40,049 bases of DNA from assembly GCA_030524785.1 (NCBI GenBank), contig JAUNFZ010000019.1, positions 1 to 40,049 of the forward strand. The letters run 5' to 3'. Of this stretch, positions 1-40,049 are shown piece by piece. The translations under genes were made by a program, and so were the position numbers. The notes under the pieces are model-generated. The model did no database searches. It was not told where the DNA came from and worked only from the letters and a program-made list of their open reading frames with translations. This stretch comes from Eubacteriales bacterium. Its GTDB lineage: Bacteria > Bacillota > Clostridia > Lachnospirales > Lachnospiraceae. Each line of letters opens with the position of its first letter. Position 1 is the stretch's first letter.

Positions 1-66
1 AGCCGTCAGCAGACGGGCGATGAGACACAGAACAGCCGTCAGCAGACGGGCGGTGAAACAAAGAAC
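1..66 (+). repeat. 33-bp tandem repeat, two copies
   Basis: Bases 1-33 and 34-66 are two copies of a 33-bp unit differing at three positions. In the AAA+ reading frame each encodes an 11-residue unit (SRQQTGDETQN, then SRQQTGGETKN). More copies may lie upstream of the window edge. Confidence 0.9.
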
Positions 67-1035
67 AAACGGCGTGAAGAAAAGCCCGTGATAGACCGTG
101 ATAAACTGCGGGCGATTAAGGAAGAACAGAGTGTTAGGAAAATTGTCTGGCCGGATGAGATTGCCGCTCCGATCAAACAGGAGGTCTACGGTCAGGACGC
201 GGCCATAGATACACTCTCCGACGCCATTGTGATCAACCGGATGCAAAAGAAAGACAAGCTTCTTGTCATGGCGTTTCTCGGGCCGCCGGCTACCGGAAAA
301 TCCACCGTAGGGAGAGCTTTGGCGGAAGTTCTGTCTGAACTTTATGGAAACCGGTATGGGTTTATCGAGATTTCCGCGAACGAATATACCCAGGAACATA
401 TGGTACAGAAAGTGCTCGGAGCGCCTCCTGGCTACACTGGTTATGGGCAGACGACCGTTCTGGAGCCGGTGCGGAAAAATCAGTATCACGTCATTTTGAT
501 TAATGAGATTGAGAAGGCTCATGAAAAATTGCTCGTGGCTCTTATGGAGGCTATGGATACGGGTTTTCTCGGCATGGCGGACAATTCGCCGGCAATTGAT
601 TTGAATCACTGTATTCTGCTTTTTACTTCTAATATACCAATTGATATGGAAAACTACCGTATAGCTTCGGAGTTTGAACGGTCCGAATTGTGCAAGGATG
701 CGTTTACGAAACACTGCGGGCGTTCGGAAATCAGCCGGAGGATTCAGGATTTTATAGTGTTTGTGCCGCTTTCTGAGGACGCCAGAGTAGACGTTATCAT
801 CAAATTTGCCAGGAAGGCGCTGGCGGATATGGATGCGGAACTGATTAAGATCGACGAGCGTCTTATGGCCGATTTCCTGAAATATAAAACGAAATATGGC
901 GCTTCCGAGTTAGGCAACTATGTGACCCGCGCAATCGGAAAAAAGATGCTGAAAACCAGACAGCCCGATTTGGTAAGGGGAAAAAAGGTAACTGTTTACG
1001 GGACAGTGGACAGCATTGAGTTTCAGGTTTCATAG
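1..1035 (+). CDS. Clp/HSP100-type AAA+ ATPase (5' partial)
   Basis: A single AAA+ module of the ClpA/ClpB D2 type. Counting from the in-frame GTG at 88, it shows Walker A GPPATGKST (65-73), the pore loop GYTGYG (115-120) expected of substrate-threading Clp unfoldases, Walker B HVILINEIEKAH (134-145), sensor-1 FTSN (179-182) and an arginine-finger-like stretch (SRRIQDF). The reading frame is open from base 1, so the gene almost certainly starts upstream, and 88 is only the first possible start inside the window. The upstream residues form two copies of an 11-residue SRQQTG-type repeat, a likely hydrophilic linker. In Walker B the usual Asp before the catalytic Glu is Asn (INEIEK). An ATG with a strong ribosome binding site follows 11 bp after the stop, so it is probably the front of the operon running to 9028. 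Likely role: ATP-driven remodelling or unfolding of a protein in this pathway. The AAA class is sure; the substrate is unknown. Confidence 0.85.
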   Translation, partial: SRQQTGDETQNSRQQTGGETKNKRREEKPVIDRDKLRAIKEEQSVRKIVWPDEIAAPIKQEVYGQDAAIDTLSDAIVINRMQKKDKLLVMAFLGPPATGKSTVGRALAEVLSELYGNRYGFIEISANEYTQEHMVQKVLGAPPGYTGYGQTTVLEPVRKNQYHVILINEIEKAHEKLLVALMEAMDTGFLGMADNSPAIDLNHCILLFTSNIPIDMENYRIASEFERSELCKDAFTKHCGRSEISRRIQDFIVFVPLSEDARVDVIIKFARKALADMDAELIKIDERLMADFLKYKTKYGASELGNYVTRAIGKKMLKTRQPDLVRGKKVTVYGTVDSIEFQVS

Positions 1036-1046
1036 AGGAGGGGAAA

Positions 1047-3005
1047 ATGAGTAAAATTATGCAGATGATAGAGAACATCGGGAAGACGACAGGTGTGGAT
1101 ATATATCAACCTAAGGACAGCGCGCCGGACATACACTGTCCGGATGGCAGTGCGGCAGATTGGCGTATGGAAAGGGGGAGCATAATGAGACGAATAAGAA
1201 CAGGAGGAACGAGAAAGAGGCGTATGGCAGCCAGGCCATATCATGGAGACGGCACATGCCATGAAAACAGAATGTACCATGGAGGCGGCACATGTCATGA
1301 AAACAGAATGTACCGTGAAGATGGGGCATGTAAGAAGACGGACACCACAGCGATACAGTTTGCAGAAAATGTTCTTAAGGAATTTCGCGTAACCGTCGGC
1401 CGGTATCCTGCGGAGACAGGAGGAATGTTAGCCTGCAGCGGCGCTTTGGAGGTAGTAGATACATGGTGCTTCGATGAAAAATCGAAAAATACGAGCGCTT
1501 CTTATTCTTATGACGCAGAGTCCATGACTGCGGTATTCAGGCAGTGGAAAGCCCGGGGAATACAAAGCGTTGGCTTCGTCCATTCGCATCCTCTGACTTA
1601 TAGACGCCCTTCTTATGACGATATTGCCACGGCATATGCGCTGATGAAATTTTTCCGGAATGACTTTTTCTATATGCCGATCATCATGAGCCACCGGAAA
1701 GGACTGTTTACCATGTATTTCTTTGTCGTGAGGAGATACGGAAGCGTCCTTAACGTGAATTTGGACTACGTACTGCAGGCGCAGAAAGATGGGTATGAAA
1801 TGCCGCAGTTTAAGCCATGGGAAGAAAATTATTCTATTGCAGAGCTGGAAGCTTATTACCGGCGCGTAAACGGCCAGGATGACGAAAGGACGGCAGCGCC
1901 AAAGGTGGCAGCGGTGAAAACAGCAACGCCGAAGCCGGTGGAAGTGGCAGCAGAAGCAGCGGCGCCGAAGTCGGCGGAAGTGGCAGAAGAAACAGCGGCG
2001 CCAAAGGTGGCGGCGGCAGAAACGACGGTACTGAAGCCGACGGCGACAGCGGCAGGAACACCGGCGCCGGATTATTTTCAGAGAATCAGGGGTGTATATC
2101 CGGAACATGTGCTGGATAAGGTGAATGTGATCTTCGGTGTCGGCGGAGCAAGGACCATTGCGGAAAATCTGGCGAGAAATGGGTTCCGAAATTATATCCT
2201 GATCGACGGCGACAGGATTGCGCCTTCCAACATTGCAACGCAGGGAGTGTTCATTTCCGAGATGGGAATGTATAAGGCAGACGCAATTGCCCGGAGAATT
2301 ACCGATATCAATCCGCGTGCCAGAGTACTGCGCATAAACCGGTTTCTGGACGATAATATGTCAGATGAAGAATTTGAAAATATTTTGAAAGCGTTTCCCG
2401 GCAAAAAGCCCACGGATTACCTGATTTACGGATGCACAGACAGCTTTGAAGCGAATAAGCGCAGCTCCCTTTTAAGCCTGAAGTATGGGATTCCCTATAT
2501 CGGAGCAGGCATGTACAGGCAGGGACTTGGGGCGGAGGTGATTTTTACCTATCCGGGAGTGACAAAGAGCTGTCCGCGCTGCCTTTTGAAACCGCGCTTC
2601 GAGGCAAATGAAAATGGCTATATCAACGACGTGACTTCCGCAGGATGTCCTACCTTTGCCACAGAGAGGCTTAACACACTGATTGGATACATTGCGCTGA
2701 TGATTCTGATGTACAAGGAAGCGCCGGGCAGTCCTTATGATAGGATGCTGGATGAAATCAAGGACAGAAATTTTGCGTGGATTCGCCTGACGCCTTATCT
2801 TGGAACTTCCGAGCTGGCAATTGGACTGTTTGACAGGGTGTTTGCGGATCCGAAAGTTTCAAAATACACATTTATGGACGAGACACTGTGGATTCCACAG
2901 CATCCGGATTCCCCGGAATACGGCGCCGAAACATGCAGATTATGCGGCGGTACAGGCGATTTGACACTGCTGAAAAATAAGTGGCCGGACACCAGGAAGG
3001 TATAG
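1047..3005 (+). CDS. JAB/JAMM isopeptidase - ThiF/E1-like adenylating enzyme fusion
   Basis: A 652-residue two-domain protein. The N-terminal half carries a complete JAMM metalloprotease signature: Glu123 (ETGG), H179-S-H181-P and S189-x-x-D192. JAMM domains cleave isopeptide bonds or process ubiquitin-like (Ubl) proteins. An Ala/Pro/Lys/Glu-rich linker (about 283-341) joins it to an E1/ThiF/MoeB-like Rossmann domain with GVGGAR (364-369), the LIDGDRIAPSN nucleotide loop, GCTDSFEANKR (462-472) and a candidate thiol Cys534 in AGCPTF. CPRC (509-512) and CRLC (630-633) form the Cys4 zinc site usual for MoeB/ThiF-type E1 enzymes. Residues about 65-96 hold Cys-containing 12-residue repeats. The start is set by a strong AGAGGAGGGG site 5 bases upstream of the ATG. 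One polypeptide could therefore both activate and remove a Ubl. Both domains are clear; the Ubl partner is not in the window. Confidence 0.9.
   Translation: MSKIMQMIENIGKTTGVDIYQPKDSAPDIHCPDGSAADWRMERGSIMRRIRTGGTRKRRMAARPYHGDGTCHENRMYHGGGTCHENRMYREDGACKKTDTTAIQFAENVLKEFRVTVGRYPAETGGMLACSGALEVVDTWCFDEKSKNTSASYSYDAESMTAVFRQWKARGIQSVGFVHSHPLTYRRPSYDDIATAYALMKFFRNDFFYMPIIMSHRKGLFTMYFFVVRRYGSVLNVNLDYVLQAQKDGYEMPQFKPWEENYSIAELEAYYRRVNGQDDERTAAPKVAAVKTATPKPVEVAAEAAAPKSAEVAEETAAPKVAAAETTVLKPTATAAGTPAPDYFQRIRGVYPEHVLDKVNVIFGVGGARTIAENLARNGFRNYILIDGDRIAPSNIATQGVFISEMGMYKADAIARRITDINPRARVLRINRFLDDNMSDEEFENILKAFPGKKPTDYLIYGCTDSFEANKRSSLLSLKYGIPYIGAGMYRQGLGAEVIFTYPGVTKSCPRCLLKPRFEANENGYINDVTSAGCPTFATERLNTLIGYIALMILMYKEAPGSPYDRMLDEIKDRNFAWIRLTPYLGTSELAIGLFDRVFADPKVSKYTFMDETLWIPQHPDSPEYGAETCRLCGGTGDLTLLKNKWPDTRKV
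1250..1337 (+). repeat. Tandem repeats encoding Cys-containing units
   Basis: Inside the JAB-E1 gene, a unit of about 36 bp is repeated nearly exactly twice and then a third time in decayed form. It encodes YHGDGTCHENRM, YHGGGTCHENRM and YREDGACKK. The repeats lie N-terminal to the JAMM domain in a region I do not recognise. The His and Cys in each unit could bind a metal, but this is only a possibility. Confidence 0.75.
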
Positions 3006-3038
3006 CCTTAAAGATCACGCTGCCAGAGGAGGTGCGAG

Positions 3039-3347
3039 ATGAGAGAATTTATAGACGGAACGGACGAGCAGTTTGCAAACCTGAAAAAATCCCTTCAGGA
3101 TGAAAAATGCCATGTATATCATAAATGCAAGCTTCCCTCCTGCTGCAGCAGGCAGATGTGCAGTATCGCCTTTGAAAAGGACATGGATGCATATACGCTT
3201 TTAATCGACAATGGGATTGTCTGCTCTAAGACACTGGGCGGGACTGCGCTGGTACTGTTCAGGCAGTGGCTGGCGGCGGGCAGAATCATATTTCTTGATT
3301 TTAATGATTTGAAGGAATTTCTGAAAAGTCTGTGGATTCTTTATTAA
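3039..3347 (+). CDS. Small Cys-rich protein of unknown function
   Basis: A 102-residue protein I do not recognise. It starts 33 bp after the JAB-E1 gene behind a good AGAGGAGGTG ribosome binding site. Residues 24-41 hold a dense cysteine cluster (C24, C30, C35, C36, C41; a further Cys at 62), which suggests a metal site or disulfides. The C-terminal half is hydrophobic and aromatic (FLDFNDLKEFLKSLW) but lacks a convincing membrane helix. There is no C-terminal Gly-Gly, so it does not look like the missing ubiquitin-like modifier. Its position between the E1/JAB gene and the E2-like candidate suggests a role in the same pathway; this is inference only. Confidence 0.7.
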   Translation: MREFIDGTDEQFANLKKSLQDEKCHVYHKCKLPSCCSRQMCSIAFEKDMDAYTLLIDNGIVCSKTLGGTALVLFRQWLAAGRIIFLDFNDLKEFLKSLWILY

Positions 3348-3356
3348 AGGCTTCTG

Positions 3357-3372
3357 CCCGTCAGAGGACGGG
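3357..3372 (+). promoter_or_regulatory. Hairpin overlapping the first ribosome binding site of the next gene
   Basis: CCCGTC (3357-3362), loop AGAG, GACGGG (3367-3372): a perfect 6-bp stem. It overlaps the GGGAGG at 3370-3375 that would serve the upstream ATG at 3384. A second AGGGAG at 3391-3396 serves the in-frame ATG at 3405 and is left free. Confidence 0.45.
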
Positions 3373-3404
3373 AGGCATGGGTAATGATGAAGGGAGAATT
3401 TATT

Positions 3405-3905
3405 ATGAACGAAAGGTATGTATGGATAGGAATCATTCTGTTTGTGATAGTGATAGCGGCGGCTGTCAAAATTTGTGTTCAGATTTCCCATGAGTGCAGA
3501 AGCAGCCGGCAGCGCGTCAGGGCAGTCTCCGGACGGAACCAGGTTCAGAGAACGCTTTCCGGCAGGAACGAAGCTCAGAGAACACTTTCCGGCGAGCGGA
3601 CCGAATTTGGACCTGTAAATTATTTTGCAAACGACCGGCATCAAAGCAAGGATAAATGGTTTCAGTTTAAATATAAGAAGGTTGGAGGCAAGTGGCTTGC
3701 CTATATTCAGAGGATGCCCAATTTGAATGGACGGGATCCCAATCTTCATTTCACGCATCGCTATCACAGTGAGAATATGTACTGGGTCTGCTACGATCCT
3801 CAGCCGGAGACGCTTAAGGACGCTCAGATTGTAAGTAAGAGATGGGCAGACCGAGAGCTGGAATACATATCAACGGGGATAAAGTTTGAAGATCAGAGGT
3901 GGTAA
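3405..3905 (+). CDS. Membrane-anchored protein with an E2-like C-terminal domain (candidate)
   Basis: A 166-residue protein: one N-terminal membrane helix (WIGIILFVIVIAAAVKI), a linker with two 10-residue SGRN..QRTL repeats, and a compact soluble domain of about 90 residues. That domain runs KWFQFKYKK, KWLAYIQRMP, LHFTHRYH, MYWVCYDPQP, then a helix TLKDAQIVSKRWADRELEYI. Several strands, a His, a single Cys (Cys129 from this start) in a tight turn and a closing helix with a conserved-looking Trp resemble the core of prokaryotic E2 conjugating enzymes, and the gene lies beside an E1-JAB fusion. I could not confirm the fold; it may be an unrelated conserved domain. The start at 3405 has AGGGAG 8 bases upstream; an in-frame start at 3384 would add seven residues. 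The stop abuts the next gene. Confidence 0.6.
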   Translation: MNERYVWIGIILFVIVIAAAVKICVQISHECRSSRQRVRAVSGRNQVQRTLSGRNEAQRTLSGERTEFGPVNYFANDRHQSKDKWFQFKYKKVGGKWLAYIQRMPNLNGRDPNLHFTHRYHSENMYWVCYDPQPETLKDAQIVSKRWADRELEYISTGIKFEDQRW

Positions 3906-3907
3906 GA

Positions 3908-4633
3908 TTGAAAAAATGTCCAAATCCGGATTGTGAGACGTTTTTCCTGTATGGAGATGACAAAGTCGTATGTCCTTTTTGCCGCGGCAGGCTTGTTGAC
4001 ACCGCGCAGAATGCGGCGGAGCAGGGAATCCGTGATACAGGCAGAGCAAGACTTCCTCAGATGCAGCATGGTACGGCAGAGTTTGTGCGAAGCTGTTTTG
4101 GAGGCATTGAATGTCACGGAAGAATTGTGGAGATCGATCATCAGGAGCTCTTTTATTCCAACAGGCATAAGATGTTCAACACCATTTTCCGGGGCGAGCC
4201 CTATCAACTTGCCCACCAGTCTGTGGAATATACCATAAGAGTGGAGAATATCACGGATGGCTTTGCTGCTGAGGTAATGGATTTCTGCCTGTATGGAAGC
4301 TATCTCGGAAGATTCCAGGTGGGGGATGAGGTGGTAATCAGGGCAAAAGATCTGGGAAACAGAAGGGTTGTCAGATCAATCTATAATGAGACGACTTCCT
4401 CAAGGGTATTTCCGGGATTTCAGATTCCAGCGGGTTTGCTCCGGGGATTTATATTACTGATCGCATTTGCAGTGATTGCCATGATCTGTCAGCTGACGGC
4501 GCTTTTTCAAACTGGCGCGATTGCTGCCGGGGTTATGGCGTTGGCGGCGGCGCTGATGCCTTCGGTCATCATCATCGGAGCTATCTGGTATGTACTGCGA
4601 AGTGTCTTTTTTCCGCGGCGAAGAAGGAGGTAA
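3908..4633 (+). CDS. Zinc-ribbon membrane protein, unknown function
   Basis: A protein of about 241 residues. It opens with a zinc ribbon (CPNPDC then CPFC, about 18 residues apart), continues with a soluble beta-rich segment (FGGIECHGRIVEID to VGDEVVIRAKDLG) and ends with two hydrophobic helices (GFILLIAFAVIAMICQL and the segment ending IIIGAIWYVL) before an Arg-rich tail. The middle part has the feel of a small OB/SH3-like barrel, but I do not recognise a family. I prefer the TTG start at 3908: AGAGGTGG lies 5 bases upstream and the previous stop ends at 3905. A GTG at 3899 is possible but poorly supported by a ribosome binding site. It probably acts at the membrane with the neighbouring single-helix E2-like candidate. 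Confidence 0.75.
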   Translation: MKKCPNPDCETFFLYGDDKVVCPFCRGRLVDTAQNAAEQGIRDTGRARLPQMQHGTAEFVRSCFGGIECHGRIVEIDHQELFYSNRHKMFNTIFRGEPYQLAHQSVEYTIRVENITDGFAAEVMDFCLYGSYLGRFQVGDEVVIRAKDLGNRRVVRSIYNETTSSRVFPGFQIPAGLLRGFILLIAFAVIAMICQLTALFQTGAIAAGVMALAAALMPSVIIIGAIWYVLRSVFFPRRRRR

Positions 4634-4636
4634 ACA

Positions 4637-7114
4637 ATGGATATTTACCGGCAGAACTTTTTGAAAGCACAGAAGATTGCAGAAAACATAGTAATGCTCA
4701 ACAGAAATCAGTTTCTGTCCCAGAGGGCGGGCAGCATACGTCTGGATGGCTATTCATACGTTCCGGCTGTTTCAGACTGGTATCGTCTGGGCGGTTTTCG
4801 GATGAAGTCCGGGGAGGAGCCCGCCAGGCAGGCGGCAAAAGAGGCAGTGTATGAATGGATCAGAAGCTCCGAAGCTCATGGAAACAGTCTTGCTTTTGTG
4901 ATTGCCGCAAGGGACGGAAATCTGGATGTATTTTATGGCTCGGGAAGAAGCGACGGCGCGGAAATGTTCTTTAAAAGAGCCCTTCCGGAGTGCGAGGGAA
5001 CTTACACGGGCTGGGAGGGAGCGGCGTACCCGTATAATGGGCTTTTGCTTGGCACGATAACGTCGGAGCATAGTTCTGATGTTATCGCCAGTGCCGGAAT
5101 ACAGGATTTTTATGCGGCATGCATCAGCATACCGGTTCCGGAGGAAGATATTCCTGAAAGAATTGCGGAAAATGAAAGCATACTTTCCTATTTAAACGAC
5201 TATAAATCCTTCCGGCGTACTTACGGAAACGCGAGCAAACGGGTGGAGGAGGTACAGATTCCGGCGGTAGTCCGGGCGATTTCCATTCTGAAAGAAGAAA
5301 ATGAGTATCTTGCGGAAAATATGGCAGGTGGGTTTGCGCGATGCGCGGTGCGCTTTGGCGCCTCTGACGCCCACAAGTACCAAAGACTTAAATCCCTGCT
5401 GATCTCCTGCATGAACCGCACCGGTGAATCTTCCCGGGGCTTTGAACCGGCCAGGTGTTTTGATATAGAAGGACGCCATGCCGGATGGCGGGAATGTCTG
5501 GCGATTCCCTGTATAGAGCTTGACGGCGGCAGGCAGTATCTGACCACGGGGCAGACGGCTCAGGGAGCCGCAGGTTTTTGCACCCCTCCGATACACTCAT
5601 ACAAGGGATTTTATGTAAAGAATTATCGCGTCGACGAAAATGCTGCGGAGGATTTCCCTCTGACAAGGCAGGAAGTCTCACCCGGCGTCAGCATAGGAAA
5701 AGTAAAAAACGCCGGATGGGAGGCAGCGGTTCCATACAGAGCAATACTGGCGCATGCTTTTGTATGCGGAGCACCGAACAATGGAAAGACAACCACCGTA
5801 AAACGTATTCTGAAAGAGCTTAACGATCAGGGGATTCCCTTTACTGTGATCGAGGCCGCAAAAAAAGAGTATATCGGGCTGATGCCGCAGGTTCCGGAAC
5901 TTAAGATTTATACGCCCGGTACGGACGGTCTGAAGCTCATGATAAATCCCCTGCAGCCGGAAGAAGGAGTGCTGATTGAAAATCAGGTGGACGCGGTAGT
6001 CCGGGCTGTCGTCGCCTCCCATGGCGGCGAACATCCGATTCCCGAAGCGCTGGAAGGACTTTTGAAGCAGACTTATGAAAAAGCCGGCTGGGAATATGGA
6101 ATGATGGCGTATCACGATAAAAACCATCCCTTTCCCGTCTTTGCGGACGCATTAAAAAACATACCGGAATACATAGAGCGTCATGCAAGGTACGGGCCGG
6201 AGGTAAGGAAAAATCTGCAGGCGGCGCTGACCCTGCGCACAGAAAATCTTGCCTCCGGAGCTCTGGGAAGAATGGTAAACCATGCCTTTGGGATGACGGC
6301 AAAGGATATTCTTGCGTGTCCTTCTGTAATTGAGCTTGCAGATTTTTCCAGCGGTGCGGCAGAATTTCTGACGAACATTCTGATGTTTCAGCTGCACAGC
6401 TATCTGGCAAGACTTCCGGAGGAACATTCGCTGAAGCGGGTGATTGTGGTGGAAGAAGCCCACAATGTATTTCGCAGAACCTGGAACGAGGAGAGCGGGC
6501 GGGCGCTGAATAACCAGTATTTTGAAAAAATGCTTGCCGAGATCAGGAGTTCGGGAACAGGAATGATTCTCTGCGATCAGAGACCGAGCATTATGTCCGA
6601 GGCAGTGATGGCGAATACGGCGGTAAAGATTGCCCACTCGCTGGGCGCGGCGGAGGACAGAGAACTGATTGGAAAAGCAATGGGTCTTTCAGAATTTCAG
6701 ACAGAAAAGATACGGGAATTTTCCGTTGGGGAATGTATTATTGGAATCGGAGGTACTTATGGCGTGCAGCATGCGCAGATTAGGAAGCTGCAGGAAGCCG
6801 GGGCGAACAATGCAGCGTGCCATATCTGCTGTAGCCGCTTCCGGTGCAGAAGGGAGGCAGTCTGCAACTTGATCCATGGAATGGACAGGGAGAAGGTGAC
6901 ATACCATCTGGCAAAAATACAGAGTAACCCTTATAATGTAAAAAAACTTGCGGCCAATATTGAGAGAATGCTTTTGGATCTCAATGTGATAGCCTCCGCC
7001 GGGACAAAGGTGTGTCTGCTGGGAGAAATTCTGCGTCAATATGGAAACTTGTCATTTCAGGACGGCAGAGTGATTGTAAACGCATATTCAGAATATGTAA
7101 GGAGGGGTGCATGA
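4637..7114 (+). CDS. HerA/FtsK-type ATPase (DUF87-like)
   Basis: An 825-residue P-loop ATPase of the HerA/VirB4 type. Walker A is GAPNNGKTT (378-386), Walker B RVIVVEEAHN (601-610), followed by the family's LCDQRPS motif (645-651) and a C-terminal region with HSLGAAEDRELIGKAMGL, typical of HerA-like motors. Residues 1-350 are a family-specific N-terminal region that I cannot assign. A Cys cluster (C728, C731, C732, C737, C743) near the C-terminus may bind zinc. HerA-type ATPases form hexameric rings that move DNA or protein, and are recurrent in DNA-end processing, conjugation and phage defence. It starts 3 bp after the zinc-ribbon gene with AGGAGG upstream, and its stop overlaps the next start (ATGA), so it is co-translated with both. 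No NurA-type nuclease is adjacent. Confidence 0.85.
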   Translation: MDIYRQNFLKAQKIAENIVMLNRNQFLSQRAGSIRLDGYSYVPAVSDWYRLGGFRMKSGEEPARQAAKEAVYEWIRSSEAHGNSLAFVIAARDGNLDVFYGSGRSDGAEMFFKRALPECEGTYTGWEGAAYPYNGLLLGTITSEHSSDVIASAGIQDFYAACISIPVPEEDIPERIAENESILSYLNDYKSFRRTYGNASKRVEEVQIPAVVRAISILKEENEYLAENMAGGFARCAVRFGASDAHKYQRLKSLLISCMNRTGESSRGFEPARCFDIEGRHAGWRECLAIPCIELDGGRQYLTTGQTAQGAAGFCTPPIHSYKGFYVKNYRVDENAAEDFPLTRQEVSPGVSIGKVKNAGWEAAVPYRAILAHAFVCGAPNNGKTTTVKRILKELNDQGIPFTVIEAAKKEYIGLMPQVPELKIYTPGTDGLKLMINPLQPEEGVLIENQVDAVVRAVVASHGGEHPIPEALEGLLKQTYEKAGWEYGMMAYHDKNHPFPVFADALKNIPEYIERHARYGPEVRKNLQAALTLRTENLASGALGRMVNHAFGMTAKDILACPSVIELADFSSGAAEFLTNILMFQLHSYLARLPEEHSLKRVIVVEEAHNVFRRTWNEESGRALNNQYFEKMLAEIRSSGTGMILCDQRPSIMSEAVMANTAVKIAHSLGAAEDRELIGKAMGLSEFQTEKIREFSVGECIIGIGGTYGVQHAQIRKLQEAGANNAACHICCSRFRCRREAVCNLIHGMDREKVTYHLAKIQSNPYNVKKLAANIERMLLDLNVIASAGTKVCLLGEILRQYGNLSFQDGRVIVNAYSEYVRRGA

Positions 7115-8223
7115 TGGGTGAAACGGGCGGAGATTATGATGACGGCATCGGGATCGGCGCAGAGGACGGAGAAGTGTCTGAAACGGCGGCTTCCTCAGAG
7201 GCGGACAATATAGAAGCACCGGCGCCGGAAACGTTGACAGCAGGAACGTCGGCAGAAGGAGTGTCGTCGGGAGTATCGGCAGAAGGAATGGCGCCGGGAG
7301 GACCGACAGAAGGAATTGCGTTGGGCACGGCGGCAGTATCGGGGCGCGCCGGGGGATTTGAGACGGCCGGACGCTCTGATATGGAATTTTCGTCGTCCCG
7401 CGGCAGCGAGATTTCCGTAAACTCTTATGAAACGAACCATGGGATGAACCAGATACTGGAGACGCCGGATACATTGGAGCAGGCGCAGAGGAGCGTGGAA
7501 TCTTATCATCAGCAGTCAATCGCGCAGATTCTTGCGATGAACGGACAGTATATGTCCGAGGCGGACCGGGAAAGGGTAGCCCGGGGAGCCGACAGGGTGA
7601 GGGCTATAGAGCATAATCCCTGCAGCAGAAAAGGGGGCAGCTACAGCTTTTGGGAGGGCAAAAGCAGTATTGAGGTATCCGCCATAGACCAGCAGCAGAT
7701 GGAGCGCTCAACAAAACATGAGACAAACCATTTTGCCAGCAAAAACAGAGAAATTATTGTCCCGCAGCCTGAAAAGGGAGGATATACGGTGCATCATACG
7801 GTGGGAACTCGCCAGTCCAGCTGGTTTCATTCCACAAGAACAGGAGAGAATTTCGATTATTCTGAAAAAGGGCGCGGGCTGAACGAAGGAATTACCACAA
7901 TGTACACAAATCAGCAGCTTGCTGAAATAGATCCTGAAAAGGGAGAGACGGCGCGGCAGCAGGGAATCTATCCCCACGCCACGGAAATATGCGCGCAATT
8001 AGAGTCGATCGTCGGCCAGGACACCGTAAAAGAAGCCTATTACGGAGGAAACATACAGGAGCTTGAGGCAAAAGTAAATTCTCTTGCAGGAGAAAAAGGG
8101 TATGAATCCCTGCGGGAATGTCTTGACAGAACGCTCTCAAAAGATCAGAATGAGCGTGTCGAGGCCATGAAGGAGGCTCAGACGATACTGGCGAAAATGT
8201 ACGAGGAGGGAGGCAGAGCATGA
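7111..8223 (+). CDS. Putative gluzincin-type zinc metallopeptidase
   Basis: A 370-residue protein. Residues about 20-90 are a low-complexity Ala/Gly/Ser/Glu region. The central part carries HETNH (203-207), fitting the HExxH zinc-peptidase motif, and GLNEGITTMY with Glu259 about 52 residues later, where gluzincins place their third zinc ligand. The fit of both elements makes a peptidase likely, although I do not recognise the family. There is no signal peptide, so it probably acts in the cytoplasm. The ATG at 7111 overlaps the HerA stop (ATGA) and has GGAGGGG just upstream; an in-frame start at 7012 inside the HerA gene lacks such support. Cleaving conjugates, substrates or Ubl precursors is a reasonable guess given the neighbours, but it is inference. 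Confidence 0.7.
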   Translation: MMGETGGDYDDGIGIGAEDGEVSETAASSEADNIEAPAPETLTAGTSAEGVSSGVSAEGMAPGGPTEGIALGTAAVSGRAGGFETAGRSDMEFSSSRGSEISVNSYETNHGMNQILETPDTLEQAQRSVESYHQQSIAQILAMNGQYMSEADRERVARGADRVRAIEHNPCSRKGGSYSFWEGKSSIEVSAIDQQQMERSTKHETNHFASKNREIIVPQPEKGGYTVHHTVGTRQSSWFHSTRTGENFDYSEKGRGLNEGITTMYTNQQLAEIDPEKGETARQQGIYPHATEICAQLESIVGQDTVKEAYYGGNIQELEAKVNSLAGEKGYESLRECLDRTLSKDQNERVEAMKEAQTILAKMYEEGGRA

Positions 8224-8603
8224 TAGAATTTGTATTGGACTATATGGAACAAAAGGGGTACTGGGCAGATGCAGCGGCGGAGCAGGAAAGGCTTGAACAG
8301 GGCATCCGGCTCTGGCTTTCGGAAAACGGCATTTCTGAGACGGCCACGGGCGAGTATTACAAAAAATATGTAAAGGATTATTTGGAGATGATTGCGCCCC
8401 AGGATCTGAAAAGTTATTTTTGCTGTTATCCGGTAATCAGCGAGATACATCAGATTGCGATTGAGCAGAAGACGGACGGGAGCATTACGGAGGAAAGAAG
8501 ACGCAGACTGTACGGATTAATGAAGGAGCTTCACCAGAGCGGTCTGGGAGAAAAATATGTTCCAATTCAGGAAGTGAAAGCGGCCCTGGGAGGTTTTTCA
8601 TGA
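8220..8603 (+). CDS. Hypothetical protein of the E1-JAB/HerA operon
   Basis: A 127-residue, mainly helical, acidic protein I do not recognise. Its ATG overlaps the stop of the metallopeptidase gene (ATGA) and its own stop overlaps the next ATG in the same way, so translation is coupled across all three. No membrane segment, signal peptide or metal motif is visible. The C-terminus ends ALGGFS; the Gly-Gly is not terminal, and the sequence does not look like a beta-grasp fold. Confidence 0.7.
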   Translation: MIEFVLDYMEQKGYWADAAAEQERLEQGIRLWLSENGISETATGEYYKKYVKDYLEMIAPQDLKSYFCCYPVISEIHQIAIEQKTDGSITEERRRRLYGLMKELHQSGLGEKYVPIQEVKAALGGFS

Positions 8604-9028
8604 ATTTTGCGATGGACGAAAAGAAAATTTATCTGGAACCAGTATGGGAAGCCGATGAAAACGGCGGTCTGGAATTGTATCTTAATCTTCCGCTTGAAAA
8701 AGAAAAGCATTATTTTGTGACCTGCTGGAAGCCAAAACAGTTGGCGGTATTTGAGGGAGAGGAAGATTTTGAATCGATGGTTTCTATCGCAATGCTGGGA
8801 TTTTATACGGAATACGGACTGAGTTCCGACGCGCTTGAGGAGATGATCAGCAGTATGAGTGGTCTGGAATACAAAGATTCTGCGGGCTACCTTATGCCGG
8901 AACTGTTCTGGGAAATGCTGTGGATGGAGCAGACGAAGACAGAGTGGCAAAACTTCTGTTTTGCGTATCAGCCGGCAGAAAATCACGTGGGAGGGCTGAC
9001 AGGGTTTCTTTTGGCGGAAGACGCCTGA
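8600..9028 (+). CDS. Hypothetical protein, last gene of the E1-JAB/HerA operon
   Basis: A 142-residue acidic protein rich in Glu, Trp and Phe, with no family I recognise. It starts at an ATG overlapping the previous stop (ATGA). The N-terminal half looks beta-rich (IYLEPVWEAD, LELYLNLPL, HYFVTCWKP, QLAVFEGEED) and the C-terminal half helical. No catalytic motif is evident. The next gene has its own promoter, so the operon probably ends here, though I see no terminator between them. Confidence 0.65.
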   Translation: MNFAMDEKKIYLEPVWEADENGGLELYLNLPLEKEKHYFVTCWKPKQLAVFEGEEDFESMVSIAMLGFYTEYGLSSDALEEMISSMSGLEYKDSAGYLMPELFWEMLWMEQTKTEWQNFCFAYQPAENHVGGLTGFLLAEDA

Positions 9029-9072
9029 GAGGGATCTTTTGGCGGAGGAATCCGGATTCGGCGCAGTCGGGG

Positions 9073-9100
9073 TTGCCGTATCGGATATTGGTGGTATACT
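9073..9100 (+). promoter_or_regulatory. Promoter for the metallophosphoesterase gene
   Basis: TTGCCG at 9073-9078, a 16-bp spacer and TATACT at 9095-9100, with a TG one base upstream of the -10 (extended -10). It lies about 44 bp before the start codon at 9144. Confidence 0.6.
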
Positions 9101-9143
9101 TTTTATAGAACTATGCTTTTTGGCATGCCTGGAGGTGAGGCGA

Positions 9144-9896
9144 ATGATTTATATTACCGGAGATACCCATGGAGAAATGAACCGCTTGAATACAACCGCT
9201 TTTCCTGAACAGAAAAGTCTGACGAAAGAAGATGTTGTGATTATCTGCGGAGATTTTGGCCTGGTGTGGGACTACAGGGGAGAAAGCCCCTTCGAGCGGC
9301 ACTGGCTTGACTGGCTGGAGCAAAAGACGTTTACGACAGTTTTTGTGGATGGAAATCATGAATGTTTCGCCCGCTTAAAGGAGTATCCGGTCAGGAAATG
9401 GAGGGGAGGGTCAGTCCATGAGATACGCCCCTCTGTGCTTCATTTGATGCGGGGCGAGATCTTTGAAATCAGCAAAAAGCGCATCTTTGCCTTTGGCGGC
9501 GCTTCCTCCCACGATATGCCAGACGGGCTGCTGGACCCAGAGAAGGATGCAGGGAAAATAAAAAGCTTTCGAAAGCGCTGTGATAAATACTACCGCGTGA
9601 TCGGGCAGACCTGGTGGTCGGAGGAGCTTCCCAGTCAGGAAGAAATGGAGCGGGGCCGGAATAACCTTGAGACCTGTGGAAATCAGGTAGACTTTATCGT
9701 AACTCACTCACCGTCCGACAGTGTACTGAGGCTTGTGGGGGAGGGAGACGGTAAGAGAGACATTCTGACAGAATATCTTGAAGAAATCAAACAGAAGGCC
9801 GCCTATCGGAAATGGTTTTGCGGCCATCTGCACTGTGACAGGAGCGTTTCTCCCAGTGAGGAGATCCTGTATGAGCGGATTGTCAGAATCTTATAA
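9144..9896 (+). CDS. Calcineurin-like metallophosphoesterase
   Basis: A 250-residue metallophosphoesterase with the di-metal motifs in order: GDTHGE near the N-terminus, GDFGLVW, GNHE, and GHLHCD near the C-terminus. These enzymes hydrolyse phosphomono- or phosphodiesters, and the substrate cannot be told from sequence. The start at 9144 is chosen because GGAGGTGAGG lies just upstream and the protein then begins MIYITGDTHGE, with the first metal motif at the usual N-terminal position; the longer frame from 9039 adds unrelated residues across the promoter. The separate promoter suggests independent control from the operon before it. A GC-rich hairpin and the Sel1-repeat gene follow. Confidence 0.85.
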   Translation: MIYITGDTHGEMNRLNTTAFPEQKSLTKEDVVIICGDFGLVWDYRGESPFERHWLDWLEQKTFTTVFVDGNHECFARLKEYPVRKWRGGSVHEIRPSVLHLMRGEIFEISKKRIFAFGGASSHDMPDGLLDPEKDAGKIKSFRKRCDKYYRVIGQTWWSEELPSQEEMERGRNNLETCGNQVDFIVTHSPSDSVLRLVGEGDGKRDILTEYLEEIKQKAAYRKWFCGHLHCDRSVSPSEEILYERIVRIL

Positions 9897-9910
9897 GAGC
9901 GGCTTGGCGC

Positions 9911-9937
9911 CGCGCGGGGCGCGCAGCAGCGCGCGCG
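9911..9937 (+). promoter_or_regulatory. GC-rich hairpin between two genes
   Basis: GCGCGC (9919-9924), loop AGCA, GCGCGC (9929-9934), within a CG-only stretch that can also pair CGCGC with GCGCG upstream. No U-tract follows. It may reduce read-through or stabilise mRNA ends; its role is unclear. Confidence 0.4.
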
Positions 9938-9965
9938 AGAAATTGCTGCGAAATGGAGGGAGAAT

Positions 9966-10637
9966 ATGGAAAGCGTTGGCGTAAAAGAAAAATCAGAGTG
10001 GGAACGAATACGGGATATGGAGTGGGACTCGGATGAAGAAAAGGCAGCGTGGCTTCGCAGGGAATCGCGAAAGGGAAGTACAGCCGCGAAGGTCTGGCTC
10101 GGAAATTGTTATGAGGAAGGGGAAGGCGTACAAAAGGATTACAAAGAAGCGGTTAAGTGGTACCGGAAAGCGGCAAAGCTTGGAGATGCAAAGGGACAAT
10201 GGTCTCTTGGAAATTGCTATTATTTTGGCGATGGCGTGAAAGTGAACCGGAAAAAAGCTGTCTGGTGGTATCAAAAGTCTGCAGAGCAGGGCGATCCTGC
10301 CGGACAGGGCTCCCTGGCGCGGTGTTATCGGGATGGGGAGGGCGTGGAACAAAATATGCAGGAAGCGGTGCGCCTGTATATCAAATCCGCAAAGCAGGAT
10401 GATATGATCAGTCAGATAGAGCTGGCAGAATGTTACAGCCGTGGTGTTTCAGGAAACCCGAAGCGCGACAGCAAAGAGGCGGTTTACTGGTACCGCAGGG
10501 CTGCAAAGCAGAATTACGGTCCGGGTAGGCTGTATTTGGAGAAATGTTATGCCGGCGGCATGGGTGTGCCCCAGGACGCCGACGAGGCAGAAAAATGGAA
10601 AAAGAGCTATGAAGAATGGGATAAGAAGGAGGACTGA
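9966..10637 (+). CDS. Sel1-like repeat protein
   Basis: A 223-residue protein made of about five Sel1-like (TPR-related) repeats; the pattern A...LG.CY..G.GV..D..EAV.WY.KAA..GD recurs from about residue 38 to the C-terminus. Such helical solenoids are scaffolds for protein-protein contacts. No signal peptide is visible, so it is probably cytoplasmic, unlike many exported Sel1 proteins. It starts 69 bp after the metallophosphoesterase, behind GGAGGGAG, and may share its transcript. A terminator hairpin lies right after the stop, inside the end of the convergent PAP2 gene. Confidence 0.88.
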   Translation: MESVGVKEKSEWERIRDMEWDSDEEKAAWLRRESRKGSTAAKVWLGNCYEEGEGVQKDYKEAVKWYRKAAKLGDAKGQWSLGNCYYFGDGVKVNRKKAVWWYQKSAEQGDPAGQGSLARCYRDGEGVEQNMQEAVRLYIKSAKQDDMISQIELAECYSRGVSGNPKRDSKEAVYWYRRAAKQNYGPGRLYLEKCYAGGMGVPQDADEAEKWKKSYEEWDKKED

Positions 10638-10642
10638 AACAT

Positions 10643-11173
10643 TCAGGCGGCAGCGCCGCCTTTTGGCATCCACTTTCGGATGGCCCGTTCTGTAAGTATT
10701 CCCGCGGCGATGCCGATCACTGCGCCGACCAGCACGTCCGTGGGAAAATGGACGTACAGATAGAGGCGGGAGAAGGCAATCAGCGCGGCGAGAACGTATG
10801 CCGCTGTTCCCCACTTCCGGTCATTCATAAAAATAGCGGTAGCCGATACAAAGGAGGCCTGGGAATGGCCTGAGGGAAATGAAAAATCTGTGGGATTGGC
10901 GATCAGAAGCTGCACGGTATCATTGATCCAGCAGGGCCGTTCCCTGGCGACAAGAGGCTTCAGCGCCACGTTGGTAATCAAAGCGCCGAACAGCAGTCCC
11001 GTCAGCACACAGACGCCCCAGCGGCGCGTCTTTTTAAAACAGAGCAGAATAAGCCCCAGGGCAATCCAAAACAGGCCGCCGTCCCCCAGATGGGTAATTG
11101 TGCTGAAAAAAAGATCAGCCGGCGGCGTGTGAAGTCCCTGCAGCATATCTAAAAATGTAAATTCCCAGGCCAT
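10643..11173 (-). CDS. PAP2-family membrane phosphatase
   Basis: A 176-residue integral membrane protein with the three PAP2 signature segments: KPLVARERP, PSGHSQ, and SRLYLYVHFPTDV, whose His is the predicted catalytic residue. About five membrane helices are evident. PAP2 enzymes dephosphorylate lipid phosphates such as undecaprenyl pyrophosphate or phosphatidylglycerophosphate; the substrate here is uncertain. The C-terminus ends in Gly/Ala-rich residues whose codons also form the terminator of the convergent Sel1 gene. Confidence 0.9.
   Translation of the reverse strand: MAWEFTFLDMLQGLHTPPADLFFSTITHLGDGGLFWIALGLILLCFKKTRRWGVCVLTGLLFGALITNVALKPLVARERPCWINDTVQLLIANPTDFSFPSGHSQASFVSATAIFMNDRKWGTAAYVLAALIAFSRLYLYVHFPTDVLVGAVIGIAAGILTERAIRKWMPKGGAAA
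10646..10664 (+). terminator. Terminator after the Sel1 gene, embedded in PAP2 coding sequence
   Basis: GGCGGC (10646-10651), loop AGC, GCCGCC (10655-10660), then TTTT. The hairpin lies inside the last codons of the convergent PAP2 gene. Confidence 0.65.
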
Positions 11174-11231
11174 GTCTTATCCTCCATAAATAAAGCTTTT
11201 TGTGCGGCAACAGAAATTATTATACGCAGAA

Positions 11232-11269
11232 GAAAAAAAGATAAAAGCTCCGGCTATTGCAGCCGGAGC
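11232..11269 (-). terminator. Rho-independent terminator of the cstA operon
   Basis: A 9-bp stem GCTCCGGCT/AGCCGGAGC (11247-11269) with a 5-nt loop. On the minus strand it is followed by a T-rich run (TTTTATCTTTTTTT), 21 bp after the cstA stop. Confidence 0.85.
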
Positions 11270-11289
11270 CAATTTTTACTGAAGTACTT

Positions 11290-12999
11290 TTATGCCTTCT
11301 TTGCCTGTCCGGTGATTGTCTTAACGCCTTCCACGGCGAGTACAACAGCCAGAATAACAAGCAGAGTACCAAGGCCTGCACGAATCCAGTTCCACATATC
11401 CACAGCGTTTGTCACGTTCGTGATGATGGTCTGGATCAGGGATACGATGGTAACTACCAGCATGAAAGCCATCGGGAACAGGAACATCTTGTTGTTCTTG
11501 CCCATTTTGCCAAGCCATGCTGCAACAGCCAGAAGGCCGAGAGCAGCCAGCAGCTGGTTTGCGGCTCCAAACAGTGCCCAGATTTTTGCATATCCTGTCA
11601 TACCAAGAGCAACACCCAGCACAACCGTGATAGCGGTTGCCACATACGGGTTTGTCAGAACCTTTTTAAAGCCTGTTGCGTCTTTATAGGTCTGTCCCGG
11701 CTCCAGCCAGAATTCCTGGAACATGTAACGTGCCAGACGGGTTGCCGTATCCAGAGAAGTCAGGCAGAACGCAGATACCGCCAGGATCAGCATGGAGTAG
11801 ATTACGTTCTCAGCGCCTGCCAGGAACGGGATCGTAGCGCACATGCGGGAGATACCCGTTGCAAATACTGCCGTCGGGGTGGTAATGCCGCCCGGAACAT
11901 ATTCTTTCCAGATGTAACCTACGGCACACAGGGAAATCAGTGCCAGCGCACATTCAATCAGCATACCGCCGTATGCGATCGGACGGGCGTCGCTTTCTTT
12001 GTCGAGCTGTTTTGCCGTTGTACCGGAACCAACCAATGAGTGGAAACCGGAGATGGCGCCGCAGGCGATGGTGACAAACAGTGCCGGGAACAGGCTGCCC
12101 AGAGAGCTGCCTACGCCGTATTCAGCCGTGTCCACAAATCCCGTGAAAGCAGGGATCTCCAGAGAAGGATGAGCGCCTACGATACCTACCACAGCGATAA
12201 TCATCATGCCGTAAAGCAGGAAAGAACTCAGGTAGTCACGGGGCTGCAGAAGGATCCACACCGGCGTAACGGATGCGATTGCGATATAAATACCTACGAT
12301 AATCATCCAGGTGCTGCCGTTTAAGTAGATCGGATGCCAGTTATAGCCGATGGCCATACATGCAACAATAGCGACAACGCCGATAACGGTAGAAACAATC
12401 AGTGAAGCGTTTCTTCTGTAAACCATAACGCCGAAGATAATAGCGATTACGATAAACAGAATGGAGATCATGGCTGTACGCGCGTTTGCAGCGCTTGCCA
12501 CCATATCCAGCGCACCGGCTTCATCATAAGTAGCCTTAAATGTATTTGCAACGATAGAAGCAAATGCGGCCACAACCAGAATCAAGGTCAGATATGAGAA
12601 GATGATAAACAGCTTCTTTGCTCTGGTGCCGATACTTGTTGCGATAACTTCGCCGATGGACTGTCCTTTGTTTCTTACAGATGCGAACAGCGCGCCAAAG
12701 TCATGAACAGCGCCGAAGAAAATACCTCCGATCAGAACCCAGAGCATAACCGGAACCCATCCGAATACTGCGGCCTGAATCGGGCCGTTAATCGGGCCTG
12801 CGCCTGCAATTGAAGAAAAGTGATGGCCCATCAGAACAGGTGCCTTTGCCGGAACGTAGTCGTTGCCGTCCTCCAGCTCATGGGCAGGCGTCACTTTGCT
12901 TTCGTCAACGCCCCACTGGTCTGCCAGCCATTTGCCGTAGGTAACGTAGCCGATTACCAGCACGATGATACCTACAATTAGTAATAATGCTGCATTCAT
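11290..12999 (-). CDS. cstA: CstA/BtsT-family carbon starvation transporter
   Basis: A 569-residue polytopic membrane protein of the CstA (peptide/pyruvate carbon starvation) family. Typical features are the N-terminal helix, the segment HHFSSIAGAGPINGPIQA, the GAVHDFGALF motif, and a C-terminal half with FGAANQLLAALGLLA. Members take up pyruvate or small peptides, with the substrate uncertain here; the protein is slightly shorter than the enterobacterial form. It is second in a two-gene operon, 3 bp after the gene at 13003-13539, with the promoter at 13628-13656. No dedicated two-component system is adjacent. Confidence 0.92.
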   Translation of the reverse strand: MNAALLLIVGIIVLVIGYVTYGKWLADQWGVDESKVTPAHELEDGNDYVPAKAPVLMGHHFSSIAGAGPINGPIQAAVFGWVPVMLWVLIGGIFFGAVHDFGALFASVRNKGQSIGEVIATSIGTRAKKLFIIFSYLTLILVVAAFASIVANTFKATYDEAGALDMVASAANARTAMISILFIVIAIIFGVMVYRRNASLIVSTVIGVVAIVACMAIGYNWHPIYLNGSTWMIIVGIYIAIASVTPVWILLQPRDYLSSFLLYGMMIIAVVGIVGAHPSLEIPAFTGFVDTAEYGVGSSLGSLFPALFVTIACGAISGFHSLVGSGTTAKQLDKESDARPIAYGGMLIECALALISLCAVGYIWKEYVPGGITTPTAVFATGISRMCATIPFLAGAENVIYSMLILAVSAFCLTSLDTATRLARYMFQEFWLEPGQTYKDATGFKKVLTNPYVATAITVVLGVALGMTGYAKIWALFGAANQLLAALGLLAVAAWLGKMGKNNKMFLFPMAFMLVVTIVSLIQTIITNVTNAVDMWNWIRAGLGTLLVILAVVLAVEGVKTITGQAKKA

Positions 13000-13002
13000 G
13001 AA

Positions 13003-13539
13003 TCACACACTCCTTTTCTCTTTCTTTTTCTTCATGAATATATTTTTCATTAATTTCGCGTTTGACTTACCGCTGCGGTTGGTGAGAAATTTCTCCTCGT
13101 CCCGGGCGATAAGTACAGTATGGAAATCCATCCATCCATGCAGCGAAAAATGAAAACTTTTGTACAGCCTGCATGATTTCAGAAGCTTTTTCGCTTCCGG
13201 CGTGCAGGTTTCGCAGATAAAAACAGCGGTAATATATGTATACATATGACCGGATTTTGGCTCAATCAGCGCCATGCCCTGATCGTATGCGGTTTTCTCA
13301 CAGGCGCGGTAAATTTCTTCCGTAAGCTTGGGCACAGAGAAAATATAAACGTGTTCGTTTGAGTTTGCGCTCCACAGTTCGGCTTTTTTCAGAAGAACGT
13401 ATTTTGCCGAGCGTACATGAAAATGACAGCGGGCGGCCAGCGGGGCTTCCTGGGGGTCGGCCTTCTCGATGTCGAAGAAACCGGCGTAAGCGTTCAGCAG
13501 CTTTTCTAAAATTTCATCCCGTGTAAGTTCCAGTGACAT
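13003..13539 (-). CDS. Conserved hypothetical protein upstream of cstA
   Basis: A 178-residue soluble protein, no family recognised. It is helical at the N-terminus (LTRDEILEKLLNAYAGFFDIEK) and ends in a strongly basic tail (KLMKNIFMKKKKEKR). CETC occurs about residue 115. It is first in a two-gene operon with the CstA transporter only 3 bp downstream, which suggests an accessory or regulatory role for transport, though this is only context. The start follows a GGGAGAATAG site on the minus strand. Transcription probably starts about 80 bp upstream, with a leader hairpin between. Confidence 0.8.
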   Translation of the reverse strand: MSLELTRDEILEKLLNAYAGFFDIEKADPQEAPLAARCHFHVRSAKYVLLKKAELWSANSNEHVYIFSVPKLTEEIYRACEKTAYDQGMALIEPKSGHMYTYITAVFICETCTPEAKKLLKSCRLYKSFHFSLHGWMDFHTVLIARDEEKFLTNRSGKSNAKLMKNIFMKKKKEKRSV

Positions 13540-13553
13540 ATCTATTCTCCCAA

Positions 13554-13587
13554 CTGAAAAATCCCAAAATCATAGACTCTGGGATTT
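13554..13587 (-). promoter_or_regulatory. Leader hairpin with T-run in the cstA operon 5' UTR
   Basis: Perfect 8-bp arms AAATCCCA/TGGGATTT (13559-13566, 13580-13587) with a 13-nt loop. On the minus strand the second arm merges into TTTTT. It sits between the promoter and the first start codon, and resembles a weak intrinsic terminator or attenuator. Confidence 0.45.
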
Positions 13588-13627
13588 CATGCCAGACCTC
13601 ATTGTCTTTTACCATGTGTTCTTACGA

Positions 13628-13656
13628 AATATAGCATAAATTATCATAAAATGCAA
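13628..13656 (-). promoter_or_regulatory. Promoter of the cstA operon
   Basis: On the minus strand: TTGCAT (13656-13651), 17-bp spacer, TATATT (13633-13628), with a TGC extended -10 element. Confidence 0.7.
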
Positions 13657-13750
13657 CCATGCGACGCGTTAATTGAAAAAAGTTTAAAAAAATATAAAAA
13701 TTTTGTAACTAAATCATAAAAAAAAGAGCTGGTAACGATTCCAAAAATAG

Positions 13751-13779
13751 TTGACAAAATTTGGGTTTTGTGACATACT
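13751..13779 (+). promoter_or_regulatory. Promoter of the HPr-like gene
   Basis: TTGACA (13751-13756), 17-bp spacer, CATACT (13774-13779), with a TGA extended -10 element. The start codon lies 38 bp further down. Confidence 0.8.
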
Positions 13780-13816
13780 GTAGCACGAAAAGGAGAAATT
13801 AAGAGAGGTGTTTGTA

Positions 13817-14044
13817 ATGTCAGTAAGAAAAATCAAATTAAACCAGATTACAGATGTAAAGGAATTTGTGTCCGTAGCCGGAAAATGCGATTTTGACATT
13901 GATGTATTTTATAATCGCATCAGCATTGACGCAAAATCGATCATGGGCGTGTTAAGCCTTGATCTTTCTCAGGTGCTAACGGTAAAATACGGCGGACAGG
14001 ACGCTCAGTTTGAAAATATTCTTAATAAATATTCGGCAGCTTAA
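13817..14044 (+). CDS. HPr-like protein lacking the phosphoryl-accepting histidine
   Basis: A 75-residue protein with the HPr fold signature: the segment AKSIMGVLSLDLS (39-51) matches the region around regulatory Ser46 of HPr, and spacing and length fit the family. The active-site loop GxHARPA is absent: residues about 10-20 read QITDVKEFVSV, with no His. It therefore cannot be a normal PTS phosphocarrier; like Bacillus Crh it may act only through Ser phosphorylation, or it may be a structural relative with another role. It is monocistronic, with its own promoter and a strong terminator. The start at 13817 is preferred over the in-frame GTG at 13808, since AGAGAGGTG lies 6 bases upstream and overlaps that GTG. 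Confidence 0.85.
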   Translation: MSVRKIKLNQITDVKEFVSVAGKCDFDIDVFYNRISIDAKSIMGVLSLDLSQVLTVKYGGQDAQFENILNKYSAA

Positions 14045-14129
14045 GAAGGAAAAGCGCTTCATGTGCTGCTGAAAAATAATGGAATATGGCCGCAGGATTC
14101 GGTCATGAAAAGAAAATAATGGAAAGAAA

Positions 14130-14164
14130 ACATCCGCTGTAGTGTGGCTACAGCGGATGTTTTG
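14130..14164 (+). terminator. Rho-independent terminator after the HPr-like gene
   Basis: A perfect 13-bp stem (14130-14142 with 14148-14160), 5-nt loop TGTGG, then TTTTG; the A-rich 5' flank could make it bidirectional. Confidence 0.85.
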
Positions 14165-14212
14165 TGATATGATACATTATACTTAGCATATAGCGGGAGG
14201 TGAGAGGCGGCA

Positions 14213-16642
14213 GTGGAAACGATTCGGATTTCCGTCCGCAATCTTGTGGAATTTATTCTGCGAAGCGGCGATATCGACAACCGGCGCGGTACGCTGGCGG
14301 AAAAAGAGGCGATGCAGATGGGCAGCCGCCTTCACCGGAAGATTCAGGGGCAGATGGGCGCTGCTTACCGGGCGGAGGTTCCCTTAAAAAGAGAGATCGA
14401 CTGCGATACGTTTCTGCTTTCTGTGGAAGGCCGTGCCGACGGCATTTTTACAGAAAAAGAGAGTGTGTGGATCGACGAGATCAAAGGAGTATTCCGGGAT
14501 CTGAGCAGGCTTGAGGAGGCCGTGCCGGTACATCTGGCTCAGGCGAAGTGCTACGCGTATTTATATGGAGAAGAACAGGGGCTTGAGCGCATAGGCGTTC
14601 AGATGACGTATGCGAATCTGGATACGGAGGAAGTGCGCAGGTTTCGCCGGGAATTTGATCTGGAGGAACTGCGGCTGTGGTTTGAGGATCTGACGGGTCA
14701 GTACCGCAAATGGGCTGAATTTCAGATCGAGTGGAGAAAAATACGCCAGGCCTCCATCGGGGCAACGGTATTTCCGTACCCCTACCGGGAGGGCCAGAAG
14801 TCTCTGGCCGCGGCGGTGTACCGTACGGTGCAGCGCCAGAAAAAGCTGTTTATTCAGGCGCCTACCGGAGTCGGAAAAACGATAGCGGCAGTGTTTCCGG
14901 CGGTAAAGGCCGTCGGGGAAGGACTGGGGGAGAAAATTTTTTATCTGACGGCAAAGACAATCACCAGAACGGTGGCCCAGGAAGCGTTCTCTCTTTTAAA
15001 AGAGCAGGGCCTTCGCTATAAAGTGATTACCCTCACGGCAAAGGAAAAAATATGTATGTGCCCTGAGCCGGACTGCAATCCCGAGAAGTGCCCCTATGCC
15101 AGGGGACATTACGACCGCATTAACGACGCTGTGTTCGAGCTTCTGACCGGGTGGGGCAGCACACAGGAGCATGCGGAGGTTTCCGGTGTCAACGACAGCT
15201 ATACCAGGGAGGCGCTGATTGCCCACGCCGAAAAGTGGCAGGTGTGTCCCTTCGAACTGTCCCTGGACATGTCCCTGTGGGTGGATGCCGTGATCTGCGA
15301 TTATAATTACGTATTTGACCCCCAGGCGAAATTGAAGCGCTTTTTTGCGGACGGGGTAAAGGGAGACTATATTTTTCTGATCGACGAAGCACATAATCTG
15401 GTAGAACGGGGCCGGGAGATGTACAGCGCTTCCTTATATAAAGAAGACTTTTTAGAGATAAAGCGCCTGCTGGCGCCAGTGAGCGCGCAGGCGGCCAGGG
15501 CTCTGGAAAAATGCAACAGATATTTGCTGGAAATGAAAAGGGAATGTGAATCCTATGAACTTCTGAAGGATATCGGGCTGTTTGCGATATCTTTAATGAA
15601 CGCAGCCTCGCGTCTGGAGGCTCTTTTGGAGGAGGATAAAAGTCCGCTGAACCGTTTGGAGCAGCAGGATTTAAATGATGGTGATGGGGAAGCACTGCGG
15701 AAAAAAGTGCTGGATTTCTATTTTCAGGTGAGAAATTTTCTTTCCATATATGAGGAACTGGACGACAGCTACGAAATTTATACGCAGCATACCCCGGAGG
15801 GCCGATTTAAGCTGAAGCTGTTCTGCATCGACACGGCGGGGAAAATTGGCAATTGTCTGGCGAAAGCCAGGGGAACCGTTCTTTTTTCTGCAACGCTTCT
15901 GCCGGTGCGCTATTATATGAAGCTTTTGTCGGGCACGGAGGAGGATTATGCGGTGTATGCGCAGTCGCCCTTTGACCCCGCACAGAAAAAAATTTTGATT
16001 GCATGCGACGTCAGCAGCCGCTATACCAGAAGAAATGCCCGGGAATATCAGAAGATCGCCGCCTATATTCTGGAGATGGCGAAGGCCCGGCAGGGAAATT
16101 ATCTGGCGTTTTTTCCATCCTATAAAATGCTGGAGGAAGTGCGGGAAAGCTTTGAGGAGCTGGCGCCCGGGAACGTGCGCGTGCTTTCCCAGAGCAGTCA
16201 TATGTCTGAGCAGGAACGGGAGGAGTTTCTTGCGGAATTTTCGGAGGATCAAAGCGGATCGCTGGTGGGTTTCTGCGTGCTTGGAGGTATTTTTGGAGAG
16301 GGAATCGACCTGAAAAAGGAGCGCCTTATCGGTGCTGCAGTTGTAGGTACGGGGCTTCCCCAACTCTGCGAGGAAAGGGAAATACTGAAGCAGTATTACG
16401 ACCGCCGGGATATGGACGGCTTTGCCTATGCATACCAGTATCCGGGGATGAACAAGGTGCTGCAGTCCGCCGGGCGGGTGATACGAACGTCTCAGGACCG
16501 GGGCGTGATTCTTTTGCTGGACGAACGCTTTTTTCACAGCAGATACCGTGAAATTTTTCCGAGGGAATGGGCAGATTATGAGAGATGCAGTCTTTCGGAC
16601 GTGCAGGGAAAATTAAAAAATTTCTGGAACAGATTTGCATAA
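14213..16642 (+). CDS. PD-(D/E)XK nuclease - XPD/DinG-family helicase fusion
   Basis: An 809-residue protein. The N-terminus looks like a RecB/Cas4-type PD-(D/E)XK nuclease: His41 (GSRLHRK), Asp76 in GRADG, E89-I-K91, and a following Gln110. The helicase part has Walker A APTGVGKT (216-223), four or more cysteines between motifs I and II (C281, C283, C288, C293, and C345 in VCPFE) that fit the iron-sulfur domain of XPD-type helicases, the DEAH box at 391-394, and a C-terminal motor domain ending in the motif QSAGRVIRTSQDRG. Such enzymes unwind DNA 5' to 3' and probably act in repair. The GTG start has GGGAGGTGAG just upstream. Its stop lies 23 bp before the MATE start; the two may be co-transcribed. 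Confidence 0.88.
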   Translation: METIRISVRNLVEFILRSGDIDNRRGTLAEKEAMQMGSRLHRKIQGQMGAAYRAEVPLKREIDCDTFLLSVEGRADGIFTEKESVWIDEIKGVFRDLSRLEEAVPVHLAQAKCYAYLYGEEQGLERIGVQMTYANLDTEEVRRFRREFDLEELRLWFEDLTGQYRKWAEFQIEWRKIRQASIGATVFPYPYREGQKSLAAAVYRTVQRQKKLFIQAPTGVGKTIAAVFPAVKAVGEGLGEKIFYLTAKTITRTVAQEAFSLLKEQGLRYKVITLTAKEKICMCPEPDCNPEKCPYARGHYDRINDAVFELLTGWGSTQEHAEVSGVNDSYTREALIAHAEKWQVCPFELSLDMSLWVDAVICDYNYVFDPQAKLKRFFADGVKGDYIFLIDEAHNLVERGREMYSASLYKEDFLEIKRLLAPVSAQAARALEKCNRYLLEMKRECESYELLKDIGLFAISLMNAASRLEALLEEDKSPLNRLEQQDLNDGDGEALRKKVLDFYFQVRNFLSIYEELDDSYEIYTQHTPEGRFKLKLFCIDTAGKIGNCLAKARGTVLFSATLLPVRYYMKLLSGTEEDYAVYAQSPFDPAQKKILIACDVSSRYTRRNAREYQKIAAYILEMAKARQGNYLAFFPSYKMLEEVRESFEELAPGNVRVLSQSSHMSEQEREEFLAEFSEDQSGSLVGFCVLGGIFGEGIDLKKERLIGAAVVGTGLPQLCEEREILKQYYDRRDMDGFAYAYQYPGMNKVLQSAGRVIRTSQDRGVILLLDERFFHSRYREIFPREWADYERCSLSDVQGKLKNFWNRFA

Positions 16643-16665
16643 ACAAGATACGGAGGCAGTTTGCG

Positions 16666-18042
16666 ATGAATATGGATTTATCAAAAGAAGAACGGATGGG
16701 AGAGGGAAGCATCCCGCGCCTGATGGTTTCCATGGCGGTGCCGTCTATTATTGCGCAGGTCATCAATATTTTATACAACATTGTGGACCGCATGTATATC
16801 GGCCATATCCAGGGAGTGGGAGCGGCGGCGCTGACAGGCGTGGGCCTGACCTTTCCAATCACAATGCTGATCTCCGCTTTTTCTGCCTTTTCCGGCGCGG
16901 GAGGCGCTCCGCTTTCTGCAATCTGGCTTGGCAAAGGCGACAGGGATCACGCGGAGCGGATTCTGGGCAGCAGCGTATGGCTTCTGCTTGTGTTTACCGT
17001 GATACTGATGGGAGTTTTTTATATCTTTCACATGCCGTTTCTGTATATGTTCGGCGCCAGCGACGCCACGGCGCCCTTTGCTGCCTCTTATCTGAAAATT
17101 TATCTGGCCGGCACCCTGTTTGTGGAGCTGGCGCTGGGCCTGAATACGTATATTATTGCGCAGGGCCAGTCCACGGTTGCCATGTGTTCCGTGCTAATCG
17201 GCGCCGTTACGAATATCGTTCTGGATCCTGTTTTCATTTTTGTGTTTGGCTGGGGCGTACAGGGCGCGGCTGTGGCCACGGTGATCTCGCAGTTTTTAAG
17301 CGCCCTGTGGAACGTAGCGTTTCTGTGCGGAAAGAAGTCTACGCTGCGCATCCGGGCGAAACTGGTGCGCTGCGATCTTTCGATTATAAAAAATATTCTG
17401 GCTCTTGGCATATCGCCTTTTGTGATGCGCTCGACAGAGTGTCTGATTAATATTGTGATGAACCGCCAGTTACAGGTGTTTGGCGGTGACCTGTACGTGG
17501 GAAGCATGACGATTATGACCAGTGTTATGCAGTTTATGTCCGCGCCCATCTCCGGGTTTACCCAGGGAGTGCAGCCGATTATCAGCTACAATTTTGGCGC
17601 GGGCCGTTTTGAACGGGTGAAAAAAACGTACCGCCTGATGATTGGCATATGTTTTAGCTTTGCCTTTTGCGCCACCACACTCACGATGGTATTTCCGCGC
17701 TTCTTTGCGGGAATGTTTACAAACGACAGCGAGCTTACAGAGCTGGTGGGACGGGTCATGCCGGTGTTTATGTCGGGTATGCTGATCTTTGGGATTCAGC
17801 AGGCGATTCAGCCCACATTCCTTGCGCTGGGACAGGCGAAAATATCTCTGTTTATCGCCATGCTGCGAAAGGTGATTCTGCTTGTGCCGCTGGCGCTGAT
17901 TTTGCCCAATTTCCTGGGAGTGATGGGCGTATATTACGCGGAGCCGGTGTCGGATGTGATTTCGGCGATTACGGCGTCCGTTCTGTTCCTGGTGAATATA
18001 CCAAAGATTCTGTCAAAGGAGGCACTGGAAAAGATACGGTGA
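16666..18042 (+). CDS. MATE-family efflux transporter
   Basis: A 458-residue membrane protein of the MATE (multidrug and toxin extrusion) family, with twelve expected helices, the opening MVSMAVPSIIAQVINILYNIVDRMYIG and a second half that repeats the MATE architecture (GFTQGVQPIISYNFGAGRF). It is likely a Na+ or H+ coupled drug/metabolite exporter of the NorM/DinF group, with the substrate unknown. The start at 16666 has CGGAGG 9 bases upstream; the longer frame to 16585 overlaps the helicase gene. No regulator is adjacent. Confidence 0.92.
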   Translation: MNMDLSKEERMGEGSIPRLMVSMAVPSIIAQVINILYNIVDRMYIGHIQGVGAAALTGVGLTFPITMLISAFSAFSGAGGAPLSAIWLGKGDRDHAERILGSSVWLLLVFTVILMGVFYIFHMPFLYMFGASDATAPFAASYLKIYLAGTLFVELALGLNTYIIAQGQSTVAMCSVLIGAVTNIVLDPVFIFVFGWGVQGAAVATVISQFLSALWNVAFLCGKKSTLRIRAKLVRCDLSIIKNILALGISPFVMRSTECLINIVMNRQLQVFGGDLYVGSMTIMTSVMQFMSAPISGFTQGVQPIISYNFGAGRFERVKKTYRLMIGICFSFAFCATTLTMVFPRFFAGMFTNDSELTELVGRVMPVFMSGMLIFGIQQAIQPTFLALGQAKISLFIAMLRKVILLVPLALILPNFLGVMGVYYAEPVSDVISAITASVLFLVNIPKILSKEALEKIR

Positions 18043-18094
18043 CGGCGGAAAAATCTGAAAAAAATATAAAATTTATAAATTTTGCCTCCGGTTT

Positions 18095-18128
18095 GTTGAC
18101 ATATGAAAACCGGGGGTTAATATGTAAC
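18095..18128 (+). promoter_or_regulatory. Promoter and operator-like inverted repeat before the RND gene
   Basis: TTGACA (18096-18101), 16-bp spacer, TAATAT (18118-18123). An inverted repeat ACATAT (18099-18104)/ATATGT (18120-18125), extended by GTT/AAC with one bulge, covers both hexamers, as expected of a repressor site. Confidence 0.6.
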
Positions 18129-18170
18129 TAGGTATGTGAGGGATGAGTAAAAATTGAGGGAGGATAGTCC

Positions 18171-21100
18171 ATGCTGTCACGCTATAGTGTAAAACGCCCC
18201 TATACGGTATTAGTGGGCGTTGTTTTAATTCTGATTCTGGGGTATGTGTCGTTTACGAGCATGCAGACGGATTTGCTGCCGGATATGACGCTGCCCTATG
18301 CGATTGTCTACACGACGTATCCCGGCGCCAGCCCGGAGGAGGTGGAGACAATTGTCACCCGTCCTGTAGAGCAGTCTATGGCGACGATCAGCAATATTGA
18401 AAGTATCAGCTCCGTATCTGCGGAGAATGTGTCAACGGTTATCCTGGAGTTTGCCCAGTCGGCAAATATGGATGCGGTGACCAACGAGATGAGGGAAAAC
18501 CTGGATCAGATTGAGGGTTACTGGGACGATACGGTAGGAAGTCCCATAATTATGAAGCTGAATCCGGATATGCTTCCGGTTATGGTGGCCGCTATGGAAG
18601 CGGGAGATATGTCCCAGAGCGAACTGACGGACCTGGTGAACAATGCGATTCTTCCGGAGCTGGAGAGCATTGAGGGCGTCGCCAGCGTCAGCGATACCGG
18701 AACAATCGAGGAGCAGGTGCAGGTGACGCTGCGGGAAGATAAAATCCGGGCGGTAAATAAAAAGGTGCGCGACGCTCTCGACAATAAATTTGCCGAAGCG
18801 GAGAGCGAGATGGAGGAGGCACAAAAGAAGCTTGAGGAGGGCAAAACCGAGCTGGCAAACGGACAGACTCAACTGACGGATCAGACTTCCTCGGCGGAAA
18901 GCCAGTTGAGCGCCGGCACGAGCCAGATGATTACCGGGCAGGTGCAGATAGATCAGAAGCTTGCGGAGGTGGAATCCGGCCTTGCCAAGCTTGAGGATTC
19001 CGAGCAGGAACTTTCGCAGAAGGAATCGGAGCTTCTTGAGGGCGAGCAGGCGCTGGCCAAACTTCCGGCGCAGAAGGCCGCTTTGGAGGAGCAAAAGAGC
19101 CAGATCGACAGCGGGATAGAACTTTTAGAGCAGGCGCCGATGTTGATACCGCAGCTAAACGACGGATTGAAACAGGCGGACGAGGGAATTGCGGCGCTTG
19201 AGGAAATCATAGCAAATTTGAAAGCGCTGCAGAGCGGACAGACGATACCGCCCGTGGAGCCGGGCACGGATCAGTCCCAGCTTCCGCCGACGGATCCTTC
19301 CGGCAGTGAGAACATATCCGGCGGCGAAACTACATCCGGCAGCCAGAATACTTCCGGCGGCGAAAACACAGATACTGTGATCATGGAGGAGGAAAGCGGC
19401 GCCATCCAGGAGGCGGATTCCTCCGGCACAGAACCTTTGGCGGCGCAGCCGCAGACAGACGCCGCAGAAAGCGCGCCTCAGGACATGTCCGCGGCGCAGC
19501 CTGAGACGTCAGGGCTGGTGGAAAACGAAGTAATCGCTACGCAGACGGCTCTGACAGGAAACGAGGCAGCGACCGACGGGGCAGCAACTGGCGAAGCATC
19601 AGCAGCGGAAGGCGGAGCTATTTCCGGCGGGACGGACCAGAGCCAGATTCCCTCGGAGGAGGAACTTCTGCTTGAGGGTACCCAAGCCGAAAATATGGTT
19701 GCGGGTATTCTGTCGGAACTTCCCTCCGCGGATGAACTGGGACAGATAGTGGAAGGCGCAAATATTGAGGCGGCGATTATTCAGTATGAGACGCAGCTTT
19801 CCCAGGCGCAGGCGGCCAGGACAGAGCTGGATACGCAGCGGACAAAGCTTCTGACGACGCTGGCAGCTTTTGGAGTGGATACCTCCAAAGAGGGCGATGA
19901 GCTTAATGAAAGCATCGACACTGCAAAATCGGAGCTGGTTTCCCGCCGGGTGCAGGTGGAAGACGGCATCAGCCAGATGCAGCAAACCATTGACGGGATG
20001 CCGGAGCAAATGGAGACGATTGCTGCGGGGAAAGCGGCGATTGAAGCCGGCAAAAAGCAGATCAGCGATGGCAGGGCGCAGCTTTTAGGCGCCAAAACGC
20101 AGTTGGAAAATGCGAAGGCAAAAATCGCTTCCGGACAGAGCAGCGTATCTTCTGCGGTAGCTCAGCTTAACAGCGCGAAGATTTCGGCTACGATTGAGAT
20201 GGCAGTGGGAAAAGCGGAGCTGAACGCCGGACAGAAAGAACTGGATGCGGCCCTTGAGCAGATTAAGGAGCAGAAGGAAACGGCCTACGACCAGGCAGAC
20301 GTTACCCAGATTATCACAGCGGATATGATAAAAGGTATCCTTGCGGCTCAGAACTTCAGTATGCCTGCCGGCTACGTTACGGAGGAGGGCGTTGACTTCC
20401 TGGTTCGTGTGGGCAATAAGCTGGAAGATACGCAGGACATTGAGAATCTGATGGTGCTCGACCTGCACATGGACGGACTGGAGCCGATTCGCCTGTCGGA
20501 TGTGGCAGATGTGGCGGTTCTGGACAACAGCGGCGAGATTTATGCAAAGATCAACGGCCATTCCGGCGTTTTATTTACGATGCAGAAGCAGTCGGGATAT
20601 TCTACCGGTGAGGTTTCAGAGCGGATCAAGAAAAGGTTTGCCCAGATTGAGGAAGAACATCAGGGAGTGCATATCATTGAACTGATGGACCAGGGCGTCT
20701 ATATTGATCTGGTGGTAGACTCTGTGATCGAAAATATGCTCTCCGGCGCGGTGCTGGCAGTGATTGTGCTGCTGCTGTTCTTAAAGAGCATACGCCCTAC
20801 GCTGGTAATTGCCTGCTCGATTCCGATCAGTATTATGACGGCGATAGTGCTGATGTACTTCAGCAATATTACCTTAAATATTATTTCACTGTCCGGCCTC
20901 GCTCTCGGCATTGGTATGCTGGTAGATAACTCGATTGTCGTGATTGAAAATATTTACCGCCTGCGGGGCGAAGGATATCCGGTGAAGAAGGCGGCGGTGG
21001 AGGGCGCCCGCCAGGTGTCGGGGGCGATTGCGGCCTCCACCCTGACGACGATCTGTGTGTTTGCACCGATCGTATTTACCACGGGCATTACCCGCCAGCT

Positions 21101-22793
21101 GTTTGTGGATATGGGCCTGACGATCGCCTATTCCCTGATTGCCAGCCTGGTGGTGGCTCTGACCCTGGTTCCGGCCATGGGCGCAGGCCTTCTGAAGAAT
21201 ACAAAGGAAAAGACGTCGCGCTTTTTCGGCGGCATACAGGCGGCATATGCGAAGCTTCTTAGATGGTCCCTGAAGGTGAAGCCCCTGGTACTTTTGCTGG
21301 CGGTGGGCCTTTTGATTTGGTCGGCATATCTGGCGATATCCAGAGGAACCGCGTTTATGCCTGATATGGAGAGCACCCAGGTGTCTGTGACGCTGAATAT
21401 GCCGGAAGACGCGCTGCTGTCGGAGACGGCGGAAATGTCCGATCAGGTAATGGAGCGCATTATGGAGATAGAGGACGTTACGGATGTGGGAGCTATGACA
21501 GGCGGTTCCGGGGTGATGAGCATGATGGGCGGCCAGGGTTCCGGCACAAATTCTGCGTCTATCTATGTGCTGCTCGATGAAGAAAAGACATTGTCCAACG
21601 AGGAGCTGGCAAAAGAAATCCTGGCGAAAACGGCGGATCTTCCGTGCGACCTGGATGTGGAGACTTCGACAATGGATATGTCGGCTCTTGGCGGCAGCGG
21701 TATTTCCATTCACATCAAAGGCCGGGAGCTGGATGAACTGAAGCGGATGGCCGCAGAAGTAGCAGCGATTCTGGAGAATGTGGAGGGTACCACTGAGGTA
21801 TCGGACGGAATTGCGGAGAAAACGCTGGAGTACCGGCTGGTGGTGAATAAAGATGAGGCAATGAAGTATCAGCTGACAACCGCTCAGGTATATCAGTTCC
21901 TGCAGGCGAAGCTGGCGGACGCCTCCAGCGCCACCACACTTTCCACACTGTCAAAGGATTATCCGGTGATAGTGGTCAGCGATACGGATGAGACGCTGAC
22001 CCGGGAAAAAATTGAAAAGCTTACGATTCCCGGCAAGGACGAGGAAAATCAGGAAGTAGATGTTCCGCTTTCAGATCTGGTGGATTTTGTGGATACGGAA
22101 GGATTCTCCTCCATCAATCGCGAAGCGCAGGTGAGATATGTTACCGTATCTGCCCAGATTGCGGAGGGATATAATATCGGCCTGGTATCGGCAGATGTGG
22201 AGGAAGCGCTGAAAGATTATGAGGTGCCGTCGGGGTACAGCCTGGAAATGGCGGGCGAGGACGAGACAATCAACGAAGCGATGACAGAGGTGATAAAAAT
22301 GCTTTTGCTGGCGCTGGCGTTCATGTATTTGATCATGGTAGCGCAGTTCCAGTCCCTGCTGTCTCCCTTTATCATTATGTTTACGATTCCGCTGGCGTTT
22401 ACGGGAGGTCTGTTCGGACTGTATCTGACAGGCAATCCCATCAGCGTCATTGCAATGATTGGATTTGTTATGCTGTCCGGTATTATTGTAAATAACGGTA
22501 TTGTGCTGGTGGATTATATTAATCAGCTTCGCCGGGAGGGCATGGAGAAAAAAGCTGCCATTGTGGAAGCGGGCAGAACGAGGCTGCGTCCTATCATTAT
22601 GACGGCGCTGACGACGATTCTGGGTCTTTTCACCATGGCGCTGGGTATGGGCATGGGCGCAGATATGGTACAGCCCATGGCAATCGTTACGATTGGCGGG
22701 CTGACCTACGGTACGCTTCTGACACTCTTTGTGGTGCCGTGCATTTATGATATCTTCAACAGGAAAAAGGACATGAGAGAGGAAGAAATATAA
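18171..22793 (+). CDS. RND-family exporter with a very large extracytoplasmic insertion
   Basis: A 1540-residue RND (AcrB/SwrC-like) permease; usual members have about 1030-1050. The N-terminal helix (10-30), PDMTLPYAIVYTTYPGASPEEVE porter start, the helix bundle around 860-1010 (GMLVDNSIVVIENIYRLRGEGY) and the second half ending with helices to about 1530 are canonical. Residues about 205-705 are extra: alternating coiled-coil segments rich in Glu, Gln, Ala and Leu (EEAQKKLEEGK, AKLEDSEQELSQKESEL) around a Ser/Thr/Gly/Glu low-complexity part (about 360-497), bracketed by GTDQSQLP and GTDQSQIP. In Gram-positives no outer-membrane channel exists; the coiled coil could replace an adaptor protein, but that is inference. 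The start is ATG with GGGAGG upstream. No membrane-fusion protein gene is adjacent. Substrate unknown. Confidence 0.9.
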   Translation: MLSRYSVKRPYTVLVGVVLILILGYVSFTSMQTDLLPDMTLPYAIVYTTYPGASPEEVETIVTRPVEQSMATISNIESISSVSAENVSTVILEFAQSANMDAVTNEMRENLDQIEGYWDDTVGSPIIMKLNPDMLPVMVAAMEAGDMSQSELTDLVNNAILPELESIEGVASVSDTGTIEEQVQVTLREDKIRAVNKKVRDALDNKFAEAESEMEEAQKKLEEGKTELANGQTQLTDQTSSAESQLSAGTSQMITGQVQIDQKLAEVESGLAKLEDSEQELSQKESELLEGEQALAKLPAQKAALEEQKSQIDSGIELLEQAPMLIPQLNDGLKQADEGIAALEEIIANLKALQSGQTIPPVEPGTDQSQLPPTDPSGSENISGGETTSGSQNTSGGENTDTVIMEEESGAIQEADSSGTEPLAAQPQTDAAESAPQDMSAAQPETSGLVENEVIATQTALTGNEAATDGAATGEASAAEGGAISGGTDQSQIPSEEELLLEGTQAENMVAGILSELPSADELGQIVEGANIEAAIIQYETQLSQAQAARTELDTQRTKLLTTLAAFGVDTSKEGDELNESIDTAKSELVSRRVQVEDGISQMQQTIDGMPEQMETIAAGKAAIEAGKKQISDGRAQLLGAKTQLENAKAKIASGQSSVSSAVAQLNSAKISATIEMAVGKAELNAGQKELDAALEQIKEQKETAYDQADVTQIITADMIKGILAAQNFSMPAGYVTEEGVDFLVRVGNKLEDTQDIENLMVLDLHMDGLEPIRLSDVADVAVLDNSGEIYAKINGHSGVLFTMQKQSGYSTGEVSERIKKRFAQIEEEHQGVHIIELMDQGVYIDLVVDSVIENMLSGAVLAVIVLLLFLKSIRPTLVIACSIPISIMTAIVLMYFSNITLNIISLSGLALGIGMLVDNSIVVIENIYRLRGEGYPVKKAAVEGARQVSGAIAASTLTTICVFAPIVFTTGITRQLFVDMGLTIAYSLIASLVVALTLVPAMGAGLLKNTKEKTSRFFGGIQAAYAKLLRWSLKVKPLVLLLAVGLLIWSAYLAISRGTAFMPDMESTQVSVTLNMPEDALLSETAEMSDQVMERIMEIEDVTDVGAMTGGSGVMSMMGGQGSGTNSASIYVLLDEEKTLSNEELAKEILAKTADLPCDLDVETSTMDMSALGGSGISIHIKGRELDELKRMAAEVAAILENVEGTTEVSDGIAEKTLEYRLVVNKDEAMKYQLTTAQVYQFLQAKLADASSATTLSTLSKDYPVIVVSDTDETLTREKIEKLTIPGKDEENQEVDVPLSDLVDFVDTEGFSSINREAQVRYVTVSAQIAEGYNIGLVSADVEEALKDYEVPSGYSLEMAGEDETINEAMTEVIKMLLLALAFMYLIMVAQFQSLLSPFIIMFTIPLAFTGGLFGLYLTGNPISVIAMIGFVMLSGIIVNNGIVLVDYINQLRREGMEKKAAIVEAGRTRLRPIIMTALTTILGLFTMALGMGMGADMVQPMAIVTIGGLTYGTLLTLFVVPCIYDIFNRKKDMREEEI

Positions 22794-22808
22794 TTCCGGG
22801 AAGCGCTG

Positions 22809-22861
22809 CGGCTGCTCTGACTTTGCCATTTTGGAAAGTCAGAGCAGCCGTGGCGTTTTTT
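22809..22861 (+). terminator. Terminator after the RND gene
   Basis: A perfect 16-bp stem (22809-22824 with 22835-22850), 10-nt loop, then TGGCG and a run of T. It also sits directly behind the stop of the convergent MFS gene. Confidence 0.9.
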
Positions 22862-24108
22862 CAGGCCTTGCTGCGGTTTTGCCTGGCGGCCATGCAGAAA
22901 AGAATAAATCCGATGATGAACAAAATGGCAAGGATGCCGACGCCGGCGCTGGCATTGCCGGTGATCTGAGCTACGACGCCCACCAGAGTAGTTCCCAGAA
23001 AAGAGGCGCCCTTGCCGCAGATATCGTAAATGCCGAAATATTCTCCGGATTTTTCAGGGGGAATGATTTTGGCAAAATAAGAACGCGACAGAGCCTGAAT
23101 AGCTCCCTGGAACATGCCTACCAGGACGGCCAGCACCCAGAACTCCCATTGTTTGTCGAGCTGGATGGCGAACAGCGCAATGCCGGTGTAGGCGATAATA
23201 CAGACTTTAATCAGCAGAGCCGTTTCATAGCGCTTTGACAGCCGCCCGAAGATCAGGGCGAAGGGGAAAGCCACAATCTGAGTCACCAGCAGGGCCAGAA
23301 GAAGTCCCTGGGTGTCGAGGCCGAGGGCGCTTCCATAGGCGGTCGCCATTTCAATGATCGTGTAAACGCCGTCGATAAAAAAGAAGAAAGCCAGCAGATA
23401 AAGAAAGATATGTTTTTGCTTTGTAATATCCTTCAGCGTGCTGCCAAGGCGGCGGAAGCTGTCAGCCACGGGATGCTTCGGCGCTTCCGCATAGTTGATC
23501 TGTTCATAATTCTTTAAAAGCGGCAGCGTCATCACAAGCCACCAGGCGGCATTGATCAGAAAAGCAATTGTCATGGCGGCGGTCATGGAGATACCGATTT
23601 TGTCATACATCAGCACAAAGATCAGAGATACGATAAAGGGAATACAGCTTCCGATATACCCCCAGGCGTAGCCCTGGGAGGAGACGATGTCCATATGCTC
23701 CGGAGTTGTGACGTCCACCAGCATAGAGTCATAGAAGATCAGGCTGGCATTGAAGCCGATCTTTGCAATGACAAATACTGCCAGAAACACAATCCACGAG
23801 GTCGGCAGCGAAAGGGCAGCGCAGCCCAGCACGCCGGCGATCATAGAAAAAGTAAACAGCGGCTTTTTGTAATTTTTTGTGTCGGCAATGGTGCCGAGCA
23901 CAGGGCCGATGACAGCCACCGCTATGGTGGAAATCGAGGCGGCATAGCCCCAGAACGCCAGGTAATCCACCTCGGAGATCCCCGCATTGCCCGCCAGATA
24001 ATTGAAATAGATGGGCAGAATGGTTGCCACCAGCAGGACAAAGGCAGAATTGCCGACGTCGTAGAGAATCCAGTACTTTTCCAGTTTCGTAAGCTTTTCG
24101 TTTTTCAT
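22861..24108 (-). CDS. UMF1-type MFS transporter
   Basis: A 415-residue twelve-helix transporter of the UMF1/Atg22-like branch of the major facilitator superfamily. It shows the typical opening YWILYDVGNSAFVLLVATILP, GTIADTKNYKK, and YDSMLVDVTTPEHMDIVSSQGYAWGYIG, near the middle, and ends in a short basic tail. Substrates of bacterial members are unclear. The ATG at 24108 gives the family's usual length; in-frame ATGs at 24131 and beyond are possible, but no start here has a convincing ribosome binding site. The promoter and an operator-like palindrome lie at 24172-24217, so transcription starts close upstream of 24131 and rules out the much longer frame. Confidence 0.88.
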   Translation of the reverse strand: MKNEKLTKLEKYWILYDVGNSAFVLLVATILPIYFNYLAGNAGISEVDYLAFWGYAASISTIAVAVIGPVLGTIADTKNYKKPLFTFSMIAGVLGCAALSLPTSWIVFLAVFVIAKIGFNASLIFYDSMLVDVTTPEHMDIVSSQGYAWGYIGSCIPFIVSLIFVLMYDKIGISMTAAMTIAFLINAAWWLVMTLPLLKNYEQINYAEAPKHPVADSFRRLGSTLKDITKQKHIFLYLLAFFFFIDGVYTIIEMATAYGSALGLDTQGLLLALLVTQIVAFPFALIFGRLSKRYETALLIKVCIIAYTGIALFAIQLDKQWEFWVLAVLVGMFQGAIQALSRSYFAKIIPPEKSGEYFGIYDICGKGASFLGTTLVGVVAQITGNASAGVGILAILFIIGFILFCMAARQNRSKA

Positions 24109-24171
24109 AGTAAAATACCCCGTCTTCATGTTTTGCAAAACCCGGCGGCTGCCCTGCAGAGGAAACTGCAT

Positions 24172-24217
24172 CGGACATTTGTCCGGTATTACATTCAGTG
24201 TAACACATAATTGTAAA
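24172..24217 (-). promoter_or_regulatory. Promoter plus palindrome before the MFS gene
   Basis: On the minus strand: TTTACA (24217-24212), 18-bp spacer, TGTAAT (24193-24188), followed at once by the inverted repeat CGGACA-TT-TGTCCG (24172-24185), placed at the expected transcription start like a repressor site. Confidence 0.55.
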
Positions 24218-24259
24218 CATGAGATAGGGTATTTGTAAAAATCGGGAAAAATTTCCGTA

Positions 24260-24502
24260 TTATTTTGTGGAAAAGCCTGTAAGATAGCCATCCCGAAGGA
24301 GAATCCCCAGAGAGAAAGCGCCGTCGTCAAAATGCACGGTCTGGTACCACTTCGGCTCGGTATCTGCCTGCAGCTGGTCGATATTAAAATGGGCCATGGA
24401 AAATCCTGCCATGCAGATGAGGAAGCCGCAGATTAGAAAAATACATCCGCCTGCCGCAGCCTTTTTTCGAAACTTTTTTTCATTTATCGCTTTCCATTTC
24501 AT
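24260..24502 (-). CDS. Small single-pass membrane protein, possible truncated DUF4097 protein
   Basis: An 80-residue protein: a basic N-terminus, one membrane helix (AAAGGCIFLICGFLICMAGF) and about 45 residues outside. In many Firmicutes a PadR-DUF1700 pair is followed by a longer DUF4097 (beta-solenoid, adhesin-like) membrane protein. This product has the position and N-terminal layout of that protein but stops where its repeat domain would begin, so it may be a shortened remnant. The ATG overlaps the DUF1700 stop (ATGA), so the two are co-translated. Alternatively it is an unrelated small membrane protein. Confidence 0.65.
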   Translation of the reverse strand: MKWKAINEKKFRKKAAAGGCIFLICGFLICMAGFSMAHFNIDQLQADTEPKWYQTVHFDDGAFSLGILLRDGYLTGFSTK

Positions 24503-25125
24503 ATTATCGCCTCTTTCTTTTTCTTTGCAAACAGCCCTTTCAGCCATTTGGTGAACGATATAGTTACCTTAATAAAGTATTTTCCTGTACACTGGGCGGC
24601 AAGGCTGCAGAGAATAAATGCTCCCGCCGCCATGATTCCGGCGCCGAACTGAAAAACGCCAAGAGCCGGATTGGAAAGAAGAATCGGCACGGCGCCCAGG
24701 GTACTGACGACGGAAAGAATCAGGCTGCTTATGGCCACAGCGCCGGCGGTAATGGGGATACACCAGATCAAAATATAAGCGCTCAGTACCAGCGCGGCAG
24801 CGGTTAGAATAAGGCCCGCGGCAAGAAGCACTGCCGCCAGCACAATACTGCCCCATAGCGGCGAACCAAGGATCAGCAGTATGGCAATCGTTATTTTTTT
24901 GACGGTGGAGGAGGACTTTTGCGGCGCAATTTCCCGTTCGCTTAAAATTTCCTCTGCCGCTGCGCCGGGGCTTCCAATGCGTGCAACGGCTTCTTCCTCC
25001 GTACAGCCGTCCTCCATGGCGTCGTCGATCATTTCACTGTAATAGGCGAGAAATTTTCGGCGTTCCTGTTTGTCCAGGCTTTTCAGCAATTTTTCCAGGC
25101 GGTCTAAAAATTCGGTCTTATTCAT
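24499..25125 (-). CDS. DUF1700 (HAAS-domain) membrane protein
   Basis: A 208-residue protein with an N-terminal HAAS-type helical domain (about 1-70: FLDRLEKLLKSLDKQERRKFLAYYSEMIDDAMEDG) and several hydrophobic helices in the second half, ending with KKKKEAII. DUF1700 proteins pair with PadR regulators in many Firmicutes and are probably anti-regulators or envelope stress components. The start overlaps the PadR stop by 8 bp and the stop overlaps the next start, so the three genes form one operon under the PadR promoter. Confidence 0.88.
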   Translation of the reverse strand: MNKTEFLDRLEKLLKSLDKQERRKFLAYYSEMIDDAMEDGCTEEEAVARIGSPGAAAEEILSEREIAPQKSSSTVKKITIAILLILGSPLWGSIVLAAVLLAAGLILTAAALVLSAYILIWCIPITAGAVAISSLILSVVSTLGAVPILLSNPALGVFQFGAGIMAAGAFILCSLAAQCTGKYFIKVTISFTKWLKGLFAKKKKEAII

Positions 25126-25435
25126 CCTGAATCGCTCCCTTCATAAATTCATGTATCTGCAGCAATTGCTGCCAGTCCTTTAAAAATTCCTGTGCGTATG
25201 TTTTCCCTTTTTCTGTGATGCGGTAATATTTGCGCAGCCGGCTGTTGTGTTCCACGGAATAGGTCTCCACGCAGGATGCGGCTTCCAGGCGCTTCAAAAT
25301 AGGGTAGAGCGTTGATTCTGATATTTCAATACAGGCAGAAATATCTTTAATGATCTGGTAGCCGTAGGAATCCTCCCGATAGAGCGCACCGAGCACACAG
25401 TATTCCAGAAAGCCTTTCTTTAGCTGTTTATCCAC
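25118..25435 (-). CDS. PadR-family transcriptional regulator
   Basis: A 105-residue winged-helix regulator of the PadR type with the usual core: KGFLEYCVLGALYREDSYGYQII, then SESTLYPILKRLEAAS and the wing (YYRITEKGKTYAQEF). It starts with GTG; AAGGAGG lies 7 bases upstream. PadR proteins usually repress their own operon, and a perfect inverted repeat overlaps its promoter, so autoregulation is expected. The downstream genes are DUF1700 and a small membrane protein. The signal it senses is unknown. Confidence 0.93.
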   Translation of the reverse strand: MDKQLKKGFLEYCVLGALYREDSYGYQIIKDISACIEISESTLYPILKRLEAASCVETYSVEHNSRLRKYYRITEKGKTYAQEFLKDWQQLLQIHEFMKGAIQDE

Positions 25436-25453
25436 TCAATCGCCTCCTTATGC

Positions 25454-25487
25454 ATTATACTATATAATACATAGTATAATGTGTCAA
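25454..25487 (-). promoter_or_regulatory. PadR promoter with overlapping perfect operator
   Basis: On the minus strand: TTGACA (25487-25482), 17-bp spacer, TATAGT (25464-25459). A perfect 10-bp inverted repeat ATTATACTAT (25454-25463)/ATAGTATAAT (25471-25480) with a 7-bp centre covers the -10 and spacer. The ATAC...GTAT core fits PadR sites. Confidence 0.8.
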
Positions 25488-25551
25488 GTGTTATTTTTTA
25501 CTTATATGAACTGTCAGTTGGGGGTCATAATATAGTTGGATAAAATAATAA

Positions 25552-25597
25552 ATATGTCATATGCAAAATATAATTGACATATGTTAAATGGTATGAT
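25552..25597 (+). promoter_or_regulatory. Inverted repeat and promoter-like elements before the HTH operon
   Basis: ATATGTCA (25552-25559) and TGACATAT (25575-25582) form a perfect 8-bp inverted repeat with a 15-bp centre; the right arm overlaps a TTGACA (25574-25579). A TATGAT (25592-25597) is only 12 bp away, so the -10 remains uncertain. Confidence 0.4.
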
Positions 25598-25650
25598 AAC
25601 CTAGAGATAACCCGAATTTAAGGCAAATTTAAGGAAGGAGAAATCTAAAG

Positions 25651-25752
25651 ATGTGGAAATCTGGAGACGTATGGGAAATATGCCGCTTATGCGGCGTTTA
25701 CTGCAGGGAGGATATTCATGAGAAATCTGAAAATGAAATTTGCCCGGATTGA
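25651..25752 (+). CDS. Possible 33-residue leader ORF overlapping the HTH gene
   Basis: ATG at 25651 follows AAGGAAGGAG by 10 bases and opens a 33-residue frame (MWKSGDVWEICRLCGVYC... ) that overlaps the HTH gene by 35 bp in another frame. It contains three cysteines (CRLCGVYC). A GCCGC-TTAT-GCGGC hairpin lies within it. It could be a translated leader controlling the HTH gene, or a chance ORF. Confidence 0.35.
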   Translation: MWKSGDVWEICRLCGVYCREDIHEKSENEICPD

Positions 25753-25924
25753 AAAGGATATTTCGCAGATTGAGCTTGCGAAAAGGGTGGGAGTGACGCG
25801 CCAGACCATCGGTATGATTGAGTCGGGGGATTACAATCCTTCTTTGAAGCTGTGTGTGGCAATCTGCAGGGAACTGGGAAAAACATTAAACGATCTGTTT
25901 TGGGAGGATGAATCTGATGAGTAA
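25718..25924 (+). CDS. XRE-family HTH regulator (short Cro/YozG-like)
   Basis: A 68-residue protein that is essentially one helix-turn-helix domain: IELAKRVGVTRQTIGMIESGDYNPSLKLCVAICRELGKTLNDLFW. It is of the small regulator type found before membrane-protein partners in Firmicutes. It starts behind GGGAGG and its end overlaps the next gene's ATG by 8 bp. It probably controls its own operon through the inverted repeat at 25552-25582. Confidence 0.92.
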   Translation: MRNLKMKFARIEKDISQIELAKRVGVTRQTIGMIESGDYNPSLKLCVAICRELGKTLNDLFWEDESDE

Positions 25925-26414
25925 GAAAAGTGGAAAACTGTTTGAAACCGCAAAATTGGATGAGCGGGAGGAAAGAAACCTGCTGCAGATAGAACATAGG
26001 GGATTCTGGACTGCGTACTGGCTTTTGCTGGCAATCATTCTGACAGAAATGTTTCTTTTTCAGGAGTACAGCTTAAGAATCCTTGGAGGCGAGTGGATTG
26101 TTTTTTTCGTAATGTCAGCGTATACGTCGTCGGCATGCCTGAAGAAAGGCCTCTGGAGCGGAAAGATTGCGGCTACGCCGAAAAATAATCTTATCTTAAG
26201 CGTCATTGGAGGTCTGGTTATGGGAGTGTTTACCTTTGGCTATACCTATAGAAACTATGGAAAATTTTTCGGATCCCTGGCGGCGGGAGTATTTGTTTTT
26301 CTGCCGATTTTTCTGCTGTGCCTGATTGCACTGGAACTTACCATGCGCTCATACTATAAAAAAGTAGAAGAACTGGAAAATGAGCCGGAGGAAGACGAAA
26401 TAAAAAAAGATTGA
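25917..26414 (+). CDS. Membrane protein paired with the HTH regulator
   Basis: A 165-residue protein with four predicted membrane segments (around FWTAYWLLLAIILTEMFLF, EWIVFFVMSAYTSS, NNLILSVIGGLVMGVFTFGY and AAGVFVFLPIFLLCLIALEL) and an acidic C-terminal tail. It resembles the small multi-pass proteins that often follow XRE/Cro regulators in Clostridia; a precise DUF cannot be assigned with certainty. The ATG at 25917 overlaps the regulator's stop region, with GGGAGG 9 bases upstream. An earlier in-frame ATG at 25908 sits too close to that site. Confidence 0.75.
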   Translation: MSKKSGKLFETAKLDEREERNLLQIEHRGFWTAYWLLLAIILTEMFLFQEYSLRILGGEWIVFFVMSAYTSSACLKKGLWSGKIAATPKNNLILSVIGGLVMGVFTFGYTYRNYGKFFGSLAAGVFVFLPIFLLCLIALELTMRSYYKKVEELENEPEEDEIKKD

Positions 26415-26452
26415 CAAAGGCTGTTTTGGAAAAAGAAAGGGAGGTGCAGCGT

Positions 26453-27019
26453 ATGCGGGAAACATTAATTCTGGCTTCCGGTTCCCCGAGAAGACGGGAG
26501 CTTTTGCAGCAGATCGGGGTCGCTTTTGAGGTGGTAAAAAGCAATGCAGAGGAGAGGATAACAAAAACCAGTCCGGGAGAGATTGTAGAAGAACTGTCTT
26601 TTACTAAGGCGCGAAGGGTGGCCGCAGAATATCCGGGCCGTTTGGTGCTGGGAGCGGATACGATTGTGGTGCTGGATGGGCATGTGCTCGGCAAGCCGGG
26701 AAATGAGAAGGAAGCAAAAGACATGCTGCGTTCGCTTCAGGGCAGGAGCCATCAGGTATATACGGGCGTGACCCTTATAAAAGATCAGAACGTGCGCTCT
26801 TTTTATGAAAAAACAGATGTACACGTCTATCCTATGACGGAGCGGGAGATTGAAGCTTATGTGAAAACCGGCGATTGTATGGATAAGGCGGGAGCTTACG
26901 GTATTCAGGGAAGCTTCGCGGCTCATATCCGGGGAATTTGCGGCGATTATTATAATGTGATGGGGCTGCCGGTAGGGAGATTATGGCAGGAATTGAAGGC
27001 GTGGACAGAGAATATTTAA
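26453..27019 (+). CDS. maf: Maf-type nucleoside triphosphate pyrophosphatase
   Basis: A 188-residue Maf/HAM1-fold protein with SGSPRRRELL at residues 8-17, GADTIVVLDGHVLGKPGNEKEA in the middle and DKAGAYGIQG near the C-terminus. Members hydrolyse dTTP, UTP or modified pyrimidine nucleotides and clean the nucleotide pool; they are also linked to septum control. The KAGAYGIQG form fits the YhdE-type dTTP/UTP enzyme. The ATG at 26453 has GGGAGGTG upstream; the frame could extend to 26411 without support. It may be co-transcribed with the HTH pair 38 bp upstream. Confidence 0.93.
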   Translation: MRETLILASGSPRRRELLQQIGVAFEVVKSNAEERITKTSPGEIVEELSFTKARRVAAEYPGRLVLGADTIVVLDGHVLGKPGNEKEAKDMLRSLQGRSHQVYTGVTLIKDQNVRSFYEKTDVHVYPMTEREIEAYVKTGDCMDKAGAYGIQGSFAAHIRGICGDYYNVMGLPVGRLWQELKAWTENI

Positions 27020-27091
27020 ATTAAAACCGTGCAATTGCGAAACAAAAACATAAATAGTCTAATAATCAGACAATTCACTGAAAATTTCCTA

Positions 27092-27120
27092 TTTACAATT
27101 TTGCCGTAAGGGTGTATGAT
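27092..27120 (+). promoter_or_regulatory. Promoter of gltBD
   Basis: TTTACA (27092-27097), 17-bp spacer, TATGAT (27115-27120). The 5' UTR to the start at 27234 is about 105 bp, with weak pairing only (GCGGC around 27185 with GCCGC around 27210). Confidence 0.65.
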
Positions 27121-27233
27121 TATGCGTAAAGAAAATTTAAAGTAATGTTTAATCGAAAAAAGTGATTAGACTTATGAAAAAAACGCGGCAGATGCACATA
27201 TACGGCAAAGCCGCAAAAGAAAGGGAGAGTGCT

Positions 27234-30200
27234 ATGGCTGGTGAAAACAGACAAACAGCGCCGCAGACTCCGCCGTTATACCGTCAGGAATTTGAGCATG
27301 ACAACTGCGGCATCGGAGCAGTGGTAAACATCAAGGGAATCAAAACCCGGGAAACCGTAGAGAACGCGTTAAAGATTGTAGAAAATTTAGAGCACAGAGC
27401 CGGCAAAGACGCCGAGGGAAAAACAGGGGATGGAGTTGGAATCCTTTTACAGATTTCACACAAATTCTTTTCCAAAACCTGTAAAGCCCTCGGTATTTTT
27501 TTGGGCGGAGAGAGGGAGTACGGCGTCGGTCAGTTTTTCTTCCCTCAGGATGAGCTGAAAAGAAAACAGGCAATGAAAATGTTTGAGATTATCCTGAGCA
27601 AAGAGGGACTGGAATTTCTGGGATGGCGTACCGTTCCCACCGTACCGGAAGTTCTGGGACAGAAAGCCCTGGATAAAATGCCGTATATCATGCAGGCATT
27701 TATTAAAAAGCCGGAAGACGTGGAGAAGGGGCTGGCTTTCGACCGCCGGCTCTATGTAGCCCGCCGTGAGTTTGAACAGAGCAATGAGAATACGTATGTG
27801 GCGTCTCTGTCCAGCCGTACCATTGTGTATAAGGGTATGTTTTTGGTGGGGCAGCTTCGGCAGTTTTTTACAGACCTGCAGAGCCCGGACTATGAATCTG
27901 CCATTGCCACGGTACATTCCAGATTCAGCACCAACACGAATCCAAGCTGGGAGCGGGCGCATCCCAACCGCTTTATCGTGCACAACGGAGAGATTAACAC
28001 CATCCGCGGAAACGCAGACAAGATGCTGGCCCGGGAAGAAACTATGGCCTCCGCTTATCTTCAGGAGGATTTTCATAAGGTATTGCCGGTCATTAACGCG
28101 GCCGGTTCCGATTCCGCCATGCTGGATAATACATTGGAGTTTTTGATTATGAGCGGCATGGATATGGCGCTGGCTATGATGATCCTGATTCCGGAGCCCT
28201 GGTCGAACAATCTGAATCTTTCCCAGAGCAAGAGGGATTTTTATCAGTATTATGCGACGATGATGGAGCCGTGGGACGGACCTGCATCGATTATGTTCAG
28301 CGACGGCGATCAGGTGGGAGCGGTTCTGGACCGCAACGGCCTGCGCCCCTCCCGGTATTATATTACGAAGGACGGTTATATGATTTTGTCCTCCGAGGTG
28401 GGCGTGCTGGAGATCCCGCCGGAAAAGATTGTGATGAAGGAACGCCTGCATCCGGGAAAAATGCTGCTGATCGATACGGTGAAGGGCAAGATCATCGACG
28501 ACGACGATCTGAAAGAATATTATGCATCCAGGGAGCCCTACGGTGAATGGCTGGACAGCAATCTGGTGAAGCTGGCCGACCTGAAGATTCCCAATGTGAG
28601 CGTGCCGGAGTTCACCAGTGAAGAACGGGCAAGGCTTCAGAAAGCCTTTGGCTACACCTTTGAGGAGTACCGTACTTCTATCCGCAACATGGCGCTGAAC
28701 GGTGCGGAGGGGATTGCTTCCATGGGCATCGACACACCGCTGGCGGTTCTTTCCGACCAACAGCAGCCCCTGTTTAATTATTTTAAACAGTTGTTTGCCC
28801 AGGTAACCAATCCGCCGATTGATGCAATCCGCGAGGAGATTGTCACCTCCACCACAGTTTATGTGGGCGAGGACGGAAATCTTCTGGAGGAATGTCCGGA
28901 GAACTGCAAAGTACTGAAGGTAAATAATCCGATCCTGACAAATACGGATATGCTGAAGATCAAGCATATGAAGGTGGATGGCTTTAAGGTGGCGGAGGTG
29001 CCGATTACCTATTATAAGAGCACCAGCATCGAGCGCGCCATCGAACGCCTCTTTGTGGAAGTGGATAAAGCTCACCGGGACGGCGTAAATATTTTGGTTC
29101 TGACGGACCGGGGCGTGGATGAAAACCATGTGCCGATTCCCTCGCTGCTGGCAGTATCGGCAGTGCATCAGTATCTCGTGAAAACGAAAAAGAGAACGTC
29201 TCTGGCGATCGTTCTGGAATCCGGAGAACCCAGGGAAGTGCATCACTTTGCAACGCTTCTGGGTTATGGAGCCTGTGCGGTGAACCCCTATTTGGCCCAG
29301 GAGACGATACGCGAGCTGATCGAAAACAAGATGATCGAAAAGGATTACTATGCGGCGGTGAACGACTATAACAGCGCCGTGCTGCATGGGATTGTGAAGA
29401 TTGCTTCCAAGATGGGTATCTCTACCATTCAGTCTTACCAGGGTTCCCAGATTTTTGAGGCGATCGGTATCAGCAAAGAGGTGATAGATAAGTACTTTAC
29501 CAATACGGTCAGCCGTGTGGGCGGCATCACCATGAAAGATATTGAAAACCAGACGGAGGCGCTGCACAATGAGGCATTCGATCCGCTGGGGCTTGGCACA
29601 GATCTGACGCTGAACAGCATCGGCCGCCATAAATCCAGAAGCCAGGGGGAGGAACACCGTTATAATCCGCTGACGATTCATCTTCTGCAGGAATCTACCC
29701 GTCAGGGAAATTATCAGATGTTTAAAGAATATACGGCCAGAGTGAACCGGGAGGAATCCGGGTATCTTCGAAGCCTTATGGAATTTAACTATCCGGCAGA
29801 GGGAGTGCCCCTGGAGGAAGTAGAAAGCGTGGAATCCATTGTGACCCGTTTCAAAACCGGCGCCATGTCTTATGGGTCGATTTCGCAGGAGGCGCACGAG
29901 ACGCTGGCGGTTGCCATGAACCGGCTGCATGGAAAATCCAACTCCGGAGAAGGCGGCGAGAGCGACGAGCGTCTGGCTTCTGCGGGAACCGAAAATGACC
30001 GCAGCTCCGCCATCAAGCAGGTGGCGTCAGGGCGTTTCGGCGTTACCAGCCGTTACCTGGTGAGTGCAAAAGAGCTGCAGATTAAGATGGCCCAGGGAGC
30101 AAAACCGGGCGAGGGCGGCCACCTGCCGGGAGGCAAAGTGTATCCGTGGATTGCAAAGACAAGACATTCCACACCGGGCGTCAGCCTGATTTCTCCGCCG

Positions 30201-31781
30201 CCTCACCACGATATTTACTCCATCGAGGATCTGGCGCAGTTAATCTACGACTTAAAGAATTCTAATACAAAGGCCCGGATATCTGTGAAGCTGGTGCCTG
30301 AGGCCGGCGTGGGCACAGTTGCCGCAGGTGTGGCAAAGGCGGGTGCCCAGGTGATTTTGATTTCCGGCTATGACGGCGGTACGGGCGCGGCTCCCAGAAG
30401 TTCGATTCACAACGCGGGGCTTCCGTGGGAACTTGGCCTGGCGGAAACGCATCAGACACTGATGATGAATGGCCTTCGAAATAAGGTGCGCATTGAGACG
30501 GATGGAAAACTGATGAGCGGCCGCGACGTGGCCATTGCCGCGATCTTAGGAGCAGAGGAATTTGGATTTGCCACAGCCCCCCTGGTAACGATGGGGTGCG
30601 TGATGATGCGCGTCTGCAACCTGGACACTTGTCCGGTAGGCGTGGCTACCCAGAACCCGGAGCTTCGCAAGCGTTTCCGGGGCAAGCCGGAATACGTGAT
30701 GAATTTTATGAAATTCATTGCCCAGGAACTGCGGGAGTATATGGCAAAGCTGGGCGTGCGCACTGTGGATGAGCTGGTGGGCAGAAGCGATCTTCTGAGA
30801 AAGGGAGAGGGCTTTTATAAGGAGAAAGCAGCCAGAGTGGATCTGAGCGCGATTTTGGATAATCCCTATGCGGGGCAGAAATGCACCTTCCAGCCGGAGC
30901 AGGTATATGATTTCCAGTTGGAGAAAACGGCGGATGAAAAAATCCTCCTGAAGAAATTAAAGGGCGCCCTGGAAAAAGGACAGAAGCGCAGCATAGAGGT
31001 GGACGTTTCCAATGTAGACCGTACCTTCGGCACAATTTTCGGCTCGGAAATTACCCGGCGCTACCAGGACGGGCTGGAGGAAGATACATTTACGGTAAAA
31101 TGCAACGGAGCCGGCGGCCAGAGCTTCGGCGCCTTTATTCCAAAGGGCCTGACCCTGGAGCTTGTGGGCGATTCCAACGATTATTTTGGAAAGGGGCTTT
31201 CCGGCGGGAAACTGATCGTGTATCCGCCAAAGGGAATTACCTATCGGCAGGATGAAAATATTATTATCGGCAACGTAGCCCTTTACGGCGCAACCAGCGG
31301 CAGCGCCTACATCAACGGCGTGGCGGGTGAACGTTTCTGTGTCCGCAACTCCGGCGCTATTGCAGTAGTGGAGGGCGTGGGCGAACACGGATGTGAGTAT
31401 ATGACCGGAGGCCGGGCGGTGATTCTCGGCAAAACGGGCAAAAACTTTGCGGCGGGCATGAGCGGCGGCGTGGCCTATGTGCTGGATGAAGACAGCGATC
31501 TGTACAAGAAGGTCAATAAAGAGATGGTCGCAATCGAAAAGCTGACAAATAAGTATGATGTGGAAGAACTGAAAAAGATGATTCAGGATCACGTGGCCTA
31601 CACAAACTCTGAGAAGGGTAAGGAGATTCTGGAGCACTTTGAGGAGTACCTGCCGAAGTTTAAGAAGATCATTCCCAACGATTACAAGAGAATGATGAAT
31701 ACGATTATTCAGATGGAAGAAAAAGGTCTCAGCAGCGAGCAGGCACAGATCGAAGCATTTAATGCTATCAAGAAAGGTTAG
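27234..31781 (+). CDS. gltB: Glutamate synthase large (alpha) subunit
   Basis: A 1515-residue protein of normal family length. A short propeptide precedes the N-terminal amidotransferase nucleophile Cys25 (EHDNCGIGAV). The central and FMN-binding synthase domains follow, with the Cys-rich 3Fe-4S motif CVMMRVCNLDTCPVG about 1122-1136 and a C-terminal GXGXG beta-helix domain (about 1290-1440). It makes two glutamates from 2-oxoglutarate and glutamine with GltD in the cytoplasm. The start at 27234 has AAGGGAGAG upstream; starts at 27162 or 27174 in the same frame would lengthen the propeptide. GltD follows 12 bp downstream. A long antisense reading frame (27456-29930) looks like a codon-usage shadow. 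Confidence 0.97.
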   Translation: MAGENRQTAPQTPPLYRQEFEHDNCGIGAVVNIKGIKTRETVENALKIVENLEHRAGKDAEGKTGDGVGILLQISHKFFSKTCKALGIFLGGEREYGVGQFFFPQDELKRKQAMKMFEIILSKEGLEFLGWRTVPTVPEVLGQKALDKMPYIMQAFIKKPEDVEKGLAFDRRLYVARREFEQSNENTYVASLSSRTIVYKGMFLVGQLRQFFTDLQSPDYESAIATVHSRFSTNTNPSWERAHPNRFIVHNGEINTIRGNADKMLAREETMASAYLQEDFHKVLPVINAAGSDSAMLDNTLEFLIMSGMDMALAMMILIPEPWSNNLNLSQSKRDFYQYYATMMEPWDGPASIMFSDGDQVGAVLDRNGLRPSRYYITKDGYMILSSEVGVLEIPPEKIVMKERLHPGKMLLIDTVKGKIIDDDDLKEYYASREPYGEWLDSNLVKLADLKIPNVSVPEFTSEERARLQKAFGYTFEEYRTSIRNMALNGAEGIASMGIDTPLAVLSDQQQPLFNYFKQLFAQVTNPPIDAIREEIVTSTTVYVGEDGNLLEECPENCKVLKVNNPILTNTDMLKIKHMKVDGFKVAEVPITYYKSTSIERAIERLFVEVDKAHRDGVNILVLTDRGVDENHVPIPSLLAVSAVHQYLVKTKKRTSLAIVLESGEPREVHHFATLLGYGACAVNPYLAQETIRELIENKMIEKDYYAAVNDYNSAVLHGIVKIASKMGISTIQSYQGSQIFEAIGISKEVIDKYFTNTVSRVGGITMKDIENQTEALHNEAFDPLGLGTDLTLNSIGRHKSRSQGEEHRYNPLTIHLLQESTRQGNYQMFKEYTARVNREESGYLRSLMEFNYPAEGVPLEEVESVESIVTRFKTGAMSYGSISQEAHETLAVAMNRLHGKSNSGEGGESDERLASAGTENDRSSAIKQVASGRFGVTSRYLVSAKELQIKMAQGAKPGEGGHLPGGKVYPWIAKTRHSTPGVSLISPPPHHDIYSIEDLAQLIYDLKNSNTKARISVKLVPEAGVGTVAAGVAKAGAQVILISGYDGGTGAAPRSSIHNAGLPWELGLAETHQTLMMNGLRNKVRIETDGKLMSGRDVAIAAILGAEEFGFATAPLVTMGCVMMRVCNLDTCPVGVATQNPELRKRFRGKPEYVMNFMKFIAQELREYMAKLGVRTVDELVGRSDLLRKGEGFYKEKAARVDLSAILDNPYAGQKCTFQPEQVYDFQLEKTADEKILLKKLKGALEKGQKRSIEVDVSNVDRTFGTIFGSEITRRYQDGLEEDTFTVKCNGAGGQSFGAFIPKGLTLELVGDSNDYFGKGLSGGKLIVYPPKGITYRQDENIIIGNVALYGATSGSAYINGVAGERFCVRNSGAIAVVEGVGEHGCEYMTGGRAVILGKTGKNFAAGMSGGVAYVLDEDSDLYKKVNKEMVAIEKLTNKYDVEELKKMIQDHVAYTNSEKGKEILEHFEEYLPKFKKIIPNDYKRMMNTIIQMEEKGLSSEQAQIEAFNAIKKG

Positions 31782-31793
31782 GAGGCAGCGAGG

Positions 31794-33278
31794 ATGGGAA
31801 AACCAACAGGATTTATGGACTACGAGCGGGAGACGGCAAAGGCTGAAAGTCCCAAAGTCCGTATAAAAAACTTTAATGAATTTCACACGCCTCTTTCCAG
31901 GGAAAAGCAGCGCCGGCAGGCGGCCAGATGTATGGCCTGCGGCGTACCCTTCTGCCAGTCGGGAATGATGATCGGCGGGATGGCATCAGGGTGTCCACTG
32001 AACAACCTGGTGCCGGAGTGGAATGATTTTGTATATCTTGGCAACTGGGAGCAGGCGTATAAGAGGCTGATGAAGACCCACTGCTTTCCGGAATTTACCT
32101 CCAGGGTATGCCCGGCTCTCTGCGAGGCGGCCTGTACCTGCAATCTGAACGGCGAGCCGGTGGCCAGCAAGGAAAATGAGAGGGCTATCATTGAAAATGC
32201 TTTTGAAGCCGGTCTGGTGAAGCCGGAGCCGCCGAAGGTGCGCACAGGAAAAACCGTGGCGGTGGTGGGAAGCGGCCCTTCGGGGCTTGCGGCTGCCATG
32301 CAGTTGAACAAACGGGGACATTCGGTGACGGTATTTGAGAGAAATGACCGTATCGGCGGCCTTCTGCGCTATGGGATTCCAAATATGAAGCTGGAAAAGC
32401 ATGTGATTGACCGGCGGCTGGCGCTGATGGAGGCTGAAGGCATTAAATTTGTGACAAACGCCAACATTGGGGAGGACATCAAGGCGGAGGAACTCTTAAA
32501 GGAGTTCGACCGGGTGGTACTCTGCTGCGGCGCTTCAAATCCCAGGGATATCCGAGTGCCGGGACGGGAGGCAAAGGGAATTTACTTTGCGGTGGATTTC
32601 CTGAAGGCCACGACAAAGAGCCTGCTGGACTCGAATTTTGAGGACAAGAAATTTATTTCGGCAAAAGATAAAAAGGTTATGGTAATCGGCGGCGGTGATA
32701 CCGGAAACGACTGTGTCGGCACGTCGATCCGCCTGGGGGCAAAGAGCGTCCTGCAGCTTGAGATGATGCCGAAGGCGCCGGATGTGCGCGCCGCAAATAA
32801 TCCATGGCCCCAGTGGCCCAGGGTCTGCAAGACGGATTACGGCCAGCAGGAAGCGATTGCCGTATTCGGACACGACCCAAGGGTTTACCAGACTACCGTG
32901 ACAGAATTTATCGCCAATAAGAAGGGTGAAGTCTGCCAGGCCAAGCTTGTGAAACTGGAAGGAAAGAGGGACGAAAAGAGCGGCCGTATGATGATGGTGC
33001 CCGTGGAGGGGACGGAGGAGATTGTGGACGTGGATCTTGTACTGATCGCAGCCGGTTTCCTGGGGTCCCAGAAATATGTGACCGACGCTTTCAAAGTAGA
33101 ACTGGACGGCCGGACAAACGTGGCCACAGCTGCGGGAAAATATCAGACCAGCGTACCGAACGTTTTCACGGCGGGCGATATGCATCGGGGGCAGTCTCTG
33201 GTGGTATGGGCTATCCGGGAAGGAAGGGAAGCGGCGAAAGCGGTGGACGAATCCCTGATGGGCTATACGAATCTCTGA
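31794..33278 (+). CDS. gltD: Glutamate synthase small (beta) subunit
   Basis: A 494-residue flavoprotein that passes electrons from NAD(P)H to GltB. N-terminal cysteines for the two 4Fe-4S clusters are seen in CMACGVPFC, GCPLNN and CPALCEAACTC. FAD-binding GSGPSGLAAAMQLNKRGH comes next, then NAD(P)-binding GGGDTGNDCVGTSIRLG, and a C-terminal FTAGDMHRGQSLVVWAI segment. It starts 12 bp after gltB behind AGGAGG. Its last codons and stop lie within a four-copy 20-bp tandem repeat, so the C-terminal tail (ESLMGYTNL) may have been changed by repeat expansion. Confidence 0.97.
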   Translation: MGKPTGFMDYERETAKAESPKVRIKNFNEFHTPLSREKQRRQAARCMACGVPFCQSGMMIGGMASGCPLNNLVPEWNDFVYLGNWEQAYKRLMKTHCFPEFTSRVCPALCEAACTCNLNGEPVASKENERAIIENAFEAGLVKPEPPKVRTGKTVAVVGSGPSGLAAAMQLNKRGHSVTVFERNDRIGGLLRYGIPNMKLEKHVIDRRLALMEAEGIKFVTNANIGEDIKAEELLKEFDRVVLCCGASNPRDIRVPGREAKGIYFAVDFLKATTKSLLDSNFEDKKFISAKDKKVMVIGGGDTGNDCVGTSIRLGAKSVLQLEMMPKAPDVRAANNPWPQWPRVCKTDYGQQEAIAVFGHDPRVYQTTVTEFIANKKGEVCQAKLVKLEGKRDEKSGRMMMVPVEGTEEIVDVDLVLIAAGFLGSQKYVTDAFKVELDGRTNVATAAGKYQTSVPNVFTAGDMHRGQSLVVWAIREGREAAKAVDESLMGYTNL

Positions 33279-33328
33279 TAGGCTGTACAAATCTCTAACG
33301 GGCTGTATGGATCTCTGATGGCCTGCCA
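33249..33328 (+). repeat. Four imperfect 20-bp tandem repeats across the gltD stop
   Basis: Units at 33249-33268, 33269-33288, 33289-33308 and 33309-33328 share the pattern gaATCtCTgAtgGGCTgtac. The first two are within gltD and the last two run past its stop. Confidence 0.85.
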
Positions 33329-33339
33329 AGGCTGAAGGT

Positions 33340-33540
33340 TTGAAAAACAAAAATTTCTACTGCCTGTGTCTGGCCGGATACAGGCAATAGAAATAAAGAT
33401 AAGTAAGAATATGTAAACTTCCTGGGGCTTCGAAGCAGTTGGTTTCGTGACGCTCCGGGAAGATTGTTTTTTGTCGAAGCCCGAGCAATACATACGCGTC
33501 TGCACCGCTGTAGGCTTCATTTGATTATCTAAAGTATACC
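33340..33540 (-). ncRNA. Candidate structured RNA between gltD and bioY (minus strand)
   Basis: On the minus strand a TATACT (33538-33533) is followed by a segment with strong pairing: GGGCTTCGA and TCGAAGCCC (perfect 9-bp arms, about 33483-33475 and 33435-33427), then a 17-bp stem (33393-33377 with 33370-33354, two G-U pairs) and the T-rich run AAATTTTTGTTTTTC, an intrinsic-terminator layout. No -35 of good quality is visible. The annotated strand is therefore a guess; the same hairpins exist on the plus strand, but without a U-tract. Confidence 0.4.
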
Positions 33541-33610
33541 GTGTGTTTGTGTCCAAAAATTGTTTCAAATCCAAAAAAAATCTTAAAGAAATTGAAAAAA
33601 GATAAATATG

Positions 33611-33643
33611 ATTGTAAACCGAATAAAAAAAGCAGTTGACAAT
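33611..33643 (+). promoter_or_regulatory. BirA-like biotin operator 1
   Basis: ATTGTAAAC, 15-bp centre, GTTGACAAT: arms match as inverted repeats at 8 of 9 positions. It overlaps the -35 of the bioY promoter. Arm sequence and spacing fit BirA operators of Firmicutes. Confidence 0.75.
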
Positions 33644-33664
33644 CTGCCCTCTGACGAATAGAAT
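33636..33664 (+). promoter_or_regulatory. bioY promoter
   Basis: TTGACA (33636-33641), 17-bp spacer, TAGAAT (33659-33664). Confidence 0.85.
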
Positions 33665-33667
33665 ACA

Positions 33668-33701
33668 AATGTCAACCAAATGACAAAAATAAGTTTACAA
33701 T
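33668..33701 (+). promoter_or_regulatory. BirA-like biotin operator 2
   Basis: AATGTCAAC, 16-bp centre, GTTTACAAT: arms match as inverted repeats at 7 of 9 positions. It lies just past the -10, between transcription start and the bioY ribosome binding site. Confidence 0.55.
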
Positions 33702-33721
33702 TAAAGCGGGAGAGTAAGAAA

Positions 33722-34276
33722 ATGGAAAAAGGAAAAAAATTATCAACAAGGTCACTGATCTTTGTGGGAATGTTTGCAGCAGTGCTGGCAGTGCTTTCGC
33801 AGCTGTCAATTCCAATGCCGTCGGGCGTTCCGATTACCCTGCAGACCTTTGCAGTGGCGCTGACAGCCTATGTGCTGGGATGGAAGCTGGGAACTGCAGC
33901 GACAGTGGTATACGTTCTTGTGGGAGCGGTTGGAGTGCCGGTATTTGCCAATTTCAGCGGCGGCGCAGGCGTTCTTGTGGGAATGACAGGGGGATTTATC
34001 TGGGGATTCATTTTTATGGTACTGCTCTGCGGCCTGGGCCTGGTACAGAAGAATAAGATTCTGCTTGTTGTTTTGAGTGCCGCCGGTCTGGCGGTATGCC
34101 ATCTGCTTGGCATTTTCCAGTTTATGGCTGTGATGGGCATGGGATTTGTTCCGGCGGCTATGGCAGTGTCAGTGCCGTATCTTATAAAAGACGTGGCGTC
34201 GGTGATCGCCGCCTACTTTGTGGCGCTTGCCATTCGCCGGGCGCTGAGCGCGGCAAATCTGGCTTATGAGCTGTAA
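33722..34276 (+). CDS. bioY: Biotin transporter BioY
   Basis: A 184-residue membrane protein, the substrate-binding S-component of the biotin ECF transporter. It shows typical BioY motifs: IPMPSGVPITLQTFAVAL near residues 24-41, GAVGVPVFANFSGGAGVLVGMTGGFIWGF, and the closing PYLIKDVASVIAAYFVAL. About six membrane helices are expected. It works with the EcfA/EcfT energising module coded elsewhere or alone. The start at 33722 follows GCGGGAG; the frame upstream would run through the operator. Two BirA-like sites indicate repression when biotin is plentiful. Confidence 0.95.
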   Translation: MEKGKKLSTRSLIFVGMFAAVLAVLSQLSIPMPSGVPITLQTFAVALTAYVLGWKLGTAATVVYVLVGAVGVPVFANFSGGAGVLVGMTGGFIWGFIFMVLLCGLGLVQKNKILLVVLSAAGLAVCHLLGIFQFMAVMGMGFVPAAMAVSVPYLIKDVASVIAAYFVALAIRRALSAANLAYEL

Positions 34277-34298
34277 AAAAGGCGGAGACACGTGCGCT

Positions 34299-34709
34299 AT
34301 GTCCCTTCGGATTCATCATCTTTTGTGCATCCCTCTTTTCGTGGGGCATGGCTATAGCGGCAGCTTTTGTGAAAATATGGCGCATATGATCCGGCGACTG
34401 GAAGAAAATCAGGACGCGCCTCTTACGGCGGTCTGCGGTGCGGATATGATCTGCGCCGGCTGTCCTAATCTGACGGCGGAGGGCGCCTGTAAAAGCAGCG
34501 GCGTGCAGGTAGAACAAAAGGACGCAGCTCTGGCAGAGTGTTTTGACATAAAGCCAGGCTGCGTTTATACATATCGGACGCTGCGGCGCATGGCTGCAGA
34601 AAAACTTACCGGTGAGATATTTGACGGTTCCTGCAAAAACTGCGAATGGTATGCTCAGGGACTGTGTTCTTATGAAGCGTGGCGAAAAAATATTACGGCT
34701 TCTTTTTAA
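34299..34709 (+). CDS. DUF1284 domain protein
   Basis: A 136-residue protein of the DUF1284 family, with the opening LRIHHLLCIPLFVGHGYSGSF and cysteine pairs ICAGCPN and CKNCEWYAQGLC that probably bind a metal or iron-sulfur cluster. The function is unknown. It starts 22 bp after bioY on the same strand and is probably read from the bioY transcript. The start at 34299 gives the family's typical N-terminus. Its 3' end overlaps the convergent ferredoxin-type gene by 17 bp. Confidence 0.88.
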   Translation: MSLRIHHLLCIPLFVGHGYSGSFCENMAHMIRRLEENQDAPLTAVCGADMICAGCPNLTAEGACKSSGVQVEQKDAALAECFDIKPGCVYTYRTLRRMAAEKLTGEIFDGSCKNCEWYAQGLCSYEAWRKNITASF

Positions 34710-35532
34710 AACCCAGCCGGATTGCCTGAGTGGGACAGGCGTCCCTGCAGGCGCCGCATCGAATACATTCGGCAGAATCGGGATGCTTTACGGGGTCTAC
34801 GTCCATTTGACAGGCTTTGGCGCATTTCCCACATCCGATGCATTTGCCGGCGTCCACTTCCAGATGATATATGCTGATTTTGTTCAGCAGGCCGTAAATG
34901 GCGCCCAGCGGGCACATTGCCTTGCAGAAAAAGCGGCAGACGGACATGCAGCCGAGCAGGGTCAGCAGGAGGATGCACATCTTAAGGCTGAACAGGCTTC
35001 CAATCACTTCCCGAAGCTTCGGCCGCGTAAGCAGCAGCGGGATACCGCCTTCCAGTGTGCCGGCAGGGCAGATGAACTGGCAGAAGGCCGGTTTCCCCAT
35101 GCCCATGTAATCGGTGGCGATGATGGGAAGCAGAATCACAAATATGATCAGTATACCGTATTTAATGAAACGGCAGGCTTTTGGAAGCTTCCGCTTTGGA
35201 AATGGAATTTTGTACAGCAGTTCCTGCAGAAGGCCGAAGGGGCACAGAAAGCCGCAGACGACGCGCCCGAAAAGGATTCCCACAGCAAGCAAAAAGCCCA
35301 CCACGTAAAAGCTGAACTGAAATTCCATGGAGCCGCCTACCGCCTGCAGAGCGCCGATAGGGCACGCGAAGCTTGCGGCGGGACAGGAATAACAGTTAAG
35401 TCCCGGAGCGCAGAATTGCTTCCAGGATCCCTTGTACAGACTGCCGCTTTTAAAATTTCCCAGGTGGGCGTTGGTAAATCCGAAGGCGGCAATTTGAATG
35501 AGTTTTCGCTTTACAGCGTTTGTCAGTTTCAT
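34693..35532 (-). CDS. NapH/MauN-like 4Fe-4S membrane protein
   Basis: A 279-residue membrane protein. The N-terminal part holds several membrane helices with Cys motifs between them (CYSCPAASFACPIGA, CGFLCPFGLLQ, CQFICPAGTLEGG, CKAMCPLGA), as in NapH-type quinol or electron-transfer proteins. The C-terminus has two ferredoxin clusters: CIGCGKCAKACQMDVDP and CIRCGACRDACPT. It likely moves electrons across the membrane. The start at 35532 follows GGAG by 9 bases. It is the third gene of an operon with a TlpA-like thioredoxin and a CXXC mini-protein, which suggests it feeds reducing power to the extracytoplasmic thioredoxin; this is inference. Confidence 0.9.
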   Translation of the reverse strand: MKLTNAVKRKLIQIAAFGFTNAHLGNFKSGSLYKGSWKQFCAPGLNCYSCPAASFACPIGALQAVGGSMEFQFSFYVVGFLLAVGILFGRVVCGFLCPFGLLQELLYKIPFPKRKLPKACRFIKYGILIIFVILLPIIATDYMGMGKPAFCQFICPAGTLEGGIPLLLTRPKLREVIGSLFSLKMCILLLTLLGCMSVCRFFCKAMCPLGAIYGLLNKISIYHLEVDAGKCIGCGKCAKACQMDVDPVKHPDSAECIRCGACRDACPTQAIRLGFKKKP

Positions 35533-35557
35533 AAGTATAGCTCCGTTATATGTTTTT

Positions 35558-35719
35558 TTATCCCAGGCCAATACACTCCATACAGATATTGATGGCCTTG
35601 TTCAGCACTATGGCAGGTTCTCCCCTCCATATGCCGAGACCGAGAAAGAGAACGACAGCAAGGGCAGCCGCAATTCTGGCCGCCCATCTTCCTGCAATTC
35701 TCTTTTTTTCGCTACTCAT
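35558..35719 (-). CDS. CD1871A-family CXXC motif mini-protein
   Basis: A 53-residue protein: basic start (MSSEKKRIAGRW), one membrane helix (IAAALAVVLFLGLGIW) and a C-terminal CMEC motif (INICMECIGLG). This layout matches the CD1871A-type CXXC family of Clostridia. It overlaps the end of the TlpA-like gene by 8 bp and lies 25 bp before the NapH-like gene, so it is the middle of three. The exposed Cys pair near the membrane may be a redox relay between the partners; the role is inferred from position. Confidence 0.88.
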   Translation of the reverse strand: MSSEKKRIAGRWAARIAAALAVVLFLGLGIWRGEPAIVLNKAINICMECIGLG

Positions 35720-36287
35720 CGGCGCTGTCCTTTTCAGGAAACGTCTCTTTGTATTCCTCGATGCGCTCTTTATATGCCTCTACGTCGGCGCCCAGTATTT
35801 CGTCCCCAAGAATTTTTCCGTCTTTGTCAACAAAAAAGGTGGTGGGCACGCCTTCTATGGATTCCACAAAAGCCGCCATATCTTCTCCCGCAATAATGTG
35901 GGTGAAATCAGCGCCGGATTTTTCCACGATCTGTTTTGCCGTTTCAAAATTTTCATCATTTTCGTCGGCCACGTCGATAATCAGACCGACCAGCTGCATA
36001 TTTTCTGGCAGGGAATCGGAAAGCTCGGCCAGATCCGGCATCTCTCCAATGCAGGGGGAGCAGAAGGTTCCCCAAACGTTTACCATGGTTATGTCCTTGT
36101 CGGCAAAGATGTCCTGCGTAACCTCGTTGCCTTCCAGATCTATGGCAGAAAATTTCTGCAGGCCCTGGGCAATTTTGTCTTCGGCGGTCAGCATGGCGCC
36201 GGCTTCAAAGCCGAAAGAAGCAGACAGCAGCGCGGCTGCGCAAAAGCCAGAGAAAATGCGTTTGATACGTTGTGTTCTGTGTGTCAT
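35712..36287 (-). CDS. TlpA-like thioredoxin-fold protein (secreted/anchored)
   Basis: A 191-residue thioredoxin-fold protein. A hydrophobic N-terminal stretch (IFSGFCAAALLSASFGFEAG) serves as a signal peptide or anchor. The active site is WGTFCSPC (72-79; Cys76 and Cys79), followed by the cis-Pro segment EGVPTTFFVDKDG. TlpA/ResA-like proteins reduce or exchange disulfides outside the membrane. The start at 36287 has AGGAG 8 bases upstream. It leads the operon with the CXXC mini-protein and the NapH-like protein. The acidic C-terminus is rich in Glu and Lys. Confidence 0.92.
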   Translation of the reverse strand: MTHRTQRIKRIFSGFCAAALLSASFGFEAGAMLTAEDKIAQGLQKFSAIDLEGNEVTQDIFADKDITMVNVWGTFCSPCIGEMPDLAELSDSLPENMQLVGLIIDVADENDENFETAKQIVEKSGADFTHIIAGEDMAAFVESIEGVPTTFFVDKDGKILGDEILGADVEAYKERIEEYKETFPEKDSADE

Positions 36288-36318
36288 GATACAATCTCCT
36301 CCTTCTATAATTAAAAAC

Positions 36319-36354
36319 AGTATATCACAGATTTGTTCATAAAGTGTGAACAAA
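36319..36354 (-). promoter_or_regulatory. Extended -10 promoter and inverted repeat before the redox operon
   Basis: On the minus strand TGATATACT (36327-36319) forms an extended -10. A perfect 8-bp inverted repeat TTTGTTCA (36332-36339)/TGAACAAA (36347-36354), 7-bp centre, sits directly upstream in place of a good -35, as expected for an activator or repressor site. Confidence 0.6.
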
Positions 36355-36396
36355 GTAGGCAGCAGTGAAAAATTCGGAAAAATAATAAAATACCTA

Positions 36397-36425
36397 TTGA
36401 CAGAACAGAAAAAATATGTTAAAAA
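36397..36425 (+). promoter_or_regulatory. Promoter candidate for the riboswitch transcript
   Basis: TTGACA (36397-36402), 17-bp spacer, TAAAAA (36420-36425). The -10 is weak. The placement puts the start just before the aptamer. Confidence 0.5.
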
Positions 36426-36434
36426 ATTATCAAA

Positions 36435-36535
36435 GAAAAGGGAGTAGCTTACATCGACCAACAAATAAGATGGTACATGAAGCGTCAGGACGATAGAAAT
36501 ATCCGCTTTATGTGAGCAAATAGCGAGACTTTTAT
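36435..36535 (+). ncRNA. yybP-ykoY-type manganese riboswitch aptamer
   Basis: Matches the family layout: P1 AAAAG (36436-36440) pairing with CTTTT (36529-36533), the conserved GGGAGTAGC at its 5' side and AGCGAGAC at its 3' side, a hairpin arm ACCA/TGGT (36457-36460, 36471-36474), and the arm CATGAAGC/GCTTTATG (36476-36483, 36505-36512) followed by the conserved GTCA and a distal GGA-TCC hairpin, as in the Bacillus subtilis yybP RNA. Members sense Mn2+ and usually turn on metal-efflux genes. Recognised by eye; not tested with a covariance model. Confidence 0.75.
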
Positions 36536-36572
36536 TTCAGGGTATACACTGGAATGAAGGTCCCTTTTTTTT
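36528..36572 (+). terminator. Riboswitch-controlled terminator
   Basis: ACTTTTATTTCAG (36528-36540) pairs with CTGGAATGAAGGT (36549-36561) through 13 bp including G-U pairs, then CCC and eight T. The left arm is also the 3' strand of aptamer P1, so ligand-bound aptamer and terminator exclude each other: metal binding should allow read-through. Confidence 0.75.
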
Positions 36573-36840
36573 ATGGGTAGGGTGCTGCGTGCCAGTGACA
36601 CGCGTCCAGCACCGACCGTAGTGAAACGGAGATGTGGGAGTGCGAAGCACGAAGCAATCCGTGTAATCATAGGGTGCGCACCTCGTGGGGAAGGAGTTAG
36701 CTGTAAACAGCACCGCTCGCAGGCAGCTACTTTAAGCGGACAGGCAAAACTTTTCTTTGCATGGGCAGATGGATCAGACGAACGCGCCGGCGTGCTCATG
36801 CGGCAGATGACCGGTGAAAATTTAATATGATTTTAATGTA
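36573..36840 (+). other. Hairpin-rich segment after the riboswitch, no convincing gene
   Basis: Starts one base after the T-run. Stem-loops follow closely: GGTGCTG (36581-36587)/CAGCACC (36607-36613), CCGT/ACGG near 36616-36629, GTGC-GAA-GCAC (36640-36650), GGTGCGCACC (36673-36682) and GCTGT/ACAGC near 36700-36711. An 85-residue frame (36573-36830) is open here but has no ribosome binding site and odd composition; it is probably not a gene. No metal-transport gene is present. Confidence 0.5.
36675..36707 (+). repeat. 33-bp dispersed repeat, copy A
   Basis: Begins TGCGCACCTCG and ends GTTAGCTGTAAA; identical to copy B (39067-39099) at 30 of 33 positions, same orientation. Confidence 0.85.
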
Positions 36841-36871
36841 TTCTGCCAAAAATAGCAGTACAATAAAATTA

Positions 36872-36887
36872 GGAGACACGTGTCTCC
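36872..36887. repeat. 16-bp perfect palindrome
   Basis: GGAGACACGTGTCTCC reads the same on both strands. It lies directly before the first copy of the 51-bp repeat upstream of hflK and could be an operator or a hairpin. Confidence 0.75.
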
Positions 36888-36937
36888 GACGACCTGCCGT
36901 CGCGACGAAGGAGCGGGGGCCAAACTAAAAGGAGGAA
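36887..36937 (+). repeat. 51-bp direct repeat, copy 1
   Basis: Contains the hairpin CGACG/CGTCG and an AGGAGG ribosome binding site. It matches copy 2 (36968-37018) at 49 of 51 positions; the copies are 81 bp apart. Confidence 0.92.
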
Positions 36938-36942
36938 GGCCA

Positions 36943-37029
36943 ATGCGGAGCATTTCAGAATGCCTGACGACGACCTGCCGTCGCGACAAAGGAGCGGGGG
37001 CCAAACTAAAGGGAGGAAAACAATGGTAG
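36943..37029 (+). CDS. Possible 28-residue upstream ORF before hflK
   Basis: ATG at 36943 uses the AGGAGG of repeat copy 1 and runs through copy 2, ending at a TAG that overlaps the hflK start codon (37023) in another frame. It encodes 28 residues (starts MRSISECLTTT). Position and ribosome binding site suggest translational coupling, or the ORF is an accident of the duplication. Confidence 0.35.
   Translation: MRSISECLTTTCRRDKGAGAKLKGGKQW
36968..37018 (+). repeat. 51-bp direct repeat, copy 2
   Basis: Its GGGAGG is the ribosome binding site of hflK, whose ATG follows at 37023. Two mismatches to copy 1. Confidence 0.92.
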
Positions 37030-38081
37030 AATTTAGAGAGGGAGGCGACCGGGTAGTTGATCCCGAGGAGCTGAGGCGAAAGGAACAAAAGAGAAAAAAG
37101 AATAAAAAGGTGAAAGGAGCCGCCAGGCTTGGAGCTGTGATTGCCGCAGTGGTGATTATCGGGATGGCTGTGGCCGGAGATTCTTTCTATCAGATCGGAG
37201 AGCAGGAGCAGGCGGTGCTGGTAACGCTTGGCAAGCCAAGCGCCGTATCGGAGACGGGGCTTCATTTTAAAATGCCCCTGATCCAGTCGGTGCATAAGGT
37301 CAATACAACGATTCAGGGATTTCCAGTGGGATATGATATGGCGACGAATGAAAACGTTGAGCAGGAAAGCGTGATGATCACCCAGGATTACAATTTTATC
37401 AATGTGGATTTCTTTGTGGAGTACCGCATTGTGGAGCCGGTGCAGTACCTGTACGCGTCCAGCCAGCCGGAAGTGATCTTAAAAAATATTGCCCAGAGCT
37501 CTATCCGTACCGTAGTGGGCAGCTACAAGGTAGATGATGTGCTGACTACCGGAAAAGGCGAGATTCAGTCAAAAATCAAAGATATGATTACCGCAAAGCT
37601 GGAACAGCATGATATTGGAATCCAGCTGGTAAATATTACGATGCAGGATTCGGAGCCACCCACATCAGAGGTTCTGCAGGCCTTTAAGGCGGTGGAAAAC
37701 GCAAAGCAGGGCAAGGAAACGGCGCTGAACAATGCGAATAAATACCGCAATGAGCAGCTTCCCGAGGCAGAGGCAGAGGCCGACCAGATCATAAAAGAGG
37801 CCGAGGCGCAGAAACAGACGCGTATCAACGAAGCCGAAGCCCAGGTAGCACGTTTTAACGCCATGTATGAGGAGTATCGCAAGAATCCGGTGGTGACAAA
37901 ACAGAGAATGTTTTTTGAGACGATGGAGGAGGTACTGCCGGATATGAAGGTGATCATTGACAGCGGAGACGGCGTGCAGAAAGTGCTGCCGCTGGAGTCC
38001 TTTACAGGAAATGACAGCCTGCAGGACAGTGCGAAAGATACACAGACAGAAGCAGTTCCTGAAAGTGAAGGGGGCAGATAA
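37023..38081 (+). CDS. hflK: FtsH modulator HflK (SPFH/prohibitin family)
   Basis: A 352-residue SPFH-domain membrane protein. After a basic N-terminus and a membrane helix (ARLGAVIAAVVIIGMAVAGDSFY, about 33-55) comes the prohibitin-like domain starting GEQEQAVLVTLGKP, then a coiled-coil Glu/Ala-rich region (AEAEADQIIKEAEAQKQTRINEAEAQ) and a polar tail. HflK and HflC form a large ring that holds and regulates FtsH at the membrane. The start at 37023 has GGGAGG from repeat copy 2; the in-frame extension to 36960 reads through that repeat. HflC follows 2 bp after the stop. Confidence 0.93.
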   Translation: MVEFREGGDRVVDPEELRRKEQKRKKNKKVKGAARLGAVIAAVVIIGMAVAGDSFYQIGEQEQAVLVTLGKPSAVSETGLHFKMPLIQSVHKVNTTIQGFPVGYDMATNENVEQESVMITQDYNFINVDFFVEYRIVEPVQYLYASSQPEVILKNIAQSSIRTVVGSYKVDDVLTTGKGEIQSKIKDMITAKLEQHDIGIQLVNITMQDSEPPTSEVLQAFKAVENAKQGKETALNNANKYRNEQLPEAEAEADQIIKEAEAQKQTRINEAEAQVARFNAMYEEYRKNPVVTKQRMFFETMEEVLPDMKVIIDSGDGVQKVLPLESFTGNDSLQDSAKDTQTEAVPESEGGR

Positions 38082-38083
38082 GA

Positions 38084-38950
38084 ATGAAGAAAAAAGGTAT
38101 CGTGATTGGCGCGGCGGCAGTGCTGGCAGTGGTGCTGCTTGGCTCGTCGCTGGTAATTACAAATAAGAATGAATATAAACTGATCCGCCAGTTCGGCAAG
38201 GTAGTAAAAGTGGTGGACAAGGAAGGCATCAGTTTCAAGGCGCCCTTTATCCAGACGGCGGATACGCTGCCGAAACAGACGCTTTTGTACGATCTGACGC
38301 CGTCGGACGTGATTACCAAGGAAAAGAAAACAATGATCAGCGACAGCTATGTGCTCTGGAAGATATCAGATCCGCTGAAATTTGCGCAGTCCTTAAATTC
38401 CTCTATGAGCAATGCGGAGAACCGTATTAATACAGCGGTTTACAACGCCACAAAAAATGCCATCGGCAGCATGTATCAGGATGAGGTGATCAGCGGCCGC
38501 GAGGGTGCTCTGGCGGATGCGGTGATCTCCGGGATAGGAAACAATCTGAATCAATACGGCATCGAGCTGCTGGCCTTTGAAATGAAACAGCTTGACCTGC
38601 CGGATGATAACAAGACGTCGGTTTACGAACGGATGATTTCCGAGCGCAATAACATTGCGGCCACGTATACGGCGGAGGGAAATTCTGAGGCAAAGGTGAT
38701 TCGCAATACGACAGATAAAGAGGTGACAATTCAGCTTTCGGACGCGAAACGTCAGGCGGAGATATTGATCGCGGAGGGCGAAGCGGAGTACATGCGGATT
38801 CTGGCGGATGCCTACTCGGACGAAGACAAGACGGATTTTTACTCCTATGTCAGAAGTCTGGATGCGCTGAAAGCCTCCATGAGCGGAGATAACAAGACCA
38901 TCGTGCTGCCGGCGGATTCTCCGATTGCCCAGGCGTTTGCCGGTGAATAA
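38084..38950 (+). CDS. hflC: FtsH modulator HflC (SPFH/prohibitin family)
   Basis: A 288-residue partner of HflK: one N-terminal membrane helix (GIVIGAAAVLAVVLLGSSLVI), the SPFH domain (NEYKLIRQFGKVVKVVDKEGISFKAPF), the Glu-rich helix RQAEILIAEGEAEYMRILADAY typical of HflC, and the end SYVRSLDALKASM. It overlaps nothing but lies 2 bp after hflK, so the pair are co-transcribed. No ftsH gene is in this window. Two hairpins follow its stop. Confidence 0.95.
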   Translation: MKKKGIVIGAAAVLAVVLLGSSLVITNKNEYKLIRQFGKVVKVVDKEGISFKAPFIQTADTLPKQTLLYDLTPSDVITKEKKTMISDSYVLWKISDPLKFAQSLNSSMSNAENRINTAVYNATKNAIGSMYQDEVISGREGALADAVISGIGNNLNQYGIELLAFEMKQLDLPDDNKTSVYERMISERNNIAATYTAEGNSEAKVIRNTTDKEVTIQLSDAKRQAEILIAEGEAEYMRILADAYSDEDKTDFYSYVRSLDALKASMSGDNKTIVLPADSPIAQAFAGE

Positions 38951-38996
38951 AAACATTTGAAAACGGCCCGCTACTTTTATAAAGCGGGAAAAGAAC

Positions 38997-39039
38997 AGGG
39001 GATGTCCCAGACGTCAGAAAGTGACGCGGGGCATCCCCT
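38997..39039 (+). terminator. Strong hairpin after hflC, probable terminator
   Basis: AGGGGATGTCCC (38997-39008) pairs with GGGGCATCCCCT (39028-39039) over 12 bp with one G-U pair; an inner stem CGTCA/TGACG caps it. The T-tract behind is poor (CTATATT). A smaller CCCGCT/AGCGGG hairpin precedes it (38967-38988). Confidence 0.6.
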
Positions 39040-39066
39040 CTATATTGCATCATATGATACAGAGGA

Positions 39067-39099
39067 TGCGCACCTCGAGGAGAAGAAGTTAGCTGTAAA
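39067..39099 (+). repeat. 33-bp dispersed repeat, copy B
   Basis: Second copy of the element at 36675-36707, 30 of 33 identical, between hflC and the acetyltransferase gene. Confidence 0.85.
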
Positions 39100-39108
39100 A
39101 AATGAACG

Positions 39109-39717
39109 TTAATCTCTGATACTGATTCCGAGAGCTTTCAGAGTATCGGCGCTAAGCTCCGGGAAGGGTATCATCGGTGCAGGAACGTCGGGATGTACGC
39201 CGAGCACCTTTTCCATCCAAACCATGTTGTACCACCGGCCGAACTTATATCCGCACTGATGAAATTCGCCTGCCATGCGGTAACCGATGTGCTGGTGAAA
39301 CTGCGCGCTGTTTTTTGTGAGATATTCGTCGTCGGTTTCAGGATAACCGATGCAGGCGTTTAAATTGGTGATATTCTGTGCCCGTGAGATTTTTTCCAGG
39401 GCAGTATAAAGCTTTCGGCCAAGGCCGGATTTTCGTTTGTTTTCTTTCAGATAGATGGTGGTTTCCGCGGCCCAGTCATAGGCGGCGCGCCCGACAAATG
39501 CGCCGGTATAGGCATAGCCAAGGATTTCACCGTCCTGTTCTGCAACAATATAGGGATATTTTTTTAAGGTCCGCTCTATTCTGGAGGTAAATTCTTCAAG
39601 ACCTGGCACATCATATTCAAACGTAATGGCGGTTTTTTCTACATAAGGGGCATAAATAGCCAGTATCTCTTTTGCGTCGCCGGGAACTGCAACCCGGATT
39701 TCTATTTCATGGCTCAT
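39109..39717 (-). CDS. GNAT-family N-acetyltransferase (phosphinothricin acetyltransferase-like)
   Basis: A 202-residue GNAT enzyme. The acetyl-CoA motif RKSGLGRKLY (R-x-x-G-x-G) and IRVAVPGDAKEILAIYAPYVEKTAITFEYDVP near the N-terminus fit the phosphinothricin/MddA-type group, which acetylate amino groups of small molecules such as glufosinate or methionine sulfoximine; the substrate is not certain. The start at 39717 has GAGGAG upstream. It is convergent with hflKC and divergent from the PFOR gene. Confidence 0.9.
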   Translation of the reverse strand: MSHEIEIRVAVPGDAKEILAIYAPYVEKTAITFEYDVPGLEEFTSRIERTLKKYPYIVAEQDGEILGYAYTGAFVGRAAYDWAAETTIYLKENKRKSGLGRKLYTALEKISRAQNITNLNACIGYPETDDEYLTKNSAQFHQHIGYRMAGEFHQCGYKFGRWYNMVWMEKVLGVHPDVPAPMIPFPELSADTLKALGISIRD

Positions 39718-39849
39718 TTTGCGTTTTCTCCTCTTTTTGTACAAGTTCCCTTTACTTTAGCATATTCCGGGAGATTGGACAAGATGATTGTGCAGGACGT
39801 TTTGTTTCGTGAAAAGTACAAAAATGTGTCAATTTTTTGCTTTCCAAAA

Positions 39850-39878
39850 TGGACAAGTTGCCAGATTTGTGTTATGAT
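39850..39878 (+). promoter_or_regulatory. Promoter of the PFOR gene
   Basis: TGGACA (39850-39855), 17-bp spacer, TATGAT (39873-39878). Confidence 0.7.
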
Positions 39879-39893
39879 TAATCCATATGAGAA

Positions 39894-39916
39894 TAAGAAT
39901 CCATATATGATTCTTA
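39894..39916 (+). promoter_or_regulatory. Leader hairpin of the PFOR gene
   Basis: TAAGAATC (39894-39901)/GATTCTTA (39909-39916), perfect 8-bp arms, 7-nt loop, between promoter and ribosome binding site. It could be an operator or a 5' mRNA stabilising hairpin. Confidence 0.5.
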
Positions 39917-39924
39917 AAAAATAA

Positions 39925-40049
<125 letters not shown>

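Follow-up and report, generated by a model that had tools for sequence, protein, structure and literature searches.

What is encoded by a run of nine genes that sets enzymes resembling those of ubiquitin conjugation and deconjugation beside an unfoldase, a motor ATPase and a putative metallopeptidase? The gene set hints at a bacterial tag-and-unfold machine, albeit one for which no ubiquitin-like tag gene was found. The window, by which we mean the whole 40,049-nucleotide stretch of DNA analysed, comes from a gut bacterium. Analysis of its ORFs confirms nine in positions 1-9028, all on the forward strand, separated by gaps of 2–57 nt or overlapping by 4 nt when orf4 is taken to start at 3405 and orf5 at 3908. 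The first-pass annotation had described nine tightly coupled same-strand genes, including a complete JAMM isopeptidase fused to an E1/ThiF domain with a Cys4 zinc site, an AAA+ unfoldase with a Clp pore loop, a HerA-type ATPase and an HETNH protein, and each of these descriptions is borne out by the spacing, Pfam matches and motif residues reported here.

The gene set is rare yet conserved. In one further genome (locus L007), eight of the nine genes have homologues in identical order, and in another (L008) seven do, on a contig that begins within the JAB-E1 gene and so retains JAB-E1 and orf4 but is cut before the AAA+ gene. The gene order is common to all three genomes at protein identities of about 40–64%. 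This ordered recurrence in L007 and L008 is more than chance, and the check on co-occurrence and gene order proposed in the annotation comes out in favour of a conserved operon. As a set of nine, the claim stands for the eight genes that recur in L007 and fails for orf9 (8600..9028, 142 aa), which has no match in L007 or L008 at E <= 0.01 and, on this comparison, is probably outside the core. The adjacent orf8 (8220..8603, 127 aa) is kept in both genomes, and its Pfam match to GP46 (0.0012) lies under the family cut-off. A PAP2 gene had no match in a genus mate.

The conserved heart of the operon, newly recognised here, consists of orf4, the JAB-E1 fusion and the ClpB/ClpC-type AAA+ ATPase. 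This trio occurs in two settings: the large operon (the window and L007, and in part L008), and a form of just three genes, carried by mobile elements and found without the remaining operon genes (L009, L047 and L055). In L009 the neighbouring genes encode a T4SS coupling-type ATPase (8.1e-10), an MT-A70 protein (1e-26) and a Replic_Relax protein (4.1e-44), and in L055 a resolvase (4.8e-32). The sample thus comprises six loci, of which L009 and L047 are near-relatives. For this pair, the only one close enough to measure, dN/dS is 0.19 for orf4, 0.11 for JAB-E1 and 0.14 for the AAA+ gene, and the trio is under purifying selection. None of its genes adjoins another viral Clp ATPase at any of 78 loci (the best 80 of 530, minus the L047 and L055 contigs). 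The annotation had also proposed that an E1/JAB pathway feeds the unfoldase; the linkage of E1/JAB to the AAA+ gene, together with orf4, recurs in both settings, whereas the ubiquitin-like modifier is not supported.

The JAB-E1 protein (1047..3005, 652 aa, with low-complexity linkers) matches Prok-JAB (8e-9) and ThiF (8.6e-18) in Pfam. Its JAMM site is formed by E123 and HSHP-x6-SYDD, and its Cys4 zinc site by C509, C512, C630 and C633. The JAMM motif is complete in all five copies that include the JAB domain, and the GxGG adenylation loop and four zinc cysteines are present in six of six. A cysteine in the E1 crossover region is found in five of the six, with a one-residue shift, and is missing in L009; a thioester relay can therefore not be taken for granted. 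In a PDB profile search the E1 domain matched TcdA, PaaA, MccB, UBA5, ThiF and MoeB at similar strength (5.6e-11 to 2e-8). Among NCBIfam models the window's E1 best fits 6A-MBL cap2_3 at 1e-15, although its 57 bits fall far short of the cut-off of 320; matches to PADLOC E1-E2 models are weak. The window protein has no plasmid or phage match at E <= 1e-10, and that of L009 has only partial matches to its E1 part, in five plasmid records and one phage record, covering at most 42% of the query. The even spread of PDB matches, the lack of a catalytic cysteine common to all copies and the failure to find a ubiquitin-like protein (Ubl) at the loci would suit an E1 that modifies a peptide or small molecule in the manner of MccB, or transfers sulfur, with JAB and AAA+ serving product maturation. 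However, inspection of the ORF lists of the loci by eye revealed no biosynthetic enzymes, and genetic linkage with an unfoldase that bears a ClpP-type loop speaks for proteins as targets. We consider this explanation quite unlikely.

No ubiquitin-like modifier, which the annotation expected upstream, was recognised there in L007, L009 or L055, or among small ORFs of the six loci. The search covered GG-tailed ORFs encoded at these loci, and a Ubl may yet lack GG or act in trans; of 187 small same-strand ORFs, five have GG within the last five residues, none of them conserved with GG across branches, and seven small ORFs compared with Pfam matched no Ubl family. The apparent C-terminal GG of orf7 was rejected as a Ubl tail because it coincides with the ribosome-binding site of orf8, and orf9 because it is not conserved. 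A 64-residue ORF ending in GGQW (L009 and L047) was set aside as well, since it has a relative without GG in L055 and reads as a membrane protein.

The third member of the core, orf4 (3405..3905; its frame is likewise open from an ATG further upstream, at 3384), consists of one transmembrane segment, by hydropathy, and a soluble domain. One histidine and one cysteine are invariant in seven of seven rows, the cysteine 11 residues after the histidine, and the C-termini vary among copies. The E2-like look that the annotation saw in this soluble part finds no support in sequence searches: the domain in the window matched no Pfam family at E <= 10, and a search of PDB sequences with the orf4 profile gave nothing at E <= 5. 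A profile built without the L055 copy recovered that copy at E 1.1e-23, while orf4 was found in none of 249 other genomes of the family at E <= 1e-4, and the L009 copy has no plasmid match. A HicB-like antitoxin identity was rejected after comparison gave an hhalign probability of 0.1, against a rough alignment of 15 ORFs of which at least two (L148 and L149) are not HicB-like by eye.

These features bear on a canonical Ubl pathway, in which a host Ubl encoded elsewhere (ThiS/MoaD-like) would act in trans and orf4 would be a divergent E2. The spacing of its histidine and cysteine is roughly that of E2 enzymes, and the source genome has a separate JAB gene adjoining a ThiF-type gene (L001). In addition, the CxxC part of orf5 shows matches to IBR (0.023) and Prok-RING_1 (0.065), both sub-threshold, which leave room for an E3-like zinc finger. 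However, six orf4 rows match no E2 family in Pfam at E <= 10 and no PDB sequence at E <= 5; a Prok-E2_B search of 119 genomes is silent on this point, as it detected no control. The L009 form has about 50 residues before the histidine, which is short for an E2 core, and it would be uncommon for a mobile element to depend on a Ubl from its host. We regard a pathway of this kind as unlikely.

The AAA+ gene (1..1035) is incomplete because the window begins at base 1 of the contig. The remaining portion is ClpB/ClpC D2-like (AAA_2, 2.6e-23) with the pore loop GYTG, and its Walker B motif has NE instead of DE; with asparagine replacing aspartate, the ATPase may be weak. The small orf3 (3039..3347, 102 aa; P33 and C36 invariant in seven of seven rows) resembles the AAA+ N-domain in sequence comparison. 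As the L007 homologue (7124-8425) carries such an N-domain, the portion cut from the window protein, expected upstream, is probably an orf3-like domain as well. The two settings differ at the place of the ClpP loop. All three mobile AAA+ proteins (L009, L047 and L055) have IGF there, aligned with the loop by which ClpC docks on ClpP, whereas no [ILV]G[FL] loop follows sensor 1 in the window and L007 proteins (0 of 2, the L008 contig being without the gene). Such a motif arises in 0.3–1.5% of shuffled segments. Among 78 viral Clp-like proteins the motif occupies the loop place in 46 and is missing from one, and 31 provide no anchor for the test; this set tells the position of the loop and not its chance frequency, because it was chosen by Clp pattern. 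In a putative ClpC of the source genome (L052, identified by eye), LGF occupies the corresponding columns of the alignment. By motif and alignment, then, a candidate ClpP-docking loop belongs to the mobile form and not to that of the window and L007.

The rest of the large operon includes a second module, HerA/orf5, which occurs without JAB-E1 as well. The HerA/FtsK-superfamily ATPase (4637..7114, 825 aa) matches HerA_C above the cut-off (1.1e-7) and has a GxxxxGKT P-loop at about residue 378; a query with it found no match among viral sequences. Its partner orf5 (3908..4633) has two CxxC-type pairs, a soluble domain and two or three transmembrane segments; alignment places its start at TTG 3908, the mechanical start being GTG 3899. 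Relatives of orf5 adjoin HerA in L029 (E 4.6e-10) and, more weakly, in L033 (8e-4). The following orf7 (7111..8223) is a predicted gluzincin-like metallopeptidase, named from its HExxH motif (HETNH: H203, E204 and H207), which together with a downstream NEG glutamate is invariant in three of three copies; it has no Pfam match at E <= 1, and its best PDB sequence has E 1.8. The operon could be a defence island in which the E1/JAB trio acts separately from the HerA/orf5/peptidase module, without joint function. HerA relatives without JAB-E1 occur in 17 regions of 15 genomes (none of the 17 carries it), the trio is found without HerA of this kind, and L007 adjoins a TIR/Sel1 gene and an FtsH-like AAA/M41 gene. 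Against this, the same joint order is maintained in three genomes at the protein identities given above, and genes of the window overlap by 4 nt. We regard such independence as improbable.

The reading we prefer, at a probability of roughly 0.4, is that the three core genes specify a machine for handling proteins, comprising an orf4 partner, activation by E1 and reversal by JAB, and unfolding by AAA+. The E1 domain would adenylate the C-terminus of a small partner that is not a canonical Gly-Gly Ubl. The best-placed partner is orf4, either as acceptor through its invariant cysteine or as the activated protein itself, and JAB would strip the attached group or trim the partner. The orf3-like N-domain of the AAA+ protein would recognise the product and thread it through the pore. 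In the mobile form the AAA+ protein would dock on host ClpP through the IGF loop, and the outcome would therefore be degradation. In the window form, with the loop lost, it would be a ClpB-like remodeller, and destruction or export may pass to the HETNH peptidase together with the HerA/orf5 module, which is linked to the membrane. The context suggests a probable role in conflict among mobile elements, phage and host. A bolder and rather doubtful extension is a self-contained, mobile counterpart of the ubiquitin-proteasome system, where JAB-E1 would tag proteins with or through orf4, a small protein other than ubiquitin, a dedicated AAA+ would read the tag with its N-domain and feed host ClpP, and the window lineage would later have severed its tie to ClpP and gained a new outlet in a membrane-linked HerA motor and a zinc peptidase. 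If the E1 product does pass to AAA+ and ClpP, bacteria would possess a tag-and-degrade route of independent origin, encoded on mobile DNA. The three-gene form is small enough for in vitro reconstitution.

The bacterial E1/E2/JAB systems known to us modify or prime proteins, and none of those known to us includes a Clp-type unfoldase of its own among the core genes of the operon. Nor did such a system appear among the matches listed in a survey of literature titles and abstract openings, a source that mostly excludes subscription papers. The CBASS Cap2/Cap3 and 6A-MBL cap2_3 anti-phage systems share the E1 and JAB chemistry, and in CBASS the activated C-terminus is that of a non-Ubl protein. 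Here, in contrast, an unfoldase is present, no E2-E1 fusion was found and no CD-NTase family was matched among the ten window proteins scanned, although a very divergent member could escape. The Ubl-conjugation operons of types 6a–6e have in common with the present loci an E1-like adenylation domain and JAB/JAMM; types 6d and 6e have a Ubl in the operon, and none was found here. Type 6e combines a polyUbl, an inactive E2/RWD, a JAB-E1 fusion and a metal-binding protein, and resembles the window operon in the JAB at the N-terminus of the E1 module, small partner genes and sporadic spread (PMC1779556). The window operon differs in that no Ubl repeat protein was found, orf4 retains an invariant cysteine and has no sequence match to an E2/RWD family, and the core includes a Clp-type unfoldase. 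The FtsH-ternary vWA-MoxR systems also bring Ubl-type enzymes together with AAA+ ATPases in the context of conflict, but with separate JAB, E1 and RING proteins and a Ubl-E2 fusion (PMC7159879). Here, by contrast, JAB and E1 are fused and the AAA+ is of ClpB/ClpC type, with no RING above cut-off and no Ubl found. With ClpC and ClpA, which work with ClpP, the AAA+ protein shares the D2-type domain and the pore loop, and its mobile form also shares an IGF loop at the place of ClpP docking; it differs in its single AAA+ domain, its orf3-like N-domain and the loss of the loop in the window and L007. Finally, the HerA protein shares its motor domain with HerA/FtsK-superfamily conflict ATPases (PADLOC HerA and mads_8), and is set apart by about 370 residues before the P-loop and by its partner orf5, with CxxC-type pairs and transmembrane segments.

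The gene set is real and conserved, and on mobile DNA it occurs in a form of three genes. In the window it consists of nine ORFs on one strand within positions 1–9028. The first (1–1035) encodes a ClpB/ClpC-type AAA+ unfoldase (Pfam AAA_2, 2.6e-23) and is truncated, with its upstream region unreadable in this genome, because the window begins at a contig end; the assembly is incomplete (2.75 Mb in 114 contigs, the window being contig bases 1–40049). It is followed by JAB-E1 (1047–3005), a JAB isopeptidase fused to an E1/ThiF domain (Prok-JAB 8e-9, ThiF 8.6e-18), orf3 (3039–3347), orf4 (about 3405–3905), orf5 (about 3908–4633), a HerA/FtsK-superfamily ATPase, HerA (4637–7114; HerA_C 1.1e-7), orf7 (7111–8223), orf8 (8220–8603) and orf9 (8600–9028), with a 4-nt overlap at each of the last three junctions. 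No Pfam match at E <= 1 was found for orf3, orf4, orf7 or orf9. Matches for orf5 (IBR 0.023, the best, and Prok-RING_1 0.065) and orf8 (GP46 0.0012) fall below the cut-off. Three copies of the palindrome CCGTC-N4-GACGG lie in or near the operon (3–16, 36–49 and 3358–3371), two of them in in-frame repeats that open the AAA+ frame.

Two further loci were identified by scanning GTDB genome contigs for a pattern, a method limited to close relatives: L007 from a Clostridia MAG (JAEEIT010000032.1) and L008 from a Blautia MAG (JAPFCU010000001.1), with homologues at 40 to 64% identity (tblastn). L007 carries AAA+, JAB-E1, orf3, orf4, orf5, HerA, orf7 and orf8 in the order of the window; the L008 contig opens within JAB-E1, after which come orf3, orf4 in two copies, orf5, HerA, orf7 and orf8. 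The first-pass annotation had treated all nine genes as one set; gene order is maintained for eight genes in L007 and seven in L008 (the first partial), and orf9 has no counterpart in either. The tandem orf4 duplication in L008 (1679–2613) has one copy ending in FGPE and the other in FG. L007 is flanked upstream by an FtsH-like AAA/M41 protease (1–2181) and downstream by a TIR/Sel1 protein (15857–18964), giving it the look of a defence island.

The cluster is rare: of 299 family genomes, 2 matched the window JAB-E1 at E <= 1e-20, this one and G260. Among the matches listed, with up to three candidates per genome scored, a four-row profile found this genome only, whether run on the order (392 genomes, E <= 1e-60) or on the class (391 genomes, E <= 1e-25); the three samples overlap, and G260 may or may not be in the latter two. 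Seven same-genus genomes gave no match to the cluster in a search run without a positive control. Five genus mates carry the neighbouring carbon-starvation-type gene (11290–12999, named by eye), and in all three in which the region was compared blastn similarity to the window ends at 11297–11309, the end of this gene, so that the first ~11 kb is genus-variable at that site. A calcineurin-like phosphoesterase (9144–9893) and, by eye, a Sel1-like repeat protein (9966–10637) follow the operon inside this stretch.

HerA profile relatives occur in at least 15 other genomes out of 391 (with no more than two candidates scored for each genome among the matches listed), and JAB-E1 is found in none of 17 HerA regions from those 15. 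An orf5-like gene adjoins HerA in two regions, L029 (4.6e-10) and, weakly, L033 (8e-4), and several contain, by eye, Hsp70-like, J-domain-like or actin-like genes and AAA+ proteins. The HerA module thus has a separate existence. One stretch (L048, 1236–13205, by eye) encodes an orf5-like protein, HerA, an acidic repeat protein, an Hsp70-like protein, a J-domain-like TPR protein and an AAA+ protein, and is possibly a separate chaperone/HerA system.

The operon core is three genes: orf4, JAB-E1 and AAA+. In G260 (locus L009) these are present without the remaining operon genes and adjoin MT-A70 (1e-26), a T4SS coupling-type ATPase (8.1e-10) and Replic_Relax (4.1e-44). The trio also occurs in two IMG/VR contigs, L047, which is near L009, and the more distant L055, which bears a resolvase (4.8e-32) and whose orf4 was matched at E 1.1e-23 by a profile built without it. 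Between L009 and L047, dN/dS is 0.19 for orf4, 0.11 for JAB-E1 and 0.14 for AAA+. No orf4 was found in 249 other family genomes. An AAA+ scan of viral loci (best 80 of 530) left 78 besides the L047 and L055 contigs, none with a JAB-E1, orf4 or orf3 profile match at E <= 1e-3. Upstream of the L055 trio (1–6851) are, by eye, a type I restriction-like set and a P-loop protein.

The JAB site comprises E123 and HSHP-x6-SYDD. An intact JAMM motif is seen in the window, L007, L009, L047 and L055, L008 being without that part. All six copies keep the GxGG loop of the E1 and its four zinc cysteines; a crossover-region cysteine is present in five (shifted one residue in L047 and L055, missing in L009). 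The JAB-E1 linkers contain, by eye, low-complexity repeats (1237–1330 and 1890–2060), comprising an in-frame repeat and an Ala/Pro/Lys-rich stretch. P33 and C36 of orf3 are invariant, as are H57 and C68 in the aligned domain of orf4 (7/7 rows each); orf4 has one TM segment in its window form and none in L009. The orf7 product has HETNH with NEG further downstream, a combination typical of the gluzincin family.

The AAA+ pore loop is present, and Walker B in the window reads NE instead of DE. An orf3-like domain opens the AAA+ of L007, L009, L047 and L055, and window orf3 matches that of L055 at 4e-5. In ClpP-dependent Clp ATPases, a loop of the IGF/LGF type is known to dock ClpP. In an alignment including two proteins of this genome that by eye we take to be ClpC (L052) and ClpB (L051), IGF of the L009 and L047 AAA+ aligns with LGF of L052; L055 likewise bears IGF, and the position is 12–14 residues past the sensor-1 TSN. 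Among 78 viral Clp-like proteins such a motif occurs at this place in 46, is missing in one, and 31 offer no test anchor; shuffled segments of the five core proteins yield an IGF-type motif in 0.3–1.5%. The window and L007 AAA+ have no IGF-type loop. Judged from sequence, the mobile-form AAA+ would dock ClpP through its IGF loop. The proposed unfoldase link is stronger and more specific than could be seen at first reading.

The first-pass annotation had also suggested looking for a small modifier ending in Gly or Gly-Gly; none is conserved among 187 same-strand ORFs of 35–160 aa around the six loci. The orf4 copies alone are common to the large-operon and mobile branches. GG occurs within the last five residues of five ORFs, including window orf8, whose L007 and L008 relatives are without it; one in the window and one in L007 are unshared between loci. 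A 64-residue GG ORF of L009 and L047 was rejected as a tag (its L055 relative lacks GG and is membrane-protein-like), as was the C-terminal GG of orf7, which coincides with the orf8 ribosome-binding site. Seven small ORFs near the operons, the 64-residue one included, match no ubiquitin-like family in Pfam (E <= 1). A modifier lacking Gly-Gly, or one supplied in trans, is possible. The original proposal stands in its enzyme half, its ubiquitin and E2 half being so far without support. From its gene context, the cluster may act in conflict or defence.

Among named E1 models, NCBIfam 6A-MBL cap2_3 comes closest (1e-15, far below the model's cut-off). In CBASS Cap2/Cap3 the E1 reportedly acts on a non-Ubl protein. 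Among the titles and abstract openings surveyed, none reports a Clp unfoldase in such a core. The nearest published operons are type 6e, which combines a polyUbl, an inactive E2/RWD, a JAB fused ahead of E1 and a zinc protein (PMC1779556), and the FtsH-ternary systems, in which JAB, E1, RING and Ubl-E2 occur together with an AAA+ protein (PMC7159879).
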